From Streptomyces sp. BA2 (GTDB taxonomy: Bacteria; Actinomycetota; Actinomycetes; Streptomycetales; Streptomycetaceae): a DNA stretch of 64,000 nt. The stretch is from the NCBI RefSeq assembly GCF_009769735.1, contig NZ_WSRO01000001.1, positions 538,339-602,338 on the forward strand, given 5' to 3'. A program made the position numbers and the translations under genes. The notes beneath the pieces were generated by a model. It ran no database searches and was not told the origin of the DNA. It saw nothing but the letters and a program-made list of their open reading frames with translations. Shown here in pieces: positions 1 to 64,000 of the stretch. Within the stretch, counting starts at the first letter, position 1. The number at the start of each line of letters is the position of its first letter.

Positions 1-1
1 G

Positions 2-2398
2 AAGTTCCGTGAGGCGATGCTGGAGGGCCGCTGGGACGACTGTGTGGAGATGGCCCGCGACCAGATCCGCGAGGGCGCGCACATGCTCGACCTGTGCGTC
101 GACTACGTGGGCCGCGACGGGGTCGCCGACATGGCCGAGCTGGCGGGCCGGTTCGCCACCGCCTCCACCCTGCCCATCGTCCTTGACTCGACCGAACTGC
201 CGGTTCTTCAGGCGGGGTTGGAGAAGCTGGGCGGCCGCGCGGTCATCAACTCGGTCAACTACGAGGATGGGGATGGTCCCGAGTCGCGGTTCGCGAAGGT
301 GACCGCGCTCGCCAAGGAGCATGGTGCGGCGCTGATCGCGCTGACCATCGACGAGGAGGGTCAGGCCCGTACCGTCGAGCACAAGGTGGCCATCGCCGAG
401 CGCCTCATCGACGACCTGACCGGCACCTGGGGCGTTCACGAGTCGGACATCCTCATCGACTGCCTGACCTTCACCATCTGCACGGGCCAGGAGGAGTCAC
501 GCAAGGACGGCATCGCCACCATCGAGGCGATCCGCGAGCTCAAGCGCCGCCACCCGGACGTGCAGACCACGCTGGGCCTGTCCAACATTTCCTTCGGTCT
601 CAACCCCGCCGCCCGCGTCGTCCTGAACTCCGTGTTCCTGGACGAGTGCGTCAAGGCGGGCCTGGACTCGGCGATCGTGCACGCCTCCAAGATCCTGCCC
701 ATCGCGCGTCTCGACGACGAGCAGGTGAAGGCGGCCCACGACCTGATCTACGACCGCCGCGAAGAGGGCTACGACCCCCTGCAGAAGCTCATGGAGCTGT
801 TCGAGGGCGTCAACATGAAGTCGATGAAGGAGGGCAAGGCCGAGGAGCTCCTCGCGCTGCCGCTGGACGAGCGCCTGAAGCGCCGCATCATCGACGGCGA
901 GAAGAAGGGCCTGGAGACCGACCTCGACGAGGCCCTGGAGACCCGCCCGGCGCTCGACATCGTCAACGACACCCTGCTTGAGGGCATGAAGGTCGTCGGC
1001 GAGCTCTTCGGTTCGGGCCAGATGCAGCTGCCCTTCGTGCTGCAGTCCGCCGAGGTGATGAAGACCGCGGTGGCGCACCTGGAGCCGCACATGGAGAAGT
1101 CGGACTCCGAGGGCAAGGGCACCATCGTCCTGGCCACCGTCCGCGGTGACGTGCATGACATCGGCAAGAACCTCGTCGACATCATCCTGTCCAACAACGG
1201 CTACAACGTGGTCAACCTCGGCATCAAACAGCCGGTCGCCGCGATCCTGGACGCCGCCGCCGAGCACCGCGCCGACGTCATCGGCATGTCCGGTCTCCTG
1301 GTGAAGTCGACCGTGATCATGAAGGAGAACCTGGAGGAGCTCAACCAACGCAAGATGGCCGCCGACTTCCCGGTGATCCTCGGCGGCGCGGCACTCACCC
1401 GTGCGTACGTCGAGCAAGACCTCCACGAGATCTACGAAGGCGAAGTCCGCTACGCCCGCGACGCCTTCGAAGGCCTGCGCCTGATGGACGCCCTCATCGC
1501 GGTCAAGCGCGGCGTCCCCGGCGCCACGCTGCCCGAACTCAAGCAACGCCGCGTTCCGAAGCGGGAGGTGGTGCTGGAGGAGCCGCAGGAGATCGGACGC
1601 TCGGACGTCGCGACCGACAACCCCGTCCCCGAGCCGCCGTTCCGCGGCACCCGCGTCGTCAAGGGCATCCACCTCAAGGAGTACGCCTCCTGGCTCGACG
1701 AGAACGCCCTTTTCAAGGGCCAGTGGGGGCTCAAGGGCGACACCATCGAGAGCGAGGGCCGGCCGAGGCTGCGCATGTGGCTCGACCGGCTGCGTACGGA
1801 GAATCTGCTCGAAGCGGCCGTGGTCCACGGCTACTTCCCCTGTGTCTCCAAGGGTGACGACCTGATCATCCTGGACGACGACGGGAACGAGCGGACCCGG
1901 TTCACCTTCCCGCGCCAGCGCCGCGGCCGGAACCTGTGCCTCGCGGACTTCTTCCGCCCGGAGGAGTCCGGCGAGACCGACGTGGTCGGCCTTCAGGTCG
2001 TCACCGTCGGCTCGAAGATCGGCGAGGCCGCCGCCGAGCTGTTCGCCGCCGACTCCTACCGCGACTACCTCGAACTGCACGGTTTGTCCGTGCAGTTGGC
2101 CGAAGCCCTGGCCGAGTACTGGCACTCCCGCGTGCGCACCGAGCTGGGCATCGACGGAAGTGACCCGTCCGCGATGGAGGGCATGTTCCGTACCGAGTAC
2201 CAGGGGTGCCGGTACTCCCTGGGCTACCCGGCCTGCCCCGACCTGGAGGACCGCGCCAAGATCGCGGATCTGCTCGGCCCGGAGCGCATCGGCGTCGTCC
2301 TTTCCGAGGAGTTCCAGCTCCACCCCGAGCAGTCCACCGACGCGATCGTGCTCCACCACCCCGAGGCGAGCTACTTCAACGCCGGCGGAGGCCGCTGA
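2..2398 (+). CDS. metH: Cobalamin-dependent methionine synthase, 5' end missing
   Basis: This enzyme transfers the methyl group of 5-methyltetrahydrofolate to homocysteine through methylcobalamin. The reading frame is open to the window edge, so roughly the first third (the homocysteine domain and the start of the pterin domain) lies outside. Counting from the Met codon at 17, the remaining pterin-binding domain covers about residues 1-250 and a helical B12 cap about 300-370. The B12-binding motif GDVHDIGKN, with the cobalt-ligand His, is near residue 380. The reactivation domain fills the C-terminus and shows its [10 protein letters not shown] signature. The stop overlaps the metF start (TGATG), so the two are probably translationally coupled. 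Three methyl-cycle genes in a row next to a polyketide cluster suggests a dedicated SAM-recycling cassette rather than the housekeeping copy; that is inference. Confidence 0.95.
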
Positions 2399-3270
2399 TG
2401 CCGACATTCTCCTTCGAGTTCTTCCCGCCCAAGACCCCCAAGGGGGAGCGCACGCTGTGGGAGGCGATCCGCCGCGTCGAACCGCTCGCCCCGGACTTCG
2501 TGTCCGTCACCTATGGCGCCGGCGGATCCTCCCGGGACCGTACCGTCGAGCTGACAAAACGGGTCGCGGCCGAGACGACCATGAGCCCCGTAGCCCATCT
2601 GACCGCGGTCGGGCACTCGGTGGCGGAGCTGCGCCGCATCGTCGGCCAGTACGCCGACGCGGGTGTCCGGGACGTCCTCGTCGTGCGCGGCGACCCGCCC
2701 GGCGACCCGAACGGTCCTTGGATCCCGCACCCGGACGGCCTGACCTACGCCCACGAACTCGTGTCCCTAGTCCGGGAGTTGGGCGACTTCACGGTCGGTG
2801 TCGCGGCCTTTCCCGAACGTCATCCGCGTTCGCCGGACTGGGACTCGGACATCCGCCATTTCGTCGCCAAGTGCCGGGCCGGTGCCGACTACGCCATCAC
2901 TCAGATGTTCTTCCGGGTGGAGGACTATCTGCGGTTGCGCGAGCGGGTGGTCGCCGCGGGCTGTGACACCCCGATCATTCCGGAGATCATGCCGGCCACC
3001 GATGTGCGTCAGATCAGCCGCTTCGCCGAACTCAGTGGCGCCGCGTTCCCCGAGGACCTGGCGCACCGCCTCGAAGCCGCGCGCGACAACCCGGCCGACG
3101 GACACCGCATCGGCGTCGAGTACGCCACCGTCATGGCCGAGCGGCTGCTGGCCGAAGGGGCCCCCGGACTGCACTACATCACGCTCAACCGCTCGACGGC
3201 AGCGCTTGAGATACACCGCAACGTACTGAACTCAAGGAGTGGACCGTATGTCCTCGCAGATCACCGCTGA
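2398..3270 (+). CDS. metF: Methylenetetrahydrofolate reductase
   Basis: This flavoprotein reduces 5,10-methylene-THF to 5-methyl-THF, the methyl donor for MetH just upstream. The product of 290 residues has the normal bacterial length and starts with the family signature [14 protein letters not shown]. It also shows [14 protein letters not shown], the VVRGDPP loop, and [10 protein letters not shown] in the barrel. The ATG at 2398 shares bases with the metH stop; upstream in-frame codons lie inside metH and are not real starts. The gene overlaps the 5' end of ahcY, completing a metH-metF-ahcY operon. Nothing unusual is seen in the sequence itself. Confidence 0.95.
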
Positions 3271-4657
3271 CTTCACGGACTTCAAGGTCGCCGACCTGTC
3301 GCTCGCCGAGTTCGGCCGCAAGGAGATCACTCTCGCCGAGCACGAGATGCCCGGCCTGATGTCGATCCGCAAGGAGTACGCCGCCTCCCAGCCGCTGGCC
3401 GGCGCGCGGATCACGGGGTCGCTGCACATGACCGTGCAGACCGCCGTCCTCATCGAGACCCTGATCGCCCTGGGTGCCCAGGTCCGCTGGGTCTCCTGCA
3501 ACATCTTCTCCACCCAGGACCACGCGGCCGCGGCCGTCGCCGCCGCGGGCATCCCGGTCTTCGCCTGGAAGGGCGAGACCCTGGAGGAGTACTGGTGGTG
3601 CACGGAGCAGGCCCTGACCTGGCCCGGGCAGGTCGGCCCGAACATGATCCTGGACGACGGCGGCGACGCCACCATGCTCGTCCACAACGGCGTCGACTAC
3701 CAGAAGACGGGGGAGCTACCCGCCGCGGACAGCGAAGAACTCGCCGTGGTGCGCGCCCTGTTGGAGAACAGCTCCCTCGACTGGGCCCAGCTCGCTTCTG
3801 AGATCCGTGGCGTGACGGAGGAGACCACGACGGGCGTCCACCGCCTGTACGAGATGCACCGCGACGGCACCCTGCTGTTCCCGGCGATCAACGTGAACGA
3901 CGCGGTGACGAAGTCGAAGTTCGACAACAAGTACGGCTGCCGCCACTCGCTGATCGACGGCATCAACCGCGCCACGGACGTCCTGATCGGCGGCAAGACC
4001 GCCCTCGTCTGCGGCTACGGCGACGTCGGCAAGGGCTGCGCCGAGTCCCTGCGCGGCCAGGGCGCGCGGGTGATCATCACCGAGGTCGACCCGATCTGCG
4101 CCCTTCAGGCGGCGATGGACGGCTACCAGGTCGCGACGCTCGACGACGTCGTCGACCAGGTCGACATCTTCGTCACGACGACCGGCAACAAGGACATCAT
4201 CATGGCCTCGGACATGGCCAAGATGAAGCACCAGGCGATCGTGGGGAACATCGGTCACTTCGACAACGAGATCGACATGGCCGGTCTGGCGAAGATCCCC
4301 GGGATCGTCAAGGACGAGGTCAAGCCGCAGGTCCACACCTGGACGTTCCCCGACGGCAAGGTCCTGATCGTCCTGTCCGAGGGCCGCCTGCTGAACCTGG
4401 GCAACGCGACCGGCCACCCGTCCTTCGTGATGTCCAACTCCTTCGCGGACCAGACGCTGGCCCAGATCGAGCTGTTCACCAAGCAGGAGGAGTACCCCAC
4501 CGACGTCTACGTCCTCCCCAAGCACCTGGACGAGAAGGTCGCCCGCCTCCACCTGGACGCGCTCGGCGTCAAGCTCACCACGCTGCGCCCGGAGCAGGCC
4601 TCGTACATCGGCGTAGAGGTAGAGGGCCCGTACAAGCCCGACCACTACCGCTACTGA
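3248..4657 (+). CDS. ahcY: S-adenosylhomocysteine hydrolase
   Basis: The enzyme splits S-adenosylhomocysteine, the inhibitory product of SAM-dependent methyl transfer, into adenosine and homocysteine. The 469-residue product has the NAD-binding [13 protein letters not shown] stretch, the [15 protein letters not shown] segment and the conserved C-terminal KPDHYRY. I choose the ATG at 3248 because AAGGAG at 3234-3239 lies 8 bases upstream; the in-frame GTG at 3239 overlaps that ribosome site. The start lies inside the end of metF, so translation is coupled. A strong hairpin follows the stop. The gene clears the product of methylation reactions, yet no methyltransferase is present in the window, so its clients are probably to the left or elsewhere. 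Confidence 0.96.
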
Positions 4658-4675
4658 GCCACCCGGCAACACCGA

Positions 4676-4714
4676 AGCCCCCGGCCTCCGGAATTCATCC
4701 AGAGGCCGGGGGCT
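4676..4714. terminator. Bidirectional terminator between ahcY and the SDR gene
   Basis: Perfect 13-bp arms AGCCCCCGGCCTC (4676-4688) and GAGGCCGGGGGCT (4702-4714) with a 13-base loop lie between two convergent genes. There is no long T run, which is common in Streptomyces. Confidence 0.85.
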
Positions 4715-4740
4715 CCTTCACGGGGAGACCAGAACCGTGG

Positions 4741-5598
4741 TCAGGGCGCGGTCTGCGCGGGAAAGTCGGTGGTGCGGGTCAGGCTGTCCCATGCACGCCA
4801 CTCGACCAGCCGCCGGCGCAGCACCTGGGGTGCCAGGTCGGCCGCGCTGTTGCCCAACAGCAGCCGCAGCGGCGGCTCTTCGGCATCGACGAGCTTCAGC
4901 AGCGCTTCACCCGCCCTGCGCGGGTCACCGGGCTGCAGATGCGCATAGGCGCCGGACAGCCCGTGGCGGCGCTTGGCCAGCACCTCGTCGTACTCGGCCA
5001 TGGGCGTGGCGCGCACCATGCTGCCCGCGCTCCACTCGGTGCGGAACTCGCCGGCCTCGACCAGCGTGACCCGGACACCGAACTCCGCGGCTTCCTGCGC
5101 CAGCGTCTCGCCGACCGCTTCGAGGGCCCACTTGCTCGCGCTGTACATGCCGAGATTCGGATAGGTGGTGACGCCGGCGATGCTGGACATCTGCAGCAGA
5201 TGGCCCGCACCCTGCTGGCGCATGACCGGCAGTACGGCCTGGGTGACCCACAGCGCGCCGAACAGGTTCACGTCGAACTGGTCGCGGACCTGCTGCTCGG
5301 TCACCTCCTCGACAGCGCCGGAAAGCCCGTAGCCCGCGTTGTTGAGCACCACGTCGATGCGGCCGGTCCGTTCGACGGCCTCGGCCACCGAGGCGAACAC
5401 CGCCGCGCGGTCCGTGACATCGAGGGCCAGCGGGACGACCCGCTCGCCATGGGCTTCGACCAGACCGTCCAGCGCCTCGACACTGCGGGCCGTGGCCACG
5501 ACGGTGTCGCCGGCGTCCAGCACGGCCTCGGTGATGGCCCGGCCAAGGCCACGGGAGGCGCCGGTGACGAACCAGACCCGCGGGGCGCGGGCGTTCAC
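4741..5598 (-). CDS. Short-chain dehydrogenase/reductase, probable tailoring enzyme
   Basis: A classical NAD(P)-dependent SDR of 285 residues. It has the cofactor motif TGASRGLG near the N-terminus, LNNAG, the catalytic Ser in QMSSIAG and the YSASK pair. The GTG start at 5598 shares bases with the stop of the aromatase gene upstream, so it is the last gene of a KR-aromatase-SDR operon. That position suggests a tailoring oxidoreduction on the cyclised polyketide, but substrate and stereochemistry cannot be read from the sequence. The C-terminal extension after about residue 230 is typical of a general oxidoreductase branch rather than the ActIII family. A general metabolic SDR caught in the operon is the main alternative. 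Confidence 0.85.
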   Translation of the reverse strand: MNARAPRVWFVTGASRGLGRAITEAVLDAGDTVVATARSVEALDGLVEAHGERVVPLALDVTDRAAVFASVAEAVERTGRIDVVLNNAGYGLSGAVEEVTEQQVRDQFDVNLFGALWVTQAVLPVMRQQGAGHLLQMSSIAGVTTYPNLGMYSASKWALEAVGETLAQEAAEFGVRVTLVEAGEFRTEWSAGSMVRATPMAEYDEVLAKRRHGLSGAYAHLQPGDPRRAGEALLKLVDAEEPPLRLLLGNSAADLAPQVLRRRLVEWRAWDSLTRTTDFPAQTAP

Positions 5599-6536
5599 CG
5601 TGCCACCCGCTGCTCGGCGTGGTCCTTGGCGTGGCCCAGCGTGGCGCGGCTGTTGGTGCTCAGCGCGGCGCGCACGTACTCCTTGGCGTCGGCGACGGTG
5701 GCGTCCGGGCCGAGGACCGCCGCGATGTTGGCGGTGTTGATGGTGACGGTGTGCTGCGAGGAGGCGGCGACTCCGGCCTCGTTCTCCGCGAAGGTCCAGT
5801 ACCCCGTGTGCAGCGTCATCAGCGCCGGCAGCGTGGTCTGCTTGTAGGCGATCTTGTGGTGCGGGAACGTGACCCGGTACGACTTCGTGGTGTGGACCGA
5901 CCCGTCCTTGGCGCGGGTGTCCATCTCCAGCTCCTGCAGCCCCGGGGTGTCCTCCTGAAGGCGGACGGTGGCCACGTGGGGCAGCCGCTCGGACCAGAGC
6001 CCGGCCTGGTCGATGAAGTCGAAGACATCCTTCGCCGATCCGGCGATCTGGACGGTGTCCTCGAAGGAGAACGTCAAGTCCTCGGAGGCGTAGGCGAGTT
6101 CGACGTTCTGCTGCAGGGCCGCCAGCTCGGAGCGCGAGTTGCGGTCGACGGCCCGGTCGATCCATTCGAGGCTCTCGGGATCGTCGTCGACGGCGCGGTA
6201 GTCGTGCAGCAGCCGTATCCGGGACGAGTCGGCGGAGACCGGTTCGATGACCCAGGCGCCGCCCATCGACGCGACCGGGGGAGCGGAAACCTCCTGCCGG
6301 AACGTGATCCGCAGCGCCTCGGGATCCAGCGTGCGGCGCGACGTCCAGGCCTTGGCCTCGCCGTTGGCGGTGGCCCAGATCCGGATCAGCTCCTCGTGCT
6401 GACCCTGGGGGGCATGGTCGACGTAGATGGTGGGAGGGAAGATCCGTGGCCAGTTCCGCACCTCGGCGATCAAGCTGTACACGGCGGCGGCCGGCGCCTG
6501 GACCGTGATCTCGTGCTCCACCTCACGGGTCGTCAT
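5595..6536 (-). CDS. Didomain polyketide aromatase/cyclase
   Basis: Two START/SRPBCC-type domains in tandem (about residues 1-150 and 155-313) identify a didomain aromatase/cyclase of the ActVII type, acting on ACP-bound poly-beta-ketones in the cytoplasm. The first domain begins EHEITVQAPAAAVYSLIAEVRNWPRIFP and the second FSFEDTVQIAGSAKDVFDFI, each opening the helix-grip fold. Didomain members usually close and aromatise the first ring of chains already reduced at C-9, which fits the ketoreductase gene 30 bases upstream. The 313-residue length is normal. Its stop overlaps the start of the following SDR gene. Confidence 0.92.
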   Translation of the reverse strand: MTTREVEHEITVQAPAAAVYSLIAEVRNWPRIFPPTIYVDHAPQGQHEELIRIWATANGEAKAWTSRRTLDPEALRITFRQEVSAPPVASMGGAWVIEPVSADSSRIRLLHDYRAVDDDPESLEWIDRAVDRNSRSELAALQQNVELAYASEDLTFSFEDTVQIAGSAKDVFDFIDQAGLWSERLPHVATVRLQEDTPGLQELEMDTRAKDGSVHTTKSYRVTFPHHKIAYKQTTLPALMTLHTGYWTFAENEAGVAASSQHTVTINTANIAAVLGPDATVADAKEYVRAALSTNSRATLGHAKDHAEQRVAR

Positions 6537-6566
6537 GATGGGTGTTCCTCCGACGAGTCGATGGGA

Positions 6567-7352
6567 TCAGAAGTTTCCGAGGCCGCCGCAGACGTTCAGG
6601 GCCTGCGAGGTGAGGGAGGCAGCGGTGTCGGAGGCCAGATAGCCGACCAGGCCCGCGACCTCGTCCGGGGTGGAGTAACGGCCGAGGGGAATCTTGGCCT
6701 GGAACTTCTCCAGAATCGCCGCCTCGGTGGTGTCGTAGGCGGCCGCGTAGCCCGCCCGCACCCGCTGGGCCATGGGGGTCTCCACATAGCCGGGGCACAC
6801 GGCGTTGACGGTGATGCCGGTCGGGGCGAGCTCGTTGCCCAGCGCCTTGGTGAAACCGACGACACCGTGCTTGGAAGCGGAGTACGGGGCGCCCAGGACG
6901 ACGCCCTGCTTGCCCGCCGTGGACGCGATGTTGATGATCCGGCCCCACGACTTGTGCCGCAGCCCACCGGTGGTGAGCGCCTCGCGTGTGACCCGGAAGA
7001 CGCTGTTGAGGTTGGTGTCGATGACGTCGTTCCACAGCTCGTCGTCGATGTCCGCGGTCACCCCGCCTCCGGAGCGGCCGGCGTTGTTGACGACCACGTC
7101 GACACCGCCGAAGCGGTCCACGGCACCCTGGATCCACGCCCGTACCTGTTCCGCGGAACGCACGTCGAGAACCGAGCCGTCCACGTCCAGGCCCTCGGCC
7201 TGCAGTTCCTTGACGGTCGCGGCGACCTCGTCGGCGCTGCGCGCGCCGATGAACACCCGGTGATCCTGAGCGGCCAGAAGACGGGCCACCGCCAGACCGA
7301 TCCCGCTGGTGGCGCCGGAGACCACAGCAACCCGCTTGCCCTGATCCGTCAT
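6567..7352 (-). CDS. ActIII-type polyketide ketoreductase
   Basis: This SDR-fold ketoreductase of 261 residues would reduce the C-9 ketone of the nascent polyketide with NADPH. Numbering matches ActIII exactly: catalytic Ser144, Tyr157 and Lys161 are present in IASTAGKQG and YSASKHG, and the end ALNVCGGLGNF is diagnostic of the family. The motif that reads PGG at 94-96 in ActIII is SGG here, replacing the proline linked to substrate orientation. A good ribosome site (GAGGAG) precedes the ATG at 7352. It is the first gene of the leftward operon and diverges from the aminotransferase-KS operon across a 218-base gap, which should hold both promoters. Confidence 0.95.
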   Translation of the reverse strand: MTDQGKRVAVVSGATSGIGLAVARLLAAQDHRVFIGARSADEVAATVKELQAEGLDVDGSVLDVRSAEQVRAWIQGAVDRFGGVDVVVNNAGRSGGGVTADIDDELWNDVIDTNLNSVFRVTREALTTGGLRHKSWGRIINIASTAGKQGVVLGAPYSASKHGVVGFTKALGNELAPTGITVNAVCPGYVETPMAQRVRAGYAAAYDTTEAAILEKFQAKIPLGRYSTPDEVAGLVGYLASDTAASLTSQALNVCGGLGNF

Positions 7353-7570
7353 GACATCAATCTCCTCGACCTCGGCACACGTGACGTACGTAGAGGGAGG
7401 CTCGGGGCCGGCCCTGGAAAGGCACTCGAAGCCGCCTCGGGACGGGCCCCGGCGCCGGAGCGCACCGCGGGCCGAGGCGGCTGTTCCGGCCGGAACACCA
7501 CCAGCCTTCGACCCCGGGTCGAGCGGGTCTTTCCACGCTCAGGGGGGTCATCACGACGTGAGAGGCGGCT
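7353..7570. promoter_or_regulatory. Divergent promoter region of the early polyketide operons
   Basis: This 218-base non-coding gap lies between the ketoreductase gene (leftward) and the DegT gene (rightward). It must carry both promoters, but I could not pick a convincing -10/-35 pair or operator by eye. Confidence 0.4.
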
Positions 7571-8737
7571 ATGATCAATCTCTTCCAGCCCCAGGTAGGG
7601 GATGAAGAACTCGACGCGGTTGCCGGGGTGTTCCAGGACCGGTGGCTCGGTCACGGGCCCCGTACGAAGGCCTTCGAAGCGGCGTTCGCGGCACACCTCG
7701 ACGTTGCGCCCGAGCACGTCGTCTTCATCAACTCCGGTACCGCGGGCCTCTTCCTCGCCATGGAGTCGCTCGACCTGAAGTCCGGCGACGAGGTAGTGCT
7801 GCCCTCGCTGAGCTTCCTCGCCGCCGCCAACGCGGTGGTCAGCACCGGGGCCCGTCCGGTGTTCTGCGACGCCGACCGGCGCACCCTCAACCCCACCCTC
7901 GAGGACATCGAGCGCGTCCTGACCGAACGCACCAAGGCCGTCGTCGTACTGCACTACGGCGGCTACCCGGGTGACATCGTCCGGATCGCCGCGCGCTGCC
8001 GTGAACTGGGCATCACGCTCGTCGAGGACGCCGCCTGCTCCGTCGCGTCCAGCGTGGACGGACAGGTCCTCGGCACCTTCGGTGACCTCGCCATGTGGAG
8101 CTTCGACGCGATGAAGGTCATGGTGACCGGTGACGGAGGCATGATCTACGTCAAGGACGCGGAACAGGCCGCCCGGGTGCGACGCCTGGCCTACCACGGG
8201 CTCGCCCAGGCCAGCGGGTTCGGCTATGCGAAGGTCTCCGCACGCTGGTGGGAGCTGGACATCCCGGAACCGGGCCGGCGCGTCATCGGCAACGACCTGA
8301 CCGCGGCCATCGGCTCCGTGCAACTGCGCAGGCTCCCCGAACTGGTGGGCAGGCGCAAGGAGATCGTAGCCCTGTACGAGCGTGAACTCGCCGACCTGCC
8401 GGGCCTGTTGACCCCTCCTCCGCTGCCCGAAGGCCACGAGTCCACGCACTACTTCTACTGGGTCCAGATGGATCCCCGGATCCGGGACGAGGTCGCGGGC
8501 GACCTGTACCGCGCGGACATCTACACCACCTTCCGCTACGCCCCGCTCCACAAGGTCCCGGCCTACGGCGCGGCCGGCGCCGAACTGCCCGCGTCCGACT
8601 GGGCCGCCGACCGCACCCTGTGCCTGCCACTGCACCCGGGCCTGAGCGACGCCGACGTGCGCACCGTGGTCTCCGTGCTGCGTGCGGCCGTCGCCGTCAG
8701 GACGGCAGCCGTCACTCCTGAGGCAGCGGCCGCATGA
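7571..8737 (+). CDS. DegT/DnrJ/EryC1/StrS-family PLP aminotransferase
   Basis: This aminotransferase of 388 residues belongs to the family that aminates NDP-keto-sugars. The PLP Schiff-base Lys is Lys182 in [15 protein letters not shown], followed by the usual TGDGG loop; INSGTAGL binds the cofactor phosphate. Although it leads the KS operon rather than sitting with the sugar genes at 17-22 kb, a C-4 aminotransferase is exactly the enzyme that set lacks for a 4-amino-2,3,4,6-tetradeoxy sugar, as in forosamine-type pathways. Alternatives are C-3 amination or amination of a non-sugar carbonyl. GAGAGG lies just before the ATG. The stop lies about 27 bases before the KS start. Confidence 0.88.
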
Positions 8738-8763
8738 CACTCGAACCCGACGAAGGACACCCC

Positions 8764-10035
8764 ATGACCCGTCGCGTCGTCATCACCGGAATAGGCGTGG
8801 TCGCGCCCGGAGGAGTGGGCACCAAGGAGTACTGGTCCCTGCTCACCTCCGGTACCACCGCGACCCGCGGCATCAGCCTCTTCGACGCCTCCCAGTTCCG
8901 CTCCCGCATCGCGGCGGAAGCCGACTTCGACCCGCTCCGGCACGGCTTCAGCCTGGAAGAGGCGGCCCGTCTCGACCGCGCCGCCCAGTTCGCCGTCACC
9001 ACCGCCGCCGAGGCGATGGGCGACAGCGGACTGAGCATGGCGGAGCTTGAGCCGACGCGCACCGGCGTCACCCTCGGCAGCGCCGTCGGCTGCACCATGG
9101 GGCTCGACACCGAGTACGACGTCGTCAGCCGCTCGGGCAGCGGCTGGAACGTCGACCACACCCTCGCCGTACCGCACCTCTTCGACTACTTCGTGCCCAG
9201 TTCCATGGCAGCGGAGGTCGCCCGGCGCCAAGGCGCGCAAGGCCCGGTGTCCATGGTTTCCACCGGGTGCACTTCCGGCCTCGACGCCGTCGGCCACGCC
9301 GTGGAACTCATCCGCGAAGGCAGCGCCGACGTGATGATCGCGGGCGCCACCGAAGCCCCCATCTCGCCCATCACCGTCGCCTGCTTCGACGCCATCAAGG
9401 CCACGTCACCGCGCAACGACGAGCCCGAATCGGCCTCCAGGCCCTTCGACGCCACCCGCAACGGATTCGTGCTCGGCGAGGGATCGGCCGTCCTCATCCT
9501 GGAGGACCTGGAGCACGCACGCCGCCGGGGCGCCCACGTCTACGCGGAGATATCCGGCTTCGCCAGCCGCTGCAACGCGTACCACATGACAGGTCTGCGC
9601 CCCGACGGTGTCGAGATGGCCGAGGCCATCAGGGTCGCCCTCGACGAGGCCCGGCTCGACGCGAGCGCCGTCGACTACATCAACGCACACGGCTCGGGGA
9701 CCAAACAGAACGACCGGCACGAGACCGCGGCCTTCAAGCGCAGCCTCGGCGAGCACGCCCGCAACGTCCCCATCAGCTCGATCAAGTCGATGATCGGCCA
9801 CTCGCTCGGGGCCATCGGCGCCCTGGAAGTGGCGGCCTGCGCCCTCGCGATCGAGTACAACACGGTGCCGCCCACCGCGAACCTGCACCAGCCCGACCCC
9901 GCCTGCGATCTGGACTACACGCCGCTCACCGCGCGCGAACAGCCCACCGACACCGTGCTCAGCGTGGGCAGCGGGTTCGGCGGCTTCCAGAGCGCCATGA
10001 TCCTCACCCGCCCACAGCTGGGAGCGGCAGCATGA
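8764..10035 (+). CDS. Type II ketosynthase alpha subunit, set 1
   Basis: This subunit forms the condensing heterodimer with the chain-length factor, extending an ACP-bound chain with malonyl units. Cys169 in STGCTSGLD is the nucleophile, and the downstream His residues lie in [11 protein letters not shown] and SMIGHSLG. I choose the ATG at 8764, preceded by GAAGGA, giving 423 residues, the usual KS-alpha length, and starting with MTRRVVITG as in relatives. An in-frame ATG at 8734 would add ten residues and overlap the aminotransferase stop. The stop overlaps the CLF 1 start (ATGA). A second KS-alpha at 13.1 kb is closely similar; this one shares its operon with the cyclase and flavin reductase. 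Confidence 0.96.
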
Positions 10036-11294
10036 GCACCGAGACCCTGGACATGCCCTCCACCGGTACCGCGCCGGCGACGGCCTCACCGGTCGTCACC
10101 GGCATCGGCGTCACCGCGCCGAACGGCCTGGGCACCGAGGCCTGGTGGGCAGCCGTGCTGCGCGGTGAGAGCGGCATCCGCCCGCTGACGCGCTTCGACG
10201 CCGATCCGTATCCGGCCCGACTCGCCGGAGAAGTACCGGACTTCGACGCCGCACAACACCTGCCGGGCCGACTGCTGCCGCAGACCGACCCCATGACACG
10301 GCTCGCACTGGTCGCCGCCGACGAGGCCCTCGTCAATGCCGGAGTGGACACCGACCGGCTCCCCGACTACGCCGCGGGCGTCGTCACCGCCAGTTCCGCG
10401 GGCGGCTTCGAGTTCGGCCAACGGGAACTCCAGGCGCTGTGGAGCCAGGGCGGCCAGTACGTCAGCGCCTACCAGTCCTTCGCCTGGTTCTACGCCGTCA
10501 ACACCGGCCAGATCTCCATCAGGAACGGGCTGCGGGGGCCGAGCGGAGTGCTCGTCACCGACCAGGCAGGCGGACTCGATGCCGTCGCCCAGGCCCGACG
10601 GCAGCTGCGCAAGGGCGTGAAGCTCCTGGTCACCGGTGGCGTCGACTCCTCGATCTGCCCCTGGGGCTGGGCCGCGCACCTGGCCGGCGGGGAACTGAGC
10701 ACCAGTGCGGACCCGGCCCGCGCCTACCTTCCGTTCTCCGCCGACGCCGACGGCCATGTCGTCGGCGAGGGCGGCGCCCTGCTCGTCCTGGAGGACGCGG
10801 CGTGGGCCGCCGAACGCGGCGCCCGCAGCTACGGCTCAGTCGCCGGATACGCGGCCACCTTCGACGCGGCCCCCGGCGGCGCGGGCGGCGCACGACTGGG
10901 TGCGGCCGCCGAACTCGCCCTGCGGGACGCCGGGGTGAGCCCCGCGGACGTCGACGTCGTCTTCGCCGACGCCGCCGGGCGGCGCGGCGCGGACCGCGAG
11001 GAGGCCGAGGCCCTCACCGGCCTGTTCGGCGAGCGAGGCGTTCCCGTCACCGCACCCAAGACCATGACGGGCCGCCTCGCCGCGGGCGCCGCGTCGCTCG
11101 ACCTGGCCGCGGCGCTGCTCGCCCTGCGCGACCAGGTGATCCCACCCACCATCAACGTCCAGGACACGGCCGCTGACTGCCCGATCGACCTGGTGACCCG
11201 CACCCGCCCCGCACCGGGGCTGCGCACCGCCCTGGTCCTCGCCCGGGGCCGTGGCGGATTCAACTCGGCCATGGTGGTCCGTGCGTCGCCGTGA
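10032..11294 (+). CDS. Chain-length factor (KS-beta), set 1
   Basis: The partner of KS-alpha 1, with 420 residues. The ketosynthase cysteine is replaced by glutamine in DQAGGLDA, the hallmark of CLFs, which prime by malonyl decarboxylation and set chain length. Around the residues known in actinorhodin CLF to gate the tunnel (F109, T112, F116) this protein reads [10 protein letters not shown], that is F, G and L. The smaller residues argue for a chain longer than an octaketide, probably decaketide-like; this rests on alignment by eye. About 15 residues rich in Thr, Ala and Pro precede the fold. Confidence 0.95.
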
Positions 11295-11415
11295 CCCTCA
11301 CCAAGGAGCGGGGCAAAGACCCCTCGCATTCCCCGCGCGTGGCCGCGCGTCCGCGCCCGCCACGGTTCGTGAACCAGGGGAGCCACATCGCAGTATTGAG
11401 AGCCAGGGAGGACCG

Positions 11416-11916
11416 TTGTCCGTCATCGACCCCTCGGAGTTCGCACGCGCCATGGCGCATGTCCCCACTCCGGTCACCGTGGTGACCACCTTGGACAGGA
11501 CCGGGCGTCGCTGGGGATTCACGGCGAGCTCGTTCAGCTCGCTGTCCCTCGACCCGCCACTCGTCCTCGTCTGCCCCGCCAGAACGGCCTCCTGCCACGG
11601 CGCGTTCGTCGCGGCGGACCGGTTCCTGGTCAACGTCCTGTCCGTGGACCAGTCCGCCGTCGCCCGGCACTTCGCCCGCTCGGGCCACGACAAGTTCGCC
11701 GACGGCGACATGGAACCCTGCGAATACGGCCTGCCCGGACTGAGCACCGCCGCGGCCCGCGTCGCCTGCACCCTGCACGAGGTCCTGGACGGCGGTGATC
11801 ACAGCATCCTGGTCGGCCGGGTCGACGCGGTGTTCATCGGCGGTTCGGAGCCGCTCGTCTACTACAACCGTGACTTCACCCGGCCCGAGAACCTCGCCCT
11901 CACCGCGGCCGGTTGA
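11416..11916 (+). CDS. NAD(P)H:flavin reductase, ActVB/HpaC-like
   Basis: This small flavin reductase of 166 residues would supply reduced FMN or FAD to a partner monooxygenase. FTASSFSSLSLDPPLVLVC is the FMN-binding core, and SVIDPSEFARAMAHVPTPVTVVTT matches the usual N-terminus of the family. This supports the TTG start at 11416, with GGGAGG a few bases upstream, although spacing is short; the ATG at 11452 would cut the conserved N-terminus. It sits between CLF 1 and the cyclase. No two-component flavin monooxygenase is visible in the window, so its partner is probably outside. Confidence 0.88.
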   Translation: MSVIDPSEFARAMAHVPTPVTVVTTLDRTGRRWGFTASSFSSLSLDPPLVLVCPARTASCHGAFVAADRFLVNVLSVDQSAVARHFARSGHDKFADGDMEPCEYGLPGLSTAAARVACTLHEVLDGGDHSILVGRVDAVFIGGSEPLVYYNRDFTRPENLALTAAG

Positions 11917-11959
11917 CCGCGGTCGACGTGCCGGGAAGCCCTGCAGCCTGGAGACAGCA

Positions 11960-12877
11960 GTGATCCACGAGCCCCGCCTCGCCGCGCATCTGCACGAGGT
12001 CGCCGAGCATGTGTACGCGTACGTCCAGCCGGACGGCGGCTGGTGCCTGAACAACGCCGGTCTGATCACGGCCGGCGGCCGAGCGGCACTCATCGACACC
12101 GCCGCGACCCTGGACCGCGCGCTTGCCCTCAGGGACGCGGTCGCCAAGGTCTCGCCACGGGGCCCGGGTTACGTCGTCAACACACATCCGCACGGTGACC
12201 ACACCTTCGGCAACAGTGTCTTCGCCGACGACGCGGTGATCATCGCGCACGAGGGCACCAGGGCCGAGATGGAGCTCGCCGGTCTCCATCTGACCGGCCT
12301 GTGGCCCGACGTCCGCTGGGGCGACATCACGGTGGAACTCCCGAGCCTCACCTTCCGGGAACCCCTCACGCTGCATCTGGGCGATGTCCGCGCCGAACTC
12401 ATGCATCTGGGGACCGCCCACACCACCAACGACACCGTCGTGTGGCTGCCCGAGCAGCGGGTCCTGTTCACCGGGGACGTCGTGATGTCCGGCGCCACCC
12501 CGTTCTGTCTCACCGGATCGGTCGCCGGTTCGCTCGCCGTGATCGGGAAACTGCGCGCCCTCGCGCCGGGCACCGTCGTCGCCGGGCACGGCCCGGTCGG
12601 CGGGCCCGAGCTCCTGGACGCCACCGAGAACTATCTGCGCTACGTCCAACGCCTGGCATCCGACGGCATCGCCGCGGGGCTCACTCCGCTGCAGGCGGCG
12701 CACGAGGCGGACCTGGGCGAGTTCGCGGCGCTCCTGGACAGTGAACGCCTCGTGCCCAACCTGCACCGCGCCTACGCCGAAGCGGCCGGCGCGCTGCCGG
12801 GGCACCAGCTGGACATCGGTGAACTCTTCTCCGAGATGATCACCTTCCACGGCGGGCTGCCGGTCTGCTGCGCCTGA
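11960..12877 (+). CDS. Metallo-beta-lactamase-fold polyketide cyclase, ActIV-like
   Basis: This protein has 305 residues. It carries the metal site NTHPHGDHTFGN (His76, His78, Asp80, His81), a second His in MHLGTAHTTND and the GDVV/GHGPV motifs of the metallo-hydrolase fold. The N-terminal context VYAYVQPDGGWCLNNAGLI recalls ActIV, the second-ring cyclase and thiohydrolase of actinorhodin. Next to the KS/CLF genes, a bicyclase role that closes the second ring and releases the product from the ACP is the best reading. GGAG six bases upstream supports the GTG start. A strong hairpin follows, closing the first KS operon. Confidence 0.85.
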   Translation: MIHEPRLAAHLHEVAEHVYAYVQPDGGWCLNNAGLITAGGRAALIDTAATLDRALALRDAVAKVSPRGPGYVVNTHPHGDHTFGNSVFADDAVIIAHEGTRAEMELAGLHLTGLWPDVRWGDITVELPSLTFREPLTLHLGDVRAELMHLGTAHTTNDTVVWLPEQRVLFTGDVVMSGATPFCLTGSVAGSLAVIGKLRALAPGTVVAGHGPVGGPELLDATENYLRYVQRLASDGIAAGLTPLQAAHEADLGEFAALLDSERLVPNLHRAYAEAAGALPGHQLDIGELFSEMITFHGGLPVCCA

Positions 12878-12892
12878 CACGCCACCACCTGA

Positions 12893-12920
12893 GTCCCCCG
12901 GCCCGACAGGGCCGGGGGAC
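12893..12920. terminator. Terminator between the two KS/CLF sets
   Basis: Perfect 12-bp arms GTCCCCCGGCCC and GGGCCGGGGGAC enclose a GACA tetraloop, followed by CTTTCGTGTT. It separates KS/CLF set 1 from set 2 into different transcription units. The remaining 227 bases up to 13147 should hold the promoter of set 2. Confidence 0.9.
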
Positions 12921-13147
12921 CTTTCGTGTTCGAGCGGCACCGGAACGGTCGTATCAGCCGTCCTTGCACTTCTCTGTAGTTTCTCTCACCTGCCGTGATG
13001 CCTCGTGCGAAGGCCTGAAGAAACATCACCCGGACCTGACCGGCGGTGCCTTGAAGCACATGCGCCGGGCGAACAAGCTCGTAGTCAACATCCGCCGCTC
13101 TGTCCTGAGCCGCCGTGTGAAACCCCCGACACGAGGAGAGGCCACCA

Positions 13148-14416
13148 GTGAACCGACGGGTAGTGATCACGGGCGTGGGCGTGCTCGCGCCGGGCGGCAC
13201 CGGCATCGAAGGTTTCTGGGACCTGCTGAGCTCCGGCCGCACCGCGACCCGGGGCATCACCCTCTTCGATCCGAGCCCCTTCCGCTCCCGGGTGGCGGCC
13301 GAGATCGACTTCGACCCGGCGCGACACGGGCTGACCCCGCAGGAGATACGACGCATGGACCGCGCCGCCCAGTTCGCCGTGGTCAGCACCCGCGAGGCCC
13401 TCGCCGACAGTGGGCTCGAAGGCGCCGGGTCCGCACCGCACCGCACCGGCGTCAGCATCGGCAGCGGAGTCGGCGCGGCGGGGGGACTCGACGCCGAGTA
13501 CCGCGTGGTCAGCGACGACGGACGACTCGACCTCGTCGATGTCCGCTACGCCTCGGGGCACCTGTACCGGCACGCCGTGCCGAGCTCGTTCGCGGCCGAG
13601 GTGGCCTGGACCGCCGGCGCCGAGGGACCCGCCACCGTCGTGTCCACCGGCTGCACATCGGGACTCGACGCCGTCGCCCACGCGGCCGATCTCATCAGGG
13701 AAGGCTCGGCGGACGTGATGATCACCGGTGCGACGGACGCGCCGATCACGCCGATCACGCTGGCCTCCTTCGACGCGATCAAGGCCACAAGCACCCACAA
13801 CGACGAGCCGCAGGCCGCTTCCCGCCCCTTCGACGCCGACCGCGACGGTTTCGTGCTCGGTGAGGGGGCCGCGGTCTTCGTCCTGGAGGAGCTGACCGCG
13901 GCGCGCGCCAGAGGCGCCCGGATCTACGCCGAGATCGCCGGCTACGCCACGCGCAGCAACGGCTTCCACATGACCGGACTGCGCCCCGACGGACGGGAGC
14001 TGGCCGAGGCCATCACCGTCGCGCTCGACGAGGCGCGGACCAACCCCGAGGACATCGACTACGTCAACGCCCACGGCTCGGGCACGAAGCAGAACGACCG
14101 CCACGAGACCGCGGCGTTCAAACGCGGGCTCGGCGCACACGCCCACCGCACACCGGTGAGCTCCATCAAATCCATGGTGGGCCACTCGCTGGGCTCGGTC
14201 GGCTCCCTGGAGATCGCCGCGTCGGTACTGGCGATGCGCCACCACGTGGTGCCGCCGACCGCGAACCTCCATACCGCCGACCCACAGTGCGACCTCGACT
14301 ACGTCCCCCTGACCGCGCGTGAGCACCGCACCGACACCGTGCTCACCGTCGCCAGCGGATTCGGCGGATTCCAGAGCGCGATGGTGCTGGCCCGGCCGGA
14401 CAGGAGCGCGGCATGA
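13148..14416 (+). CDS. Type II ketosynthase alpha subunit, set 2
   Basis: A second complete KS-alpha of 422 residues, intact by all visible criteria: Cys169 in STGCTSGLD, then [11 protein letters not shown] and SMVGHSLG. GAGGAGAG lies nine bases before the GTG start. It is clearly a paralogue of the set 1 protein (same length, same spacing, long identical stretches) but differs throughout, so it is not a recent duplicate. It starts a new transcription unit that runs on through CLF 2, the carrier proteins, the PPTase and the sugar genes. It may make a second chain, replace set 1 under other conditions, or pair in trans with CLF 1; the sequence cannot decide. Confidence 0.95.
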   Translation: MNRRVVITGVGVLAPGGTGIEGFWDLLSSGRTATRGITLFDPSPFRSRVAAEIDFDPARHGLTPQEIRRMDRAAQFAVVSTREALADSGLEGAGSAPHRTGVSIGSGVGAAGGLDAEYRVVSDDGRLDLVDVRYASGHLYRHAVPSSFAAEVAWTAGAEGPATVVSTGCTSGLDAVAHAADLIREGSADVMITGATDAPITPITLASFDAIKATSTHNDEPQAASRPFDADRDGFVLGEGAAVFVLEELTAARARGARIYAEIAGYATRSNGFHMTGLRPDGRELAEAITVALDEARTNPEDIDYVNAHGSGTKQNDRHETAAFKRGLGAHAHRTPVSSIKSMVGHSLGSVGSLEIAASVLAMRHHVVPPTANLHTADPQCDLDYVPLTAREHRTDTVLTVASGFGGFQSAMVLARPDRSAA

Positions 14417-15630
14417 AGATCCGGACCCTGGTCACCGGCATCGGCGTCGCCACCCCCCACGGAATGGGTGTGGCGGACTACTGGGCCGCCACACGTGTGG
14501 GCAAGAACGCCATCGGCCGGATCACCCGCTTCGATCCCTCGCCCTACCCGGCCCAACTCGCCGGTGAGATACCCGACTTCACCCCGCAGGACCATCTGCC
14601 CGGCCGGCTCGTCCGGCAGACCGACCGGTCGACCCAGCTCGCCCTGACGGCTGCCTCCCACGCCTTCCAGGACGCAGGCGTGGACCCCGGCGCGCTTCCC
14701 GAGTACGACGTCGGCGTCGTCACCGCCGCGGGATTCGGCGGCGTCGAGTTCGGCCAGCAGGAGCTCAGGAAACTGTGGTCCCAGGGCAACAGATACGTCA
14801 GCGCGTACCAGTCCTTCGCCTCGTTCCACGCCGCCAACAGCGGGCAGATATCGGTCCACAACGAACTGCGCGGTCACGCCGGAGTGCTCGTCGGCGACCA
14901 GGCGGGCGGCCTCGACGCCCTCGCCCAGGCCCGCCGCCACATCCGCCGCGGCAGCAAGCTGATGGTCAGCGGCGGCATCGACGCGTCCCTGTGCCCCTGG
15001 GGGTGGGTCACCCACCTGGCAGGCGGCCACGTCTGCGGCAGCGACCGCCCGGAGCGCGCCTACCTGCCCTTCGACCGTGCCGCCGACGGCCACGTCCCGG
15101 GCGAGGGCGGAGCGCTGCTGATCCTGGAGGCCGAGCGGAACTCGATCGAGCGTGGCGCCGGCAACGTCTACTGCGAGATCGCGGGCCACGCATCGACCTT
15201 CGACCCCCGGCCCGGCAGCGGGCGGGCACCCGGCCTGCGCCGGGCCATCGACCTCGCGCTCACCGACGCCGCCCTGCCCGCCTCGGAGATCGATGTCGTC
15301 TTCGCCGACGCCGCGGGCACCCTGCGACTCGACCGCGAGGAGGCCGACGCGCTGACCGCGGTGTTCGGCGTGTTCGGCGTCCCGGTGACCGCGCCGAAGA
15401 CCACCATCGGCCGGCTCTGCGCAGGGGCCGCGCCCCTCGACGTGGTCTGCGCCGCCCTGACCATCCGGGAGGGCCTGATCCCTCCGACCGCCCACGTGGA
15501 GCCATCGCCCGAATACGACATCGACCTGGTCACCACTCACCCGCGCACCGCCTCGGTGCGCACGGCGCTCGTCCTCGCCCGCGGGCACGGCGGATTCAAC
15601 TCCGCGATGGTCCTGCGAGCCGTCGACTGA
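14413..15630 (+). CDS. Chain-length factor (KS-beta), set 2
   Basis: The partner of KS-alpha 2, with 405 residues. The Gln that replaces the active-site Cys is in [11 protein letters not shown]. The gate segment reads GGVEFGQQEL, that is V, G and L at the positions of F109, T112 and F116 of actinorhodin CLF. The first gate residue is thus smaller than in CLF 1 as well, so the tunnel could be wider and the product chain longer; this is inference by eye alignment. It lacks the N-terminal extension of CLF 1. The start overlaps the KS-alpha 2 stop (ATGA). Confidence 0.95.
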   Translation: MKIRTLVTGIGVATPHGMGVADYWAATRVGKNAIGRITRFDPSPYPAQLAGEIPDFTPQDHLPGRLVRQTDRSTQLALTAASHAFQDAGVDPGALPEYDVGVVTAAGFGGVEFGQQELRKLWSQGNRYVSAYQSFASFHAANSGQISVHNELRGHAGVLVGDQAGGLDALAQARRHIRRGSKLMVSGGIDASLCPWGWVTHLAGGHVCGSDRPERAYLPFDRAADGHVPGEGGALLILEAERNSIERGAGNVYCEIAGHASTFDPRPGSGRAPGLRRAIDLALTDAALPASEIDVVFADAAGTLRLDREEADALTAVFGVFGVPVTAPKTTIGRLCAGAAPLDVVCAALTIREGLIPPTAHVEPSPEYDIDLVTTHPRTASVRTALVLARGHGGFNSAMVLRAVD

Positions 15631-15737
15631 GCCACCTGCCGGCGTCCGCTGCCGTCTTCCCCCGGCCGGCAGCGGACGCCCCCCACGCGCCCCGTGTCCG
15701 CGTACCCCGGATGCGGCAGACCGATGAAGGGACCCAC

Positions 15738-16007
15738 ATGTCAGAGCAGGAATTCACCCTCCAGGACCTCACCCGCATCCTTCTGGACGGGGCGGGAGCC
15801 GACGAGAGCGTGGATCTCGACGGCAACATCCTGGACACCGACTTCGAGGTGCTGGGCTACGAATCCCTCGCGCTCCTCGAGACCGGCGGCCGCATCGAAC
15901 GCGAATTCGGCATCGAGCTCGATGACGAGGTGTTCACGGACAACACCACCCCTCGCGCACTCGTTGCCGCGGTCAACGCCCAGCTGGCCCGCCTGGCCAG
16001 CGCCTAG
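15738..16007 (+). CDS. Aromatic polyketide acyl carrier protein
   Basis: This ACP of 89 residues has the size and sequence style of type II polyketide ACPs and would carry the growing chain for the KS/CLF pairs. The phosphopantetheine Ser is Ser43 in LGYESLALLE. Related aromatic ACPs usually read DSL here; this one has ESL, a conservative but uncommon change at a residue that contacts the PPTase. It begins MSEQEFTLQDL at an ATG preceded by GAAGGG. It lies 107 bases after CLF 2 and is followed by a strong hairpin. Confidence 0.92.
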   Translation: MSEQEFTLQDLTRILLDGAGADESVDLDGNILDTDFEVLGYESLALLETGGRIEREFGIELDDEVFTDNTTPRALVAAVNAQLARLASA

Positions 16008-16015
16008 CTCCTCCC

Positions 16016-16051
16016 GACGGCCGCCGCGCCCCCTGCGGCGCGCCGGCCGTC
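16016..16051. terminator. Hairpin between the two carrier-protein genes
   Basis: Arms of 15 bases (16016-16030 and 16037-16051) pair at 14 positions around a 6-base loop. It starts nine bases after the ACP stop and is likely a terminator or attenuator. It could keep ACP mRNA more abundant than the downstream PPTase and sugar genes. Confidence 0.7.
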
Positions 16052-16087
16052 ACCGCCCCTGGACCCTCCTCGATCTGGGAAGCCCTG

Positions 16088-16462
16088 ATGACAGCCCAAC
16101 GGACGCCGGACACCGAAAGCCCGCGCACGCTCGTGACCGTCCCCGACCGCGCCGCACTGGCCACGCTCGGATACGACGAGCGCCGCCGGGCCCTGGACAC
16201 GTACGTACGCCAGGAGTTGGGGCGGTTGCTGGGCATCGACCCGCACCAGGTCGACACGCAGGCCAAGACCATGAACAGCCTCGGTGTCGGCTCCATCGCC
16301 GGCATGGAACTCCAATACCGGATCGAGAGCGCACTGCACGTCCAGCTGAACCTGCAACGGGTGCTGCTCGCCAACAGCGCCGCTGAACTGATCGACTGCC
16401 TCACGCGCCAGCTCGGTCCGGATACGGTGAACTCTCCGTGTGGGTTCGGCGAGTCGGTATGA
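16088..16462 (+). CDS. Second, non-aromatic-type carrier protein
   Basis: A free-standing carrier protein of 124 residues, longer than the ACP upstream and of a different lineage. After a 35-residue lead, the carrier fold covers about 36-110, with the modified Ser at Ser69 in LGVGSIAGMELQYRIE. The residue before Ser is Gly, not Asp, and MELQYRIESAL resembles modular PKS or NRPS carriers. It may load a starter or an amino-acyl unit rather than carry the aromatic chain. Its stop overlaps the PPTase start (ATGA), so the two are coupled; the PPTase may serve it specifically. Confidence 0.85.
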   Translation: MTAQRTPDTESPRTLVTVPDRAALATLGYDERRRALDTYVRQELGRLLGIDPHQVDTQAKTMNSLGVGSIAGMELQYRIESALHVQLNLQRVLLANSAAELIDCLTRQLGPDTVNSPCGFGESV

Positions 16463-17334
16463 ATCGGCGCGAACTGCCGGCCCGGACGGGACCGCCCGGG
16501 CCCGGCCTCTCCGGATTCACCGTGTCGCCGGACCGGGTCGACCTGTGGCTGGTGGCCACGCCGGACGGTCCGGGCGCCGAACTGCTCGACGGTTCCGAGC
16601 TCGACGAGCACGAGCGCGAACGCGCCACCGCGTTCGTCAGGCCCCCCGACGCCCTCCTGTACACGACCGCTCACGTCGCCCTGCGCCGTCTGCTCAGCCG
16701 GTACACCGGCATTCCCGCCCGGGACATCCGGTTTAGGCGCGAACCGTGCCCCGGCTGCGGTGAGCCCCACGGCCGCCCCAGCCTGTCGGCCCTGCCCCCG
16801 GCCCTGCACTTCTCCCTGTCGCACAGCGGTGAGGTGGCCCTGGTCGGGATCGCGGCCGTACCGCTGGGTGTCGACGTGGAACAGCTCCCCGGGGCGGAGA
16901 CCGTCGAGGTGTGCTCACGCGCCCTGCACCAGGACGAGCAGCGGGAACTGGCGGCGAGCGAGGAAGGCCCGGCACGCAGCGTCGTGTTCGGCCGCATCTG
17001 GACCCGCAAGGAGGCCTACCTCAAAGGGCTGGGAACCGGTCTGAGCCGCTCCCCGGGAGCCGACTACCTCGGCGCCGACACCGACCGCCACCCGCAGGGC
17101 TGGTCCGTGATCGACATCCCCTGCGGGCCGGGGCACGCCGCCGCGGCCGCGGTGTGGGGCCCCGCCCCCGCCACGATCGACGTCCACCGGTTCCCCGAGG
17201 CATGGCTGCGCCCGCCCGACAGCGGCCGACCCCGGCCGGACACCCCGCCGAACCACCACGAGGAGATCTCCATGCAGGATCTGCTGTTGTCACACGGGGC
17301 CCCGGCCCGGACAAGGCCCCGGGGGACGCGATGA
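16459..17334 (+). CDS. Sfp-type 4'-phosphopantetheinyl transferase
   Basis: The enzyme moves phosphopantetheine from CoA to the conserved Ser of carrier proteins. The Mg/CoA motif GVDVEQL and the WTRKEAYLKGLGTGL motif are both present, with FSLSHSGEVALVG before them, typical of Sfp-type enzymes. The 291-residue product has about 60 C-terminal residues rich in Pro and Arg beyond the fold. It overlaps the second carrier gene upstream and the dehydratase gene downstream by ATGA. A dedicated PPTase inside the cluster suggests that a host enzyme does not modify one of the two unusual carriers well. Confidence 0.93.
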   Translation: MNRRELPARTGPPGPGLSGFTVSPDRVDLWLVATPDGPGAELLDGSELDEHERERATAFVRPPDALLYTTAHVALRRLLSRYTGIPARDIRFRREPCPGCGEPHGRPSLSALPPALHFSLSHSGEVALVGIAAVPLGVDVEQLPGAETVEVCSRALHQDEQRELAASEEGPARSVVFGRIWTRKEAYLKGLGTGLSRSPGADYLGADTDRHPQGWSVIDIPCGPGHAAAAAVWGPAPATIDVHRFPEAWLRPPDSGRPRPDTPPNHHEEISMQDLLLSHGAPARTRPRGTR

Positions 17335-18341
17335 GACTGCTGGTCACCGGCGGCGCCGGATTCATCGGCTCCCACTTCGTACGCACCCTGCTCGACGGCG
17401 GTTACGCGGGCCACGAGCACACCGACGTCACCGTCCTCGACAAACTCACCTACGCCGGCAACCGCGACAGCCTCCCGGCGCACCACCCCCGGCTGCACTT
17501 CGTCGTCGGCGACATCTGCGACCGTGCGCTGCTCGACGACGTGCTGCCCGGTCACGACGCCGTGGTCCATTTCGCCGCCGAGTCCCACGTCGACCGGTCG
17601 CTGGACTCCGCGGCCGAGTTCGTCCGGACGAACGTGGGCGGCACCCAGACGCTGCTCGACGCCTGCCTGGCCGCCGGCGTCGAGCGGTTCGTGCACGTCT
17701 CCACCGACGAGGTGTACGGCTCCATCGAGGAAGGCTCCTGGACCGAGGAGTGGCCGCTGCTGCCCAACTCCCCCTACGCGGCCTCGAAGGCGTCCTCCGA
17801 CCTGATGGCGCGGGCCTACTGGCGCACCCACGGGCTCGACCTGTCGATCACCCGCTGCTCGAACAACTACGGCCCCTACCAGCATCCCGAGAAGCTCATC
17901 CCGCTGTTCACGACCAACCTCCTGGAGGGCGTGCCCGTTCCGCTGTACGGCGACGGGAGCAACATCCGCGAGTGGCTGCATGTGGACGACCACTGCCGGG
18001 CGATCGAACTGGTCCTGTCCCGCGGTCGCGCGGGCGAGATCTACAACGTCGGCGGCGGCGACGAGCGGACCAACGCGCACATCACCGAGCGCCTCATCGA
18101 CCTGTGCGGCGCCGGCCGCTCCCTGATCCGCCGCGTCGCCGACCGCAAGGGCCACGACCGGCGCTACTCGCTCGACGAGACCAAGATCCGCGAGGAACTC
18201 GGCTACGCCCCGAGGATCCCCTTCGACCGAGGTCTTGCCGACACCGTCGACTGGTACCGGGCCAATCCGTCCTGGTGGAAGCCCATGAAGCACCCGAGCG
18301 ACGACGGCGGCGCCCAGCGCTGGGAAGGAAGCACCTCATGA
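17331..18341 (+). CDS. rfbB: dTDP-glucose 4,6-dehydratase
   Basis: This enzyme makes dTDP-4-keto-6-deoxyglucose, the entry point to deoxysugars. The 336-residue product has TGGAGFIGSH for NAD, HFAAESHVDRS, the Tyr/Lys pair in SPYAASKASSD, and STDEVYG with the catalytic acid region. YNVGGGDERTN is also typical. It follows the PPTase with an ATGA overlap and precedes the 3-dehydrase in the same way. The partner that makes dTDP-glucose (an RmlA homologue) is not in the window and may come from primary metabolism. Confidence 0.95.
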   Translation: MRLLVTGGAGFIGSHFVRTLLDGGYAGHEHTDVTVLDKLTYAGNRDSLPAHHPRLHFVVGDICDRALLDDVLPGHDAVVHFAAESHVDRSLDSAAEFVRTNVGGTQTLLDACLAAGVERFVHVSTDEVYGSIEEGSWTEEWPLLPNSPYAASKASSDLMARAYWRTHGLDLSITRCSNNYGPYQHPEKLIPLFTTNLLEGVPVPLYGDGSNIREWLHVDDHCRAIELVLSRGRAGEIYNVGGGDERTNAHITERLIDLCGAGRSLIRRVADRKGHDRRYSLDETKIREELGYAPRIPFDRGLADTVDWYRANPSWWKPMKHPSDDGGAQRWEGSTS

Positions 18342-19642
18342 ACGCCCACAAGGACCTCGTGCTCGACGCGACGTTGAAGTTCCACCTGGAGGCCCAGGAC
18401 GATCGCCCCTTCGTCCCCGGCACCACCGAGATATGGCCCGCCGGTGCCGTTCTGGACGAACACGACAGGACGGCCCTGGTGGAGGCCGCCCTGGAGATGC
18501 GGATCGCCGCCGGCACCAGCTCACGTAAATTCGAGTCGCGGTTCGCCCGCAAGCTGGGGCACCGCAAGGCGCATCTGGTCAACTCCGGCTCGTCCGCGAA
18601 CCTGCTGGCGATGACGGCGTTCACCTCGCACCTGCTGGAGGACCGCGCGCTGCGTCCGGGCGACGAGGTGATCACCGTCGCCGCCGGCTTCCCGACCACC
18701 GTCAACCCGATCATCCAGAACGGTCTCGTCCCGGTCTTCGTCGACGTCGAGCTGGGGACGTACAACACGACTGCCGACCGGGTCGCCCAGGCCATCGGCC
18801 CCCGCACCCGCGCCATCATCATCGCGCACGCACTCGGCAACCCGTACGAGGTCGCCGAGATCGCCCAACTCGCCGAGGACAACGACCTGTTCCTCATCGA
18901 GGACAACTGCGACGCGGTCGGCTCGACGTACGACGGCCGGCTGACCGGGACCTTCGGTGACCTGACGACCGTCAGCTTCTACCCCGCCCACCATCTGACC
19001 ATGGGCGAGGGCGGCTGCGTCCTGACCTCGAACCTCGCGCTCGCCCGGATCGTGGAGTCACTGCGCGACTGGGGCCGCGACTGCTGGTGCGAGCCCGGCG
19101 AGACCAACAAGTGCCTCAAGCGGTTCAAGTACCAGATGGGCACCCTGCCGGAGGGCTACGACCACAAGTACATCTTCTCCCACGTCGGTTACAACATGAA
19201 GGCGACCGACATCCAGGCCGCCCTCGGCCTGACCCAGCTCGACAAGCTCGACGACTTCTGCGCCGCACGCCGGCACAACTGGCGCCGGCTGCGCGAGGGC
19301 CTTGAAGGCGTGCCGCACCTGATCCTGCCCCGCGCCACCGAGCGCAGCGACCCGAGCTGGTTCGGGTTCGCCCTGACCGTCGACCCCGACGCGCCCTTCT
19401 CACGGGCCGCGCTCGTCGACTTCCTGGAGAACCGCAAGATCGGCACCCGGCGCCTGTTCGCCGGGAACCTGACCCGGCACCCCGCCTACATCGGCCGGCC
19501 GCACCGCGTGGTCGGCGGCCTCGCCAACAGCGACATCGTCACCGAACAGACCTTCTGGATCGGCGTGTACCCGGCGCTGACCGACGAGATGCTCGACTAC
19601 GTCGTCCAGTCGGTGAAGGAGTTCGTGGGGGCCCACGCATGA
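18338..19642 (+). CDS. NDP-4-keto-6-deoxyhexose 3-dehydrase (E1/SpnQ type, Fe-S and PMP)
   Basis: This enzyme removes the C-3 hydroxyl of an NDP-4-keto-6-deoxyhexose using pyridoxamine phosphate and a [2Fe-2S] cluster. The usual PLP Lys is replaced by His219 in SFYPAHHLTMGEGG, the mark of this family. Four cysteines, Cys191, Cys249, Cys251 and Cys259, match the cluster motif C-X57-C-X1-C-X7-C exactly. At 434 residues it has normal length. Together with the 2,3-dehydratase and 3-ketoreductase that follow, it predicts a 2,3,6-trideoxy-4-keto sugar. No dedicated reductase partner is seen, so a cellular ferredoxin or flavodoxin system may supply electrons. ATGA overlaps at both ends. Confidence 0.95.
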   Translation: MNAHKDLVLDATLKFHLEAQDDRPFVPGTTEIWPAGAVLDEHDRTALVEAALEMRIAAGTSSRKFESRFARKLGHRKAHLVNSGSSANLLAMTAFTSHLLEDRALRPGDEVITVAAGFPTTVNPIIQNGLVPVFVDVELGTYNTTADRVAQAIGPRTRAIIIAHALGNPYEVAEIAQLAEDNDLFLIEDNCDAVGSTYDGRLTGTFGDLTTVSFYPAHHLTMGEGGCVLTSNLALARIVESLRDWGRDCWCEPGETNKCLKRFKYQMGTLPEGYDHKYIFSHVGYNMKATDIQAALGLTQLDKLDDFCAARRHNWRRLREGLEGVPHLILPRATERSDPSWFGFALTVDPDAPFSRAALVDFLENRKIGTRRLFAGNLTRHPAYIGRPHRVVGGLANSDIVTEQTFWIGVYPALTDEMLDYVVQSVKEFVGAHA

Positions 19643-21045
19643 CGACGCCCCTGGCCCCCCGCACGCCGTACGGCACGACGGAGCGGGCCCGGCCCGGGCC
19701 CCGCGGCGACGCGGGCACCGCACACCGCATCGCCCGTTCGGCGGCCACCACCACCGGCTCGGGACTGCGCACCGGCGACGTCCCCGGATGGCTCGAAGCG
19801 CGCCGCCGGGCCCACGCCTTCCAGGTCGACCGGATCCCCTTCGCCGCCCTGGACAACTGGTGCTTCCAGGACGGCACCGGCAATCTCGTCCACCGCAGCG
19901 GCCGCTTCTTCAGCGTCGAGGGACTGCGGGTCACCACGTCCCACGGCCCGTTCCGCGAGTGGTACCAGCCGATCATCAAGCAGCCGGAAGTCGGGATACT
20001 CGGCATCCTCGTCAAGGAGTTCGACGGAGTCCCGCACTTCCTGATGCAGGCGAAGATGGAGCCGGGGAACCGCAACCTGCTGCAGCTCTCTCCCACGGTG
20101 CAGGCCACACGCAGCAACTACACCCAGGCGCACCGCGGTGCGCCGGTGCGCTACCTCGAGTACTTCACCGACCCCACCCGTGGCCGGATCCTCGCCGACG
20201 CGCTGCAGTCCGAGCACGGCTCGTGGTTCTACCGCAAGAGCAACCGCAACATGCTCGTCGAAGCCATCGGCGACGTGCCGCCGCACGACGACTTCTGCTG
20301 GCTCACCCTCGGCCAGATCGGCGAACTCCTGCGCCAGGACAACGCCGTCAACATGGACGCGCGTACGGTCCTGGCCTGCGCCCCCACCCCCGACACCGCG
20401 TCCACCGCCCTGCACACCGACACCGGACTGCTCTCCTGGATCACCGCCGAGCGTGCCCGGCTCGACCTGCGGGCCGAGCGCGTCCCGCTGGCCGGGATAC
20501 CGGGATGGGTGCACCGGGACGACTCCATCGTCCATGAGAGCGGCCGCTACTTCAGCGTCGTGGCTGTCGGCGTCCGCGCCGGAAGCCGCGAAGTCGCCCA
20601 CTGGACACAGCCGTTGTTCGAACCGCAGGGGCTCGGCGTCACCGCGTTCCTGACCCGGAGGTTCGAGGGCGTTCCACACCTGCTCGTACACGCCCGGGTC
20701 GAAGCGGGCTTCGCCGACACCCTGGAGCTCGGCCCCACCGTGCAGTACACACCCGGCAATTACGCGCACCTGCCGGCCGAGGACCGGCCCCCCTTCCTCG
20801 ACGACATCCTGACCGCAGACCCCTCCCGCATCCGGTACGAAGCCATCCACTCGGAAGAGGGAGGCCGCTTCCTCAACGCCGAAAGCCGCTACCTGTTCGT
20901 GGACGCCGCCGACGACTACGCGCCCGAGGGCTACCTGTGGGCGACCCCGGGTCAGCTCACCGCGCTCCTGCGGCACAACCACTACCTCAACGTCCAGGCC
21001 CGCACGCTGCTCTCCTGCCTGACATCGAACGCGGCGCGGCTGTGA
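19639..21045 (+). CDS. NDP-hexose 2,3-dehydratase
   Basis: The enzyme eliminates the C-2 hydroxyl of NDP-4-keto-6-deoxyglucose, the first step to 2-deoxysugars. The 468-residue protein shows the internal duplication of the family. The segment VDRIPFAALDNW with RSGRFFSVEGL, near residues 66-95, recurs as AERVPLAGIPGW with ESGRYFSVVAV, near 275-310. The first 40 residues are low-complexity and not conserved in style. ATGA and GTGA overlaps tie it to the genes on either side. The product is an unstable 3,4-diketo sugar, normally reduced at once by a 3-ketoreductase such as the next gene. Confidence 0.94.
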   Translation: MTTPLAPRTPYGTTERARPGPRGDAGTAHRIARSAATTTGSGLRTGDVPGWLEARRRAHAFQVDRIPFAALDNWCFQDGTGNLVHRSGRFFSVEGLRVTTSHGPFREWYQPIIKQPEVGILGILVKEFDGVPHFLMQAKMEPGNRNLLQLSPTVQATRSNYTQAHRGAPVRYLEYFTDPTRGRILADALQSEHGSWFYRKSNRNMLVEAIGDVPPHDDFCWLTLGQIGELLRQDNAVNMDARTVLACAPTPDTASTALHTDTGLLSWITAERARLDLRAERVPLAGIPGWVHRDDSIVHESGRYFSVVAVGVRAGSREVAHWTQPLFEPQGLGVTAFLTRRFEGVPHLLVHARVEAGFADTLELGPTVQYTPGNYAHLPAEDRPPFLDDILTADPSRIRYEAIHSEEGGRFLNAESRYLFVDAADDYAPEGYLWATPGQLTALLRHNHYLNVQARTLLSCLTSNAARL

Positions 21046-22007
21046 CGCGGCCCCTGCGCATCGGTGTCCTGGGCTGCGCCGACATCGCCCGGCGGCGCAT
21101 GCTGCCGGCGATGGCGGCCGCCCCGGACGTGCGGCCGGTCGCGGTCGCGAGCCGCAGCCCCGCCATGGCCCGCGAGACCGCCGAACGCTTCGGCTGCCGC
21201 CCCGTCCACGGCTACTCCGCCCTCATCAGGCGCGACGACATCGACGCCGTCTACGCCCCGCTGCCCGCGGCCCTGCACGCCGAATGGGCCGAACGCGCCC
21301 TGCACGCCGGCAAACACGTCCTCGCCGAGAAGCCCCTCACCACCGACGCCGAAAGCACCAGGGCCCTTGCCCGGCTCGCCGACGAGAAGGGCCTGGTGCT
21401 GATGGAGAACGTCATGTTCGTCCACCACTCGCAGCACCGGGAGGTCCGCGCACTGGTGGACAGCGGCGCGATCGGTGAACTGCGCTCGTTCCAGGCGGCG
21501 TTCGCCATCCCGCGCCTTGGCCCCGACAACATCCGGCTGCGCACCGAACTCGGCGGCGGGGCCCTGTGGGACACCGGCGTCTACCCCGTCCGGGCCGCCC
21601 TGCACTTCCTCGGCGAGGACCTCCGGGTCACCGGCGCCACCCTCACCTTCGACCCCGACCACGGGGTGGACATCGCCGGCACCGCGTTGTTGCACACCTC
21701 GCAGGGCGTCACGGCGCAGCTCGCCTTCGGTCTCGACCACGCCTACCGCTGCACGTACGAACTGTGGGGCAGCGAAGGGCGCATCACGGTCGACCGGGCC
21801 TTCACCCCACCGGCCGGTCAGCCGCCCCAGGTGCGTCTGGAACGGTCCACCGGCACCGAGAACCTCGCCCTGGCCGCCGACGACCAGGTGGCGCGCACCC
21901 TCTCCGCGTTCGCGCACGCCGTCCGTGCCAACAGCGCCGTGAACCCCGCCTCACTGCACCAGGCGGCCCTGCTGGACTCCATACGCCACCAGGCCGTACG
22001 GATGTGA
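21042..22007 (+). CDS. NDP-hexose 3-ketoreductase, Gfo/Idh/MocA family
   Basis: This 321-residue oxidoreductase has a Rossmann start LRIGVLGCADIARRRMLPAM and the catalytic-region Lys in LAEKPLTTD, as in the TylC1/SpnN group. It would reduce the 3-keto group of the 2,3-dehydratase product to give NDP-4-keto-2,6-dideoxyhexose. The GTG start shares bases with the previous stop. It lies between the 2,3-dehydratase and an alpha/beta hydrolase in one tightly packed operon. The stereochemistry at C-3 cannot be read from sequence and is erased later if the 3-dehydrase acts. Confidence 0.92.
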   Translation: MTRPLRIGVLGCADIARRRMLPAMAAAPDVRPVAVASRSPAMARETAERFGCRPVHGYSALIRRDDIDAVYAPLPAALHAEWAERALHAGKHVLAEKPLTTDAESTRALARLADEKGLVLMENVMFVHHSQHREVRALVDSGAIGELRSFQAAFAIPRLGPDNIRLRTELGGGALWDTGVYPVRAALHFLGEDLRVTGATLTFDPDHGVDIAGTALLHTSQGVTAQLAFGLDHAYRCTYELWGSEGRITVDRAFTPPAGQPPQVRLERSTGTENLALAADDQVARTLSAFAHAVRANSAVNPASLHQAALLDSIRHQAVRM

Positions 22008-22888
22008 GGCGCACCGTGCACGACATCACGCTCACCGCAGGCAGGACCACCCTGTCCGGCATGCTCGCCAAGGCACCGGGAGCCGGCCCGTCCGCCGTCG
22101 TGGTGGCCCTGCACGGCGCGGGCATGAGCGCCGGTTACTTCCACAGCCAGGCCAGGCCCGGACTCTCCCTGCTGGAGCTCGGCGCCGGACTCGGCTACAC
22201 CGTCCTGGCGGTGGACCGCCCCGGGTACGGGGCATCGGCCCGTGATCTGCCGCTCGGCCAGCACCTCGCCGAGCAGGCCGCGACCCTGCGCAGGGCGCTC
22301 ACGGACTTCGCACGGGAGCACGACACCGGTGCGGGTTTCTTCGTCGTGGCGCACTCCAACGGCGGCAAACTGGCGCTGGCCACGGCCGCCGACCCGCAGG
22401 GTCTGCCCCTGCTCGGCGTCGACATCTCGGGACTCGGCAGCAGGCTCGCGGTCGATCCGCAGCACCTTCCCCATGAACTGGGGCGCGGCGCGTGGCGCCG
22501 CCACTGGGGCTCTTTGCGTCTGTACCCGCCGGGCGCCTTCGGGCTCGGGCGGTCCCTGATCACTCCCGTGCCGGCGATCGAGGCCCGGGAGGCACTGTCG
22601 TGGCCGGAGCTGTACCCGCGCCTCGCCGGCCGGGTACACGTGCCCACGCGCTTCACCTTCGCCGAGCAGGAACAATGGTGGCGCCATGACGACGACGCGA
22701 TCCAGGCCCTGTTGAAGCCCTTGGCGGCAACCCGGGCGCGGGTCGAGCGTCAGCCCGACGCGGGCCACAACATCAGTCTCGGCTGGGCGGCCCGCACCTA
22801 TCACCTGCGGGCCCTGGCGTTCCTGGAGGAATGCCGCGCGGCCGCCGAGACCCGCCCGCCGCTGCGGAGCAACTCAGCGGGCGGGTGA
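22004..22888 (+). CDS. Alpha/beta-hydrolase
   Basis: A 294-residue hydrolase with VVALHGAGMSAGY (oxyanion-hole region), the nucleophile elbow VVAHSNGG, and a candidate catalytic His in QPDAGHNISLG near the C-terminus. It is the last gene of the PKS-sugar operon; its GTG start overlaps the preceding stop. In such clusters these enzymes may release or hydrolyse thioesters, lactones or esters; none can be singled out. The 3' end overlaps the end of the convergent MFS gene by 15 bases. An in-frame GTG at 22016 is an alternative start. Confidence 0.85.
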   Translation: MRRTVHDITLTAGRTTLSGMLAKAPGAGPSAVVVALHGAGMSAGYFHSQARPGLSLLELGAGLGYTVLAVDRPGYGASARDLPLGQHLAEQAATLRRALTDFAREHDTGAGFFVVAHSNGGKLALATAADPQGLPLLGVDISGLGSRLAVDPQHLPHELGRGAWRRHWGSLRLYPPGAFGLGRSLITPVPAIEAREALSWPELYPRLAGRVHVPTRFTFAEQEQWWRHDDDAIQALLKPLAATRARVERQPDAGHNISLGWAARTYHLRALAFLEECRAAAETRPPLRSNSAGG

Positions 22889-24355
22889 ACCGCTGGGCTC
22901 CGGCGCCGCGGCACTCGCATGGGACGCGGCGGTCCCGCGCAGGGACCCGGGCCCGGCGAGCGCCGCGAGAGCGGCGACACCGAGGGCGATCGCCGACATG
23001 ACGAACGTCGTCGTGTACCCGGACTCGGCCGGGATCTTGGTGCCCGGCACTGTTTCGGAGGCCACGATCGACGCGGCGATCTGCGCGCCGAGGGAGCTGC
23101 CGATGGTCCGCATGATGGTGTTGATGCCGGTGGCCTCGCCGGTCTGGCGCGGGTCGACGGCTGCCACCACGAGGTTGGCGAGGGCGGCGTAGGCCAGGCC
23201 CACGCCGATGCCGAGCACGCCGGAGCCGACGTACATCGCCCACTCCCGGTCGTGTCCGGCCGCGTAGATCGCGAAGCCCACCACGCCGATCAGACAGGAG
23301 AGGACCAGCGGCAGCTTGAAGCCGACCGCTGCGCCGATCCGGCCGGACAACGGGCTGGCGATGAGCATGGTGACGGCCATCGGCACCATGAAGAGCCCGG
23401 CTCCGGTGACCGAGGAACCGAATCCGAAGCCCACCTCGGGGGGCGTCTGGGCGAGCAGCGGCACCAGCGTGAACGCCCCGTACATGCCGAAACCGATGAT
23501 GAGCGCGGCCACATGGGAGGTCGCGACGGCGGGGCGGCGCAGCAGTTCGATGTCGATCAACGGCTCGTGGACCCGGCGCTCCACGGCCACGAACACCGCG
23601 CCGAGCACCACGGCTGCCACGAACAGGCCGATGACAGCCGGCGAGCCCCAGCCCCAGGACGCGCCCTGGCTGATGGGGAGCAGCAGGGCGACGACGGCGC
23701 CGCTCAGCAGTACTCCGCCGGCCCAGTCGATGCGGCCGGGTGAGCGGTTGGCGGACTCCTTGACGAACACGACGACCGCGAGGATGCCGAGCGCGATCAC
23801 GGCGAGACCGAGCCAGAAGACCCAGTGCCAGCTCAGCGCGTCCACGATCGGGCCGGGCAGGACAAGGCCGATGCCGAAGCCGATGCCGAACGTGGAGCTG
23901 ATCAGGCCGATGGCGACGGGCACCCGCTCGGAGGGGAACTGATCGCGGATGATGCCGAAGGCGAGCGGGAAGGCGGCGGAGCCGACGCCCTGTACGGCGC
24001 GGGCCGCGATCAGCAGTCCCAGGGAGTTCGACACGGCGCAGAGCAGGGTGCCGCCGGCGAACACGCTGAGGCAGCCGATGAGGACACGGCGCTTGCCGAA
24101 CATGTCACCGACCCGGCCGAGCAGGGCGGTGGCCACGGAAGCGGTGATCAGGAACGAGCTGAGCACCCAGGAGACGCCCGTAGTGCTGGCGCCGAACTCC
24201 CGCTGCAGGTCCGGGAGTACGGGTACGACCATCGTCTGCATCAGCGAGAACGACAGCACCGCCACCAGCAGCGCGGTGAAGGGGGCCGCGACTCCGGCAG
24301 GTACCGCCGGGGTGCCCGCCACCGGAGCGGCGTGGGAAGTCTTGGCATCGGTCAT
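22874..24355 (-). CDS. MFS exporter, DHA2-like
   Basis: This membrane transporter of 493 residues has hydrophobic segments along almost its whole length and is probably a 14-helix drug:proton antiporter. The loop GRVGDMFGKRRVLIG between helices 2 and 3 is MFS motif A, and AARAVQGVGSAAFPL is the helix 4 motif. The N- and C-terminal tails are Ala/Pro-rich and cytoplasmic in style. Placed at the end of the polyketide-sugar operon in the opposite direction, it is a good candidate for product export and self-resistance. The 149 bases upstream (24356-24504) should hold its promoter. Confidence 0.9.
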   Translation of the reverse strand: MTDAKTSHAAPVAGTPAVPAGVAAPFTALLVAVLSFSLMQTMVVPVLPDLQREFGASTTGVSWVLSSFLITASVATALLGRVGDMFGKRRVLIGCLSVFAGGTLLCAVSNSLGLLIAARAVQGVGSAAFPLAFGIIRDQFPSERVPVAIGLISSTFGIGFGIGLVLPGPIVDALSWHWVFWLGLAVIALGILAVVVFVKESANRSPGRIDWAGGVLLSGAVVALLLPISQGASWGWGSPAVIGLFVAAVVLGAVFVAVERRVHEPLIDIELLRRPAVATSHVAALIIGFGMYGAFTLVPLLAQTPPEVGFGFGSSVTGAGLFMVPMAVTMLIASPLSGRIGAAVGFKLPLVLSCLIGVVGFAIYAAGHDREWAMYVGSGVLGIGVGLAYAALANLVVAAVDPRQTGEATGINTIMRTIGSSLGAQIAASIVASETVPGTKIPAESGYTTTFVMSAIALGVAALAALAGPGSLRGTAASHASAAAPEPSGSPAR

Positions 24356-24504
24356 GGCTGGTTCCTCCGGAGTTCTGTCAGGACGGCCCTGTGTCCTGCG
24401 GCTCCGGACAGTCCTGTAGCACCTTTCACGCCGACCGCGCCGAGCAACGTATGGGGAGCGTCTTGGGACCGGCTCAAGGTTGGCTGGAGAGCTCCATGAC
24501 GTGG

Positions 24505-24909
24505 TCAGGTCCTGGGCAGCGTGATCCCGAGTTCGCGCATGGCGTCGGACTCGGGGCCGCCCTCGGAGCGCTGGGTCTTGTAGCCCTTGGTGCGGGGCGC
24601 GATGGTGCGGGGGTCGACCGCTTCGGAGGGGGCTCCGCAGGAGTACAGGCCGTCGGGCCGGCCGTCGCGGTCGTGCGGGAGGAGCCAGAACACCCGGCGG
24701 AGGAAGGTTCCCGAGGCGGGGGAGGCGCGTGCTCCGGGGCCGAGCACGGCATAGCCGACCATGCGGCCGTCGCGGTGGTAGGCCGGCTTCCCCCGGCGGG
24801 TGGCGAGGCGGTCGAGACTCTGGCGGACGTAGTCGAGGGGTTCGATGTCCTCGAGCCAGACGGTCTCGGTCTCGTCGCTGAGCTGCTGGGGCTCGATGAG
24901 GGCGCTCAT
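24505..24909 (-). CDS. Small protein of unknown function paired with a primase
   Basis: The predicted protein has 134 residues and I do not recognise a family. It is soluble, acidic in its first 30 residues (DETETVWLEDIEPLDYVRQ) and basic after that, with a central stretch GRMVGYAVLGPGA. The ATG at 24909 overlaps the stop of the primase-helicase gene upstream, so the two are coupled. It is therefore probably a partner of that enzyme in a plasmid or phage-like module rather than part of the antibiotic pathway. Confidence 0.6.
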   Translation of the reverse strand: MSALIEPQQLSDETETVWLEDIEPLDYVRQSLDRLATRRGKPAYHRDGRMVGYAVLGPGARASPASGTFLRRVFWLLPHDRDGRPDGLYSCGAPSEAVDPRTIAPRTKGYKTQRSEGGPESDAMRELGITLPRT

Positions 24910-26318
24910 GAGGTCTCTTCCTCTTCCTCCCGCAGTCCGATCCCGGGGTAGAACCTGCGCTGGTTCGACAGGATCATCGCTTTGGGTGTGGCGATGCCGA
25001 CGGCGTCCCTGACCCGTGCGGCGAAGGTGCGGGAGGAGACGGGGCCGGCGCCCTCGAGCTGGCACCAGTCCTTGTACTCGCTGTAGAGCTGGGCCTGTTC
25101 GGCGCGCAGGGCGGGGCCGAGGACGCAGCATTCGCTCAGGAAGCGCCCGGTGTGGTCCTCGGTCTCGGCGTAGGCGGTGGTGGCCGTCTGGACCCGCTGC
25201 GGCCCCGTGAGGTCGCGGGGGCCGTTGAGGTAGCGGCGGGCGCCGGTGACGAGCCAGTGGAGAATGCCCGGGCCTTCCTCCCTGACCAGGATGTCGGCGA
25301 GGTTGTCGACCTTTCGGTCGTCGGCGACGGTCCGCTCGAAGGGAATGAGTTTCATCCGGCGCCAGAAGGCGTAGCCGCCGGTGCCGACCTCGGGGCGGTG
25401 GTTGCCGAGCAGCCACAGCTTGTGGGTGGGGCCGAAGGAGAAGAAGTCCTGCCGCATCCGGCGGGCCTTGATCCGGTCGCCGCCGGTCAGGTGCTTGAAG
25501 CGGGCCTCGTCGAACCGGTCGCCGGGCTTGAGTTCGGAGCAGACGATGATGCGCCGTCCGTGCAGCTCGGCCAGGTCGGTGGGGTGTCCTTCGAAGGGGC
25601 GGGCCATGAGGAAGCCGGGCGGGGCCGCGTCCGCGTAGTCCCCGAGCAGTTTGACCATCACGTCCAGCAGGACGCTCTTGCCGTTCTTTCCCTGCCCGTA
25701 GAGGAACGGCATGATCTGTGCGCCGACGTCACCCGTGATCGAGTAGCCGAGCAACTCGTGCAGGAAGTCGATGAGTTGGCGGCCCTCGGTGTCGTCGCCG
25801 AAGGTGTCGCTGAGGAAGCGGTGCCAGCGCGGGGTGGCCATGGGCAGGGCGGGCACGCTGGTGGCCCGCGAGTGCAGGTGCTTCTCGGGATCCGGGGCGG
25901 CGACCGTCCCGTTGTGCAGGTCGACGATCCCTTCCGGGGTGCACAGGGCGTACGGGTCGGCGTCCAGGAGCGCGGCGTTGAGGACCATGCCGGGGGCGGC
26001 CCTGGCCTGGATCAGCATGGCCTTCATGCCCGACGTGGACAGGGCGCGGCGGCGGTGGCGGCGCAGTGCGGAGCCGGTGTGCCGCCCGCGGGGGTCGGTC
26101 TCGGCGAGGGACTCGGCCATCTCGCCCGCGGCCCACAGCACCGTGTCGTCCTCGTCGGTCACCCACCGGTAGCCGCACCACCGGTACCAGCCGAGACCCG
26201 GCACATGCCGGAAGTCCCGTCCGTACAGGGCGACGAACATCTTGGCGTTGCCGCGGTCGCTCAGGCTGTCCGGCACCAGGCCGTGCTCGGAGGCCTGGGG
26301 GGCCTGGGGACGGCTCAC
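24906..26318 (-). CDS. Phage/plasmid primase-helicase, D5/P4 type (SF3 helicase)
   Basis: The protein (470 residues from the GTG at 26318) has an N-terminal D5-like region with GLGWYRWCGYRW. A superfamily 3 helicase follows, with Walker A GQGKNGKS, then LHGRRIIVCSELK and LWLLGNHRPE as the later motifs. Such proteins start replication of phages, plasmids and integrative elements. No catalytic primase motif is clear at the N-terminus. GGGAG seven bases upstream favours the GTG start; an in-frame ATG at 26372 is possible. With the small downstream gene it looks like a remnant of an integrated element between the exporter and the gamma-butyrolactone locus; no integrase or attachment site is visible. 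Confidence 0.85.
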   Translation of the reverse strand: MSRPQAPQASEHGLVPDSLSDRGNAKMFVALYGRDFRHVPGLGWYRWCGYRWVTDEDDTVLWAAGEMAESLAETDPRGRHTGSALRRHRRRALSTSGMKAMLIQARAAPGMVLNAALLDADPYALCTPEGIVDLHNGTVAAPDPEKHLHSRATSVPALPMATPRWHRFLSDTFGDDTEGRQLIDFLHELLGYSITGDVGAQIMPFLYGQGKNGKSVLLDVMVKLLGDYADAAPPGFLMARPFEGHPTDLAELHGRRIIVCSELKPGDRFDEARFKHLTGGDRIKARRMRQDFFSFGPTHKLWLLGNHRPEVGTGGYAFWRRMKLIPFERTVADDRKVDNLADILVREEGPGILHWLVTGARRYLNGPRDLTGPQRVQTATTAYAETEDHTGRFLSECCVLGPALRAEQAQLYSEYKDWCQLEGAGPVSSRTFAARVRDAVGIATPKAMILSNQRRFYPGIGLREEEEETS

Positions 26319-26498
26319 GTACGGACTCCCGGATCGAGGGGCCGTCGGCCGCCGCCCCGCGCGGCGCACCACAAGGCGACGCTGCCAGAAAACCGCAGGT
26401 CAGTGAGCATTGATGGTTCCTTTCAGCGACCGAAGCGACCGACGCCCGCACATGCACGGGGCATGTGCCCCTCGGCGTCGCCGTCGGGGCCGCCGCGC

Positions 26499-26537
26499 GG
26501 CGGACGGGCTCCCCGGGCTGCGGGGCGCCCGTCCGCC
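26499..26537. terminator. Hairpin downstream of the AfsA-like gene
   Basis: Perfect 11-bp arms GGCGGACGGGC and GCCCGTCCGCC enclose a loop that can fold further (CCCC with GGGG). It starts 7 bases past the stop of the leftward AfsA-like gene and likely ends that transcript. Confidence 0.75.
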
Positions 26538-26543
26538 TTGTCG

Positions 26544-27524
26544 CTAGCGGTCGGAGCTCCGCCGGGAGTGGCTTCCCCGGCGCGGGGGAGTGGCGGGTGC
26601 GGTGGGCGCCGGCTCGAGGGTGACGGTGGCGGAGTAATGCTCCGAGCCGTTCTGCCGCATCACGATGTCCATGCGGGTGCGCCCCAGCGTGTCGTCGGGC
26701 AGCGGCTTCGCCTCGACCCAGCAGGGGGCGTCGAACTCGACGTAGCGCGAGAAGCGGTTGTTCATCGCGACGGCCACCATGGCCTGCTGGTGGTGCGTGT
26801 CCTGGGCGGCTTGACGTGCGGCTTCCAGCAGCAGCATGCCCGGGACGTGGTCCAAAGGGTGGTCGAAGAGTATGGGGTGGCGGTTGTCGACCCTCAGCTG
26901 CCAGCGGTCCGGGTCACCGGACGGCGACAGGACGACGTCGCTGCAGGAGGTGCGCCCGATGCGGGACGGCGGCACGGGCGAGGGCACGGGCAGGACGGGC
27001 ACCACGTGGGTCGTGCCGTGGTCGCCGCGCAGCCGCCGGTAGATCGCGGGGCTCTGAACTGTGAACCGGGTATGGGCCGTTGCCAGCGGCAGTCCGCCGC
27101 GCACCGCGTCGATCCGCAGGGTGAGGGCGGTGACACGCCCGCCGCGGCGGACGGCTTCCAGGCAGGTGACGTGCAGGTCGAGAAGAGGCGGCAGCTGCTC
27201 GGCATCCAGGGCGTCACGGGTCAACGAGTAGTCGTAGTAGTCCCACAGAAGGTGGTGCCCGAGCGGTACGTCGTACTCGGCGTGGGAGAGCAGAGGGAAG
27301 ATCTGCCGGATCGTCTCACTGAGCAGCAGCGGGTCGTGCAGCGTGCGGCGCACGGCGTAGAAGGGGTGGTCGGTGGGCCAGCGGGCCGTGACGGTGAAGG
27401 CATCGGGTGCGGTACGGCGCCACTGGGTCAGGAGCACCTCACCGGTGCGTCTCTTGTGGACGAGTTCGCTCGGCACACAGGCCGTGCGAGGAGCTGGGAC
27501 TGTAGAAGCAGGCATGAGCAGCAT
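26544..27524 (-). CDS. AfsA/ScbA-family gamma-butyrolactone synthase homologue
   Basis: AfsA-type enzymes condense a beta-ketoacyl-ACP with dihydroxyacetone phosphate in the first step to gamma-butyrolactone signals. The 326-residue product has two AfsA hot-dog repeats. The first, near residues 18-150, contains VPSELVHKRRTGEVLLT and DHPFYAVRRTLHDPLLLSE. The second, near 200-310, contains DNRHPILFDHPLDHVPGMLLLEAARQ. TGGAG six bases upstream supports the ATG at 27524. It diverges from a ScbR-like receptor gene, the classic arrangement of such loci. Some AfsA homologues have become regulators rather than enzymes, so activity is not proven. Confidence 0.9.
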   Translation of the reverse strand: MLLMPASTVPAPRTACVPSELVHKRRTGEVLLTQWRRTAPDAFTVTARWPTDHPFYAVRRTLHDPLLLSETIRQIFPLLSHAEYDVPLGHHLLWDYYDYSLTRDALDAEQLPPLLDLHVTCLEAVRRGGRVTALTLRIDAVRGGLPLATAHTRFTVQSPAIYRRLRGDHGTTHVVPVLPVPSPVPPSRIGRTSCSDVVLSPSGDPDRWQLRVDNRHPILFDHPLDHVPGMLLLEAARQAAQDTHHQQAMVAVAMNNRFSRYVEFDAPCWVEAKPLPDDTLGRTRMDIVMRQNGSEHYSATVTLEPAPTAPATPPRRGSHSRRSSDR

Positions 27525-27746
27525 GGCGTACTCCAGAAACAGTGTCGGGAAGATCCACAACTGTCGAGCGCGGCGGGACGGCGCCTGAGGCAGCGACAGG
27601 CAGAGGCAGGTCAGCACAGGAGGAGTGGCCGCCGAGCGGCACAAAAATGGCATCAGCAGACAGGTGTGTCATGCGGCCTCCCCCCAGGCTTCATATGACG
27701 GCCGGTGCATGCGCCCGTTGGTTGGACCACGGCACCGATCACGGAT

Positions 27747-27763
27747 AACATAAAGGGTGTTCT
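27747..27763. promoter_or_regulatory. Candidate ARE-like operator, copy 1
   Basis: AACATAAAGGGTGTTCT lies in the divergent gap between the AfsA-like and ScbR-like genes, 40 bases before the ScbR-like start. The same 17-mer recurs with 14 matches on the opposite strand at 35499-35515, upstream of another TetR gene. It partly resembles gamma-butyrolactone receptor boxes. Confidence 0.6.
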
Positions 27764-27803
27764 TTTTTTTGTCGAACGATGTACCACGGCAGGGATGGTG
27801 GCG

Positions 27804-28427
27804 ATGCCGCGACTCAAGCAGGACCGGGCGGTCCGCACCCGCGAGGTGCTTCTCCGTGCGGCAGCAGTGGAATTCGACGAGAAGGGCTACACCGGCGCCC
27901 TGGTCACCAGCATCCTGACGCGCGCTGAACTCACCGCGGGAGCGATGTACTTCCACTTCAAGAACAAGGAAGCCCTCGCCGTCGCGGTCATGAACGAACA
28001 GCACCAGGCGATCGAGCCGCGCCTGACCTCCCGGGGGCTGCAGCGTCTTGTCGACATCACCCTGGTCTGGGCCCACCAGCTCCCCATCGACCCCATGCTG
28101 CGCGCGGGTGTGCGGCTCGCCGTGGAACAGGGCAGCTTCGGCATGCGTGACGCCTCGACCTTCCTCAACTGGCAGGCCTCCATGCTCGAGTGCCTGCGCG
28201 ACGCGGAGGAGGACAGGGAACTCATGCCCGGAGTCGACCCGGAGAGCGTCGCCGAGTTCGTCGTGGGCGCGTGTACCGGCGTACAGCTGTATGCCCAACT
28301 GGTCAACGGACGGGCCGACTTGCAGCAGCGCACGGTGCGGATGTGGGAGCTGCTGCTGCCGGGTCTCGCCGTTCCCACCGTCGCCCGCAGTATCTCGCTG
28401 GACCCGAAGAGGGCGGTCAACGGATGA
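27804..28427 (+). CDS. Gamma-butyrolactone receptor-like TetR repressor (ScbR family)
   Basis: This 207-residue TetR protein has an N-terminal helix-turn-helix with QDRAVRTREVLLRAAAVEFDEKGY and GAMYFHFKNKEALAVAV, very close in style to ScbR and ArpA. The C-terminal ligand domain keeps their length. I choose the ATG at 27804, with AGGG about nine bases upstream; the ATG at 27795 is possible. It should repress from boxes such as the one at 27747 and release them on binding a butyrolactone, linking the cluster to cell density. Its stop overlaps the next gene (ATGA). Confidence 0.9.
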   Translation: MPRLKQDRAVRTREVLLRAAAVEFDEKGYTGALVTSILTRAELTAGAMYFHFKNKEALAVAVMNEQHQAIEPRLTSRGLQRLVDITLVWAHQLPIDPMLRAGVRLAVEQGSFGMRDASTFLNWQASMLECLRDAEEDRELMPGVDPESVAEFVVGACTGVQLYAQLVNGRADLQQRTVRMWELLLPGLAVPTVARSISLDPKRAVNG

Positions 28428-29365
28428 CGGCACCCGCCTGGCCGGCCCGCGCGGAGAAGCCGCGGGGCCTGCGCGTCGTCGTCACCGGAGCCAGCGGGAC
28501 GATCGGCAGCCGGGTGGCGCGCCTGCTCGACCCCGCCCACCACGTGCGTTCACTGACCCGCGACCCGGCCCGCGCCGCCCGCGCCGGGGTGGCCGGCCGG
28601 CTCGTCGGCGCGGACCTCGCCGACCGGCACGGTCTTGAGCAGGCCATGGCGGGAGCGGACGCCCTGCTGCTTGTCACCTTCGACCCGGTGGGGCGCACCC
28701 ATGACACCAACGCCCTGGCCGCGGCCCGGGCGGGCGGGGTGCGGCACATCGTCAAGCTCTCCGCGTCCGCGGTGGACGACCCCGGCTCCCAGGACCTCAT
28801 CACCACCTGGCAGCGGCAGTGCGAGCAACAGCTCGAGGCCACCGGCCTGTCCTACACCCTGCTGCGCTCGCGTGCCTTCATGTCCAACTGCCTGGGCTGG
28901 GCCCCCTCGATCCGCGAGGACGGTGTGGTGCGCGCCCTCTACGGCACCTCGCGCAACGCCTGCGTCGACCAGCGAGATGTGGCCCGAGCGGCCGCCCGGG
29001 CCCTCATCCACCCCGAGCACAGCGGCCGCGCCCACACCCTGACCGGACCGCAGGCGCTCTCCGCCCTTGACCAGACCCGCCAACTGGCACAGACGCTGCG
29101 ACAGCCCCTGCGCTACGAGGAACTGACCGAGGAGCAAGCCCTCCAGCGCTGGCGCAAGCGATTCCCCGAGCCGGTGGCTCAGGCGATGCTGATCCGCGCC
29201 CGGCGGCAGTCCGACGGCGCCAAGACCGAGGTCGCCAACGGCGTCCGGCGCACAACCGGCAGGGAACCAGGCACCTTTGCGGCCTGGGCCGCACGTCACG
29301 CGGCGGACTTCGCCCCACAGCCCGCCCCCGCCCCCACCCACGGACCGCGGCCGGTGGCCGTGTAA
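28424..29365 (+). CDS. NmrA-like NAD(P)-binding reductase
   Basis: A 313-residue atypical SDR with the Rossmann motif VVVTGASGTIGSRVARLL and the NmrA-like segment GGVRHIVKLSASAVDDPGS; no YxxxK active site is clear. The ATG overlaps the receptor gene stop, so it is co-transcribed with the ScbR-like gene. Similar reductases occur in gamma-butyrolactone loci, where they reduce the butenolide intermediate, so a role in signal synthesis with the AfsA-like protein is plausible. The alternative is a tailoring or redox-sensing protein. The C-terminal 30 residues are Pro/Ala-rich. Confidence 0.82.
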   Translation: MTAPAWPARAEKPRGLRVVVTGASGTIGSRVARLLDPAHHVRSLTRDPARAARAGVAGRLVGADLADRHGLEQAMAGADALLLVTFDPVGRTHDTNALAAARAGGVRHIVKLSASAVDDPGSQDLITTWQRQCEQQLEATGLSYTLLRSRAFMSNCLGWAPSIREDGVVRALYGTSRNACVDQRDVARAAARALIHPEHSGRAHTLTGPQALSALDQTRQLAQTLRQPLRYEELTEEQALQRWRKRFPEPVAQAMLIRARRQSDGAKTEVANGVRRTTGREPGTFAAWAARHAADFAPQPAPAPTHGPRPVAV

Positions 29366-29396
29366 CTTGCCCCGGCAACGTCCCGGGACCTTCGCA

Positions 29397-29431
29397 GCTC
29401 AGCCGCCAGGCCGATGGCCCGGCGGCTGAGC
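29397..29431. terminator. Terminator after the NmrA-like gene
   Basis: Perfect 11-bp arms GCTCAGCCGCC and GGCGGCTGAGC with a 13-base loop lie 31 bases after the stop. Confidence 0.75.
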
Positions 29432-29492
29432 CGCACGCCCGGGAGAACCACGGCACCACGAGCCGGCCGAAGGCCGGTGGGGGAGGAAAGAC

Positions 29493-30263
29493 ATGACCGA
29501 CGCGCAGGGCATGCTGGACGGCAAGACCGTTCTGATCACGGGAGCTTCCAGCGGCATCGGTGAGGCGGCGGCCCGGCTGTTCGCGGACGAGGGGGCGGCC
29601 GTCGTGCTGATGGCCCGCCGCGCGGACCGCCTGCACCAGCTCGTCCAGGAGATATCCGACACCGGGGGGACAGCGCACGCGGTACCGGGCGACGTGGTCA
29701 GCGAAACCGATGTGGAGCGCGCCGTCGCCGCCGCGGTGGAACGGTTCGGCTCCCTCGACGGTGCCTTCAACAACGCGGGTTGGGCCTCGGCGGGCACGGA
29801 CATCCACGAGACGGACACGGCGGTCTTCGACCGCACGATCGACGTGAACCTGCGCGGAGTGTGGAACTGCCTGCGCCACCAGATCCCCGCGATGCTCGCG
29901 GCGGGCGGCGGCTCCGTGGTCAACACATCCAGCGTCGCGGGCGTCCAGGCCACCGGGGCCTGTGCTGCCTACGTGGCCGCCAAGCACGCCGTACTCGGGC
30001 TGACGCGCTCGGCAGCGGCCGAGTACGGCCGGCGGGGGATCAGGGTCAACGCCCTGGTGGTCGGCAGCACGCGCAGCGAGTTGATGGAAGAAGTCCTGGC
30101 CCAGACCCCGGCGTTGGAGGAGAGCTTCGTCTCCCGCTCCGTCCAGAAGCGCATGGCGGACCCGGTCGAGGTCGCCCAGGCCGCGGCCTGGCTGTGCAGC
30201 GACCGCGCCACCTTCGTCACCGGCACGGCGATGCCGGTGGACGGAGGCTGGACCGCCGCGTAG
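29493..30263 (+). CDS. Classical short-chain dehydrogenase
   Basis: This 256-residue SDR has TGASSGIG for NAD(P), FNNAGWAS, the catalytic Ser in NTSSVAG, the YVAAK pair and a C-terminal PVDGGWTAA, all canonical. GAGGAAAG precedes the ATG. It follows the receptor-reductase operon in the same direction but after a terminator, so it probably has its own promoter in the 60-base gap. Gamma-butyrolactone loci often contain such an SDR that reduces the 6-keto group of the signal, which is one option. Polyketide tailoring is another. Confidence 0.87.
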   Translation: MTDAQGMLDGKTVLITGASSGIGEAAARLFADEGAAVVLMARRADRLHQLVQEISDTGGTAHAVPGDVVSETDVERAVAAAVERFGSLDGAFNNAGWASAGTDIHETDTAVFDRTIDVNLRGVWNCLRHQIPAMLAAGGGSVVNTSSVAGVQATGACAAYVAAKHAVLGLTRSAAAEYGRRGIRVNALVVGSTRSELMEEVLAQTPALEESFVSRSVQKRMADPVEVAQAAAWLCSDRATFVTGTAMPVDGGWTAA

Positions 30264-30270
30264 CGCTCCG

Positions 30271-30287
30271 GCCGGGGGAAGCCCGGC
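30271..30287. terminator. Short GC hairpin between convergent SDR and MerR genes
   Basis: GCCGGG (30271-30276) can pair with CCCGGC (30282-30287). The stem is short, but its position between two convergent stops supports a terminator. Confidence 0.4.
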
Positions 30288-30310
30288 GCCCACTCCGCCC
30301 GGCCCGCTCC

Positions 30311-30715
30311 CTAGACGAGTTCCGCACTGGGGGCGGCCGAGGCGGCGTGTGAGCGGTGGTTGACCCGCACGGTGGCGAGGTAGTCGGCCACCGCGTCCCG
30401 GTTGCGGACCAGGCCCTGGATGCGCGCGGTCATCTGATCCCGCTCGGATTCCAGGGTGGCGATCATCTCGGGTGTCGCCCCCGAGACATGGATGGCCCGC
30501 GGCTGGTCCAGGCAGGGGAGGATCTCCTTGATGATCCGGGTCGGAAGACCGGCGTCCAGCAGGCCTCTGATCTGCATGACCCGGTCCACGAGGCACTCGT
30601 CGTACTCACGGTAGCCGTTGGCGGAGCGGCCGACGGTGATCAGCCGCTGTTCCTCGTAGTAGCGCAGCAGCCGGCGGGGCGTGCCGGTGCGCTCCGACAG
30701 CTCTCCGATACGCAT
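30311..30715 (-). CDS. MerR-family regulator
   Basis: This 134-residue protein has the MerR winged helix at the N-terminus (MRIGELSERTGTPRRLLRYYEEQRLI), the second DNA-contact wing (NGYREYDE) and a C-terminal coiled coil (about 85-115). There is no obvious ligand domain or metal-binding cysteine pair; ILPCL contains a single Cys. GAGGTAGG before the ATG at 30715 fixes the start. It diverges from an MFS pump gene over a 65-base gap containing a near-perfect palindrome, so it most likely controls that pump. A related MerR gene follows the pump at 32.1 kb. Confidence 0.87.
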   Translation of the reverse strand: MRIGELSERTGTPRRLLRYYEEQRLITVGRSANGYREYDECLVDRVMQIRGLLDAGLPTRIIKEILPCLDQPRAIHVSGATPEMIATLESERDQMTARIQGLVRNRDAVADYLATVRVNHRSHAASAAPSAELV

Positions 30716-30743
30716 GTGACCTACCTCATGTCTCGTCATGTTG

Positions 30744-30765
30744 ACCTTCACACATGTGTGATGGT
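30744..30765. promoter_or_regulatory. MerR operator between divergent merR and MFS genes
   Basis: A 22-base imperfect palindrome (10 of 11 pairs), with the perfect core TCACACATGTGTGA at 30748-30761, lies midway between the two start codons. TTGACC at 30741-30746 could be the -35 box of the MFS promoter, which would place the dyad in the spacer as is usual for MerR. A good -10 box was not seen. Confidence 0.65.
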
Positions 30766-30780
30766 TCGAGCATTCACACC

Positions 30781-32010
30781 ATGTCAATTAGCGAGAAGAA
30801 GCCATCAGTTGATCCCGGTTCACGGATCCAGGATCAAAAAGAACAGAAGTTGCCGATGCTGGCGCTGCTGGCCCTGGCCACAGCCGTCTTCATCACGAGC
30901 CTGACGGAGACACTGCCCGCCGGCCTGCTGCCCGCGATGAGCAGCGATCTCAACGTGAGCGAGTCCGCCACCGGGCAGACGGTGACGATCTACGCGATCG
31001 GCACCGCGCTGACGGCGATCCCACTGACCGCGGCGACGGCCGGCTGGCGGCGCAAGCAGCTGCTCCTTGTGGCGATGGCGGGATTCGCGGTGGCCAACAC
31101 GGTCACGGCCGTCTCGGAGAACTACTCGGTGACGATGGTGGCCCGCTTCGTGGCCGGCGTCGCGGCCGGCCTGGCCTGGGCGCTCCTCGCGGGCTACGCC
31201 CGGCGCATGGCGCCGCCGCACCTGCAGGGCAAGGCCATCGCGATCGCGATGGCAGGTATCCCGGTGGCCCTCTCCCTCGGCGTCCCCGCGGGCACCTTCC
31301 TGGGCAAGGTGATCAGCTGGCAGGCAGCCTTCCTGACCATGACCGGCCTGACCGTGCTGCTGCTCGTCTGGATCGCGGCGATCGTCCCCGACTACCCCGG
31401 CCAGAAGGCCGAGGCCCGTACGCCCATGCTGCGCACCCTGAAGGTGCCGGGCGTGACGCCGGTCCTGTTCGTCACGCTGGTGTTCGTCCTCGCCCACACC
31501 ATCCTCTACACCTTCATCGCCACGTTCCTCGACGAACTGGGCATGGGCGACTCCATCGACGTGGTGCTGCTCGTCTTCGGCGCCGCCTCCCTGGTGAGCA
31601 TCTGGGTCGTGGGCTCGCAGATCAACCAGCGGCTGCGGGGCCTGATGATCGGCGCCACCCTGCTGATCGCGGTGGCCGCCGCCCTGCTCGCGGTCCTTTC
31701 CGACAGCACCGCCATGGTCTACCTCGCCGTGGTGCTGTGGGGCCTTGGCTGGGGTGGCGCGCCCACCCTCCTGCAGACCGCTGCGGGAGACGCGGGCGGC
31801 GAACAGGCCGACGCCGCCCAGGCCATGCTCGTCACCCTGTGGAACGTGGCCATGGCAGGCGGCGGAATCCTCGGCGGCATCCTCCTGGACGCCGTCGGCT
31901 CCACCTCCTTCCCCTGGACCATCCTCGTGCTCCTGGTCCCGGTCCTCGTCGTGGTCCTGGCCGCCCGCTCCCACGGCTTCCCCGCCAAACGCGCCAGCGT
32001 CGACGCATGA
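30781..32010 (+). CDS. MFS efflux transporter, 12-helix type
   Basis: This 409-residue transporter has about 12 hydrophobic segments, the first near residues 22-42 and the last near 380-400. It resembles arabinose-efflux-like DHA1 pumps (TLPAGLLPAMSSDLNVSESATGQTVTIYAIGTAL). I choose the ATG at 30781 (MSISEKK), although no ribosome site is visible; the transcript may be leaderless, or the GTG or ATG at 30754 may be used. It is flanked by two MerR genes and by the operator upstream, which suggests induction by a small molecule. Export of a metabolite or resistance are both possible. Confidence 0.87.
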   Translation: MSISEKKPSVDPGSRIQDQKEQKLPMLALLALATAVFITSLTETLPAGLLPAMSSDLNVSESATGQTVTIYAIGTALTAIPLTAATAGWRRKQLLLVAMAGFAVANTVTAVSENYSVTMVARFVAGVAAGLAWALLAGYARRMAPPHLQGKAIAIAMAGIPVALSLGVPAGTFLGKVISWQAAFLTMTGLTVLLLVWIAAIVPDYPGQKAEARTPMLRTLKVPGVTPVLFVTLVFVLAHTILYTFIATFLDELGMGDSIDVVLLVFGAASLVSIWVVGSQINQRLRGLMIGATLLIAVAAALLAVLSDSTAMVYLAVVLWGLGWGGAPTLLQTAAGDAGGEQADAAQAMLVTLWNVAMAGGGILGGILLDAVGSTSFPWTILVLLVPVLVVVLAARSHGFPAKRASVDA

Positions 32011-32141
32011 ACACCCCCGCAGGGCACGGCGCTCCGGCAGGGAGCCGCACCGGCTCCCGCCGGACGCCCCCCTGCCCCCGTCCCCGCCTCGCTGAGTGCG
32101 ACAGGCGGGGGACCCACCGCGGACCGGGACGGTGATCGCAC

Positions 32142-32498
32142 GTGCTCATCGGAGCGATGTCCCGCCGAACCGGGGTCAGCGAACGCCTGTTGCGCTACTA
32201 CGAGGAACAGGGCCTGCTCAAACCCCGGCGGCGGCCCAGCGGGTTCCGCGAGTACGGCGACGAGGACGTCCGCACGGTTCAGCACATCCGGATGCTGCTG
32301 GCCGCCGGTCTCAGCACCCACACGATCGCCGAACTGATGCCCTGCATGTTCGCCGCAGGCCACAGGCGCTCGCCGGTCTGCCCCAGCATGCTTCCCAGCC
32401 TGCACCGGGAACGCCGGCGCATCAGCGACACCGCAGCCTCTCTCTTGGCCGCGCGCGACGCACTGGACGCCGTCATCGGGGCCGCGGGCCCGCCATGA
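32142..32498 (+). CDS. MerR-family regulator, second copy
   Basis: This 118-residue MerR protein (LIGAMSRRTGVSERLLRYYEEQGLLKPRRRPSGFREY) is a paralogue of the one at 30.3 kb: the helix-turn-helix and the following LLAAGLSTHTIAELMPCM align well. It carries an extra Cys (SPVCPSM), giving two cysteines in the effector region that could sense redox or metals; this is a guess. It starts at GTG 32142 and lies in the same direction as the MFS gene, 131 bases downstream, so it might be co-transcribed with the pump. A strong terminator follows. Confidence 0.82.
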   Translation: MLIGAMSRRTGVSERLLRYYEEQGLLKPRRRPSGFREYGDEDVRTVQHIRMLLAAGLSTHTIAELMPCMFAAGHRRSPVCPSMLPSLHRERRRISDTAASLLAARDALDAVIGAAGPP

Positions 32499-32563
32499 CG
32501 GCGCGTCGGACGTACATCGCGCAGCGGTTCAGTTCTCTGCGCTAATCCCCCGGGCGCAGGGAC

Positions 32564-32612
32564 GGCGGGCTCGTACCCGAGGTGCCAGAACGGCACTGGA
32601 TACGAGCCCGCC
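32564..32612. terminator. Bidirectional terminator
   Basis: Perfect 12-bp arms GGCGGGCTCGTA (32564-32575) and TACGAGCCCGCC (32601-32612) have an inner GTGCC/GGCAC stem. They lie between the convergent MerR and deacetylase genes. Confidence 0.85.
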
Positions 32613-32646
32613 TTCGAGGTTTCTCCTACGCCTTCCGCGGCCCGGC

Positions 32647-33519
32647 TTACGCTTTCCGCGGCCCGGTCTCACGGGCGTAGTGCTCGGCGATCTCGTCGCT
32701 GGTCGTCAGCCACACCCCGGGATGATGCGCGAGGTGGGCGAGCGCCTGGTCCAAGTACTTGTGCCGGAAAGGCTGGTTGATGATGAACGGATGCAGGACC
32801 AGCGCCATCACCCGGCCGCTGTCCGCCGAGTCGGCGTAGAGCTGGGCCAGTTGGTCCTTGACGATCGTCACGAAGTCCGGCCCGCTGAGGTGCCGGCCGA
32901 CGAACAGGCTGACGTCGTTCACCTCGATCGAGTACGGCACGCTCAGCATCCCCGGCACGTTCAGCCGGTAGGGCTGGTCGTCGTTCGACCAGTCGAGGAC
33001 GTAGCTCAGACCGAGCTCGGCCAACAGCTCCGGCGTGGCGAAGGTCTCGGTGAGCGCAGGCCCCAGCCAGCCGCGAGGACGGCGCCCGGTGGCCCTCTCG
33101 ATGGTCTCCACGACGTCCGCCAGGTAGGCCCGTTCCTCCTCGGCGGACATGCCGGTCTGGAAGGTGGAGTTGTCCCTGCCGTGGGCGATCCACGCCCAGT
33201 CACGGGCCCTGCCTGCTTCGATGATCTGCGGATAGCGGTCGCAGACGGCCGAGTTGAGCATCACGCTCGGGCGCATCCGGTGCCGGTCGAGGCTCTCGAT
33301 CAGCCGCCAGATGCCCACCCGGGGCCCGTAGTCGCGCCAGCCGTAGTTCAGCGGATCGGGGCAGAGCCCGGCGGTCCCCGCGAAGATGCTCGTCGAGGGC
33401 CGATCGACCTGGTAGTGCTCGACGTTCAGCCCGATGTAGCAGGCGACACGGGCCCCGCCGGGCCAGTGGATCGGCTCGCGGTCGACGATCGGGCTGTAGT
33501 CGAAGAGCTGATTGTCCAT
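32647..33519 (-). CDS. Polysaccharide-deacetylase-family protein, PuuE-like
   Basis: The 290-residue product has the NodB/polysaccharide-deacetylase fold in its allantoinase (PuuE)-like form. The TFDD metal motif of true deacetylases is absent and AWIAHGRDNST is present, as in the cofactor-poor branch. There is no signal peptide, so it acts in the cytoplasm. It probably hydrolyses a C-N bond of an amide or cyclic ureide, substrate unknown. I favour the ATG at 33519, with AGGCAGGA before it; the ATG at 33534 is possible. It lies just downstream of the ECF sigma gene and is probably in its operon. Confidence 0.78.
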   Translation of the reverse strand: MDNQLFDYSPIVDREPIHWPGGARVACYIGLNVEHYQVDRPSTSIFAGTAGLCPDPLNYGWRDYGPRVGIWRLIESLDRHRMRPSVMLNSAVCDRYPQIIEAGRARDWAWIAHGRDNSTFQTGMSAEEERAYLADVVETIERATGRRPRGWLGPALTETFATPELLAELGLSYVLDWSNDDQPYRLNVPGMLSVPYSIEVNDVSLFVGRHLSGPDFVTIVKDQLAQLYADSADSGRVMALVLHPFIINQPFRHKYLDQALAHLAHHPGVWLTTSDEIAEHYARETGPRKA

Positions 33520-33540
33520 GGTGTCCTGCCTCATGGTTGG

Positions 33541-34194
33541 TCACAGACACGGAGGATCAGGGTGCGTGCCGTGGTGCGCGGGCGCCAGGCCGTGGCGGCG
33601 GCCGTAGTCCGCAAGCAGGGTGCGCAGCCGTCGGCGTCCCCGGTGCAGGCGGGAGGTGACCGTGCCGCGGGGGATGCCGAGCAGTTGGGATATCTCGCGG
33701 TAGTGCAGGCCCTCGACGTCGGCGAGGTAGACCACTTTGACGAAGTCCTTGGGGGTGTCCCGCAGGGCGTCGAGCAGTTCGGGCTCGGGGATGTGATGGA
33801 GCACCTGGGTCTCGGCGGAGGTGAGGCCGCTCGAGGTGTGGCCTGCGGCCCGGGCCAGCTGCCAGTCCTCGATCTCGACGGCGCCGACGTGCGGGAGTTC
33901 CGTCTGTCTCTTGCGGTAGGAGGTGATGTAGGCGTTGGTCATGATGCGGTGGAGCCAGCCCCAGAGGTTGGTTCCGCGCTGGAACTGGTGGAAGGCCTTG
34001 TAGGCCTTGGCGTACGTCTCCTGCACCAGGTCCTCCGCGTCCTCGGGGTTGCGCGTCAGGCGCAGAGCCGCCGAGTGCATCCGACGGCGGTAGGCCAGGG
34101 CGTCGCGTTCGAACCGCTGGGTGCGCTCCTCGACGGTCTCTGTGTCCGTCGGGGCCTGCGGGAGCATGGATGGTGTGTCGGGGGGTGCGGTCAT
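33541..34194 (-). CDS. ECF sigma factor, SigR-like
   Basis: This 217-residue sigma-70-family factor shows region 2 ([25 protein letters not shown], then [11 protein letters not shown]) and region 4 ([28 protein letters not shown]). It resembles the SigR/RpoE group more than SigE. No anti-sigma gene with a HxxxCxxC motif is adjacent, so control must be by another route. The gene lies 48 bases after the IS701-like gene and 21 bases before the deacetylase start, all leftward. The upstream ARE-like box at 35499 could govern the three genes together. Confidence 0.9.
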
Positions 34195-34242
34195 TCCTCG
34201 TCCTCTTGCCGTGGGGGCGGCGTGTGGTCGTCTCGTCCGGGA

Positions 34243-35448
34243 TCAGACGGCTGCGGGCCGTCGCGGCGCACCGTGCGGCAGCCGGCTGTAGACGTACGCG
34301 GCGGATGACATCGTCATGTGGTGGTGCCAGCCGGGGAACGAGCGTCCTTCGAAGTCCAGGAGGCCGAAGTCGTCCTGGAGCTGTTGCACGGTGGCGTGGG
34401 TGAGGGCGGGCCGGCGCATCAGGGCGAGTACGTCGTCCATGCGCCGGTCGGTGAGGTTGGTGATCCAGAAACGGGGCGGTCGCTGGGGGGTGGCGGATCG
34501 CTCGGCCAGGAGCCGGTGGACCCGCTGGGCGCCGGGCGAGGCCGGGCGCAGGCCGGGGAGGCGTACCAGTGACGAGTACACATGGAGGTGGCGCGTCCGG
34601 CCGTTCTGCTCGACGCCGACCACATAGGGACGGCGGGATCCGCCCTCGCGCATGAACTGCTGGGCGCTGACGGGCTGGAGGAGGGGCCGCGCCGCCGTCG
34701 ACGGGCGGGTGTGCTGCGCCGGAAGGACGGGCTGTCCGGGCTGGACCTCGATGAGGAAGTCCCGCTCGCGCAGAGTGAGGTGAGCGGCCAGGCGGCCCGC
34801 GTCGACGGCGCAGTGCCGGTCGAGGACGAGCGGTGCGGGCCGCGTCAGGTTGAGCGCGGCGAGCCGGTCGGTCAGGTCCAGGACGTGCGTCCACAGCGGC
34901 TGCGACCGGACCGATTCAGGGACCCGGGCCCGTCGGCGCCGCCGCTCGTCGCTCGACCACCCCTCGTCCATCAGGAGGCTCCAGTCGACCGGGAGGCTCT
35001 GTGACCCGGAGGTCAGGAACAGACCGACGCCGACCTGGCAGTTGAGGGTGCGCCCCGCGGCGGCGACGAACCGGCGGTGTACGCCCACCGAGTGCTCGCC
35101 GCGCTTGACGGCCAGCGTCATCCCGATCGTCCAGGCGTGCGGGGGGAGTTGGGCGGCGGCCTTTCGTGCCAGGGCCTCGCGGGCCGCCTCCCAGTCCCAG
35201 GGGCTGGCGCTGATGAACTGCTGCAGGGCCTGCGGGGCGCCCGCGGACAGCGAGACGGCCTTGGCCATCTGCCGGATCGTCTTCTTGCCGGGGACCGTCA
35301 GCAGACCGCGCAGGTAGGCGTCTGCCCACCGGCGCTGGTCGGCACGGGGCAGATAGCCGAACACGTCATCCACGAAGTCGCAGTAGTCGGGCACACAGCG
35401 GCCCGGGTCCCGCATCTGAGGCAGAGCTGATCGATGCTGTACGGCCAT
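34243..35448 (-). CDS. IS701-like transposase homologue lacking catalytic acids
   Basis: The 401-residue protein keeps the IS701/IS4-superfamily scaffold: FGYLPRADQRRWADAYLRGLL at the N-terminus, HSVGVHRRFVAAAGR near residue 120, and RSFPGWHHHMTMSSAAYVYS near the end. The three catalytic segments appear dead. The usual DDTGFxKxG before HSVGV reads IGMTLAVKRG; the GDExYG region reads LDRHCAVDA; and the Glu of the third motif is replaced in TVQQLQDDFG. Only 48 bases separate it from the sigma gene and no terminal inverted repeats are seen, so it is not a mobile IS copy. I infer a domesticated DNA-binding protein, perhaps a regulator. Confidence 0.75.
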   Translation of the reverse strand: MAVQHRSALPQMRDPGRCVPDYCDFVDDVFGYLPRADQRRWADAYLRGLLTVPGKKTIRQMAKAVSLSAGAPQALQQFISASPWDWEAAREALARKAAAQLPPHAWTIGMTLAVKRGEHSVGVHRRFVAAAGRTLNCQVGVGLFLTSGSQSLPVDWSLLMDEGWSSDERRRRRARVPESVRSQPLWTHVLDLTDRLAALNLTRPAPLVLDRHCAVDAGRLAAHLTLRERDFLIEVQPGQPVLPAQHTRPSTAARPLLQPVSAQQFMREGGSRRPYVVGVEQNGRTRHLHVYSSLVRLPGLRPASPGAQRVHRLLAERSATPQRPPRFWITNLTDRRMDDVLALMRRPALTHATVQQLQDDFGLLDFEGRSFPGWHHHMTMSSAAYVYSRLPHGAPRRPAAV

Positions 35449-35498
35449 GGTGGATCCCCCTCGAACGTCGACAGCCGGTCCGGTACCCAGGAATATAC

Positions 35499-35515
35499 AG
35501 AACGCTTTTTATGTT
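35499..35515. promoter_or_regulatory. Candidate ARE-like operator, copy 2
   Basis: AGAACGCTTTTTATGTT lies in the 298-base divergent gap between the IS701-like gene (start 35448) and the second TetR gene (start 35747). On the other strand it matches the 27747 box at 14 of 17 positions. ATATAC just before it and the TGTTT inside it recall the half-sites of gamma-butyrolactone receptor boxes. Confidence 0.6.
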
Positions 35516-35746
35516 TTTCGCGGATGAGGGGCCGAACCGCTCCTACTTCGTGAAGTCCGCGTTGCCGCATCCCTGCCCACCTGGGGAAAGTTGCGTCATA
35601 ACGACCGAGACGGGCGAGAGGTGTTTGAGCTTGATGCGCACCCGATGGTGCGAGGCGCATCGGCGGCCGATCCCTGACTGTCTGCCAGGCCACGCCCCGC
35701 GCCCCCGCCGCTCCTGTCCCGTCCGTCGCAGAGCCAGGGGACGGCG

Positions 35747-36394
35747 ATGGTGAGCCAGCAGCGGGCCCTTCGCACCCGGCGCGCCCTGGTGCGCGCGGCC
35801 GCCGAACAGATCGACCGCCACGGCTACGACGGCGCCTCCCTGCAGCGCGTGAGCCGGGGAGCGGGCATCTCCATGGGCGCCCTGACGTTCCACTTCCCGA
35901 CGAAGGACAAGCTCGCCGACGCCCTTCAGGAACGGGGCCGTTCGATGACCCAGGCGGCGGTGCGCCAGGCCCTGGCCGTCCCCGCCTCCCCGCTCCGCCG
36001 GGCCAGAGCGCTGGTCCTCGCCCTCGCCCGGCTCCTGGAGAAGGACACCGAAGTGCGGGCGGCCGCCCGGCTGGCCAGGGAGCGCTCCTCCACCGAGGCC
36101 GACTGGACGGCGAACTGGCTCCCGCACCTGCGCGAACTGCTCGACCAGGCCCACGCGGACGGACAACTGCGCGCGGAGGCGGACCCCGAGACCGTGACCG
36201 TGATGGCCGGCTACCTCATCGCCGGCGTCGACGCCCACCTGCGCCACCTGGCCCACACACCGGCGCCGGACGCCCCGCACACCGACGCCGTGGGACAACT
36301 CGCCCGCGTCTGGGACCTCATCCTCCACGGGGTCTGCGCCGTCGAACCGCCGCGGCAGAACGCCCGCCAGGGCGAAGACGTTTCAGAGTTCTGA
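35747..36394 (+). CDS. TetR regulator, possible pseudo-gamma-butyrolactone receptor
   Basis: The 215-residue protein has a TetR DNA-binding domain (RTRRALVRAAAEQIDRHGYDGASLQRVSRGAGISMGALTFHFPTKDKLADAL in outline) whose GALTFHFPTKDKL part is typical of ScbR-like receptors and their pseudo-receptor relatives. The C-terminal domain differs from that of the ScbR-like protein at 27.8 kb. Its promoter region shares a 17-base motif with that gene, suggesting cross-control. In several Streptomyces clusters such pseudo-receptors bind antibiotics instead of butyrolactones; this remains a hypothesis here. Its stop runs into the 11-base repeat tract. Confidence 0.84.
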   Translation: MVSQQRALRTRRALVRAAAEQIDRHGYDGASLQRVSRGAGISMGALTFHFPTKDKLADALQERGRSMTQAAVRQALAVPASPLRRARALVLALARLLEKDTEVRAAARLARERSSTEADWTANWLPHLRELLDQAHADGQLRAEADPETVTVMAGYLIAGVDAHLRHLAHTPAPDAPHTDAVGQLARVWDLILHGVCAVEPPRQNARQGEDVSEF

Positions 36395-36434
36395 GAGCCC
36401 GCTCAGAGCCCGCTCAGAGCCCGCTCAGAGCCCG
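36394..36434. repeat. 11-bp tandem repeats, candidate activator-binding array
   Basis: AGAGCCCGCTC occurs three times head to tail (36394, 36405, 36416), followed by a partial copy AGAGCCCG at 36427. The 11-base period puts each unit on the same face of the helix, the spacing used by SARP and OmpR-type activators. It lies about 150 bases before the response-regulator leader. Confidence 0.65.
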
Positions 36435-36580
36435 AGGAGAGACCGCGGACACTGATCGGTGACTTATTGAAGTCTCCATTTCCTGTCCCGCGCGTCCGTC
36501 GCAAGATGACGGTGCGAAGAAGCTGGATCGCCCGCTCCGGCGATGGCCTCAGTCGACAGCTACTCAAGGGGGAGAGATGC

Positions 36581-36649
36581 ATGCCTGACGCATGCGACCG
36601 GAAGAAGTTGCCCAGACCGCGAGCCGAGTCGGAGCCGACATGGATCTGA
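36581..36649 (+). CDS. 22-residue leader peptide coupled to the response regulator
   Basis: A short frame, MPDACDRKKLPRPRAESEPTWI, starts at an ATG preceded by the strongest ribosome site nearby (AAGGGGGAGAG, ending 4-6 bases upstream). It stops at TGA 36647-36649, overlapping an ATG of the regulator frame (TGATG). This is the geometry of translational coupling. The peptide has no recognisable motif; its role is probably to load ribosomes for the next gene. Confidence 0.5.
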   Translation: MPDACDRKKLPRPRAESEPTWI

Positions 36650-37407
36650 TGGACCCTCACATATTGTCCCCCCGGCTCACCCGGGGGCCAGGACAGCGGA
36701 CCACGCCGGGCGCCGCGGCACTCCGCCCCACACTCCAGCAGGCGCCCGCCTCCTGGCGGCTGCTGGTCGTGGAGAACGACACCAGCGACGCCGACGCACT
36801 CGCGCGGGATCTGACCCGGCAGGGGCACACCGTCGAGAGAGCGACGACCGGGAGAGCGGCGCTCCAGGGCTACCGGCACGCCGACCTGGTACTGCTCGAC
36901 ATCGAACTCCCGGACCTGGACGGCCTGGAGGTCTGCCGCGAGCTGCGCTCGGCGTGCGACATCCCGGTGATCGCCGTCACGGCCCGGGGCAGCGAACTGG
37001 ACCGCGTTCTGGGGCTGCAGGCCGGCGCTGACGACTATCTGGTCAAGCCCTACGGCTTTCGCGAGCTGATGGCCCGTATCGAGGCCGTCATGCGCCGTAC
37101 GCAGATACGGCCCGCGGCCCACCAGATCATTTCGCAGGGCCCCTTGAGGATCGACGCCTTCGCACGGGAAGTACGCGTGCACGGCAGGCCGGTGGACGTC
37201 ACCCCGAAGGAGTTCGACCTCCTGCACCTCCTCGCCTCGCACCCGGGGATCGTCATCTCGCGCAACCGGATCATGCGGCAGGTCTGGGGCGACTCCTGGT
37301 CACGCCGCACCATCGACACCCATGTCAGCAGCCTGCGCAAGAAGCTGGGAGCGGGCCACTGGATCACCACCATCCGCGGCACCGGCCTGCAGTTCAGCCA
37401 CCGATGA
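36649..37407 (+). CDS. Orphan OmpR-family response regulator, JadR1-like
   Basis: The 252-residue product has about 34 non-conserved residues, a receiver domain (about 36-155) and a C-terminal winged helix (about 165-250). The phosphorylation site is Asp84 in VLLDIELPDLDG, with Thr111 and Lys133 (LVKPYGF) in place; the acidic pocket reads VENDTSD. No sensor kinase gene is adjacent. OmpR-type orphans of this kind activate angucycline and other type II polyketide clusters, sometimes with the end product as ligand. I take the ATG at 36649, which overlaps the leader stop; ATGs at 36592 and 36640 are alternatives without ribosome sites. Confidence 0.85.
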   Translation: MDPHILSPRLTRGPGQRTTPGAAALRPTLQQAPASWRLLVVENDTSDADALARDLTRQGHTVERATTGRAALQGYRHADLVLLDIELPDLDGLEVCRELRSACDIPVIAVTARGSELDRVLGLQAGADDYLVKPYGFRELMARIEAVMRRTQIRPAAHQIISQGPLRIDAFAREVRVHGRPVDVTPKEFDLLHLLASHPGIVISRNRIMRQVWGDSWSRRTIDTHVSSLRKKLGAGHWITTIRGTGLQFSHR

Positions 37408-37561
37408 GGCTCCGCCCGGCGGCACGCTGCCGTACGACCTCACCGCGATCACCGGCGGCCTGGTCCCCGAGCTGCAGCGGCGCGGGGCGTTCCGCACGGC
37501 GTACGAATCCGCAACGCTGGGCGGACACCTCAACCTGCCCCGGCCCAACAGCCGTTACGCA
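37406..37561 (+). pseudogene. C-terminal remnant of an LLM flavin monooxygenase
   Basis: Translation of this stretch, starting inside the end of the response regulator, gives LPYDLTAITGGLVPELQRRG and then FRTAYESATLGGHLNLPRP. This is the typical C-terminus of NtaA/DszA-type FMN-dependent monooxygenases. Only about 50 codons remain and no start belongs to them, so the gene was lost by deletion or rearrangement. Confidence 0.6.
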
Positions 37562-37593
37562 CGAGACCTACCCGCGTGGCTCCTCGTAGCTCC

Positions 37594-37821
37594 TCAGCGC
37601 GGGCGGTGGCTGAGCAGGTCGCCGGGTTGGCAGTCCAGTACCTCGCAGATGCGGGTCAGGGTGGTGAAGCGGATGGCCCGAGCCCGGCCGTTCTTCAGAA
37701 TCGAGAGATTCACGTGAGTGACGCCCACCCGCTCCGCCAGCTCGGTCAGGGTCATCCCGCGCCCTTCGAGCAGCCGGTCGAGATGGACCTCGATGGCGTG
37801 CTCGTCGCCCTCCTCGGCCAT
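37594..37821 (-). CDS. Small XRE-type helix-turn-helix regulator
   Basis: The 75-residue protein is almost entirely a Cro/CI-type helix-turn-helix (LLEGRGMTLTELAERVGVTHVNLSILKNGRARAIRFTTLTRICEVLDCQPGDLLS), close in style to YozG-type regulators. The ATG at 37821 overlaps the stop of the DUF2975 membrane protein gene upstream. Such pairs are widespread: the membrane protein is thought to signal to or restrain the regulator. The 37-base inverted repeat upstream of the pair is its likely operator. Confidence 0.85.
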   Translation of the reverse strand: MAEEGDEHAIEVHLDRLLEGRGMTLTELAERVGVTHVNLSILKNGRARAIRFTTLTRICEVLDCQPGDLLSHRPR

Positions 37822-38471
37822 CAGACCGTCCCCTCGAGGTCTTCGCGCATGGCGATGCCGACGCGCATGACCCGGGCGAACGAGAGGATGCCGAGGCCGG
37901 TGAGGATCGCCATGAAGGGAACATCCCACAGAAACAGTCCGGACCACGCGTGGCTGCCGCTGTCGACACTCAAGGAGGCGACGAGCGCCCGCTCCACCAC
38001 GGACGTCACGATCGCGGAGACCACGCTGCCCGCCAGGAGCCACCAGCCGAGGCCGCGCAGCCGTCCGGCGGTCTGTGCGGTGTAGAGGCCGTCGCGCTCC
38101 GCACCCTTCATCAGCCGCAGGACGAGCACCAGCGCGCCGGCGGTGAAGAGGAGGGGCACCAGCTGGGACGTGGTGTCGAGCAGGTTCTGGAGCCCGTCGG
38201 CAGCCTCCGTGCAGTATGTCGGGTGCGTGTCCAGCAGCAGACTGGCCTTCGGCGCGGGTGTGAAACCCGGGTGCGGACCGGAGCCCCCGGCACCGGTGGT
38301 GGCGGTCGTGTCCGTGGCGCACACGGACGCGTCGCCGACGCCGAGAACGGAGACGTTGTCCGCGAAGAGCAGGCCGAGCAGGCCCGCGCCCATCACCGCC
38401 GCCATCACCGTCACCACCGACTTGACCGTCGTCGACATCGGCTCCAGCGGACTACGCATCTTCCCCATCAC
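37821..38471 (-). CDS. DUF2975-type membrane protein
   Basis: A 216-residue membrane protein with four predicted helices (about 17-37, 103-123, 142-164 and 183-203) and a long loop after the first helix containing two Cys (SVCATDT and TYCTEA) that could form a disulfide outside. It matches the DUF2975 family, whose genes nearly always precede a small XRE regulator, as here. No enzymatic motif is seen. Function is unknown; a role in sensing membrane state and controlling the coupled repressor is a reasonable guess. Confidence 0.75.
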   Translation of the reverse strand: MMGKMRSPLEPMSTTVKSVVTVMAAVMGAGLLGLLFADNVSVLGVGDASVCATDTTATTGAGGSGPHPGFTPAPKASLLLDTHPTYCTEAADGLQNLLDTTSQLVPLLFTAGALVLVLRLMKGAERDGLYTAQTAGRLRGLGWWLLAGSVVSAIVTSVVERALVASLSVDSGSHAWSGLFLWDVPFMAILTGLGILSFARVMRVGIAMREDLEGTV

Positions 38472-38486
38472 GGACCCCCGTTGACT

Positions 38487-38523
38487 ATGTATCGTTTATC
38501 GATGTTATCGATAAACGATACAT
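38487..38523. promoter_or_regulatory. 37-bp inverted repeat, operator of the DUF2975-XRE operon
   Basis: Two perfect 17-base arms, ATGTATCGTTTATCGAT (38487-38503) and its reverse complement (38507-38523), flank GTT. TTGACT at 38481-38486 abuts it. It begins 16 bases upstream of the DUF2975 start. This is almost certainly the binding site of the XRE protein. Confidence 0.85.
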
Positions 38524-38567
38524 GAGCTGCCGGTGCCGGAGACCCGCCCCCACAGGGCGGCCGCGGA

Positions 38568-39302
38568 TCACGCCGCGCGGGCCGGCCGCTCCACCAGCGG
38601 GTGACCCGCGAGGCCTTCGCTCTGCGCGCCCGCCGCGAGCTGCGCCCACCAAGCACTGGCCAGGTTCGAGGAGAGCAGGACCCGGCCGGGGCGGGCGCCG
38701 AGCTCGTCCATGGCGTCCAGGGTGAACATGCCGGTGCCGGTGAAGAGAACCGCGGCGTTCTCGGGGAGGCTGTATCGCCCCATCCGCTCAAGGATGGTCC
38801 CGGTGGTCACCTGGTAGGGGTCGTAGCGCTCGCCGGCGGGCACGGGCACCACCTGGTCGACGGTGAGACCGGCCTCCTCCCAGTAGCTCCGGGAGAGATC
38901 CGTCAGCCACGGCTCGTAGGGGGAGACCAGCGTCAGCCGGTTCAGGCCGAGCGCTTCGCACGCCGCGAGGATGGCCAGCGTCGAGGACACCACAGGGAAG
39001 CCCGCACGGTCGCTGAGTTCGGCACAGAACGTCCGGTCGCCCTCGGGGGACAGCAGGTAGTGCGACGCGCTGCAGGCCACCACCGCGGCATCGAGACGCA
39101 ACTGCCCGAAGCCGGCCAGGACATCGGGCAGCACTTCGTTGTACGTCTCGAGCATCTCCCGCAGGCTCGTGCCCGGCAGAACGGGGAAGCGGGACGTGTA
39201 GACATTCATTCCGGAGCCGAGGAAATGACGGAACTCAGGCTCGGCTGTGGGGTTTTCCGGGGGAACCACAAGCCCGAGCCGGGGCACGGAAGGAATATCC
39301 AT
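38568..39302 (-). CDS. Asp/Glu racemase-superfamily protein with one active-site Cys
   Basis: The 244-residue protein has the two-lobed fold of maleate isomerase, arylmalonate decarboxylase and Asp/Glu racemases. The first-site Cys is present (Cys77 in VVACSASHYLL). The second-site Cys, in arylmalonate decarboxylase the SCGGLLTLDA motif, is Gly189 in FTGTGMFTLDAM. It therefore cannot use the two-Cys racemase mechanism; single-Cys decarboxylation or isomerisation of a diacid is more likely. It lies beside the AmCP block and points away from it, divided only by the YCII-LuxR gene. Confidence 0.75.
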   Translation of the reverse strand: MDIPSVPRLGLVVPPENPTAEPEFRHFLGSGMNVYTSRFPVLPGTSLREMLETYNEVLPDVLAGFGQLRLDAAVVACSASHYLLSPEGDRTFCAELSDRAGFPVVSSTLAILAACEALGLNRLTLVSPYEPWLTDLSRSYWEEAGLTVDQVVPVPAGERYDPYQVTTGTILERMGRYSLPENAAVLFTGTGMFTLDAMDELGARPGRVLLSSNLASAWWAQLAAGAQSEGLAGHPLVERPARAA

Positions 39303-39391
39303 GATGGCATCACCAATCTGTCGGAGGTATCTCCCGGAAGATATCTCCGTACCGGGCGGCTGCCACTACGGGAATCCGTAGCCCTTTTGTT

Positions 39392-39907
39392 TCAGGCGGC
39401 ATTCCTGTGGCGCTGTTCCAGGGCGTGAGCCAGCTGGGCGCGGCGTCTTATCGACAACTTGAGGTAGATCCGGGTGATATGGAGTTCCACGGCACGCGTG
39501 GACACCGTGAGCGCCTCGGCGATCTTCCGGTTGGTCATGCCGTCCACCATCATCGCCGCGATGCGTTCCTCGTGCGCGGTCAATCCGGCCCCGCCGGCGG
39601 GGCGCCGGTCCGCGGCGGCGGGCCGCCGCCCCCGCAGAGCCTCTCCCGTCATCACGTTCCACTCCCGGACCTCCACATGCGCGATGACCTGGGCCCGGAC
39701 GTAGGGATCGGCACGCAGAACGCGCAGCAGGGAGTCACGGTCCCGCGCTTCGCAGAGCAGCAGTTCTCCCGAGCCGTCCTGCCACGGACCGCCGCCGATC
39801 AGCAGCCCGGCCCTGGCCTTGTCGTTCCAGTAGTCGCGATGCTCCTCCCGCCTCCCGTGGCGAGACTCCGCACCTTCCCGGAAGGTCAACTCGACAACGA
39901 AGGTCAT
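39392..39907 (-). CDS. YCII-domain/LuxR-type helix-turn-helix fusion regulator
   Basis: The 171-residue protein joins two parts. Residues 1-95 look like a YCII-related domain (WNDKARAGLLIGGGPWQDGSGELLLCEARDRDSLLRVLRADPY in outline), a dimeric alpha+beta fold usually found alone. Residues 110-170 are a LuxR/FixJ-type helix-turn-helix (LTAHEERIAAMMVDGMTNRKIAEAL, then VSTRAVELHITRIYLKL). The YCII part may sense a ligand. GAGG before the ATG at 39907 sets the start. It diverges from the AmCP operon across a 281-base gap and is the obvious candidate for its local regulator. Confidence 0.8.
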   Translation of the reverse strand: MTFVVELTFREGAESRHGRREEHRDYWNDKARAGLLIGGGPWQDGSGELLLCEARDRDSLLRVLRADPYVRAQVIAHVEVREWNVMTGEALRGRRPAAADRRPAGGAGLTAHEERIAAMMVDGMTNRKIAEALTVSTRAVELHITRIYLKLSIRRRAQLAHALEQRHRNAA

Positions 39908-40188
39908 CCTCTTTCCTCTCGCCCGGCTCGTCCCTCGCACGTGGTCACCGCGGAACCACACTAAGGGCGAAAGCCGGCTGCCGGGCGGGTGGAACGGGAG
40001 AATCAGCGGGCTCTGACATTCCATGACGTTTTCTGACGGAGCCCGAACTTGGAAGTCCTTGACGGTAGTTACCCGGCCGAAGAAGCTTGTAACCAGCGTC
40101 AACCAGATTCCCCCCAGAGGGCAGGCCAGGGGTATCCGCGACAGCTTGGGCGATATCCACGAAAGCCTCGCAGGAAAGAGTGCTCGCA
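39908..40188. promoter_or_regulatory. Divergent promoter region of the AmCP operon
   Basis: This 281-base non-coding gap lies between the YCII-LuxR gene and the DRE-TIM enzyme gene and is AT-richer than its surroundings near 40040-40100. TTGACG at 40059-40064 may be a -35 box for the AmCP operon, but no good -10 box was found at normal spacing. Confidence 0.35.
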
Positions 40189-41334
40189 ATGTCAGCAACA
40201 GAGAACCGAGGAACAATCAAGCCCCGCATATCCGATGCGACTCTGCGGGATTCCGCCCACATGGCAGGCGTGGAGTTCAGCGCCAAGGATGCCGCGGTCA
40301 TCTCCGACCTGCTGGTCAAGACGGGCGTGGACCTGGTCGAGGTCGGCATGGTGTCGGGACCCTCGTCCAAGGACGCCGACCTCATCCTGGCCACCCACGA
40401 GGCGGTCGGCCCCGAACGGAGCCTGACCCTGGTCGTGGTGAGGGACCGCCAGCAGGTCGCGGCGGCACTGGACGAGGCCCTGCGCCTGGGCGTGCGGTCC
40501 GTCATGTTCTCCATCCCCACCTCGCAGGAGCACGCCCAGCTCAAGCTGGCCTCGCCGAGCGCCAAGTACCTGACCTCGATCGCACGCGCCGCCATCGAAG
40601 GGGCCAAGGAGCGCGGATTCCACGTCACCTTCAGCGGAGAGGACGGCGCCCGCACCCCACAGGAGCGGCTTGTCCCCTACGTCGCCGCCGGCTTCGAGGC
40701 CGGAGCCGACCGCTTCCGCCTCGCCGAGACCGTCGCGTATCTCTCTCCCTGGCAGATGGAGGAGAAGATCGCGGACCTCACCGCGATCGACGGATCCGAG
40801 ATCGAGATCCACTCGCACAACATGCTGGGCATGGCCGTGGCCAACTCACTGGCCGCCGTCCGGGCCGGCGCCCAGTGGATCTCGGCGACGGTCGGCGGCA
40901 TCGGCGAGCGGGGCGGCAACGCACCCCTGGCCGAACTGCTGACCTCACTGCGCGTCATCCACGGCGACACCCGCTTCGATCTGACCCACCTCACCGAGCT
41001 GTCGAAGGTGGCGCTGGCGGGAGCGGGCCTCGGCGAGGCCTTCCAGTCCGGCCCCACCACCCCGCACGCCTTCGCCTACGAACTGCCCGGGCAGCTCACA
41101 AGCCCGCAGGCCTACGAGACCCTGCCGGCCGAGCTCGTCGGCAACTCCCGTGAGCTGCGCGTCCGTTCACGCCTGACGGCCCCCCTGGTCAAGTGGGCGC
41201 TGGCCGAAGAGGGCACCGGCATCGACATCGACGCCTTCACGTCATGGCTCACGGCGCGCCAGGAGCAGGACGGACGCCCGCTGCTCGACCAGGACGCCAT
41301 CCGCAAGGCCGCCGTCGACTACCAGTCCGCGTAA
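40189..41334 (+). CDS. DRE-TIM condensing enzyme, divergent homocitrate-synthase-like
   Basis: The 381-residue protein belongs to the HMG-lyase/isopropylmalate/homocitrate synthase family, which condenses acetyl-CoA with a 2-oxo acid. It has DATLRD at the N-terminus, the metal-binding HSH in IEIHSHNMLG and the signature GGIGERGGNAPL. Two usually constant parts differ: DGEQ after LRD is SAHM, and the Asp of HxHND is Met. A changed acceptor is therefore likely. It heads the AmCP operon, where in lysine synthesis homocitrate synthase would stand, but no aconitase or dehydrogenase follows. AGGAAAG lies ten bases before the ATG; a GTG at 40180 is possible. Confidence 0.82.
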   Translation: MSATENRGTIKPRISDATLRDSAHMAGVEFSAKDAAVISDLLVKTGVDLVEVGMVSGPSSKDADLILATHEAVGPERSLTLVVVRDRQQVAAALDEALRLGVRSVMFSIPTSQEHAQLKLASPSAKYLTSIARAAIEGAKERGFHVTFSGEDGARTPQERLVPYVAAGFEAGADRFRLAETVAYLSPWQMEEKIADLTAIDGSEIEIHSHNMLGMAVANSLAAVRAGAQWISATVGGIGERGGNAPLAELLTSLRVIHGDTRFDLTHLTELSKVALAGAGLGEAFQSGPTTPHAFAYELPGQLTSPQAYETLPAELVGNSRELRVRSRLTAPLVKWALAEEGTGIDIDAFTSWLTARQEQDGRPLLDQDAIRKAAVDYQSA

Positions 41335-41399
41335 CGCGACGCCCGCCTCCCCCACAAATTTCCGTCCCACCAAGTCCCCACATCAGCACTGGAGGAACC

Positions 41400-41591
41400 A
41401 TGTCCACGCCCACGTCCACGCTCACCGGTGAATGCCCCGAGTGCGAGACCGACGTCACGACCCCGCCGATGGTCCAGGGCGAAACCATCGCCTGCCCCGA
41501 GTGCATGCTCACGCTGCGCGTCGAGGACGTCCAGGACGGCACGCTCGCCCTGCAGATGGTCGAGGTGAAGCTCCGCGACTGGGGCCAGTAG
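41400..41591 (+). CDS. lysW: LysW-like amino-group carrier protein with C-terminal Gln
   Basis: This 63-residue protein carries two CPEC zinc knuckles (Cys12/Cys15 and Cys32/Cys35) and an acidic tail ending LRDWGQ, as in LysW apart from the last residue. LysW and the known antibiotic AmCPs end in EDWGE, and the gamma-carboxylate of that last Glu forms the isopeptide bond with the amino group of the substrate. Here the last codon is CAG (Gln63). GGAGGA precedes the ATG. The ligase, kinase and reductase genes follow directly. The symbol reflects family membership; the protein must serve secondary metabolism, since a full lysine pathway is absent. Confidence 0.88.
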   Translation: MSTPTSTLTGECPECETDVTTPPMVQGETIACPECMLTLRVEDVQDGTLALQMVEVKLRDWGQ

Positions 41592-41632
41592 GAGGACCGG
41601 AAGCAAGGAGCAAAGGAGTAGGAGTCCCCTCA

Positions 41633-42484
41633 ATGGGCAACAAGATCGCCATCGTGGCGGACCGGATCAGCTGGGAAGAACGACAGCTGATCCAGACCGC
41701 CCGCGAGTACGGCCTGGACGTCGAGTGGGTCAACGACGAATCCCTGTGCCTCGGGCACCCGGACGCGCCCACGATCAACCACTACGACGCCATCCTGATC
41801 CGCAGCCGCAGCTACACCCGCGGCGGGCTGCTGGCCACCCAGGCCGAAGCATCGAACATCCGCACCCTGAACTCGGCCGCGGCCATCCAGGCCTGCGAGA
41901 ACAAGCTGACCCTGCGCACCGTGCTGCGCACGGCAGACGTGCCGGTCACGGACTTCCGCCTGGTCCTGTCCCGTACGGACTTCGAGAAGGCACTGGAGGA
42001 ACTCCCTCTGCCCATGGTGCTCAAGCCCGTCTTCGGCGGCATGGGCAAGCGCGTCGCGCTCATCCGTGACGCCGACACCGCCCAGTCCCTCTACGACTAC
42101 ATCGAGGACCTCGGGCACGGCTTCGAGCAGGCTGCCCTCGCCGAGCCGTTCCTGGACAGCGGCACCTCGATCCGCTGCTTCGTCGTCGGCCGTGAACTCG
42201 TCGCCGCCGCGGAGTTCCAGAGCGCCGGCGAGGACTGGCGCAGCAACGCCGCCCTCGGCAACCGCAACCGGGCCCTGGACCACGACCCCGCGCTCTCGAA
42301 GATCGTGGACAGCGTCGTGAACGAACTCGGCGAAGGCATCTACGGCATCGACCTCTTCCACACGGTCGAGGGCTATGTCGTCAACGAGGTCAACCACGCG
42401 CCGGCCTTCCGCACCATCGCCCAGGCGACCGGAGTGGACATCCCATCGGCCATCAGCCGCTATCTGCAGGAGATCCTCGCATGA
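41633..42484 (+). CDS. lysX: LysX-like ATP-grasp AmCP ligase
   Basis: The 283-residue ATP-grasp enzyme would ligate an amino acid through its amino group to the carrier protein. The fold is evident from CENKLTLRTVL, VLKPVFGGMGKRVALI (nucleotide loop, residues 130-144) and YVVNEVNHAPAFRT (metal and substrate loop, 248-261). Compared with aminoadipate- or glutamate-specific LysX/ArgX, the GSWGR segment is GGMGK and the MEFxNS segment is PAFRTIA, so the substrate is probably different. It follows the carrier gene by 41 bases containing two GGAG sites, and overlaps the next gene by ATGA. Confidence 0.9.
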   Translation: MGNKIAIVADRISWEERQLIQTAREYGLDVEWVNDESLCLGHPDAPTINHYDAILIRSRSYTRGGLLATQAEASNIRTLNSAAAIQACENKLTLRTVLRTADVPVTDFRLVLSRTDFEKALEELPLPMVLKPVFGGMGKRVALIRDADTAQSLYDYIEDLGHGFEQAALAEPFLDSGTSIRCFVVGRELVAAAEFQSAGEDWRSNAALGNRNRALDHDPALSKIVDSVVNELGEGIYGIDLFHTVEGYVVNEVNHAPAFRTIAQATGVDIPSAISRYLQEILA

Positions 42485-43536
42485 TCCGCGTAGGCATAGT
42501 CGGCTCCTCAGGGTTCGCCGGCGGTGAACTGATCCGGCTGGTCAGCCAGCACCCCGAGCTGGAACTGACCTTCCTCGGCGGCTCGTCGAACATCGGCCGC
42601 CGCCCCGCGGAACTGCATCCGGGCCTGCGCCTGGACCTGGGCCTGAGTGTCGAGGCCGCCACCACGGACCTCTCCGACCGGTGCGACGTGGTGTTCCTGG
42701 CCACGCCCGCCGAAGTGTCGGCCGAACTCGCCCCGGCCTTGGCCGAACAGGTCGCGTGCGTGATCGACCTGAGCGGCGCCTTCCGTATCCGCACCCCCGA
42801 GCTTCACGAGCGGTGGTACCCCAAGGTGGCGCGGCAGGCCGAACTGGCCGACCGCTTCGTCTACGGTGCGCCCGAGCTCGTCGGCGACCAGATGGCCGGC
42901 GCCTCGCTGATCTCGCTGCCCGGCTGCTACGCCACCGCCATCACGCTGGGACTCGCGCCGCTGACTCTCGCGCTCGGCCTCGACCTCAAGACCGTACTCG
43001 TCGACGGCAAGAGCGGTTCGAGCGGCAGCGGCCAGGCTCTGCGCACCCCGGGCCTGCACCCCTACCGCAACGGCGCCATCACGCCCTACGCGCCCGTCGG
43101 GCACCGGCACGCCGCCGAGGTCAGCGACTTCCTGGAGCGCAGCAAGCCGGGCACCATCGGCTCCTTGACGATGTCGGCCTACGGCGTCTCACACGTGCGA
43201 GGACTGCTCGCCAGTTCCTACGTCCTGACCGACGACGAGGTCGACGGCCGCGAGCTGCAGCGCGCCTACCTGCGCTTCTACAAGCAGCACCGGTTCGTCC
43301 GCGTCCGCAGGCACAACGAGACGATGATCCCCGTCCCGGACCCGCAGGCGGTCCTGGGGTCCAACTACTGCGACGTGACCGTGATGCACGACCCCGAAGG
43401 GGGCCGCATCGTCGTCCTTTCCGCACTGGACAACCTCCTCAAGGGCGCGGCCGGCCAAGCCGTCCAGGCGCTCAACACGCGCTACTCCCTTCCGGAAGAA
43501 ACGGGGCTGACCATGCAGCCGCTGGTGCCGGCATGA
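42481..43536 (+). CDS. lysY: LysY/ArgC-like acyl-phosphate reductase
   Basis: The 351-residue NADPH-dependent reductase converts a carrier-bound acyl phosphate to the semialdehyde. It opens with the Rossmann motif VGIVGSSGFAGGEL, has the catalytic Cys149 in SLPGCYATA, and a His in the HRHAAEV segment. These match ArgC and LysY, acting on N-acetylglutamyl phosphate or LysW-aminoadipyl phosphate. Start and stop overlap the neighbours by ATGA. It follows the kinase reaction of the next gene product, so both act on a side-chain carboxylate of the carried amino acid. Confidence 0.93.
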   Translation: MIRVGIVGSSGFAGGELIRLVSQHPELELTFLGGSSNIGRRPAELHPGLRLDLGLSVEAATTDLSDRCDVVFLATPAEVSAELAPALAEQVACVIDLSGAFRIRTPELHERWYPKVARQAELADRFVYGAPELVGDQMAGASLISLPGCYATAITLGLAPLTLALGLDLKTVLVDGKSGSSGSGQALRTPGLHPYRNGAITPYAPVGHRHAAEVSDFLERSKPGTIGSLTMSAYGVSHVRGLLASSYVLTDDEVDGRELQRAYLRFYKQHRFVRVRRHNETMIPVPDPQAVLGSNYCDVTVMHDPEGGRIVVLSALDNLLKGAAGQAVQALNTRYSLPEETGLTMQPLVPA

Positions 43537-44321
43537 GCAACATCCCCACAGTGGTCAAGCTCGGCGGAAGCTGCCTGGACGACATGTCGCAGGCCTGGTG
43601 GGACGACCTGGCCCAGCACGGCCGCAGCCACCCCCTGGTCCTGGTCCACGGCTGGTCCAAGCCGCTCAAGCAGCTGAGCTCCCGCTACAGCGAGCCCTCG
43701 GCCATCCTGCGCGACCGCTACGGAAACCAGAGCCGGTGGACCACTCCCGAGGTGATCGCCGACATCAAGACGGTCAGCGAGACCATGGCCGAGCAGGTCT
43801 TCGTACGGCTGGAGAAGCGGGGCATCACCGCCGAGCGCCTCCTGGGCAGCGACGGCCTTGTCCAGGCGGGCGAGGGCGAACGCTGGTGGTGGCGCGACAA
43901 GCAGCTCGTCGAACTCGACAACCTGGTCGGCCCCATCACCGACGTGGACCCCACCGCGCTGAAGAACCTGCAGGCCGGCCACTGCTACCTCGTCACACCC
44001 CTGGCCCGCAACAGCGCCGGCCAAGAGGTCAACACCGACGCCGACCGGGCCGCCGCCGCCATCGCGGGAGCCACCCGGGCCACGTCCCTGACCCTGGTCA
44101 CCGACGTCGCCCATCTCCTCATCGACGGGGAGCCGGTCCGCCGGATCACCGCCCGGGCCGCGGCCGATTTCCGCGACCGCGGCGCCACCGGCGGCATGCG
44201 CAAGAAGCTGCGTGCCGCAGGAGAGGCCCTGGACCGGGGCGTCGACCGGGTCATCATCGGCAGCGCCCCCGTCTCGGAACTGCTCGCTGAAACCACCGGA
44301 ACCGTCATCACCAGAACGTGA
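43533..44321 (+). CDS. lysZ: LysZ/ArgB-like amino-acid kinase
   Basis: The 262-residue kinase of the N-acetylglutamate kinase family has the phosphate-binding VVKLGGS at residues 7-13, LVLVHG and the Lys in GGMRKKLRAAGEAL. It would phosphorylate the distal carboxylate of the AmCP-bound amino acid, feeding the reductase encoded upstream. An insertion with the Trp-rich stretch EGERWWWRDKQL lies near residue 110, as in the LysZ branch, which contacts the carrier protein. The ATGA overlap couples it to the reductase gene; the gap to the amidotransferase gene is 69 bases. Confidence 0.92.
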   Translation: MSNIPTVVKLGGSCLDDMSQAWWDDLAQHGRSHPLVLVHGWSKPLKQLSSRYSEPSAILRDRYGNQSRWTTPEVIADIKTVSETMAEQVFVRLEKRGITAERLLGSDGLVQAGEGERWWWRDKQLVELDNLVGPITDVDPTALKNLQAGHCYLVTPLARNSAGQEVNTDADRAAAAIAGATRATSLTLVTDVAHLLIDGEPVRRITARAAADFRDRGATGGMRKKLRAAGEALDRGVDRVIIGSAPVSELLAETTGTVITRT

Positions 44322-44390
44322 CACGCCCCTTCGCCGCCCCGGCGGCCGGGCGATGACAGCACCAACACCTCAGCGACAGGAGCAGAGCAC

Positions 44391-44954
44391 GTGGCGACAT
44401 CCCGGGTTCTCGTGGTCAACAACGGGACTCTTTCCCTCAAGCAGCTGCGCAAGCGCTTCGAACAACTGGGCTCCGAGACCGACACGATCGACGCCGCCTC
44501 GGCGCCCGGCAGGCTCGACCCGAAGTACCAGGCCATCGTGTTGAGCGGCACCAAGGTGCGGGCCTTCGACAGCGACTACTACCGGCCCCTCATCGATCTC
44601 GTGATGGGAGCCAAGGTCCCGGTCTTCGGCATCTGCGGCGGCATGCAGATTCTCGCTGTCGCCAACGGCGGCCAACTGGCCGAGGGCCCGCAGCGCGTGG
44701 GCGGCTACGACGTACAGGTCGACAAGGAGGAGCCCATTTTCTCCTACGTCAAGCCGACCGTGACGGTCTTTCACCGCCACACCCTGTACCTGCAGGGCAC
44801 ACCGGAGGGCTTCCGCTCCATCGGACGCTCCGAGCACGCGCCCGTGGAGTTCCTCCGCTCGGACGACGGCCGCATCTTCGGCGCCCAGGCCCACCTCGAG
44901 TTCCGCAACGACGGCATGGAGATCCTGCGCGGCTTCGCCGAGATCTATCAGTGA
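44391..44954 (+). CDS. Stand-alone class I glutamine amidotransferase
   Basis: The 187-residue protein is a class I amidotransferase domain on its own. The triad is complete: Cys82 in FGICGGMQIL, His168 and Glu170 in GAQAHLEF. It would hydrolyse glutamine to glutamate and ammonia. No synthetase domain is fused, so the ammonia must go to a separate partner; the dehydrogenase or the acyl-CoA ligase downstream are candidates. Because the carrier protein of this operon ends in Gln, direct deamidation of that Gln to the usual acceptor Glu is a bold but testable alternative. It starts at GTG 44391 after AGGAG. Confidence 0.88.
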   Translation: MATSRVLVVNNGTLSLKQLRKRFEQLGSETDTIDAASAPGRLDPKYQAIVLSGTKVRAFDSDYYRPLIDLVMGAKVPVFGICGGMQILAVANGGQLAEGPQRVGGYDVQVDKEEPIFSYVKPTVTVFHRHTLYLQGTPEGFRSIGRSEHAPVEFLRSDDGRIFGAQAHLEFRNDGMEILRGFAEIYQ

Positions 44955-45027
44955 TCAGCGGCACCGCCGCTGACCCCCCCATCAGTACCCACACAACCGC
45001 TTCGAACCGATCACGAGGTCCCTGGCA

Positions 45028-46164
45028 GTGAGCACTCAGAATGAAAACCCTCAGGTGGAAGAGGCCCAAGACCCCGCTTTCACCGTGTCGTTGAACGGCA
45101 GCGGCGGCGCCCTCAAGGGCTGGGTCGTCGTCGACTCGCTGCACGACGGCCTCGCCATGGGCGGCACCCGGATGACCACCGGAGTCACCGAGGAGGAGGT
45201 GGCCGGTCTCGCCCGCGACATGACGCACAAGTTCACGCTCGCCGGACTCCCCATCGGCGGCGCCAAGGCCGGCATCGTCTCCGACGGCAGCAACCGCGAG
45301 GAGACCTTCCGCACCTTCGGCCGTACCGTCAAGCCGCTCCTGCACGGCGGCATCCACCTCGGCATCGACATGGGCGTCACCCCCGCCGACCGTGCCGTCT
45401 TCTTCGACGAGGCCGGCTACGACCCCCGCTACCGCCTGGGCGCCCCGGACATGCCCATCGACTGGCGCACCTACTACGAGCCGCTGATCGACTGCACCGG
45501 TCATGGCGTCGGAGTCGCGGCGCTCACCGCACTGGAGGCCAGTGGCCGCACCGAGTCGGCGCGGGTCGTCATCCAGGGCTTCGGCGCGGTGGGCCGCGCC
45601 GTCGCCCGGTTCCTCGAGGACCGCGGGCACGTCATCGTGGGTGTCGCCGACATCGGCGGCACGCTCAGCGCGGACCGCCTGCCGGTGGCCGACCTGATCG
45701 CCATCACCGACGAGTTCGGACGGATCGACCGCTCCCGCCTCCCGCACGACGTGAGCGTCTCGACGCAGCCGGACGCCTGGCTCGACGTCGACGCCGACCT
45801 GTTGATCCTCGCGGCGCAGAAGTACGCGCTCAACGCGGAGAACGCACACCGCCTGCGCGCGGGTCTGGTCGTCGAGGGCGGAAACCTCGCCTCCAGCGTC
45901 GAGGCCAAGGAGAAGACGCGGGCCTCCGGCGCCACCCTGGTCCCCGGCGTGATCGCCAACATCGGCGGGGCCGCGTCCGCCGCCCTGGCGGTCACCCGCG
46001 TCGTCCCCTTCGACCTGCCGGCACCGGCACGCAAGGAATGGGTCTTCGACTGGGTCGGCGACCGCGTGCGGCAGAACACCTTCGACCTCCTGGAGATCGC
46101 CGCGGCCGACGCCGGCGACCCGCTGCCGCAGCTGCTCACCGCACGCCGGAAGGACCGCCGATGA
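45028..46164 (+). CDS. Glu/Leu/Phe/Val-type amino-acid dehydrogenase
   Basis: The 378-residue enzyme is of the Glu/Leu/Phe/Val dehydrogenase family, normally interconverting an amino acid with its 2-oxo acid and ammonia. GGAKAGI contains the catalytic-region Lys, HLGIDMGVTP the Asp and VVIQGFGAVGRAVARFL the dinucleotide fold. PGVIANIGGAASAALAV near the C-terminus is also typical. It stands between the amidotransferase and the acyl-CoA ligase (ATGA overlap with the latter). Reductive amination of the 2-oxo acid made by the DRE-TIM enzyme route is a natural role, giving the amino acid to be loaded; use of amidotransferase-derived ammonia is conceivable. Confidence 0.9.
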   Translation: MSTQNENPQVEEAQDPAFTVSLNGSGGALKGWVVVDSLHDGLAMGGTRMTTGVTEEEVAGLARDMTHKFTLAGLPIGGAKAGIVSDGSNREETFRTFGRTVKPLLHGGIHLGIDMGVTPADRAVFFDEAGYDPRYRLGAPDMPIDWRTYYEPLIDCTGHGVGVAALTALEASGRTESARVVIQGFGAVGRAVARFLEDRGHVIVGVADIGGTLSADRLPVADLIAITDEFGRIDRSRLPHDVSVSTQPDAWLDVDADLLILAAQKYALNAENAHRLRAGLVVEGGNLASSVEAKEKTRASGATLVPGVIANIGGAASAALAVTRVVPFDLPAPARKEWVFDWVGDRVRQNTFDLLEIAAADAGDPLPQLLTARRKDRR

Positions 46165-47813
46165 CCACCGCCATACACACCGCGCCGATATCGGACGCCC
46201 CCGAGGACCGTGAGGCCGAGTACCGCCGCCGCGGCTGGTGGCGGGAGGAGACCTTCCTCGACGACCTGCGCCACCAGGCCGCCAAGCGCCCGCACAAGCT
46301 GGCCGTCGCGGGCCGCCGGGTCAACCAGGGCCGCACCGACACGCTCGACTACACCGAACTCGCCCAGATGACCGAGCGTTTCGCCGGAGCCCTGCTCGAA
46401 CTGGGCGTACAGCGCGGCGACTTCGTGGCCGTGCAGCTGCCCAACCGGTGGGAGATGGCGCCCCTGCTGTTCGCCTGCATCCGCGTCGGCGCCGCCATCT
46501 GCCCGATCTCGCCGATCTGCGACGAGGAGGAACTGCGCCACCGCCTGGAACTCACCGAGGCCCGCGTGTGCGTCACCGTCCCCGAGTGGGACGGCGCCCC
46601 CCTGGCCGACATCGTCACCCGCCTGAGCACCGAAGTGACCACCCTGGAGCAGGTCGTGGTGGTCGGCGGCCGCACCCCCGCGGGCGCCCGCGACTTCCAC
46701 GAGCACTTCGTCGGAGTCAACTGGGAAGAGCGGCACGCCACCGCCCTGCAGGGCCGCGAGCTGAAGCCGGACGACCCCTTCGTCGTCCTGTTCACCTCCG
46801 GCACCACCGGCCTGTCCAAGGGTGTCCTGCACAGCCAGAACACGATCCACGCGGCCGTACGCGGCTACGTCGACACCTTCCTCCTGGACGAGACCCTGGT
46901 CGCCGCCGTGTCCACGCCGCTGGTGCACTACTCCGGCTTCGGCCAGGGCATCCTCGCCGGCGTCATGCTGGGCGGCACCATCGCCTTCCAGGACGTCCGC
47001 AAGAACGAGGTCCTCCTCGACCTCGTGGAGCGCTACGGCGCCACCCTGCTCTACGGCCCGCCGCCCACCCTCATGGACATCGCCGAGTCCCTGCGCGCCG
47101 ACAAGCGCGAAGTCAGCACCCTGCGCCACGTGGTGACCGGATCGGCGCCGGTACTGCAGCCGCTGGTCGACGAGCTCCGCGACACCCTCGGCGTGCGTAC
47201 GTACTCGCTGTGGGGCATGTCGGAGAACGGCCCCGTCACCATCACCAAGCTCGACTACGACCAGGACTGGGCGGCGCACAGCAACGGCCGCCCGATCGAT
47301 GCCATGGAGATCCGCATCGACAACTGCAAGAACCCCGACGAGCGCGCCTCCGTGGGCCGCCTGCGGGTGCGCGGTGCCTCCCTGGCCCTCACCTACCACA
47401 AGCACGACGACCTGTTCGCGGCCGAACTCACCGCCGACGGCTGGTTCGACACGGGCGATGTGGCGCGCGAGGACGGCCGCGGCGGGATCCGAGTCCTTGG
47501 CCGGGCCAAGGACGCCATCATGCGCGACGGCGTGGTCGTGCCCATGGCCGAGCTCGAGTCGACCATCGCACGCCACCCCAAGGTGTCCGAGGCCGCGCTG
47601 GTGGGCCCGACCGGCCAGGTGACCGACGAGATCCTCGCGGTGCTCGTCCACAACGGCGGCGACAAGCCCTCGCTGGAGGAGATCCGCGAACACCTGCGGT
47701 CGGCGGAGCAGCCCGAGCGCTTCTGGCCGGACCGCGTGGTGGTCGTCGACAAGCTGCCCAAGACCCTCACCGGAAAGGTCCGCAAGGCCGAACTCCGCAA
47801 GCTCTACGGCTAG
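46161..47813 (+). CDS. Acyl-CoA ligase (AMP-forming)
   Basis: The 550-residue enzyme of the ANL superfamily activates a carboxylic acid as adenylate and then usually as CoA thioester. The P-loop LFTSGTTGLSKGVLHS, the motif YSLWGMSENGPVT, GWFDTGDV and the C-terminal catalytic Lys in PKTLTGKVRKAEL are all there. The overall style recalls cyclohexanecarboxylate- or long-chain-type ligases rather than amino-acid adenylation domains. The start overlaps the dehydrogenase stop. It may activate the acid that acylates, or is joined to, the carrier-derived amino acid; the second carrier protein at 16 kb is a possible but distant acceptor. Confidence 0.93.
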   Translation: MTTAIHTAPISDAPEDREAEYRRRGWWREETFLDDLRHQAAKRPHKLAVAGRRVNQGRTDTLDYTELAQMTERFAGALLELGVQRGDFVAVQLPNRWEMAPLLFACIRVGAAICPISPICDEEELRHRLELTEARVCVTVPEWDGAPLADIVTRLSTEVTTLEQVVVVGGRTPAGARDFHEHFVGVNWEERHATALQGRELKPDDPFVVLFTSGTTGLSKGVLHSQNTIHAAVRGYVDTFLLDETLVAAVSTPLVHYSGFGQGILAGVMLGGTIAFQDVRKNEVLLDLVERYGATLLYGPPPTLMDIAESLRADKREVSTLRHVVTGSAPVLQPLVDELRDTLGVRTYSLWGMSENGPVTITKLDYDQDWAAHSNGRPIDAMEIRIDNCKNPDERASVGRLRVRGASLALTYHKHDDLFAAELTADGWFDTGDVAREDGRGGIRVLGRAKDAIMRDGVVVPMAELESTIARHPKVSEAALVGPTGQVTDEILAVLVHNGGDKPSLEEIREHLRSAEQPERFWPDRVVVVDKLPKTLTGKVRKAELRKLYG

Positions 47814-47825
47814 AGCACAGCCCGC

Positions 47826-47895
47826 GGCTGCTGAACCGTGGCCGCTGAACCGCGGCCGCAGAACCGCAGCCGCCGAACCGCAGCCGCTGAACCGC
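47826..47895. repeat. Five tandem 14-bp repeats
   Basis: Units beginning at 47826, 47840, 47854, 47868 and 47882 follow the pattern RGCYGCNGAACCGY, ending in GAACCGC or GAACCGT. They fill most of the gap between the acyl-CoA ligase and the aminotransferase. They may be slippage products or a protein-binding array. Confidence 0.8.
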
Positions 47896-47924
47896 CGCCC
47901 GCCATCCGACCGTTGGAGTCAGCC

Positions 47925-49247
47925 ATGCCCCAGCCCACCACCACGGTGACCATGTCGGCGACTCTCGCCGCCGACGAGGCCATCGCCCGCCGACGCCAGG
48001 CCGGAGAACAGGTGATCTCCATGGCCAGCGGCGAGATCGGGCTGCCCGTCCTTCCCGCACTGCGGGCCAAACTCGCCGAGGCCGCTGGCCGCAACGCCTA
48101 CGGCCCCGTGGCCGGCAGCCTCGCCTTGCGCACCGCCGTCGCCGGCTACTGGCAGCGGCGCGGCCTGGCCACGGACCGCGACCTGGTCGTGTGCGGTCCT
48201 GGCAGCAAACCCTTGCTCTTCGCACTGCTCCTGGCCGTCGGCGGCGACGTGGTCATCCCCACACCGAGCTGGGTCAGTTACGCCGCCCAGGCAGAACTGA
48301 TCGGCGCACGGCCCATCCCCGTCCCGATCCTGCCGGGCCAGGGCGGCGTACCCGACCCCGACCTGCTCCGCGAGGCGGTCACCGCAGCCCGCGCCGAGGG
48401 GCACGACCCGCGCTCCGTCGTGGTCACCACGCCGGACAACCCCACCGGCACCATCGCGGCACCCGACACCGTACGGCGTCTTGCCGAGGCGGCCAGGGAC
48501 CTCGACCTCACCATCATCTCCGACGAGATCTACTGCGACCTCGTCTTCGACCCGGCAGCGACCCCGGCCGTGTCCCCGGCGGTGTATGCCCCCGAGCGCA
48601 CCGTGGTGACCACCGGCCTCACCAAGAACCTGGCACTCGGCGGCTGGCGGATCGGAGTCGCCCGGCTGCCCGACAGCGACACCGGACGCGCAGTGCACAC
48701 ACGCCTGACCGGCATCGCCAGCCAGATCTGGTCCAGCCCCGCGGCACCGGTCCAGGAGGCGGCCGCCTACGCCTTCGGCGAGCCCGACGAGGTGATCGAG
48801 CACATCGCCGCGAGCCGCCGCCTGCACCGGACGGTGGCCCGCGCGATGTCCCAGCGGTTCGCCGCCGCAGGAGCCGTACTGGCACCGGTGACGGCCACCT
48901 GCTATCTGTACGCCGACTTCGAGCCGCTGCGCGACCACCTCGCCCAGGCCCACGGCGTGCACACCGGCGCCGAGCTCGCCCAACTCCTCGTCGAACGCTA
49001 CGGAGTGGGACTGCTGCCGGCGAGCGCCTTCGGCGAACCCGGCACCTCCCTGCGGGTGCGGGCCGCCACCAGCCGGCTCTACGGCGCCGACGACGAACAG
49101 CGCACCGCCGCCCTGAACGCCACCGACCCCCTCGCCCTTCCCTGGATCCGGGCATCGCTCGACCGCGTCGAGGAAGTCCTTGCCGACCTCATCGCCCCGG
49201 CCGCAGCCCAGCAGGAGAACACGCAGGAGAACGCGCTCAGCGCCTGA
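47925..49247 (+). CDS. Class I/II PLP aminotransferase
   Basis: The 440-residue fold-type I aminotransferase has the substrate and cofactor motifs TPDNPTGTIA, IISDEIYCDLVF and the Schiff-base Lys in TTGLTKNLALGGWRIG. It is related to aspartate/aromatic aminotransferases, not to the class III LysJ enzymes that aminate the carrier-bound semialdehyde in lysine synthesis. It may replace LysJ in this pathway, or work on a free keto acid. TTGGAG before the ATG at 47925 supports the start. The C-terminal tail is Gln/Asn/Glu-rich. Confidence 0.9.
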   Translation: MPQPTTTVTMSATLAADEAIARRRQAGEQVISMASGEIGLPVLPALRAKLAEAAGRNAYGPVAGSLALRTAVAGYWQRRGLATDRDLVVCGPGSKPLLFALLLAVGGDVVIPTPSWVSYAAQAELIGARPIPVPILPGQGGVPDPDLLREAVTAARAEGHDPRSVVVTTPDNPTGTIAAPDTVRRLAEAARDLDLTIISDEIYCDLVFDPAATPAVSPAVYAPERTVVTTGLTKNLALGGWRIGVARLPDSDTGRAVHTRLTGIASQIWSSPAAPVQEAAAYAFGEPDEVIEHIAASRRLHRTVARAMSQRFAAAGAVLAPVTATCYLYADFEPLRDHLAQAHGVHTGAELAQLLVERYGVGLLPASAFGEPGTSLRVRAATSRLYGADDEQRTAALNATDPLALPWIRASLDRVEEVLADLIAPAAAQQENTQENALSA

Positions 49248-49357
49248 TCCACCGTCACACCGCACGCACGGACCCGCCTCCTCCCCCCCCCGGCGGCGGT
49301 CCTGCTCCAACCACCGCGCGGCCTCGGGCCGCCCACCCCCTAGAAGGGCCAACCACC

Positions 49358-50251
49358 ATGTCCATCCTGTTCGAGTGCGAGTACAAGGGCGAGCGGTACG
49401 CGGGCTTCGACAAGCCGGCCCCCGGCCGGACCCAGACCCTCTACCGGGTCTCCGACGGCCGGCTCCAGGCAGAGTTCCTCGCGGCCGACGGCCCCGAGGC
49501 GGTCATCGCCTCCATCACCGCTCAGGCCGAGCAGATCACCGTCACCGCCGGCGACCCCGAACTGCGCTACCTGCCGCCGCTGCTGCCCACGGCCAGCGGG
49601 AACGCGCTGCTGAGCGGCTTCATGCGCACCCACAAGTCCAAGTTCGACACCGAGCCCAGCGAGGACGAGGAGTTCGTCGCCCCGAACTGGTTCTTCAAGG
49701 GCTTCGGTTCCTGGCTGAAGATGCCCGACCAGACGCTGGTCGTCCCCGAGAAGCCGGTCGCACTGATCGAGGAGCCCGAGGTCGCCCTCGTCTACGTCAA
49801 CGACGACCAAGGCGCCCCGCACTACGTCGGCTACACCTTCGGCAATGACCTGTGCGACATCGGCCTGCACCGGGAGAACCCCGGCTGGAACCCGTACTGC
49901 AAGCTGTGCGACACCTCCATCGCCCCCTGGCTCTTCCTCGACGAGCCGCCGCAGTCGGTGACCGGCCAGGTCACCATCGAGCGCGACGGCGCCGCGGCCT
50001 GGCAGGGGAAGTTCTCCTGCGGCGGCGACTCGCTGTACTTCAAGATGCAGGACATGGCGGACCACCTGTTCACCTACCCCGCCGTCCGCCGCCCCGGAAT
50101 GGTCAACTACGTACTCCTGGGCGCTGACGAGGCCAGCTTCCACGACGGATTCCGGATCGCCGACGGCGACCGGGTGACCATCGACGTGCAGAGCCACGAC
50201 GTCGTCCTGTCGAACGTCATCCAGTACGGCGGCCGGCCCACGACGGCGTGA
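49358..50251 (+). CDS. Fumarylacetoacetate-hydrolase-like protein
   Basis: The 297-residue protein resembles the FAH superfamily in its C-terminal half: GYTFGNDLCDIGLHRENPGW has the GYTIGND signature, and RPGMVNYVLLGADEASFHDGF, then GDRVTIDV recall the last strands. FAH relatives hydrolyse, decarboxylate or isomerise 1,3-dicarbonyl-type acids with Mg2+. CKLCDTSIAP contains a CxxC pair unusual for the family. The gene ends the AmCP block, 110 bases after the aminotransferase and just before the tap promoter. Family assignment is moderate; the reaction is unknown. Confidence 0.65.
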   Translation: MSILFECEYKGERYAGFDKPAPGRTQTLYRVSDGRLQAEFLAADGPEAVIASITAQAEQITVTAGDPELRYLPPLLPTASGNALLSGFMRTHKSKFDTEPSEDEEFVAPNWFFKGFGSWLKMPDQTLVVPEKPVALIEEPEVALVYVNDDQGAPHYVGYTFGNDLCDIGLHRENPGWNPYCKLCDTSIAPWLFLDEPPQSVTGQVTIERDGAAAWQGKFSCGGDSLYFKMQDMADHLFTYPAVRRPGMVNYVLLGADEASFHDGFRIADGDRVTIDVQSHDVVLSNVIQYGGRPTTA

Positions 50252-50275
50252 AACCGGAGACCCGGACACGTAGAA

Positions 50276-50328
50276 CGAGTTAAATAAATAGGTTAAATGT
50301 ACGGGTAAGTTTCTGTTAGCGTGGGGGA
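50276..50328 (+). promoter_or_regulatory. AT-rich promoter/operator of tap-tpg
   Basis: A strikingly AT-rich tract precedes tap, with two direct repeats GTTAAAT (50279-50285 and 50292-50298) spaced 13 bases apart. It probably contains the promoter, and perhaps a site for the HTH domain of Tap itself. Confidence 0.55.
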
Positions 50329-52473
50329 ATGGCCACGGAAGAAGAGCTGTTCGCCTCGGTGGACGCGCTGCTGGAGGAGGAGCCGCAGCTCCCGCCTCCG
50401 GCGGAGCGCGCCCGGCTGCGTGAGGCCGCCGGGATCACGCAGACCCGTCTGGCGACGGCACTGAAGACGACGCCCCAGACGGTCAAGAACTGGGAGAACG
50501 GCAGGAGTTCGCCGAAGCCGCCCCGCCTGGAGGCGTACCAGCGGCTGCTGAAAGGCTGGGCAGCGAAGCACCCCGCGCACAGAGCTCCTGCCGCGGCATC
50601 CGCGCCATCCGCGCCGGCCGCCACGCCCCAGCCCGAGCCGGTTCCCCAGACGTTCCCAGGCCCGGCCGCACCCGAAGCGCCGAGCACGCAGAGCACGCAG
50701 AGCCCCGCCCCGGCGGCTCCCGCCGCCCCGGCAACCCCGCAGCGCAGCACCCCCCCTCGTACGACAACACGCCGGCCCGCTCGCAAACACGTGGCGCCGA
50801 ACATCGCTGCCGCCCCTTACCAGCACGGGCCGCTGGCCGTCCTGGACGGCGACGGGAACGCGTACGGCGTCGAAGGCATCGTGCTGGACTGCCCGGCGAC
50901 CACGATCCCGGAACTGGTGGAGTGGACCCTGAAGGAGTCCGGCCTCGGAGCCGCGAAACTCAACCGCCACGGCAAGGACTCCGACCCGCTGATCGTGCTC
51001 ACCGCGGCGGCCGCCGTGAAGCTCGGACTGCCGGAGCGCCTGGAGGGCCACGAGCAGCGCCGCTCGCTGCGACTGCCCGACGACCACCCGGTCGTCAAGC
51101 AGGTGACGAAGGCGAAGTGGAAGCTCACACAGCGCGGGTTCGGCCCCTGGGCCCGCATCTACCGCAAGGCGCAGGGCACCCAACGCCAGTGCGTGCAACT
51201 CGCGCTCCTGTCCTGGGACGCCCTCGACGAGCGGTCCTGGCCGGGCGTCGCGGAGATGGAACCGGCCGACGTCGCCCGCGTCCTCGGGGTGTACGCGACC
51301 CGGGTCATCACCCCCCGCGGATCGACGGCCGTCTCCGGCCTGGAACTGATGACGGCAATGCGCCCGCCGACGAAGGCCGTACGCGACCCGGAGACCGGCA
51401 ACTGGGTGTCCGGCCACAACCCCGGCTCGCTGGGGACGGAGCCGATGGACCCCGCTCCCCCGGAGGCCACCGCCGAACACCCCGTCGTCGTGAACTCCGG
51501 CTGGAGCGGCGGCTTCCTCGACGAAGAGGCGTACCAATGGGTGCGGTCGGTGGACTCGCTCAGCGACGAGGAGTGCACCCTGCCGTACGCGGTCGGCCTG
51601 GACCTCAACGCCGCCTTCCTCGCCGCCGCCGCGCGCCTCACGGTGGGCCTGTCCGCCCCGGACCACTTCCACGCACCGAAGTTCAACCCGAAGATCCCCG
51701 GCTCCTGGCTGGTCGACCTCAGCCACATCGAGCTCGACCCGCGCCTGCCCAGCCCGTTCACGCCGGACGGCACCCGGCCGGCGGGCCCGGCCTGGTACCA
51801 GACGCACACCGTCGCCTACGCCCAGGAACTCGGCCACGACGTACACCCGATCGAGGCGTACCTGCGCCGCGAGACCGGCGCGTACCTGGACCCGTGGCAC
51901 GACCGGCTCAAGGCGGCGTACGTCGACACCCTCGCCGAACTGGGCGTCACCCGGGACATGGAAGACCGGCAGTTCCTCACGGCGATGGAGCGGCACAAGC
52001 AGGTCGATCCGGCCCTGGCCGCCGTGCTCGCGGCCATCAAGGCCACGGTGAAGGGCGGCGTGGGCAAACTCCGCGAGCGCCCGCAGGGCAAGTCCTACAA
52101 GGAGGGCGAGCGGTGGCCGGCCCTTCAACGGCCCACCTGGCGCCCCGACATCCGGGCCGCCGTCATCAGCAAGGCCCGCGTCAACATGCACCGAAAGCTG
52201 CTGAACATGTCCCGGATGACGGGCCTGTTCCCACTGGCCGTACTGTCGGACTGCGTCGTCTACCCCTCCCCGGGAGACAGCCCGCTGGACTTCCTGCCGT
52301 ACGCCGCCTCCGGCAAGCCGCAGCCCGGCGGATTCCGCCTCGGAGCCACCCCGGGCCTGGCGAAGCTGGAGGGTGTCCAGTCGATGCTGTGGGCGGTCGA
52401 TCTGATGGAGAAGGGCTTCAACCCGGCACGGCACATCAAGGGCGGCGACGCCGTCCTGGACGAAGGGGAGTAG
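50329..52473 (+). CDS. tap: Telomere-associated protein Tap
   Basis: Tap binds the 3' overhang of Streptomyces telomeres and recruits the terminal protein. The 714-residue product has an XRE-like helix-turn-helix (about residues 25-62, LREAAGITQTRLATALKTTPQTVKNWENGRSSP in outline) and a Pro/Ala/Thr-rich linker (about 80-155). A long C-terminal region rich in Arg/Lys includes GLDLNAAFLAAAARL and LERPQ-like segments, as expected for Tap proteins. The assignment rests strongly on the tpg gene three bases downstream. Its presence says the replicon is linear and that this segment is, or was, near an end. Confidence 0.9.
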   Translation: MATEEELFASVDALLEEEPQLPPPAERARLREAAGITQTRLATALKTTPQTVKNWENGRSSPKPPRLEAYQRLLKGWAAKHPAHRAPAAASAPSAPAATPQPEPVPQTFPGPAAPEAPSTQSTQSPAPAAPAAPATPQRSTPPRTTTRRPARKHVAPNIAAAPYQHGPLAVLDGDGNAYGVEGIVLDCPATTIPELVEWTLKESGLGAAKLNRHGKDSDPLIVLTAAAAVKLGLPERLEGHEQRRSLRLPDDHPVVKQVTKAKWKLTQRGFGPWARIYRKAQGTQRQCVQLALLSWDALDERSWPGVAEMEPADVARVLGVYATRVITPRGSTAVSGLELMTAMRPPTKAVRDPETGNWVSGHNPGSLGTEPMDPAPPEATAEHPVVVNSGWSGGFLDEEAYQWVRSVDSLSDEECTLPYAVGLDLNAAFLAAAARLTVGLSAPDHFHAPKFNPKIPGSWLVDLSHIELDPRLPSPFTPDGTRPAGPAWYQTHTVAYAQELGHDVHPIEAYLRRETGAYLDPWHDRLKAAYVDTLAELGVTRDMEDRQFLTAMERHKQVDPALAAVLAAIKATVKGGVGKLRERPQGKSYKEGERWPALQRPTWRPDIRAAVISKARVNMHRKLLNMSRMTGLFPLAVLSDCVVYPSPGDSPLDFLPYAASGKPQPGGFRLGATPGLAKLEGVQSMLWAVDLMEKGFNPARHIKGGDAVLDEGE

Positions 52474-52476
52474 GCC

Positions 52477-53034
52477 GTGGGTGAGATCGAGGACGCGATC
52501 GAGCGCGCCGACCGGGAGTCGTTCACCCGCCAGCCACCGAAGACCCTCAAGGCCCAAATCGGCTACCTGATCCGGAAGTTGGGCAGCGCGAAGGCCGTCG
52601 CGCAGGAGATCGGAGTCACCGCCGACTCCGTCAACCGCTACCGGCGCGGCGCCCGCAAACACGCCCGCCCCGACGTCGCCGCGAAGATCGACGACGCGGT
52701 ACAGGCCCGCTGGCAACCGCAGGTACGCAAACGCCGCCGACGCCAGGCCGCCGACACAGGCGGCATCACGGTGGAGACCCGAGCGAAGTTCGGCTACACG
52801 GCACCGATCGGCACAACAGACGACGGCCGCTTCCGCCGCCTCACCGTGCACCTCCCCCCGACGTACGCACAACGCCTGTTCCACGCCCGCGAAACGGGGG
52901 CCGACGACCGGGAGATGCGCGGCATCATCGCCGAAGGACTGAAGGACGTGTACTTCCAGGACGGCGGAGTCCGCGCGATGGGGCTCTCGGACGTCGAGAT
53001 CAACGACATCGACTACATGGACCTCGACTTCTGA
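52477..53034 (+). CDS. tpg: Telomere terminal protein Tpg
   Basis: This 185-residue protein primes end-patching and becomes covalently attached to the 5' ends of linear Streptomyces replicons. The length is that of the TpgA family. It has a helix-turn-helix near residues 38-58 (AKAVAQEIGVTADSVNRYRRG) and a basic KRRRRQ nuclear-localisation-like patch near 85-90. Thr114, the residue deoxynucleotidylated in TpgA, is a Thr here too (GTTDDG at 112-117). The GTG start follows GAAGGGGAG by six bases. It is co-transcribed with tap. Confidence 0.95.
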   Translation: MGEIEDAIERADRESFTRQPPKTLKAQIGYLIRKLGSAKAVAQEIGVTADSVNRYRRGARKHARPDVAAKIDDAVQARWQPQVRKRRRRQAADTGGITVETRAKFGYTAPIGTTDDGRFRRLTVHLPPTYAQRLFHARETGADDREMRGIIAEGLKDVYFQDGGVRAMGLSDVEINDIDYMDLDF

Positions 53035-53065
53035 AACACGGTCCTTCGCCCGAGCAAGAGCATGC

Positions 53066-53087
53066 GCCTGAGTACGCGTACTCAGGC
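53066..53087. promoter_or_regulatory. 22-bp perfect palindrome after tpg
   Basis: A perfect palindrome of 22 bases, with core GAGTACGCGTACTC, lies 31 bases after the tpg stop. It could be an operator of the downstream operon or a small terminator. Confidence 0.6.
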
Positions 53088-53169
53088 CGACTGGGTTGCC
53101 CGGCCCTGTCGCGGCCGATCCGCGTTCCTCATGATGCAACGGTCCCAACCCGCGTCGAAAGAGGTGCTC

Positions 53170-54924
53170 ATGGGCCGTGACCTGGAGCTGCGTGCTGCCA
53201 CTGAGGAGGATCTCGAATGGATCCACGAACTGCGTCACCGGGTGTACGCACAGGAGCTGGGACAGCATGCGCCGGATCCGACCGGCTCGCTTCGCGACGG
53301 CCTCGACGGCGAGAACGTCTACCTGGTCGCGGCGCGAGGAACGGCCCGAATCGGCTTCGTCAGCCTGACTCCGCCCTGGCTGGGACGGTACGCGCTGGAG
53401 AAGTACCTCACCCGCGACGAGTTGCCCCTGCTGACCGAGGACGATCTGTTCGAGGTACGCATCCTCACGGTTGAACCGCGCTGGCGGTCCACCGCGGCGG
53501 CACCGCTGCTGATGTACGCGGCGCTGCGCTGGATCGCCGCCCGCGGCGGCCGCCGTGTGGCGGCAATGGGGCGCGCAGAGTTGCTCGACATGTATCTGGC
53601 CGCCGGTCTGCGCCCGGTGGGCCGTACCGTCCGCAGCGGTGCGTTGACGTTCGAGGTGCTGGCCGCCGACGTGAGCGAGCTGACGAAGCTCACGATGGAC
53701 CGTTACCGCACCACGCTGGCACGCCTGGGGTCCGAAGTGGACTGGCGCCTTGACGCGGCGTTCGCACCCCGGCCGGACGGCTGCGAACACGGCGGCGCCT
53801 CGTTCAGCGCCATCGGCACGGACTTCCGCAGCCTGCACCGCCGCCATCAGGTGGTCGCGGCCGACGTGCTGGACGCCTGGTTCCCGCCGGCCCCCGGGGT
53901 GCGGGCAGCGCTCACGGAAGATCCGGCCTGGGCCGCCCGGACCTCGCCACCGACCGGCGCGGAGGGCCTGCTGGCGCAAATCGCCACGGCCCGCGCGCTG
54001 CCGACCAAGACGCTCACAGTCGGCGCCGGTTCATCCGACTTGATCTTCAGGGCATTTGGCCAGTGGCTGACCCCGGAGAGCAGGGTGCTTCTGGCAGACC
54101 CGGGCTACGGCGAGTACGCGCACGTCACGGAAAGAGTGATCGGATGTCGGGTGGACCGGTTCCGGCTGCGCCGTGACGACGGCTGGCGGATCGATCCGGC
54201 CCGGCTGTCCGCCGCCGTCGAGCACGGCCGCTACGACCTCGTGGTGGTGGTCAACCCGAACAACCCGACCGGACGCCACATGCCGGCCACCGAGTTGCGC
54301 TCGGTGATCGCTGCCGCGCCGGCCCGAACCCGCTGGTGGATCGACGAGGCGTACCTGGGCTACGTCGGTCTGACCGAGTCACTCGCCGACCTCGCCGCGA
54401 CGGACCCGCGCGTAGCGGTCTGCACCTCACTGTCCAAGATGTACGGGCTGTCCGGCCTGCGGGCGGCGTACATGGTGACCGAGCCGACCATCGCAGCGCA
54501 GCTACGCCGATGGACGCCGCCCTGGCCGGTCAGCCTTCCGGCACAGCTGGCCGCGGTGGCAGCACTACGCGACCCGGCGTACTACAGCGACTGCTGGCAT
54601 CGCACCCACGCGATGCGCGGGCAACTGGCCGCCGACCTGGCCGGCCTCGACGAGACTCTGGTGGTCGAGGAGGCCGTGGCGAACTTCCTCACCGTGACCT
54701 TGCCGGCCGACGGGCCGAGTGCCGCACAACTGGTGAACGAGTGCCGCCGCCACGACGTATACCTGCGCGACCTGTCGCCGTTGTCGTCGGAGTACCAGGG
54801 GCGCACCGTGCGCATAGCGGTCAAGGACACCACCGAGAACGCGCGCATCGTGGCCGCCTGCCGGGCCGCCCTGGACGCACTGCGGCCGAGGGAGAGCGTT
54901 CCCGCCACCGGATCCGCTCGGTGA
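53170..54924 (+). CDS. GNAT acyltransferase fused to a HisC-like aminotransferase
   Basis: The 584-residue product is a two-domain fusion. Residues 1-165 look like an N-acyltransferase of the GNAT/autoinducer-synthase kind (RAATEEDLEWIHELRHRVYAQELGQHAP in outline). Residues 200-575 are a fold-type I aminotransferase with VVNPNNPTGRHMP, IDEAYLGYVG and the PLP Lys in CTSLSKMYGLSGLRAAY. AAGAGG precedes the ATG at 53170. The next gene, a CdsA-like protein, starts within its stop codon (GTGA). The fusion implies that an amine made by the aminotransferase is acylated at once, or that an acylated amino acid is deaminated. Product unknown. Confidence 0.85.
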   Translation: MGRDLELRAATEEDLEWIHELRHRVYAQELGQHAPDPTGSLRDGLDGENVYLVAARGTARIGFVSLTPPWLGRYALEKYLTRDELPLLTEDDLFEVRILTVEPRWRSTAAAPLLMYAALRWIAARGGRRVAAMGRAELLDMYLAAGLRPVGRTVRSGALTFEVLAADVSELTKLTMDRYRTTLARLGSEVDWRLDAAFAPRPDGCEHGGASFSAIGTDFRSLHRRHQVVAADVLDAWFPPAPGVRAALTEDPAWAARTSPPTGAEGLLAQIATARALPTKTLTVGAGSSDLIFRAFGQWLTPESRVLLADPGYGEYAHVTERVIGCRVDRFRLRRDDGWRIDPARLSAAVEHGRYDLVVVVNPNNPTGRHMPATELRSVIAAAPARTRWWIDEAYLGYVGLTESLADLAATDPRVAVCTSLSKMYGLSGLRAAYMVTEPTIAAQLRRWTPPWPVSLPAQLAAVAALRDPAYYSDCWHRTHAMRGQLAADLAGLDETLVVEEAVANFLTVTLPADGPSAAQLVNECRRHDVYLRDLSPLSSEYQGRTVRIAVKDTTENARIVAACRAALDALRPRESVPATGSAR

Positions 54925-55724
54925 TCACCGTGGCCTCCCTGGCGCCCTACCTCGGTGGGGCGCTGGCACTGGGCGGCATCGCGGCGGCGGCGTCCCAGCG
55001 CCGTGAACTGCTGATCCGGTGGTGTGCCTGGGCGGTCGGGGTGCCATTGGTCACCGGTGCGTTCTGGCTGGGCCGCCCGGGCGCCGCGGCCCTGGCCATC
55101 TTGGCCGGGGTGATCGCGGTGATGGAGTTCGGCGGGCTGATGCGGCTGGGCCGGGTGGACCGGGCGGTGCTGGCCGCGGCGGTGGCGGGCGTGGTCCTGA
55201 CCGCCTGGCTGGCGCCCGGCCAGGAGCTCCGGGCGGTCGCGATCGGGGCACTCGCGGTGGCCGCGGTGCCGCTCCTGACCGGCGACGCCGACCACGGCCT
55301 GCGCCGGCTCGGCGCTGCCCTGCTGGGGCTGGCCTGGCTGAGTGTGCTGGCCGCACTGGTGCCGCTCGGCGCGAGCGCCCTCGCGGTGTTCGTAGCGGTC
55401 TCGGTCGCCGACATCGTGGCGTACTTCGCCGGCCAACGGCTGGGAGGACCACGGCTGTCGCCACTGTCCCCGGCCAAGCGGTGGAGCGGAACTCTGACCG
55501 GATCCGCAGCCGGCCTCGGCGTGCTCGCCGCACTGTCCGCCCTGAGCTGGCCGATGGCGGCGGCGGTGGCGATCGGCGGCCCAGCCGGCGACCTCCTCGA
55601 ATCCATGATCAAAAGAGGCACGGAGGCCAAGGACGCAGGCAATTGGCTACCAGGCTCCGGCGGCCTGCTGGACCGAATCGATTCACTGCTCATCGCGCTG
55701 GCAGTCCTACTCGTCCTGCGCTGA
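54921..55724 (+). CDS. CdsA-like CTP:phosphatidate cytidylyltransferase homologue
   Basis: The 267-residue membrane protein has about seven hydrophobic helices and the C-terminal CdsA signature SMIKRGTEAKDAGNWLPGSGGLLDRIDS, in which the Lys, Asp and Arg-Ile-Asp positions are kept. CdsA makes CDP-diacylglycerol; this accessory copy next to the GNAT-aminotransferase fusion may instead activate an amino-lipid or phospho-alcohol with CTP. The GTG start overlaps the fusion stop, so the two work as a pair. The housekeeping cdsA of Streptomyces normally sits with frr and pyrH, which are absent here. Confidence 0.85.
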   Translation: MITVASLAPYLGGALALGGIAAAASQRRELLIRWCAWAVGVPLVTGAFWLGRPGAAALAILAGVIAVMEFGGLMRLGRVDRAVLAAAVAGVVLTAWLAPGQELRAVAIGALAVAAVPLLTGDADHGLRRLGAALLGLAWLSVLAALVPLGASALAVFVAVSVADIVAYFAGQRLGGPRLSPLSPAKRWSGTLTGSAAGLGVLAALSALSWPMAAAVAIGGPAGDLLESMIKRGTEAKDAGNWLPGSGGLLDRIDSLLIALAVLLVLR

Positions 55725-55774
55725 CCCTCAACCAGACATGAGGACTGTTGTTCGAGGTCGATAGGCTGCGCGCC

Positions 55775-56272
55775 ATGGAACCGATGATCAGCGTCCTCGC
55801 CGCCCATGACATCGACGGCCTGAGGCCGCTCTGGCTCCAACTGCAGGCGCACCACCGGCAGGTCGGAAGCCACTTGGAGGCCGTGGCGCCCATGCGCGCG
55901 CCTGAGGACACCTGGCGAGTGCGGCGCGACCTGTACCTGGAGTGGCTGCGGTCGCCCCTCACACGGGCGTTCACCGCGGATGGCGGGAATCGCCTGCTGG
56001 GATACGCGATGGTCCGGGTCGCCGAGTCACCAGGCTCATGGCAGTGGGGCGAGCGGGTCGGTGTCCTGGAGACGCTGGTGGTCGACGCGGACGCCCGCGG
56101 CGGGGGCATCGGCCAGGCCCTCGTATCGGCCGCCCGCGACCACCTCGCCCAGCATGGCGTCCAAGTCATGAACATCTCCGTGCTCGCCGGCAACGACGCC
56201 GCCCACCGCTTCTACGAGCGCGAGGGCGCCACCGCGTTCGTCCGAACCATGGTGATGCCAACTGGCGGCTGA
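55775..56272 (+). CDS. GNAT-family N-acetyltransferase
   Basis: The 165-residue acetyltransferase has the core acetyl-CoA motif VLETLVVDADARGGGIGQALVSAARDHL and the C-terminal NDAAHRFYEREGATAFVRTMV. Its substrate cannot be told. The ATG at 55775 gives a natural N-terminus, although a TTG at 55748 is in frame and no strong ribosome site is seen for either. It lies 50 bases after the CdsA-like gene in the same direction. Confidence 0.87.
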   Translation: MEPMISVLAAHDIDGLRPLWLQLQAHHRQVGSHLEAVAPMRAPEDTWRVRRDLYLEWLRSPLTRAFTADGGNRLLGYAMVRVAESPGSWQWGERVGVLETLVVDADARGGGIGQALVSAARDHLAQHGVQVMNISVLAGNDAAHRFYEREGATAFVRTMVMPTGG

Positions 56273-56340
56273 CAAGCCGCCGTCGACATCCTTTCTGGGT
56301 CGAGCCCGCGCGCCCCGAGGAGCCAGAGCTCACCTTCGCG

Positions 56341-56645
56341 TCAGCCGGTCGGCGTGAACGCCTGCGCCAGCCGGGCGAGGGCGGGCTGGTTCTCGGCCTC
56401 GCCCAGCCCTTCCCTTACGGCGTGGGACGCCGGTAGCCGCAGTCGCTCGATCAGGGTGCGCCCGGCGGAAGTGAGAACCGGGCAGACGCAACGGCGGTCC
56501 GGTGCGGAGGAGGTGCGCGTCACCAGTTGCCGCTTCTCCAGTCGGCTCACGAGCCGGGTGACGACGCTCGGGCTGAGGCCCACAGCAGGAAGCTGAACTC
56601 CCGGACGCTCAGGTCGCTTTGTTCCTGCAGGACGGCTATGAGGGC
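56341..56645 (-). pseudogene. Decayed MarR-family regulator
   Basis: One frame gives LSPSVVTRLVSRLEKRQLV and then APDRRCVCPVLTSAGRTLIERL, the wing and recognition region of a MarR protein. The preceding part, ALIAVLQEQSDLSVREF, is in another frame, and about 20 residues usually found between them are missing. The 5' half is absent and the remnant abuts the ArsR gene, so an internal deletion and frameshift are likely. Confidence 0.7.
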
Positions 56646-56971
56646 TTGGCGCCTTGATCGGACTCGGCATCGAGCCGGGCCCCTTCGAGGATGGCGTTGA
56701 GCAGGCCCGGATAGCGGGTGTCGAGGTCCTCGCGTCGCAGGGACAGCAGGTTCTCGCGGCCCGAGGGCCGCTGCCAGATGACACCGCTGTCGCGCAGGAC
56801 GCGCCAGTGGTGGGTCATGGTCGACTTCGAGATGCCGTCCAGAATGCTTCCGCAATTGTGTTCCCCCCCGTCGTTCAGGACGCGAACAACGGTCAGCCGC
56901 ATGGGGTGCCCCAGCGCGGAGAGGACGGCCTCAATCCGGATCTGATCGCGATCGGGGTGACGGGAGATCAT
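56636..56971 (-). CDS. ArsR-family repressor
   Basis: The 111-residue winged-helix protein reads IRIEAVLSALGHPMRLTVVRVL with the recognition helix in KSTMTHHWRVLRDSGVIWQRPSGRENLLSLRR, the ArsR pattern of the YdfF/SdpR type. It lacks the Cys-x-Cys metal site (a single Cys lies in HNCGSIL). It diverges from an MFS pump gene whose promoter spacer contains a palindrome of the same half-site found near its own start codon, so it most likely represses both. Its 3' end meets the MarR remnant. Confidence 0.88.
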   Translation of the reverse strand: MISRHPDRDQIRIEAVLSALGHPMRLTVVRVLNDGGEHNCGSILDGISKSTMTHHWRVLRDSGVIWQRPSGRENLLSLRREDLDTRYPGLLNAILEGARLDAESDQGAKPS

Positions 56972-57090
56972 TGTCCCACTGTACTGCGACAGTCGTTGAA
57001 TCTAACTGCTCAGCCAGAGCGTCGCCCTGCGCGGGTGTGAGGGGAGGTTCCCGCGACCTGCCAAAGTCGTGGCGGGAGGGGGCGGCCCCG

Positions 57091-57129
57091 TTGCAAACAG
57101 TCCGACTGTACGTAAAGATACGAACAGTC
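57091..57129 (+). promoter_or_regulatory. Promoter of the MFS gene with operator in the spacer
   Basis: TTGCAA (57091-57096) and AAAGAT (57114-57119) are -35 and -10 candidates with a 17-base spacer. The palindrome ACAGTCCGACTGT fills 57097-57109, and a second inverted pair (GACTGTACG/CGAACAGTC) covers 57104-57129. Similar half-sites ACTGT and ACAGT lie at 56978-56993 beside the ArsR start. Confidence 0.7.
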
Positions 57130-57176
57130 GTACTCGCCGGGCTGCCCGCCCATGGCCGAAGAGGGGCTGACCTCCC

Positions 57177-58640
57177 ATGTCCACTTCACCCACGCTGCCG
57201 ACAGGCGCCCCCGCCTCGGGGCCGCAACGCCTGGGCTGGAGTCTGGCGCTACTGGCCCTGGCGCAGCTGATCTTCTCCCTCGACCTGAACATCGTCTTTG
57301 TGGCGCTGCCCGACATCGGCGCGGACCTCGGGTTCCCGGGACAGACCCAGCAGCTGGTGGTCAGCGCCTACGTCGTCCTCGCGGGCGGCTTCCTTCTGCT
57401 GGGCGGGCGCGCAGCAGACCTCTTCGGCCGTCGCCGGGTCTTCATCCTCGCTCTGACCATCTACGCCGTCTCGTCCCTGGCCGGCGGTCTGGCAGAGAGC
57501 CCGGCCGTCATCATCGCCGCGCGCGCCGTCCAGGGCATCGGCGGTGCGCTGCTGCTGCCCTCGACGCTCTCCCTGATCAACACGCTGTTCGAGGAGGGCC
57601 CTAAGCGCAACAAGGCGCTCGCCGTCTGGGGCGGTGCCGGAGCCAGCGGCTTGACCGTCGGCGCACTCCTCGGCGGCGTCCTCACCGAGAGCTTCGGCTG
57701 GCCGGCCGTCTTCTACGTGAACGTGCCGCTGGCCGGCGCCGTAGCCCTGGCCGCACTCGCCGTCATCCCGCGCGACGCGCAGCCCACCGAGAAGCGCAAG
57801 TTCGACCTGCCCGGCGCGCTGACCGCCACCGGCGGTTCCACCCTCCTGGTCTTCTCCCTGGTCGAGGGCCCCGAGATGGGATGGACCTCCGCGACCGTGA
57901 TCGCCGCCTTTGTTGCAGCTGTGGTTCTCCTTGTCGCCTTCGCGGGCGTCGAGGCGCGCAGCAAGGACCCGCTCATGCCCTTCCGCCTCTTCCGGAACCG
58001 CAACCTGAGCGTCGGCATGACGGTGACCTTCCTCTACATGGCCACCTTCGGCACCCTGCCGTACTTCCTGACGGTCCTGATGCAGAACGTGCACGGCTAC
58101 AGCGCCCTGCAGACCGGTCTGGCCTTCCTCGTCCCGTCGGTGGCCATCGCCACAGGCACCCAGCTCGGTGAGCGTCTGACCACTCGCCTCGGCACCCGCA
58201 CCACGCTGATCGCGGGCTTCGTCATCGGCGCCGTCGGCACCGCCATCCTGGCCCTTGGCTTCGACGCCGATGCCACCTACCTCACGGCACTGCCGGGCCT
58301 GATCATCTCCGGAGTCGGCCAGGGCATCGTCTGGACCGCCATGTGGATCGCCTCCTCCACCGGCGTCGCCCCCAACGAGCAGGGCATCGCCAACGGCATG
58401 GCCTCCACCACCCTCAACATCGGCAACGCCATCGGCCTGGCCATCCTGACCGTCATCGCCGACGCCGGCACCGGCGGCAAGGCGGGCGACGCCCTGCGGG
58501 AGGCCACCGCTGCGGCACCGCGTGTGGGTGTCACCTGGGTGCTGCAGTTGTTGGCGGGAGTGTTGGCTGTGTTATTGCTGGTGAGGTGGTTCCTGCTCGC
58601 TGGTGGTGACATTTTGATGCGGCCTGTGCGGTGTCATTGA
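57177..58640 (+). CDS. MFS exporter, DHA2 type, with foreign 3' end
   Basis: A drug:H+ antiporter of about 14 helices, 487 residues. Motif A is GGRAADLFGRRRVFILAL and the helix 4-5 segments are AARAVQGIGGALLLPSTLSL and WGGAGASGLTVGALLGGVL. Codon use changes abruptly after about 58545: TTG, TTA, GGT and ATT codons replace the GC-ending ones and the tail reads ILMRPVRCH. I infer that the transposon to the right interrupted the gene, which now ends in transposon DNA. The last helix is partly replaced, so activity is uncertain. Control is probably by the divergent ArsR gene. Confidence 0.85.
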   Translation: MSTSPTLPTGAPASGPQRLGWSLALLALAQLIFSLDLNIVFVALPDIGADLGFPGQTQQLVVSAYVVLAGGFLLLGGRAADLFGRRRVFILALTIYAVSSLAGGLAESPAVIIAARAVQGIGGALLLPSTLSLINTLFEEGPKRNKALAVWGGAGASGLTVGALLGGVLTESFGWPAVFYVNVPLAGAVALAALAVIPRDAQPTEKRKFDLPGALTATGGSTLLVFSLVEGPEMGWTSATVIAAFVAAVVLLVAFAGVEARSKDPLMPFRLFRNRNLSVGMTVTFLYMATFGTLPYFLTVLMQNVHGYSALQTGLAFLVPSVAIATGTQLGERLTTRLGTRTTLIAGFVIGAVGTAILALGFDADATYLTALPGLIISGVGQGIVWTAMWIASSTGVAPNEQGIANGMASTTLNIGNAIGLAILTVIADAGTGGKAGDALREATAAAPRVGVTWVLQLLAGVLAVLLLVRWFLLAGGDILMRPVRCH

Positions 58641-58692
58641 CGTGCATTGTCGCTGGACAGTGACGTGCGATGCCTGTGGCCTCGTGGGGGAG

Positions 58693-59193
58693 TTAGGCGA
58701 TGTAGCCGGCGATGAGAACGAGGGTCCCGCCGAGGCCGGCGAGGATGAAGGAGAGCTGGACGTGGCGGTGCTTCTTCCAGGCGATCTTGCTCATGTTGAT
58801 GAGCTGGTTGCTGAGGATTGGCAGCATGTCCTGTTGTTCGAGCTTCTGGGTGAGGGCTGTCGGTTCCCAGAACTGCAGGTGGCCGAAGTAGATGAAGTTG
58901 TTGGGTGCTTCGGCTTGTAGCTGCTTTCGGCTGCGTAGACGGGGGGCGACGACGGTGATTGCGCACAGGGCGCCGGCCATGATGAGGAAGATGCCCGCCC
59001 ACAGCGGTGCGCGTACGCGGAGGCCGGTGAGGTTGTCGAAAAGGTGGCCTTTGCTGGAGAGCGCAACGATGCCAGCGAGGGTGGCTGACTCCAGGGTGAG
59101 TGCGAAAGATGCTTTGGCGTCGACCCGTGCTGTCCATTCACCAAGTGCCTGGTGGATTCGCCATGCGGTGTCGCGCGGGTCTTGGGCAGTCAC
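58693..59193 (-). CDS. pycTM: Pycsar transmembrane effector
   Basis: The 166-residue protein has the layout of Pycsar TM effectors. A soluble N-terminus is followed by the helix ASFALTLESATLAGIVAL (about 28-46), a second helix (about 64-86) and a third at the C-terminus (about 146-165), with a cytoplasmic domain between. On cyclic pyrimidine nucleotide binding such effectors damage the inner membrane and stop phage growth. The GTG start overlaps the stop of the cyclase gene, giving tight stoichiometry. Confidence 0.8.
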   Translation of the reverse strand: MTAQDPRDTAWRIHQALGEWTARVDAKASFALTLESATLAGIVALSSKGHLFDNLTGLRVRAPLWAGIFLIMAGALCAITVVAPRLRSRKQLQAEAPNNFIYFGHLQFWEPTALTQKLEQQDMLPILSNQLINMSKIAWKKHRHVQLSFILAGLGGTLVLIAGYIA

Positions 59194-59909
59194 GGCTTCG
59201 ACCACCAGGAGGACTTGTAGATGGTGATGGTTTCGCCGCCGACCTCGCGGGTGTAGGGGCCTTCCCACATGAGGCGCTTGTCGTCGCCGCTGCTGTACTT
59301 CGTGTGCTCGGCGATCTTTTTGAAGACAGCTTCTGTGACGTACGTACGGTAGTTGCCGTTTCTAATGTCGCTGAGCTTGGCGGCAACGTTGGGTGCTCGA
59401 CCGATGGACACGAGGTCGTTGCTGCCTCGCACGCCGCCGCGGACGACGAGGGCGGTACCTGTGTCGATTCCGACGCAGTGCTTGATTTCGAAGCCCTTGC
59501 TCTTGATGGAGGACAGGTTCGCCTCCACTCTGGGGGCCACGATCTTCTGGACAACGTGGTTGATCTGCAGTGCGCATCGTGCGGCATCGGTGTTCTTACT
59601 GTCCCCCATGAAGATCGCCATGACCCGATCGCCGTCAAAGCTTCGGATGTGGCCGCCCCTCGCCTTGATGACCCGGCAGGTGGCGTCCAGGTAGGCGCGG
59701 ATGACTTTGGCGGCCGTGGTGCGGGTGAAGTCGCGGGCGAGGCCGGTGGAGTCGGCCAGGTCTGCGTAGAGGTAGACGGCGTCGATCTCCACGGCTCCGT
59801 TGCCGAGCTTCACGTTGTCCGTGGTGGGGACGACTGTCCCCTTGCGGGTGTCCCAGTCAGAACAGACGACGCTTGTTACAGCTGCGTCGATCTCATCGGC
59901 AAGCCCCAT
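59190..59909 (-). CDS. pycC: Pycsar pyrimidine nucleotide cyclase
   Basis: The 239-residue class III nucleotidyl cyclase has both metal Asp residues: Asp50 in YLYADLADSTG and Asp94 in SFDGDRVMAIFMGD. RGSNDLVSIGRAPNVAAKLSDIR is the later core segment. Being stand-alone and coupled to a membrane effector gene, it fits PycC enzymes, which make cUMP or cCMP on phage infection, rather than an adenylate cyclase. Which base is used cannot be told from sequence by eye. It lies in the transposon, opposite in direction to the transposase gene. Confidence 0.85.
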   Translation of the reverse strand: MGLADEIDAAVTSVVCSDWDTRKGTVVPTTDNVKLGNGAVEIDAVYLYADLADSTGLARDFTRTTAAKVIRAYLDATCRVIKARGGHIRSFDGDRVMAIFMGDSKNTDAARCALQINHVVQKIVAPRVEANLSSIKSKGFEIKHCVGIDTGTALVVRGGVRGSNDLVSIGRAPNVAAKLSDIRNGNYRTYVTEAVFKKIAEHTKYSSGDDKRLMWEGPYTREVGGETITIYKSSWWSKP

Positions 59910-59997
59910 AAGTCATCCGATCTCCATGTGAATTGGGGGATGCAACCTATCAACGGGCACTGACAACGCTCAGGGGTCTGTACGGGTCCGTCTCTTC

Positions 59998-61788
59998 GTG
60001 ATGGCGCTTGTACCGCAGGTCATGGGCAGTTGTCTCCTGTTCGCGGCTTTTGGGTTTGTGTTTGTTTCCTGGCGGTCTCATGGGGTGAGCCGTTTGTTGG
60101 CCGGGATCGGGCCGGGGTGGTGGTGCGCGGTGTCTGTGCTGCCGGGAGACGACGTTCTGGCCGGTGGGGTGCTGCCGTCCGGGGTGGGGCGTGAGGGCGC
60201 GGTTGTCCGTCTGATGGCGCTGGATGCCCAGGGTGGGTTGACGTCGGGGCATGTGCGTCTGGTGGCGTCGGCGCTTGACGTTTCTGTCCGCACGGTGCGC
60301 CGTTGGGTCGAAGCTGCTCGCAATGAGGGACGGGCTGGTCGGAGGCCGCGTCCCAGGTTCTCGTTGACACCGCGGATGCGTGAGTTGTTGGCGGTGTGGG
60401 GTGGGAATGTGGCCGCGGTGCACCGTGAGCTGACCGCCGAGGCTGAAAGGGACGGACGGCCCGGGACGGTGCCGTCTCTTGCGACGTTGCAGCGCGCCGT
60501 ACGGCAGGATTTGTCGGCGGGGGAGCGGGCGGGCCTGAAGGGCGGTGAGGCTGCCAGGCGCCGCTATGACGTGTACGGCAAGCGCCCGCGGACGCATCGC
60601 AATGCGTGCTGGGAGGGGGATCACAAGCGGATCCCGGTACGCGTGGATCTCGAAGGCTCTGCGGTGTGTCCGTGGGTGACGTGGTTCATCGATGTCGCGA
60701 CGAAGGCGATCGTGGGCGTGGCGGTCACTCCGCATCAGCCGGCGAGGGACGCGGTCCTGGCCGCGCTGCGCACGGGGATCAGCCGCACCGAGCCGTACGG
60801 CCCGTTCGGTGGCCTGCCCGGCGTGGTGCGTGTCGACCGGGGCAAGGAGTTCTTGTGCCGGACCGTGGAGCGCGCCCTGGGCGCCTTCGCGGTCCCGGTC
60901 CACGATCTGCCTGCCTACAAGCCGTACCGCAAAGGCACCGTCGAGGCACTGAACGACGCGGTGGAGGAGATGTTCCTGGTCTCTCTGCCTGGCTATACCC
61001 GCAGGGCCCGGCCGGTCGGTGCTCACCGTCCGGACCAGGTGGATGACCTCTTGTCGTATCCGGAGTTCGTCGAGGCTTTGCTGAGGTGGGTGCAGGGCTG
61101 GAACACCGGCCACCGTCCTGAGGGCCTCGCGAAGGGGATGACACCGTTGGCGGCGTGGGAGGCGGATCCAGCACCGGTCGAGGACGTCGCGGAGGAGCGC
61201 CTGGCGTTTTTCGCGATGGAGGACGACGGCCGGGTCCGGAAGATCACCACGAACGGGATCAGCTGGCGGCGCCGTGCCTACATCGCGCCGTGGATGGCCG
61301 GGCACGTCGGCATGCGGGTCCGGCTGCGGTATCTGCCGCACTACGACGGGCAGATCGAGGTGTTCACAGTCGAGGAGTGGGGCCGTCACCTGGGCAGCGC
61401 CTATCTGGCCCAGGCGGCGACACTGGAGCAGCGCCGTGCGCTGAGTTCGGTCAGGGAGAAGAAAGCCCGCGCGCTGAAAGCCGACCTCAAGGCGGCGGAG
61501 AAGCTGCGCAAGGCCCGCTACACGGCCACGACCACGGCTGCCGTGCCCCGCCCGCGGCGTGCGGTCACCTCCTCTCAGGCCGAGGCGGAGATCGCCCGGT
61601 CAAGGGGCACGGATCTGGCGGCCCGGGCGCTCCCGGACTTGATCCCTCCCCGCGAGCCCCCGGCTTCCTGGGCCCGGCCGGTTGTCCGCCCTCCCCGGAC
61701 GGCCGACTCGCAGACGGGTGCCGGGCCGGCAGTCGACGGCGGACCGCCTGAAGCGGCTGATGTACGTGATGACAGCGGGGAGCGTTGA
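59998..61788 (+). CDS. tniA: TniA/Mu-type DDE transposase
   Basis: The protein (up to 596 residues) has an N-terminal helix-turn-helix (SALDVSVRTVRRWVEAARNEGRAG), a retroviral-integrase-like core and a Mu C-terminal beta-barrel (RRRAYIAPWMAGHVGMRVRLRYLPHYDGQIEVF in outline). The catalytic triad is visible: Asp in CWEGDHKRIPV, Asp in VVRVDRGKEF, and Glu in YRKGTVEALNDAVEE. It cuts and joins the transposon ends, with TniB as helper. The true start is unclear: ATG 59998 or 60001, or GTG 60085, none with a good ribosome site. Confidence 0.88.
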   Translation: MMALVPQVMGSCLLFAAFGFVFVSWRSHGVSRLLAGIGPGWWCAVSVLPGDDVLAGGVLPSGVGREGAVVRLMALDAQGGLTSGHVRLVASALDVSVRTVRRWVEAARNEGRAGRRPRPRFSLTPRMRELLAVWGGNVAAVHRELTAEAERDGRPGTVPSLATLQRAVRQDLSAGERAGLKGGEAARRRYDVYGKRPRTHRNACWEGDHKRIPVRVDLEGSAVCPWVTWFIDVATKAIVGVAVTPHQPARDAVLAALRTGISRTEPYGPFGGLPGVVRVDRGKEFLCRTVERALGAFAVPVHDLPAYKPYRKGTVEALNDAVEEMFLVSLPGYTRRARPVGAHRPDQVDDLLSYPEFVEALLRWVQGWNTGHRPEGLAKGMTPLAAWEADPAPVEDVAEERLAFFAMEDDGRVRKITTNGISWRRRAYIAPWMAGHVGMRVRLRYLPHYDGQIEVFTVEEWGRHLGSAYLAQAATLEQRRALSSVREKKARALKADLKAAEKLRKARYTATTTAAVPRPRRAVTSSQAEAEIARSRGTDLAARALPDLIPPREPPASWARPVVRPPRTADSQTGAGPAVDGGPPEAADVRDDSGER

Positions 61789-61791
61789 GCG

Positions 61792-62574
61792 ATGGTGACT
61801 GCTGAGCGACAGGGCCGACTGCCCCGGGAGCGGGAGGACCACTTCATGCGCCTGCCGGGCGCCCAGGTGGTCTCCACGCGCGCCCTGTTGATGGTGCGGG
61901 AGAACATCCGTGCCGCGATCGAGGCCAGAGCCATGATCTGTATCTACGGTCAGGCGGGCCGGGGCAAGTCGCTGGCGGTGAACACCTCGCTGCGTGAGCT
62001 CGCGCCGAAGCTGACGCGCCGGATCCAGTTCCGCTCCCGCCCCTCGACCCGCGACCTGCGCCACGAGCTGTTCCACGCCCTGGGCCTGCAGGGCCGCCCA
62101 CCGGGGCAGCCGATCGAGTTCGACAGGATGCTGCGCGGCGCCTTGGAGGAGAGGCACGTCCTGGTCTGTGACGAGGCGCAGTGGCTGTCGAAGATGTGTT
62201 TCGAGTACCTGCGTTACTTGTGGGATGACATCGGCTCGGACCTGACGATCGTGTTCACGGGCGGGGACGGCTGTTTCGAGATGCTGCAGAGCGAGCCGAT
62301 GCTGGAGTCCCGCGTGTACGCGTGGCAGGAGATCGAGCCCATGCCGCTGGAGGAAGTCCTCACCGTCATCCCGGCCTTTCACCCCGTGTGGGCGGACACG
62401 GACCCGGACCTGATCGCGATGTGCGATGACGAGGCCGCGCACGGCAACTTCCGGGCCTGGGCGAAGATCACTCATCACCTGACCGCCGGGATGAAGGAAT
62501 CCGGACGGATCCTTGACGAGGATCTGTTGCGGTGGTCCTACAGCAAACTGCGCCAACGTCCGGTGGTGGCCTGA
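61792..62574 (+). CDS. tniB: TniB-type AAA+ ATPase
   Basis: The 260-residue AAA+ ATPase has Walker A IYGQAGRGKS, Walker B HVLVCDEAQWL and a sensor region IVFTGGDG, like TniB and MuB. In such transposons it binds target DNA and activates the DDE transposase. It begins three bases after the transposase stop. The C-terminal part (NFRAWAKITHHLTAG) is typical of TniB. Confidence 0.88.
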   Translation: MVTAERQGRLPREREDHFMRLPGAQVVSTRALLMVRENIRAAIEARAMICIYGQAGRGKSLAVNTSLRELAPKLTRRIQFRSRPSTRDLRHELFHALGLQGRPPGQPIEFDRMLRGALEERHVLVCDEAQWLSKMCFEYLRYLWDDIGSDLTIVFTGGDGCFEMLQSEPMLESRVYAWQEIEPMPLEEVLTVIPAFHPVWADTDPDLIAMCDDEAAHGNFRAWAKITHHLTAGMKESGRILDEDLLRWSYSKLRQRPVVA

Positions 62575-62575
62575 A

Positions 62576-63112
62576 GTGTTGGACTGCCCCAACCCTCCGC
62601 CGGTCACGGTGGTCCTGGACCCGTACGACGACGTGGTCCACACCCGGGCGGCCCTGGCATCCCACGCCCCGGATCACGGACGCCTCACCGTTCACCCCAC
62701 CCCGGGGACCGACGCCGCGATCGCACTTGCCTACGACATCCTGGCCGCCCTGGGCAAGCCTGTCCCGCTGGTCGGCTACCGCCCACTCGACACGGCCCCG
62801 GCCTGGACGATCGCCGCCGCCTGGATCCTTGCCACCCCCATCACCCACCTCACCCTGCTGCGCGCCCACCTGCTCACCCCGCACCGCCTCCAAGACCTTC
62901 TGGCCCTGCGCCGGCGTACGGGGGTGCGTCTGTTCCTCGTCTGCCATCACCGGGCCATGCGGGCATTTGTGGAGCGTGAGCTGCGCCAGCTGGACCACAG
63001 GGTCGCTGAGGCCTCAGCTCTGCTGCCCGAGGCCGAGCCGGCCACCTCGGAACGCCAGCACCGCAAGCGGCACGGCCGTTGGCGAACCGCTGGCTCAACT
63101 TGCCCGCCCTGA
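62576..63112 (+). CDS. Unknown transposon-borne protein
   Basis: The 178-residue product starts at GTG 62576, right after the ATPase stop, and is not recognised. It has an N-terminal stretch TVVLDPYDDVVHTRAALASH and a helix-rich middle with HLTLLRAHLLTPHRLQDLLALRRRTGVRLFLVCHH, resembling the Arg-rich helices of accessory transposition proteins. By position it could take the place of TniQ, but the TniQ zinc-finger pattern is not seen. Its end overlaps the next gene. Confidence 0.55.
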   Translation: MLDCPNPPPVTVVLDPYDDVVHTRAALASHAPDHGRLTVHPTPGTDAAIALAYDILAALGKPVPLVGYRPLDTAPAWTIAAAWILATPITHLTLLRAHLLTPHRLQDLLALRRRTGVRLFLVCHHRAMRAFVERELRQLDHRVAEASALLPEAEPATSERQHRKRHGRWRTAGSTCPP

Positions 63113-63801
63113 CCACGCTCAGTACTTTCGACTCCGCCACCCGCCCTTGCCAGTGCACAGCACCCATGGCCGAAGACCGGGATTTCTTCGCCCCCACCCT
63201 GCCTGCCCTCACCACAGCAGAGGTCTCCCACCGGCTGCACCACGCCACGGCGTACCCCCACTTGGCAGCCCGGCTCGCCACCGCCGTCTTCACTGCGGCC
63301 TCCACGACGCAGCTGAGCACAGCCCACGTCCGTGATCTCGCCCCTGACGCCTCCACCATCACCCTTCACGAGCACGGGCTACGCCAAGGCTGCATGACAC
63401 ACCACGTCCCCAGCTGGGCACGCCCCCTGCTTCTCGCCGCTGCTTTCACCTGGCGCATCACCACAGGTACCAGCGGGACGCTCTTCAGCGACCCGCTGGG
63501 AGGCCAGGGGCTCCCGTCTCTGACGGCGTTCGCCGAGCGCTGCAAGCTGCGCCCGCCCCAGCCGCCCCGTCCCAAGCGACGCCGGAGCAGGCGAGAAAGA
63601 GCACCGAGCCCGAAGGAGCCAGTGAAGACCATCTGGCCTGTGTCTACCGCTCATTACAGGCTCTCGTGGACCAGGGACGAACCCGATCTGATGCAGGGCT
63701 GTCCCTATCCGCCTCCTCACACTCGAAGGACCATCGAGAGGCGGAAGAAGGGATGGCTGCCACCTGACTACGGACTGCGCGAGCTTCGGCACCTGCGCTG
63801 A
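63079..63801 (+). CDS. Unknown transposon-borne protein
   Basis: Up to 240 residues from a TTG at 63079; an ATG at 63166 is an alternative. The middle (ARLATAVFTAASTTQLSTAHVRDL, then ITLHEH) vaguely recalls the catalytic domain of tyrosine recombinases, but no Arg-His-Arg-Tyr set is present. A basic, Pro-rich stretch PKRRRSRRERAPSPKEP lies near 165-185. It ends the four-gene rightward run of the transposon and is likely part of its transposition or targeting machinery. Function unknown. Confidence 0.5.
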   Translation: MANRWLNLPALTTLSTFDSATRPCQCTAPMAEDRDFFAPTLPALTTAEVSHRLHHATAYPHLAARLATAVFTAASTTQLSTAHVRDLAPDASTITLHEHGLRQGCMTHHVPSWARPLLLAAAFTWRITTGTSGTLFSDPLGGQGLPSLTAFAERCKLRPPQPPRPKRRRSRRERAPSPKEPVKTIWPVSTAHYRLSWTRDEPDLMQGCPYPPPHTRRTIERRKKGWLPPDYGLRELRHLR

Positions 63802-63862
63802 ATGGCACTGCGTTCCTCATGCGCGCCACGTTGTCACTGATCCTCTAGGGGGCAGGATCGGG

Positions 63863-63981
63863 GCGGCCCACCCGTTCCAGACTCAAGCTGCACTTCGTTT
63901 TGAAGCACGCCTCTGGGGCCCACCCTCCGGCACACCACCACCCCGTTACTGCCGGGCCGTCAGGCCCGTTGGGTGGGCCGC
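63863..63981. repeat. Inverted repeat in the gene-free right end
   Basis: GCGGCCCACCC (63863-63873) and GGGTGGGCCGC (63971-63981) are perfect inverted copies. Between and after them are smaller hairpins: CTTC-GTTTT-GAAG near 63893, GGGCC-GTCA-GGCCC near 63954, and CGC-GAA-GCG near 63981. No gene is seen from 63802 to 64000. It may belong to a transposon end or to subterminal DNA of a linear replicon. Confidence 0.55.
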
Positions 63982-64000
63982 GCGAAGCGTGGCACGCCTG

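Follow-up and report, generated by a model that had tools for sequence, protein, structure and literature searches.

Amino-group carrier proteins of the LysW/ArgW type, known from Thermus, Sulfolobus and Natrinema, are small proteins with two CPxC pairs and a DWG tail, encoded in operons with LysX-, LysY- and LysZ-type genes. Their tail reads EEDWG followed by a terminal acceptor Glu, which is regarded as the chemical group that defines such carriers, and these systems use LysK, the enzyme that cleaves the bond between carrier and product. Other Streptomyces carriers, presumably of the vazabitide/azinomycin type, also lie with LysX/Y/Z-type genes in many loci. In Natrinema, the E54A change produces an arginine auxotroph, and the GSWGR motif of LysX and ArgX is the one that recognises EDWGE (PMC10433800). 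BGC23a of Streptomyces sp. QL37 comprises genes for a 2-isopropylmalate synthase, LysW, RimK and an AMP ligase; deletion of lysW and rimK in that strain abolishes iso-maleimycin, and similar clusters are named in SM11, S. filamentosus and S. shenzhenensis (PMC12022981).

The window analysed here, a stretch of 64,000 nucleotides of Streptomyces sp. BA2 covering positions 538339-602338 of its contig, encodes a carrier (MSTPTSTLTGECPECETDVTTPPMVQGETIACPECMLTLRVEDVQDGTLALQMVEVKLRDWGQ) that is like LysW/ArgW in size, CPxC pairs, DWG tail and LysX/LysY/LysZ operon, but that ends LRDWGQ, with LRDWG for EEDWG and Gln as the last residue instead of the acceptor Glu (Table 1). The last codon, CAG (41586-41588), is followed by TAG (41589-41591). 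The four cysteines are arranged as two CPEC pairs, which are predicted zinc sites, and both these pairs and the length fall within what is expected of LysW/AmCP proteins (two CPxC pairs, about 55-65 residues), as does the operon with LysX-, LysY- and LysZ-type genes. Because its C-terminal residue is Gln and not the acceptor Glu, the protein was classed as a LysW-like variant rather than as LysW. It scored 23.2 bits against PF21344, under the curated cut-off of 27, and 40.6 bits against NF041070, under the cut-off of 75, the latter match extending to residue 63; PF21344 is annotated in the database on relatives of the carrier such as P0002. The initial annotation had reported the CAG-encoded Gln of the LRDWGQ tail, which the open reading frame bears out, and a LysW zinc-knuckle layout, with which the two CPEC pairs agree, and we judge that it was right to consider the missing acceptor Glu important. 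The amidotransferase encoded at 44391-44954, the second Gln-ended copy and the published family of iso-maleimycin clusters were absent from it.

Table 1. Features of the carrier cluster in the window
Feature	Coordinates	Strand	Basis
Arylmalonate decarboxylase/EutA family protein, candidate pathway member	38568..39302	-	present in 33/43 cluster relatives
HMGL/isopropylmalate-homocitrate synthase-like enzyme, conserved core, upstream of carrier	40189..41334	+	profiles, locus comparison
LysW-like amino-group carrier, 63 aa	41400..41591	+	ORF reading, homologue and profile searches
LysX/RimK-type ATP-grasp ligase	41633..42484	+	profiles, alignment, structure matches
LysY/ArgC-type semialdehyde-forming reductase	42481..43536	+	TIGR01850, 335.8 bits (cut-off 233.6)
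LysZ/ArgB-type amino acid kinase	43533..44321	+	best match [LysW]-aminoadipate kinase, below cut-off
Stand-alone class I glutamine amidotransferase (glutaminase fold), triad C82-H168-E170	44391..44954	+	profiles, alignment
Glu/Leu/Phe/Val dehydrogenase family protein	45028..46164	+	profiles, locus comparison
AMP-dependent acyl ligase	46161..47813	+	profiles, locus comparison
Class I/II PLP aminotransferase	47925..49247	+	profiles, locus comparison
AraD1/GguC-like protein	49358..50251	+	profile match below cut-off

The cluster genes downstream of the carrier are separated by short gaps or overlap. Judged by gene content, the cluster belongs to the iso-maleimycin type, since it contains an IPMS-like gene, lysW, rimK and an AMP ligase gene; BGC23a is alike in these same genes, the comparison being with its described gene content, and the passages on it make no mention of the last residue of its carrier (PMC12022981). 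In the records named SM11, S. filamentosus and S. shenzhenensis (L004, L027 and L010) all three carriers end LRDWGQ, which, taken with the deletion result in QL37, indicates that Gln-ended carriers sit in a working type of cluster (PMC12022981). The regulator encoded at 39392-40216, divergent from the cluster, combines a YCII domain with a LuxR-type helix-turn-helix domain in one protein. The HMGL-like enzyme has the motif LRDSAHMAG; isopropylmalate synthases read LRDGEQ and DmpG-type aldolases LRDxxH, and by this motif the enzyme could be an aldolase and not a Claisen synthase. Adjoining the cluster, at 50329-53034, are the genes of the telomere proteins Tap and Tpg, whose scores both lie well beyond the cut-offs, because of which the 602 kb contig of the window is probably a linear replicon with the carrier cluster near its end.

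A first homologue search found the tail LRDWGQ in 37 of 37 matches. When two homologue searches were pooled, in a set that draws on the best 120 of 1783 matches from the wider one, LRDWGQ was found in 121 of 123 homologues and LRDWGE in two; one of the 123 (P0056) is the second carrier copy of the BA2 genome itself, whose gene, located on another contig, likewise ends LRDWGQ. The last codon of lysW in actinomycetes, the window included, is CAG in 44 of 45 genes and GAG in one. With these counts, a sequencing error as the cause of the Gln end, the single-base error that the initial annotation had wanted to see ruled out, was rejected. A ligase-based scan of named genomes rendered 40 loci, 38 of them from actinomycetes, one from Microgenomates (L041, tail EEDWGQ) and one from Chloroflexi (L042, tail EEDWGE). 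The carrier ends in Gln in 37 of the 38 actinomycete loci, so that a one-strain oddity was also rejected, and in Glu, encoded by GAG, in that of Actinopolyspora alba (L005). A dead pseudogene copy is unlikely in view of the conserved operon and D-W-G tail. With the addition of L153 and L205-L208, which have the same gene order, the count becomes 42 Gln and one Glu among 43 loci, the window excluded; the initial annotation had envisaged that homologues in this context might all end in Glu, which is not what was found. LRDWGQ occurs at six further places (L122, L124-L128), where the tails alone were read.

Among 44 rows of actinomycete carriers the last residue is Gln in 43 and Glu in one, nearly as fixed as the preceding D, W and G. 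Since some positions elsewhere in the carrier allow Glu and Gln to interchange, the Gln end of actinomycetes looks to be under selection, as far as alignments can tell. It may also go back to one event, in which case the 42 loci are not independent; a LysW tree of 120 rows needs 11 Gln/Glu changes, of which the well-supported branches force only one. One cluster (L205, genome G1133) carries an LRDWGQ carrier gene twice, once on each strand, ca. 10 kb apart. A second, reduced operon (L153; G000:C2:277000-295000, on the large contig) comprises only genes for a DapB-like reductase, an HMGL-like enzyme, carrier, LysX, LysY, LysZ and amidotransferase; L026 has the same gene set, as does L033 except that no DapB-like ORF was found in it. 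In L037 (ca. 5911-6330) and L038 (ca. 12710-13140) an ORF that by eye we take to resemble RidA lies between lysZ and the amidotransferase gene, which points to a possible imine or enamine intermediate.

By means of profile searches we compared four groups of loci: the 43 actinomycete loci with the carrier family of the window, 24 Microgenomates-type loci, 32 other Streptomyces loci (31 places of one carrier search plus G716) and 21 Chloroflexota loci (L042 plus 20 from a carrier search). The Microgenomates set consists of DWG-tailed matches (22 of 39 places plus two more), the rest having been dropped because no DWG was present in the tails read or because the match was weak, and it includes two loci, L161 and L162, with identical LysX. 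The class I amidotransferase was found in 43/43 actinomycete, 1/24 Microgenomates-type, 0/32 Streptomyces and 0/21 Chloroflexota loci, the lone Microgenomates match (L173) being distant and away from the operon. A class II enzyme was found in 0/43, 20/24, 0/32 and 0/21 loci, respectively, LysK in 0/43, 1/24 (L155), 25/32 and 15/21, and Gln ends in 42/43, 4/24, 0/32 and 0/21. That LysK is missing from the 43 actinomycete loci, all of which have the class I amidotransferase instead, is new here and sets them apart from the LysK-using LysW/ArgW systems as well as from the other Streptomyces carriers, the tails of which are all Glu-ended (30 DWGE and 2 DFGE). In the two comparison groups pooled (Streptomyces and Chloroflexota), LysK was found in 40 of 53 loci and neither a Gln end nor either amidotransferase in any of the 53; a count over 29 Chloroflexota loci found DWGE in 31 tails and DWGQ in none. 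In whole-genome searches, a LysK-grade match was found in none of 11 genomes with an amidotransferase-type cluster (BA2 and 10 more), four of which gave weaker M20 matches (E from 2e-15 to 2e-7), and in all three control genomes, chosen for having LysK (E <= 1.6e-83).

With kinship ignored, Gln ends are associated with an amidotransferase in the absence of LysK (44 of 62 loci versus none of 36 LysK-only loci; Fisher p = 1.2e-13), also when only the Microgenomates are taken for the class II enzyme (3 of 20 loci versus 0 of 36; p = 0.04), and are more frequent in the Microgenomates than in the comparison loci (4 of 24 versus 0 of 53; p = 0.008). A strict one-to-one tie between Gln end and amidotransferase was rejected, since Glu ends are found in L005 and in 17 Microgenomates loci that have the class II enzyme but lack LysK. 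Among the loci examined and the proteins listed, most of those in the best-120 listing being known by tail alone, Gln ends were found only in the actinomycete and Microgenomates groups; that listing, the best 120 matches to a Microgenomates-type query in which three of eight rows were Gln-ended, contains 27 Gln-ended proteins.

The actinomycete enzyme matches PF00117 with 69.4 bits and has the Cys-His-Glu triad of class I amidotransferases, invariant in the 39 aligned rows (window and 38 loci), the triad motifs being present as well in L153 and L205-L208, outside the alignment. The assignment of the Microgenomates enzyme to class II is remote. In 19 of the 20 loci its gene follows lysJ, and in the remaining one, L149, it is next to lysW; the four loci without a match (L157, L158, L159 and L172) all run into contig ends. 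The N-terminus reads MCR in 15/15 members, all of which match the EgtC model TIGR03442 at E <= 1 (best 7.3e-18); since the L041 protein, with 33.6 bits, misses the cut-off of 218.65, the enzyme was considered a relative and not a member of EgtC. GATase_4 was matched by 13/15 at E <= 10 (best 4.4e-12), the L041 protein being unmatched even at 10, and three members, of which one is truncated by the region edge, matched no Pfam family at 1e-3. Structure matches were 3mdn (4.9e-6) and the EgtC structures 4zfj-4zfl (0.0013 to 0.0033). EgtC is an Ntn class II amidohydrolase that removes a glutamyl residue (PMC9103826). The Microgenomates carriers, encoded in apparent amino acid operons, end in Glu in 20 of the 24 loci, and we infer that the Gln rows stem largely from metagenome assemblies. 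In a LysX tree of 26 rows, the four Gln rows fall in four places, needing four changes, with uneven branch support; L149 groups with Chloroflexota rows.

We propose, at what we would put as an even chance, that a glutaminase-fold enzyme has replaced LysK, priming the carrier by conversion of Gln to Glu and later freeing the product. The class I amidotransferase would attack the gamma-amide of the last residue of the carrier: on a new carrier it would deamidate Gln63 to Glu63, making the acceptor gamma-carboxylate, to which LysX would ligate the amine of the substrate; LysZ and LysY would work on the tethered substrate, and the amidotransferase would then hydrolyse the gamma-glutamyl amide, so that the product would be freed and a Glu-ended carrier returned. 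We infer every chemical step of this cycle from sequence and gene sets. The initial annotation had left three options, namely prior deamidation, use of the alpha-carboxylate and new chemistry; the first is favoured, because a glutaminase-fold enzyme is present in 43/43 operons and LysK in none, and the other two are less so. The reading stems from the fact that, bar L155, LysK was not found in two lineages that have in the operon a fold able to attack gamma-amides, and it is supported by the EgtC-like enzyme occupying the place of LysK beside Gln-ended Microgenomates carriers, by the four changes needed on the LysX tree, by the lack of a LysK-grade match across the 11 genomes with the cluster, and by the QL37 deletion result together with the Gln ends of L004, L010 and L027. 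The occurrence of both Glu- and Gln-ended carriers with each amidase fits an amidase that both primes and unloads. On the other hand, actinomycete Gln is more strongly conserved than mere tolerance of Gln would predict, most Microgenomates carriers are Glu-ended, L155 has a LysK-like M20 protein in addition to its class II enzyme, and 7/32 Streptomyces and 6/21 Chloroflexota loci, all Glu-ended, show neither LysK nor an amidotransferase in the stretch read; the remote class II assignment and the possible single origin of the actinomycete Gln also count against it.

More tentatively, and with less than even confidence, Gln-ended carriers may be considered pro-carriers, with two unrelated glutaminase folds having each replaced LysK, one in actinomycetes and one in Microgenomates-type loci, to arm and unload the carrier. 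One idea is that strict Gln retention in actinomycetes might block loading by other ligases until the proper enzyme acts. EgtC (class II) and the gamma-glutamyl peptidase/PuuD-type hydrolases (class I) are likewise glutaminase folds that cut gamma-glutamyl amides; those known act, to our knowledge, on small molecules, whereas the substrate proposed here is a protein C-terminus. A large clade lacking the Glu within a working type of cluster, together with the Microgenomates set, calls for a priming step. If the proposal is true, a release enzyme would be named for lineages where LysK was not found, and a protein C-terminus would be the substrate of an amidotransferase-fold hydrolase. A literature search gave, among the matches listed, no Gln-ended carrier, no amidotransferase acting on LysW and no priming step; two of the papers listed contain the letters DWGQ and are, by their titles, unrelated. 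The scope of this search did not extend to the original AmCP publications (Hasebe 2016; Matsuda 2017 and 2018).

It could also be the case that the amidotransferase simply supplies ammonia for an imide or amide of the product and is unrelated to the carrier, the Gln being left to a housekeeping deamidase or as a spectator. Among solved structures, the class I enzyme comes nearest by sequence to GMP synthases and to the glutaminase subunits of these, which supply ammonia; gamma-glutamyl peptidase 1 ranks lower. This favours such a role and counts against replacement of LysK by a glutaminase. Iso-maleimycin is a maleimide-type compound. The product type, for which iso-maleimycin is named (PMC12022981), is thus an imide, which needs nitrogen, and this points in the same direction. 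However, the amidotransferase is retained in five operons lacking the AMP ligase, a possible ammonia user (L026, L033, L037, L038 and L153), which supports the glutaminase reading, and the Microgenomates parallel uses an EgtC-like enzyme in amino acid-like operons, so that we regard the ammonia-donor role as rather unlikely. The nucleophile chemistry of class I amidotransferases runs via a thioester, and the Gln could in principle be the activated form for a direct exchange, in which a gamma-acyl thioester of the amidotransferase with the carrier Gln would be passed to the substrate amine in an ATP-free, transglutaminase-like manner. This is very improbable, considering that an ATP-grasp ligase is present in 43/43 loci, although, 38 having been found via the ligase, only L153 and L205-L208 are informative in this respect, and that the Glu-ended L005 carries the same gene set.

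Attachment of the substrate at the alpha-carboxylate of the terminal Gln, in RimK style and with the Gln side chain used for recognition only, is unlikely, and less likely than deamidation and release by a glutaminase fold. In its favour, the terminal Gln is strongly conserved, and the ligase of the window scores 174.4 against TIGR00768 (RimK family alpha-L-glutamate ligase), above the cut-off of 143.4, and 173.2 against TIGR02144 (LysX_arch), under the cut-off of 275.6. Release would, however, call for a peptidase, and the operons hold a glutaminase fold (43/43); moreover, the best solved matches of the ligase, 3vpd, 3vpb, 1uc8/1uc9 and 5k2m, of which 3vpd and 1uc8 are presumably LysX, precede the RimK structures. 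The structures 3vpb and 5k2m correspond to ArgX and LysX, respectively (PMC10433800). The loop of the window ligase reads KPVFGGMGKR versus KPxxGSWGR in LysX/ArgX, and the Glu-ended L005 retains the GGMGKR loop of its Gln-ended relatives, just as GSWGR is retained in LysX of the four Gln-type Microgenomates operons, where it serves Gln-ended carriers. With LysX showing no visible co-variation, the carrier end presented to the ligase would seem to be identical in Gln- and Glu-types, which supports the replacement of LysK by a glutaminase-fold enzyme. A search for a Gln-versus-Glu signature in Microgenomates LysX (4 Gln versus 19 Glu rows) found a single column without a shared residue, in which the Gln rows vary among three residues, and no clear signature; between L005, a single Glu-ended genome, and the Gln-type rows, 15 positions of LysX and 17 of the amidotransferase are different.

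Two further variations were observed among Streptomyces and Chloroflexota carriers. Two Streptomyces carriers beside LysK (L199 and L204) end EEDFGE, Phe replacing the otherwise constant Trp, and in the Chloroflexota genomes G1405, G1439, G1471, G1487, G1559 and G1591 two or three lysW genes lie within a few hundred bases.
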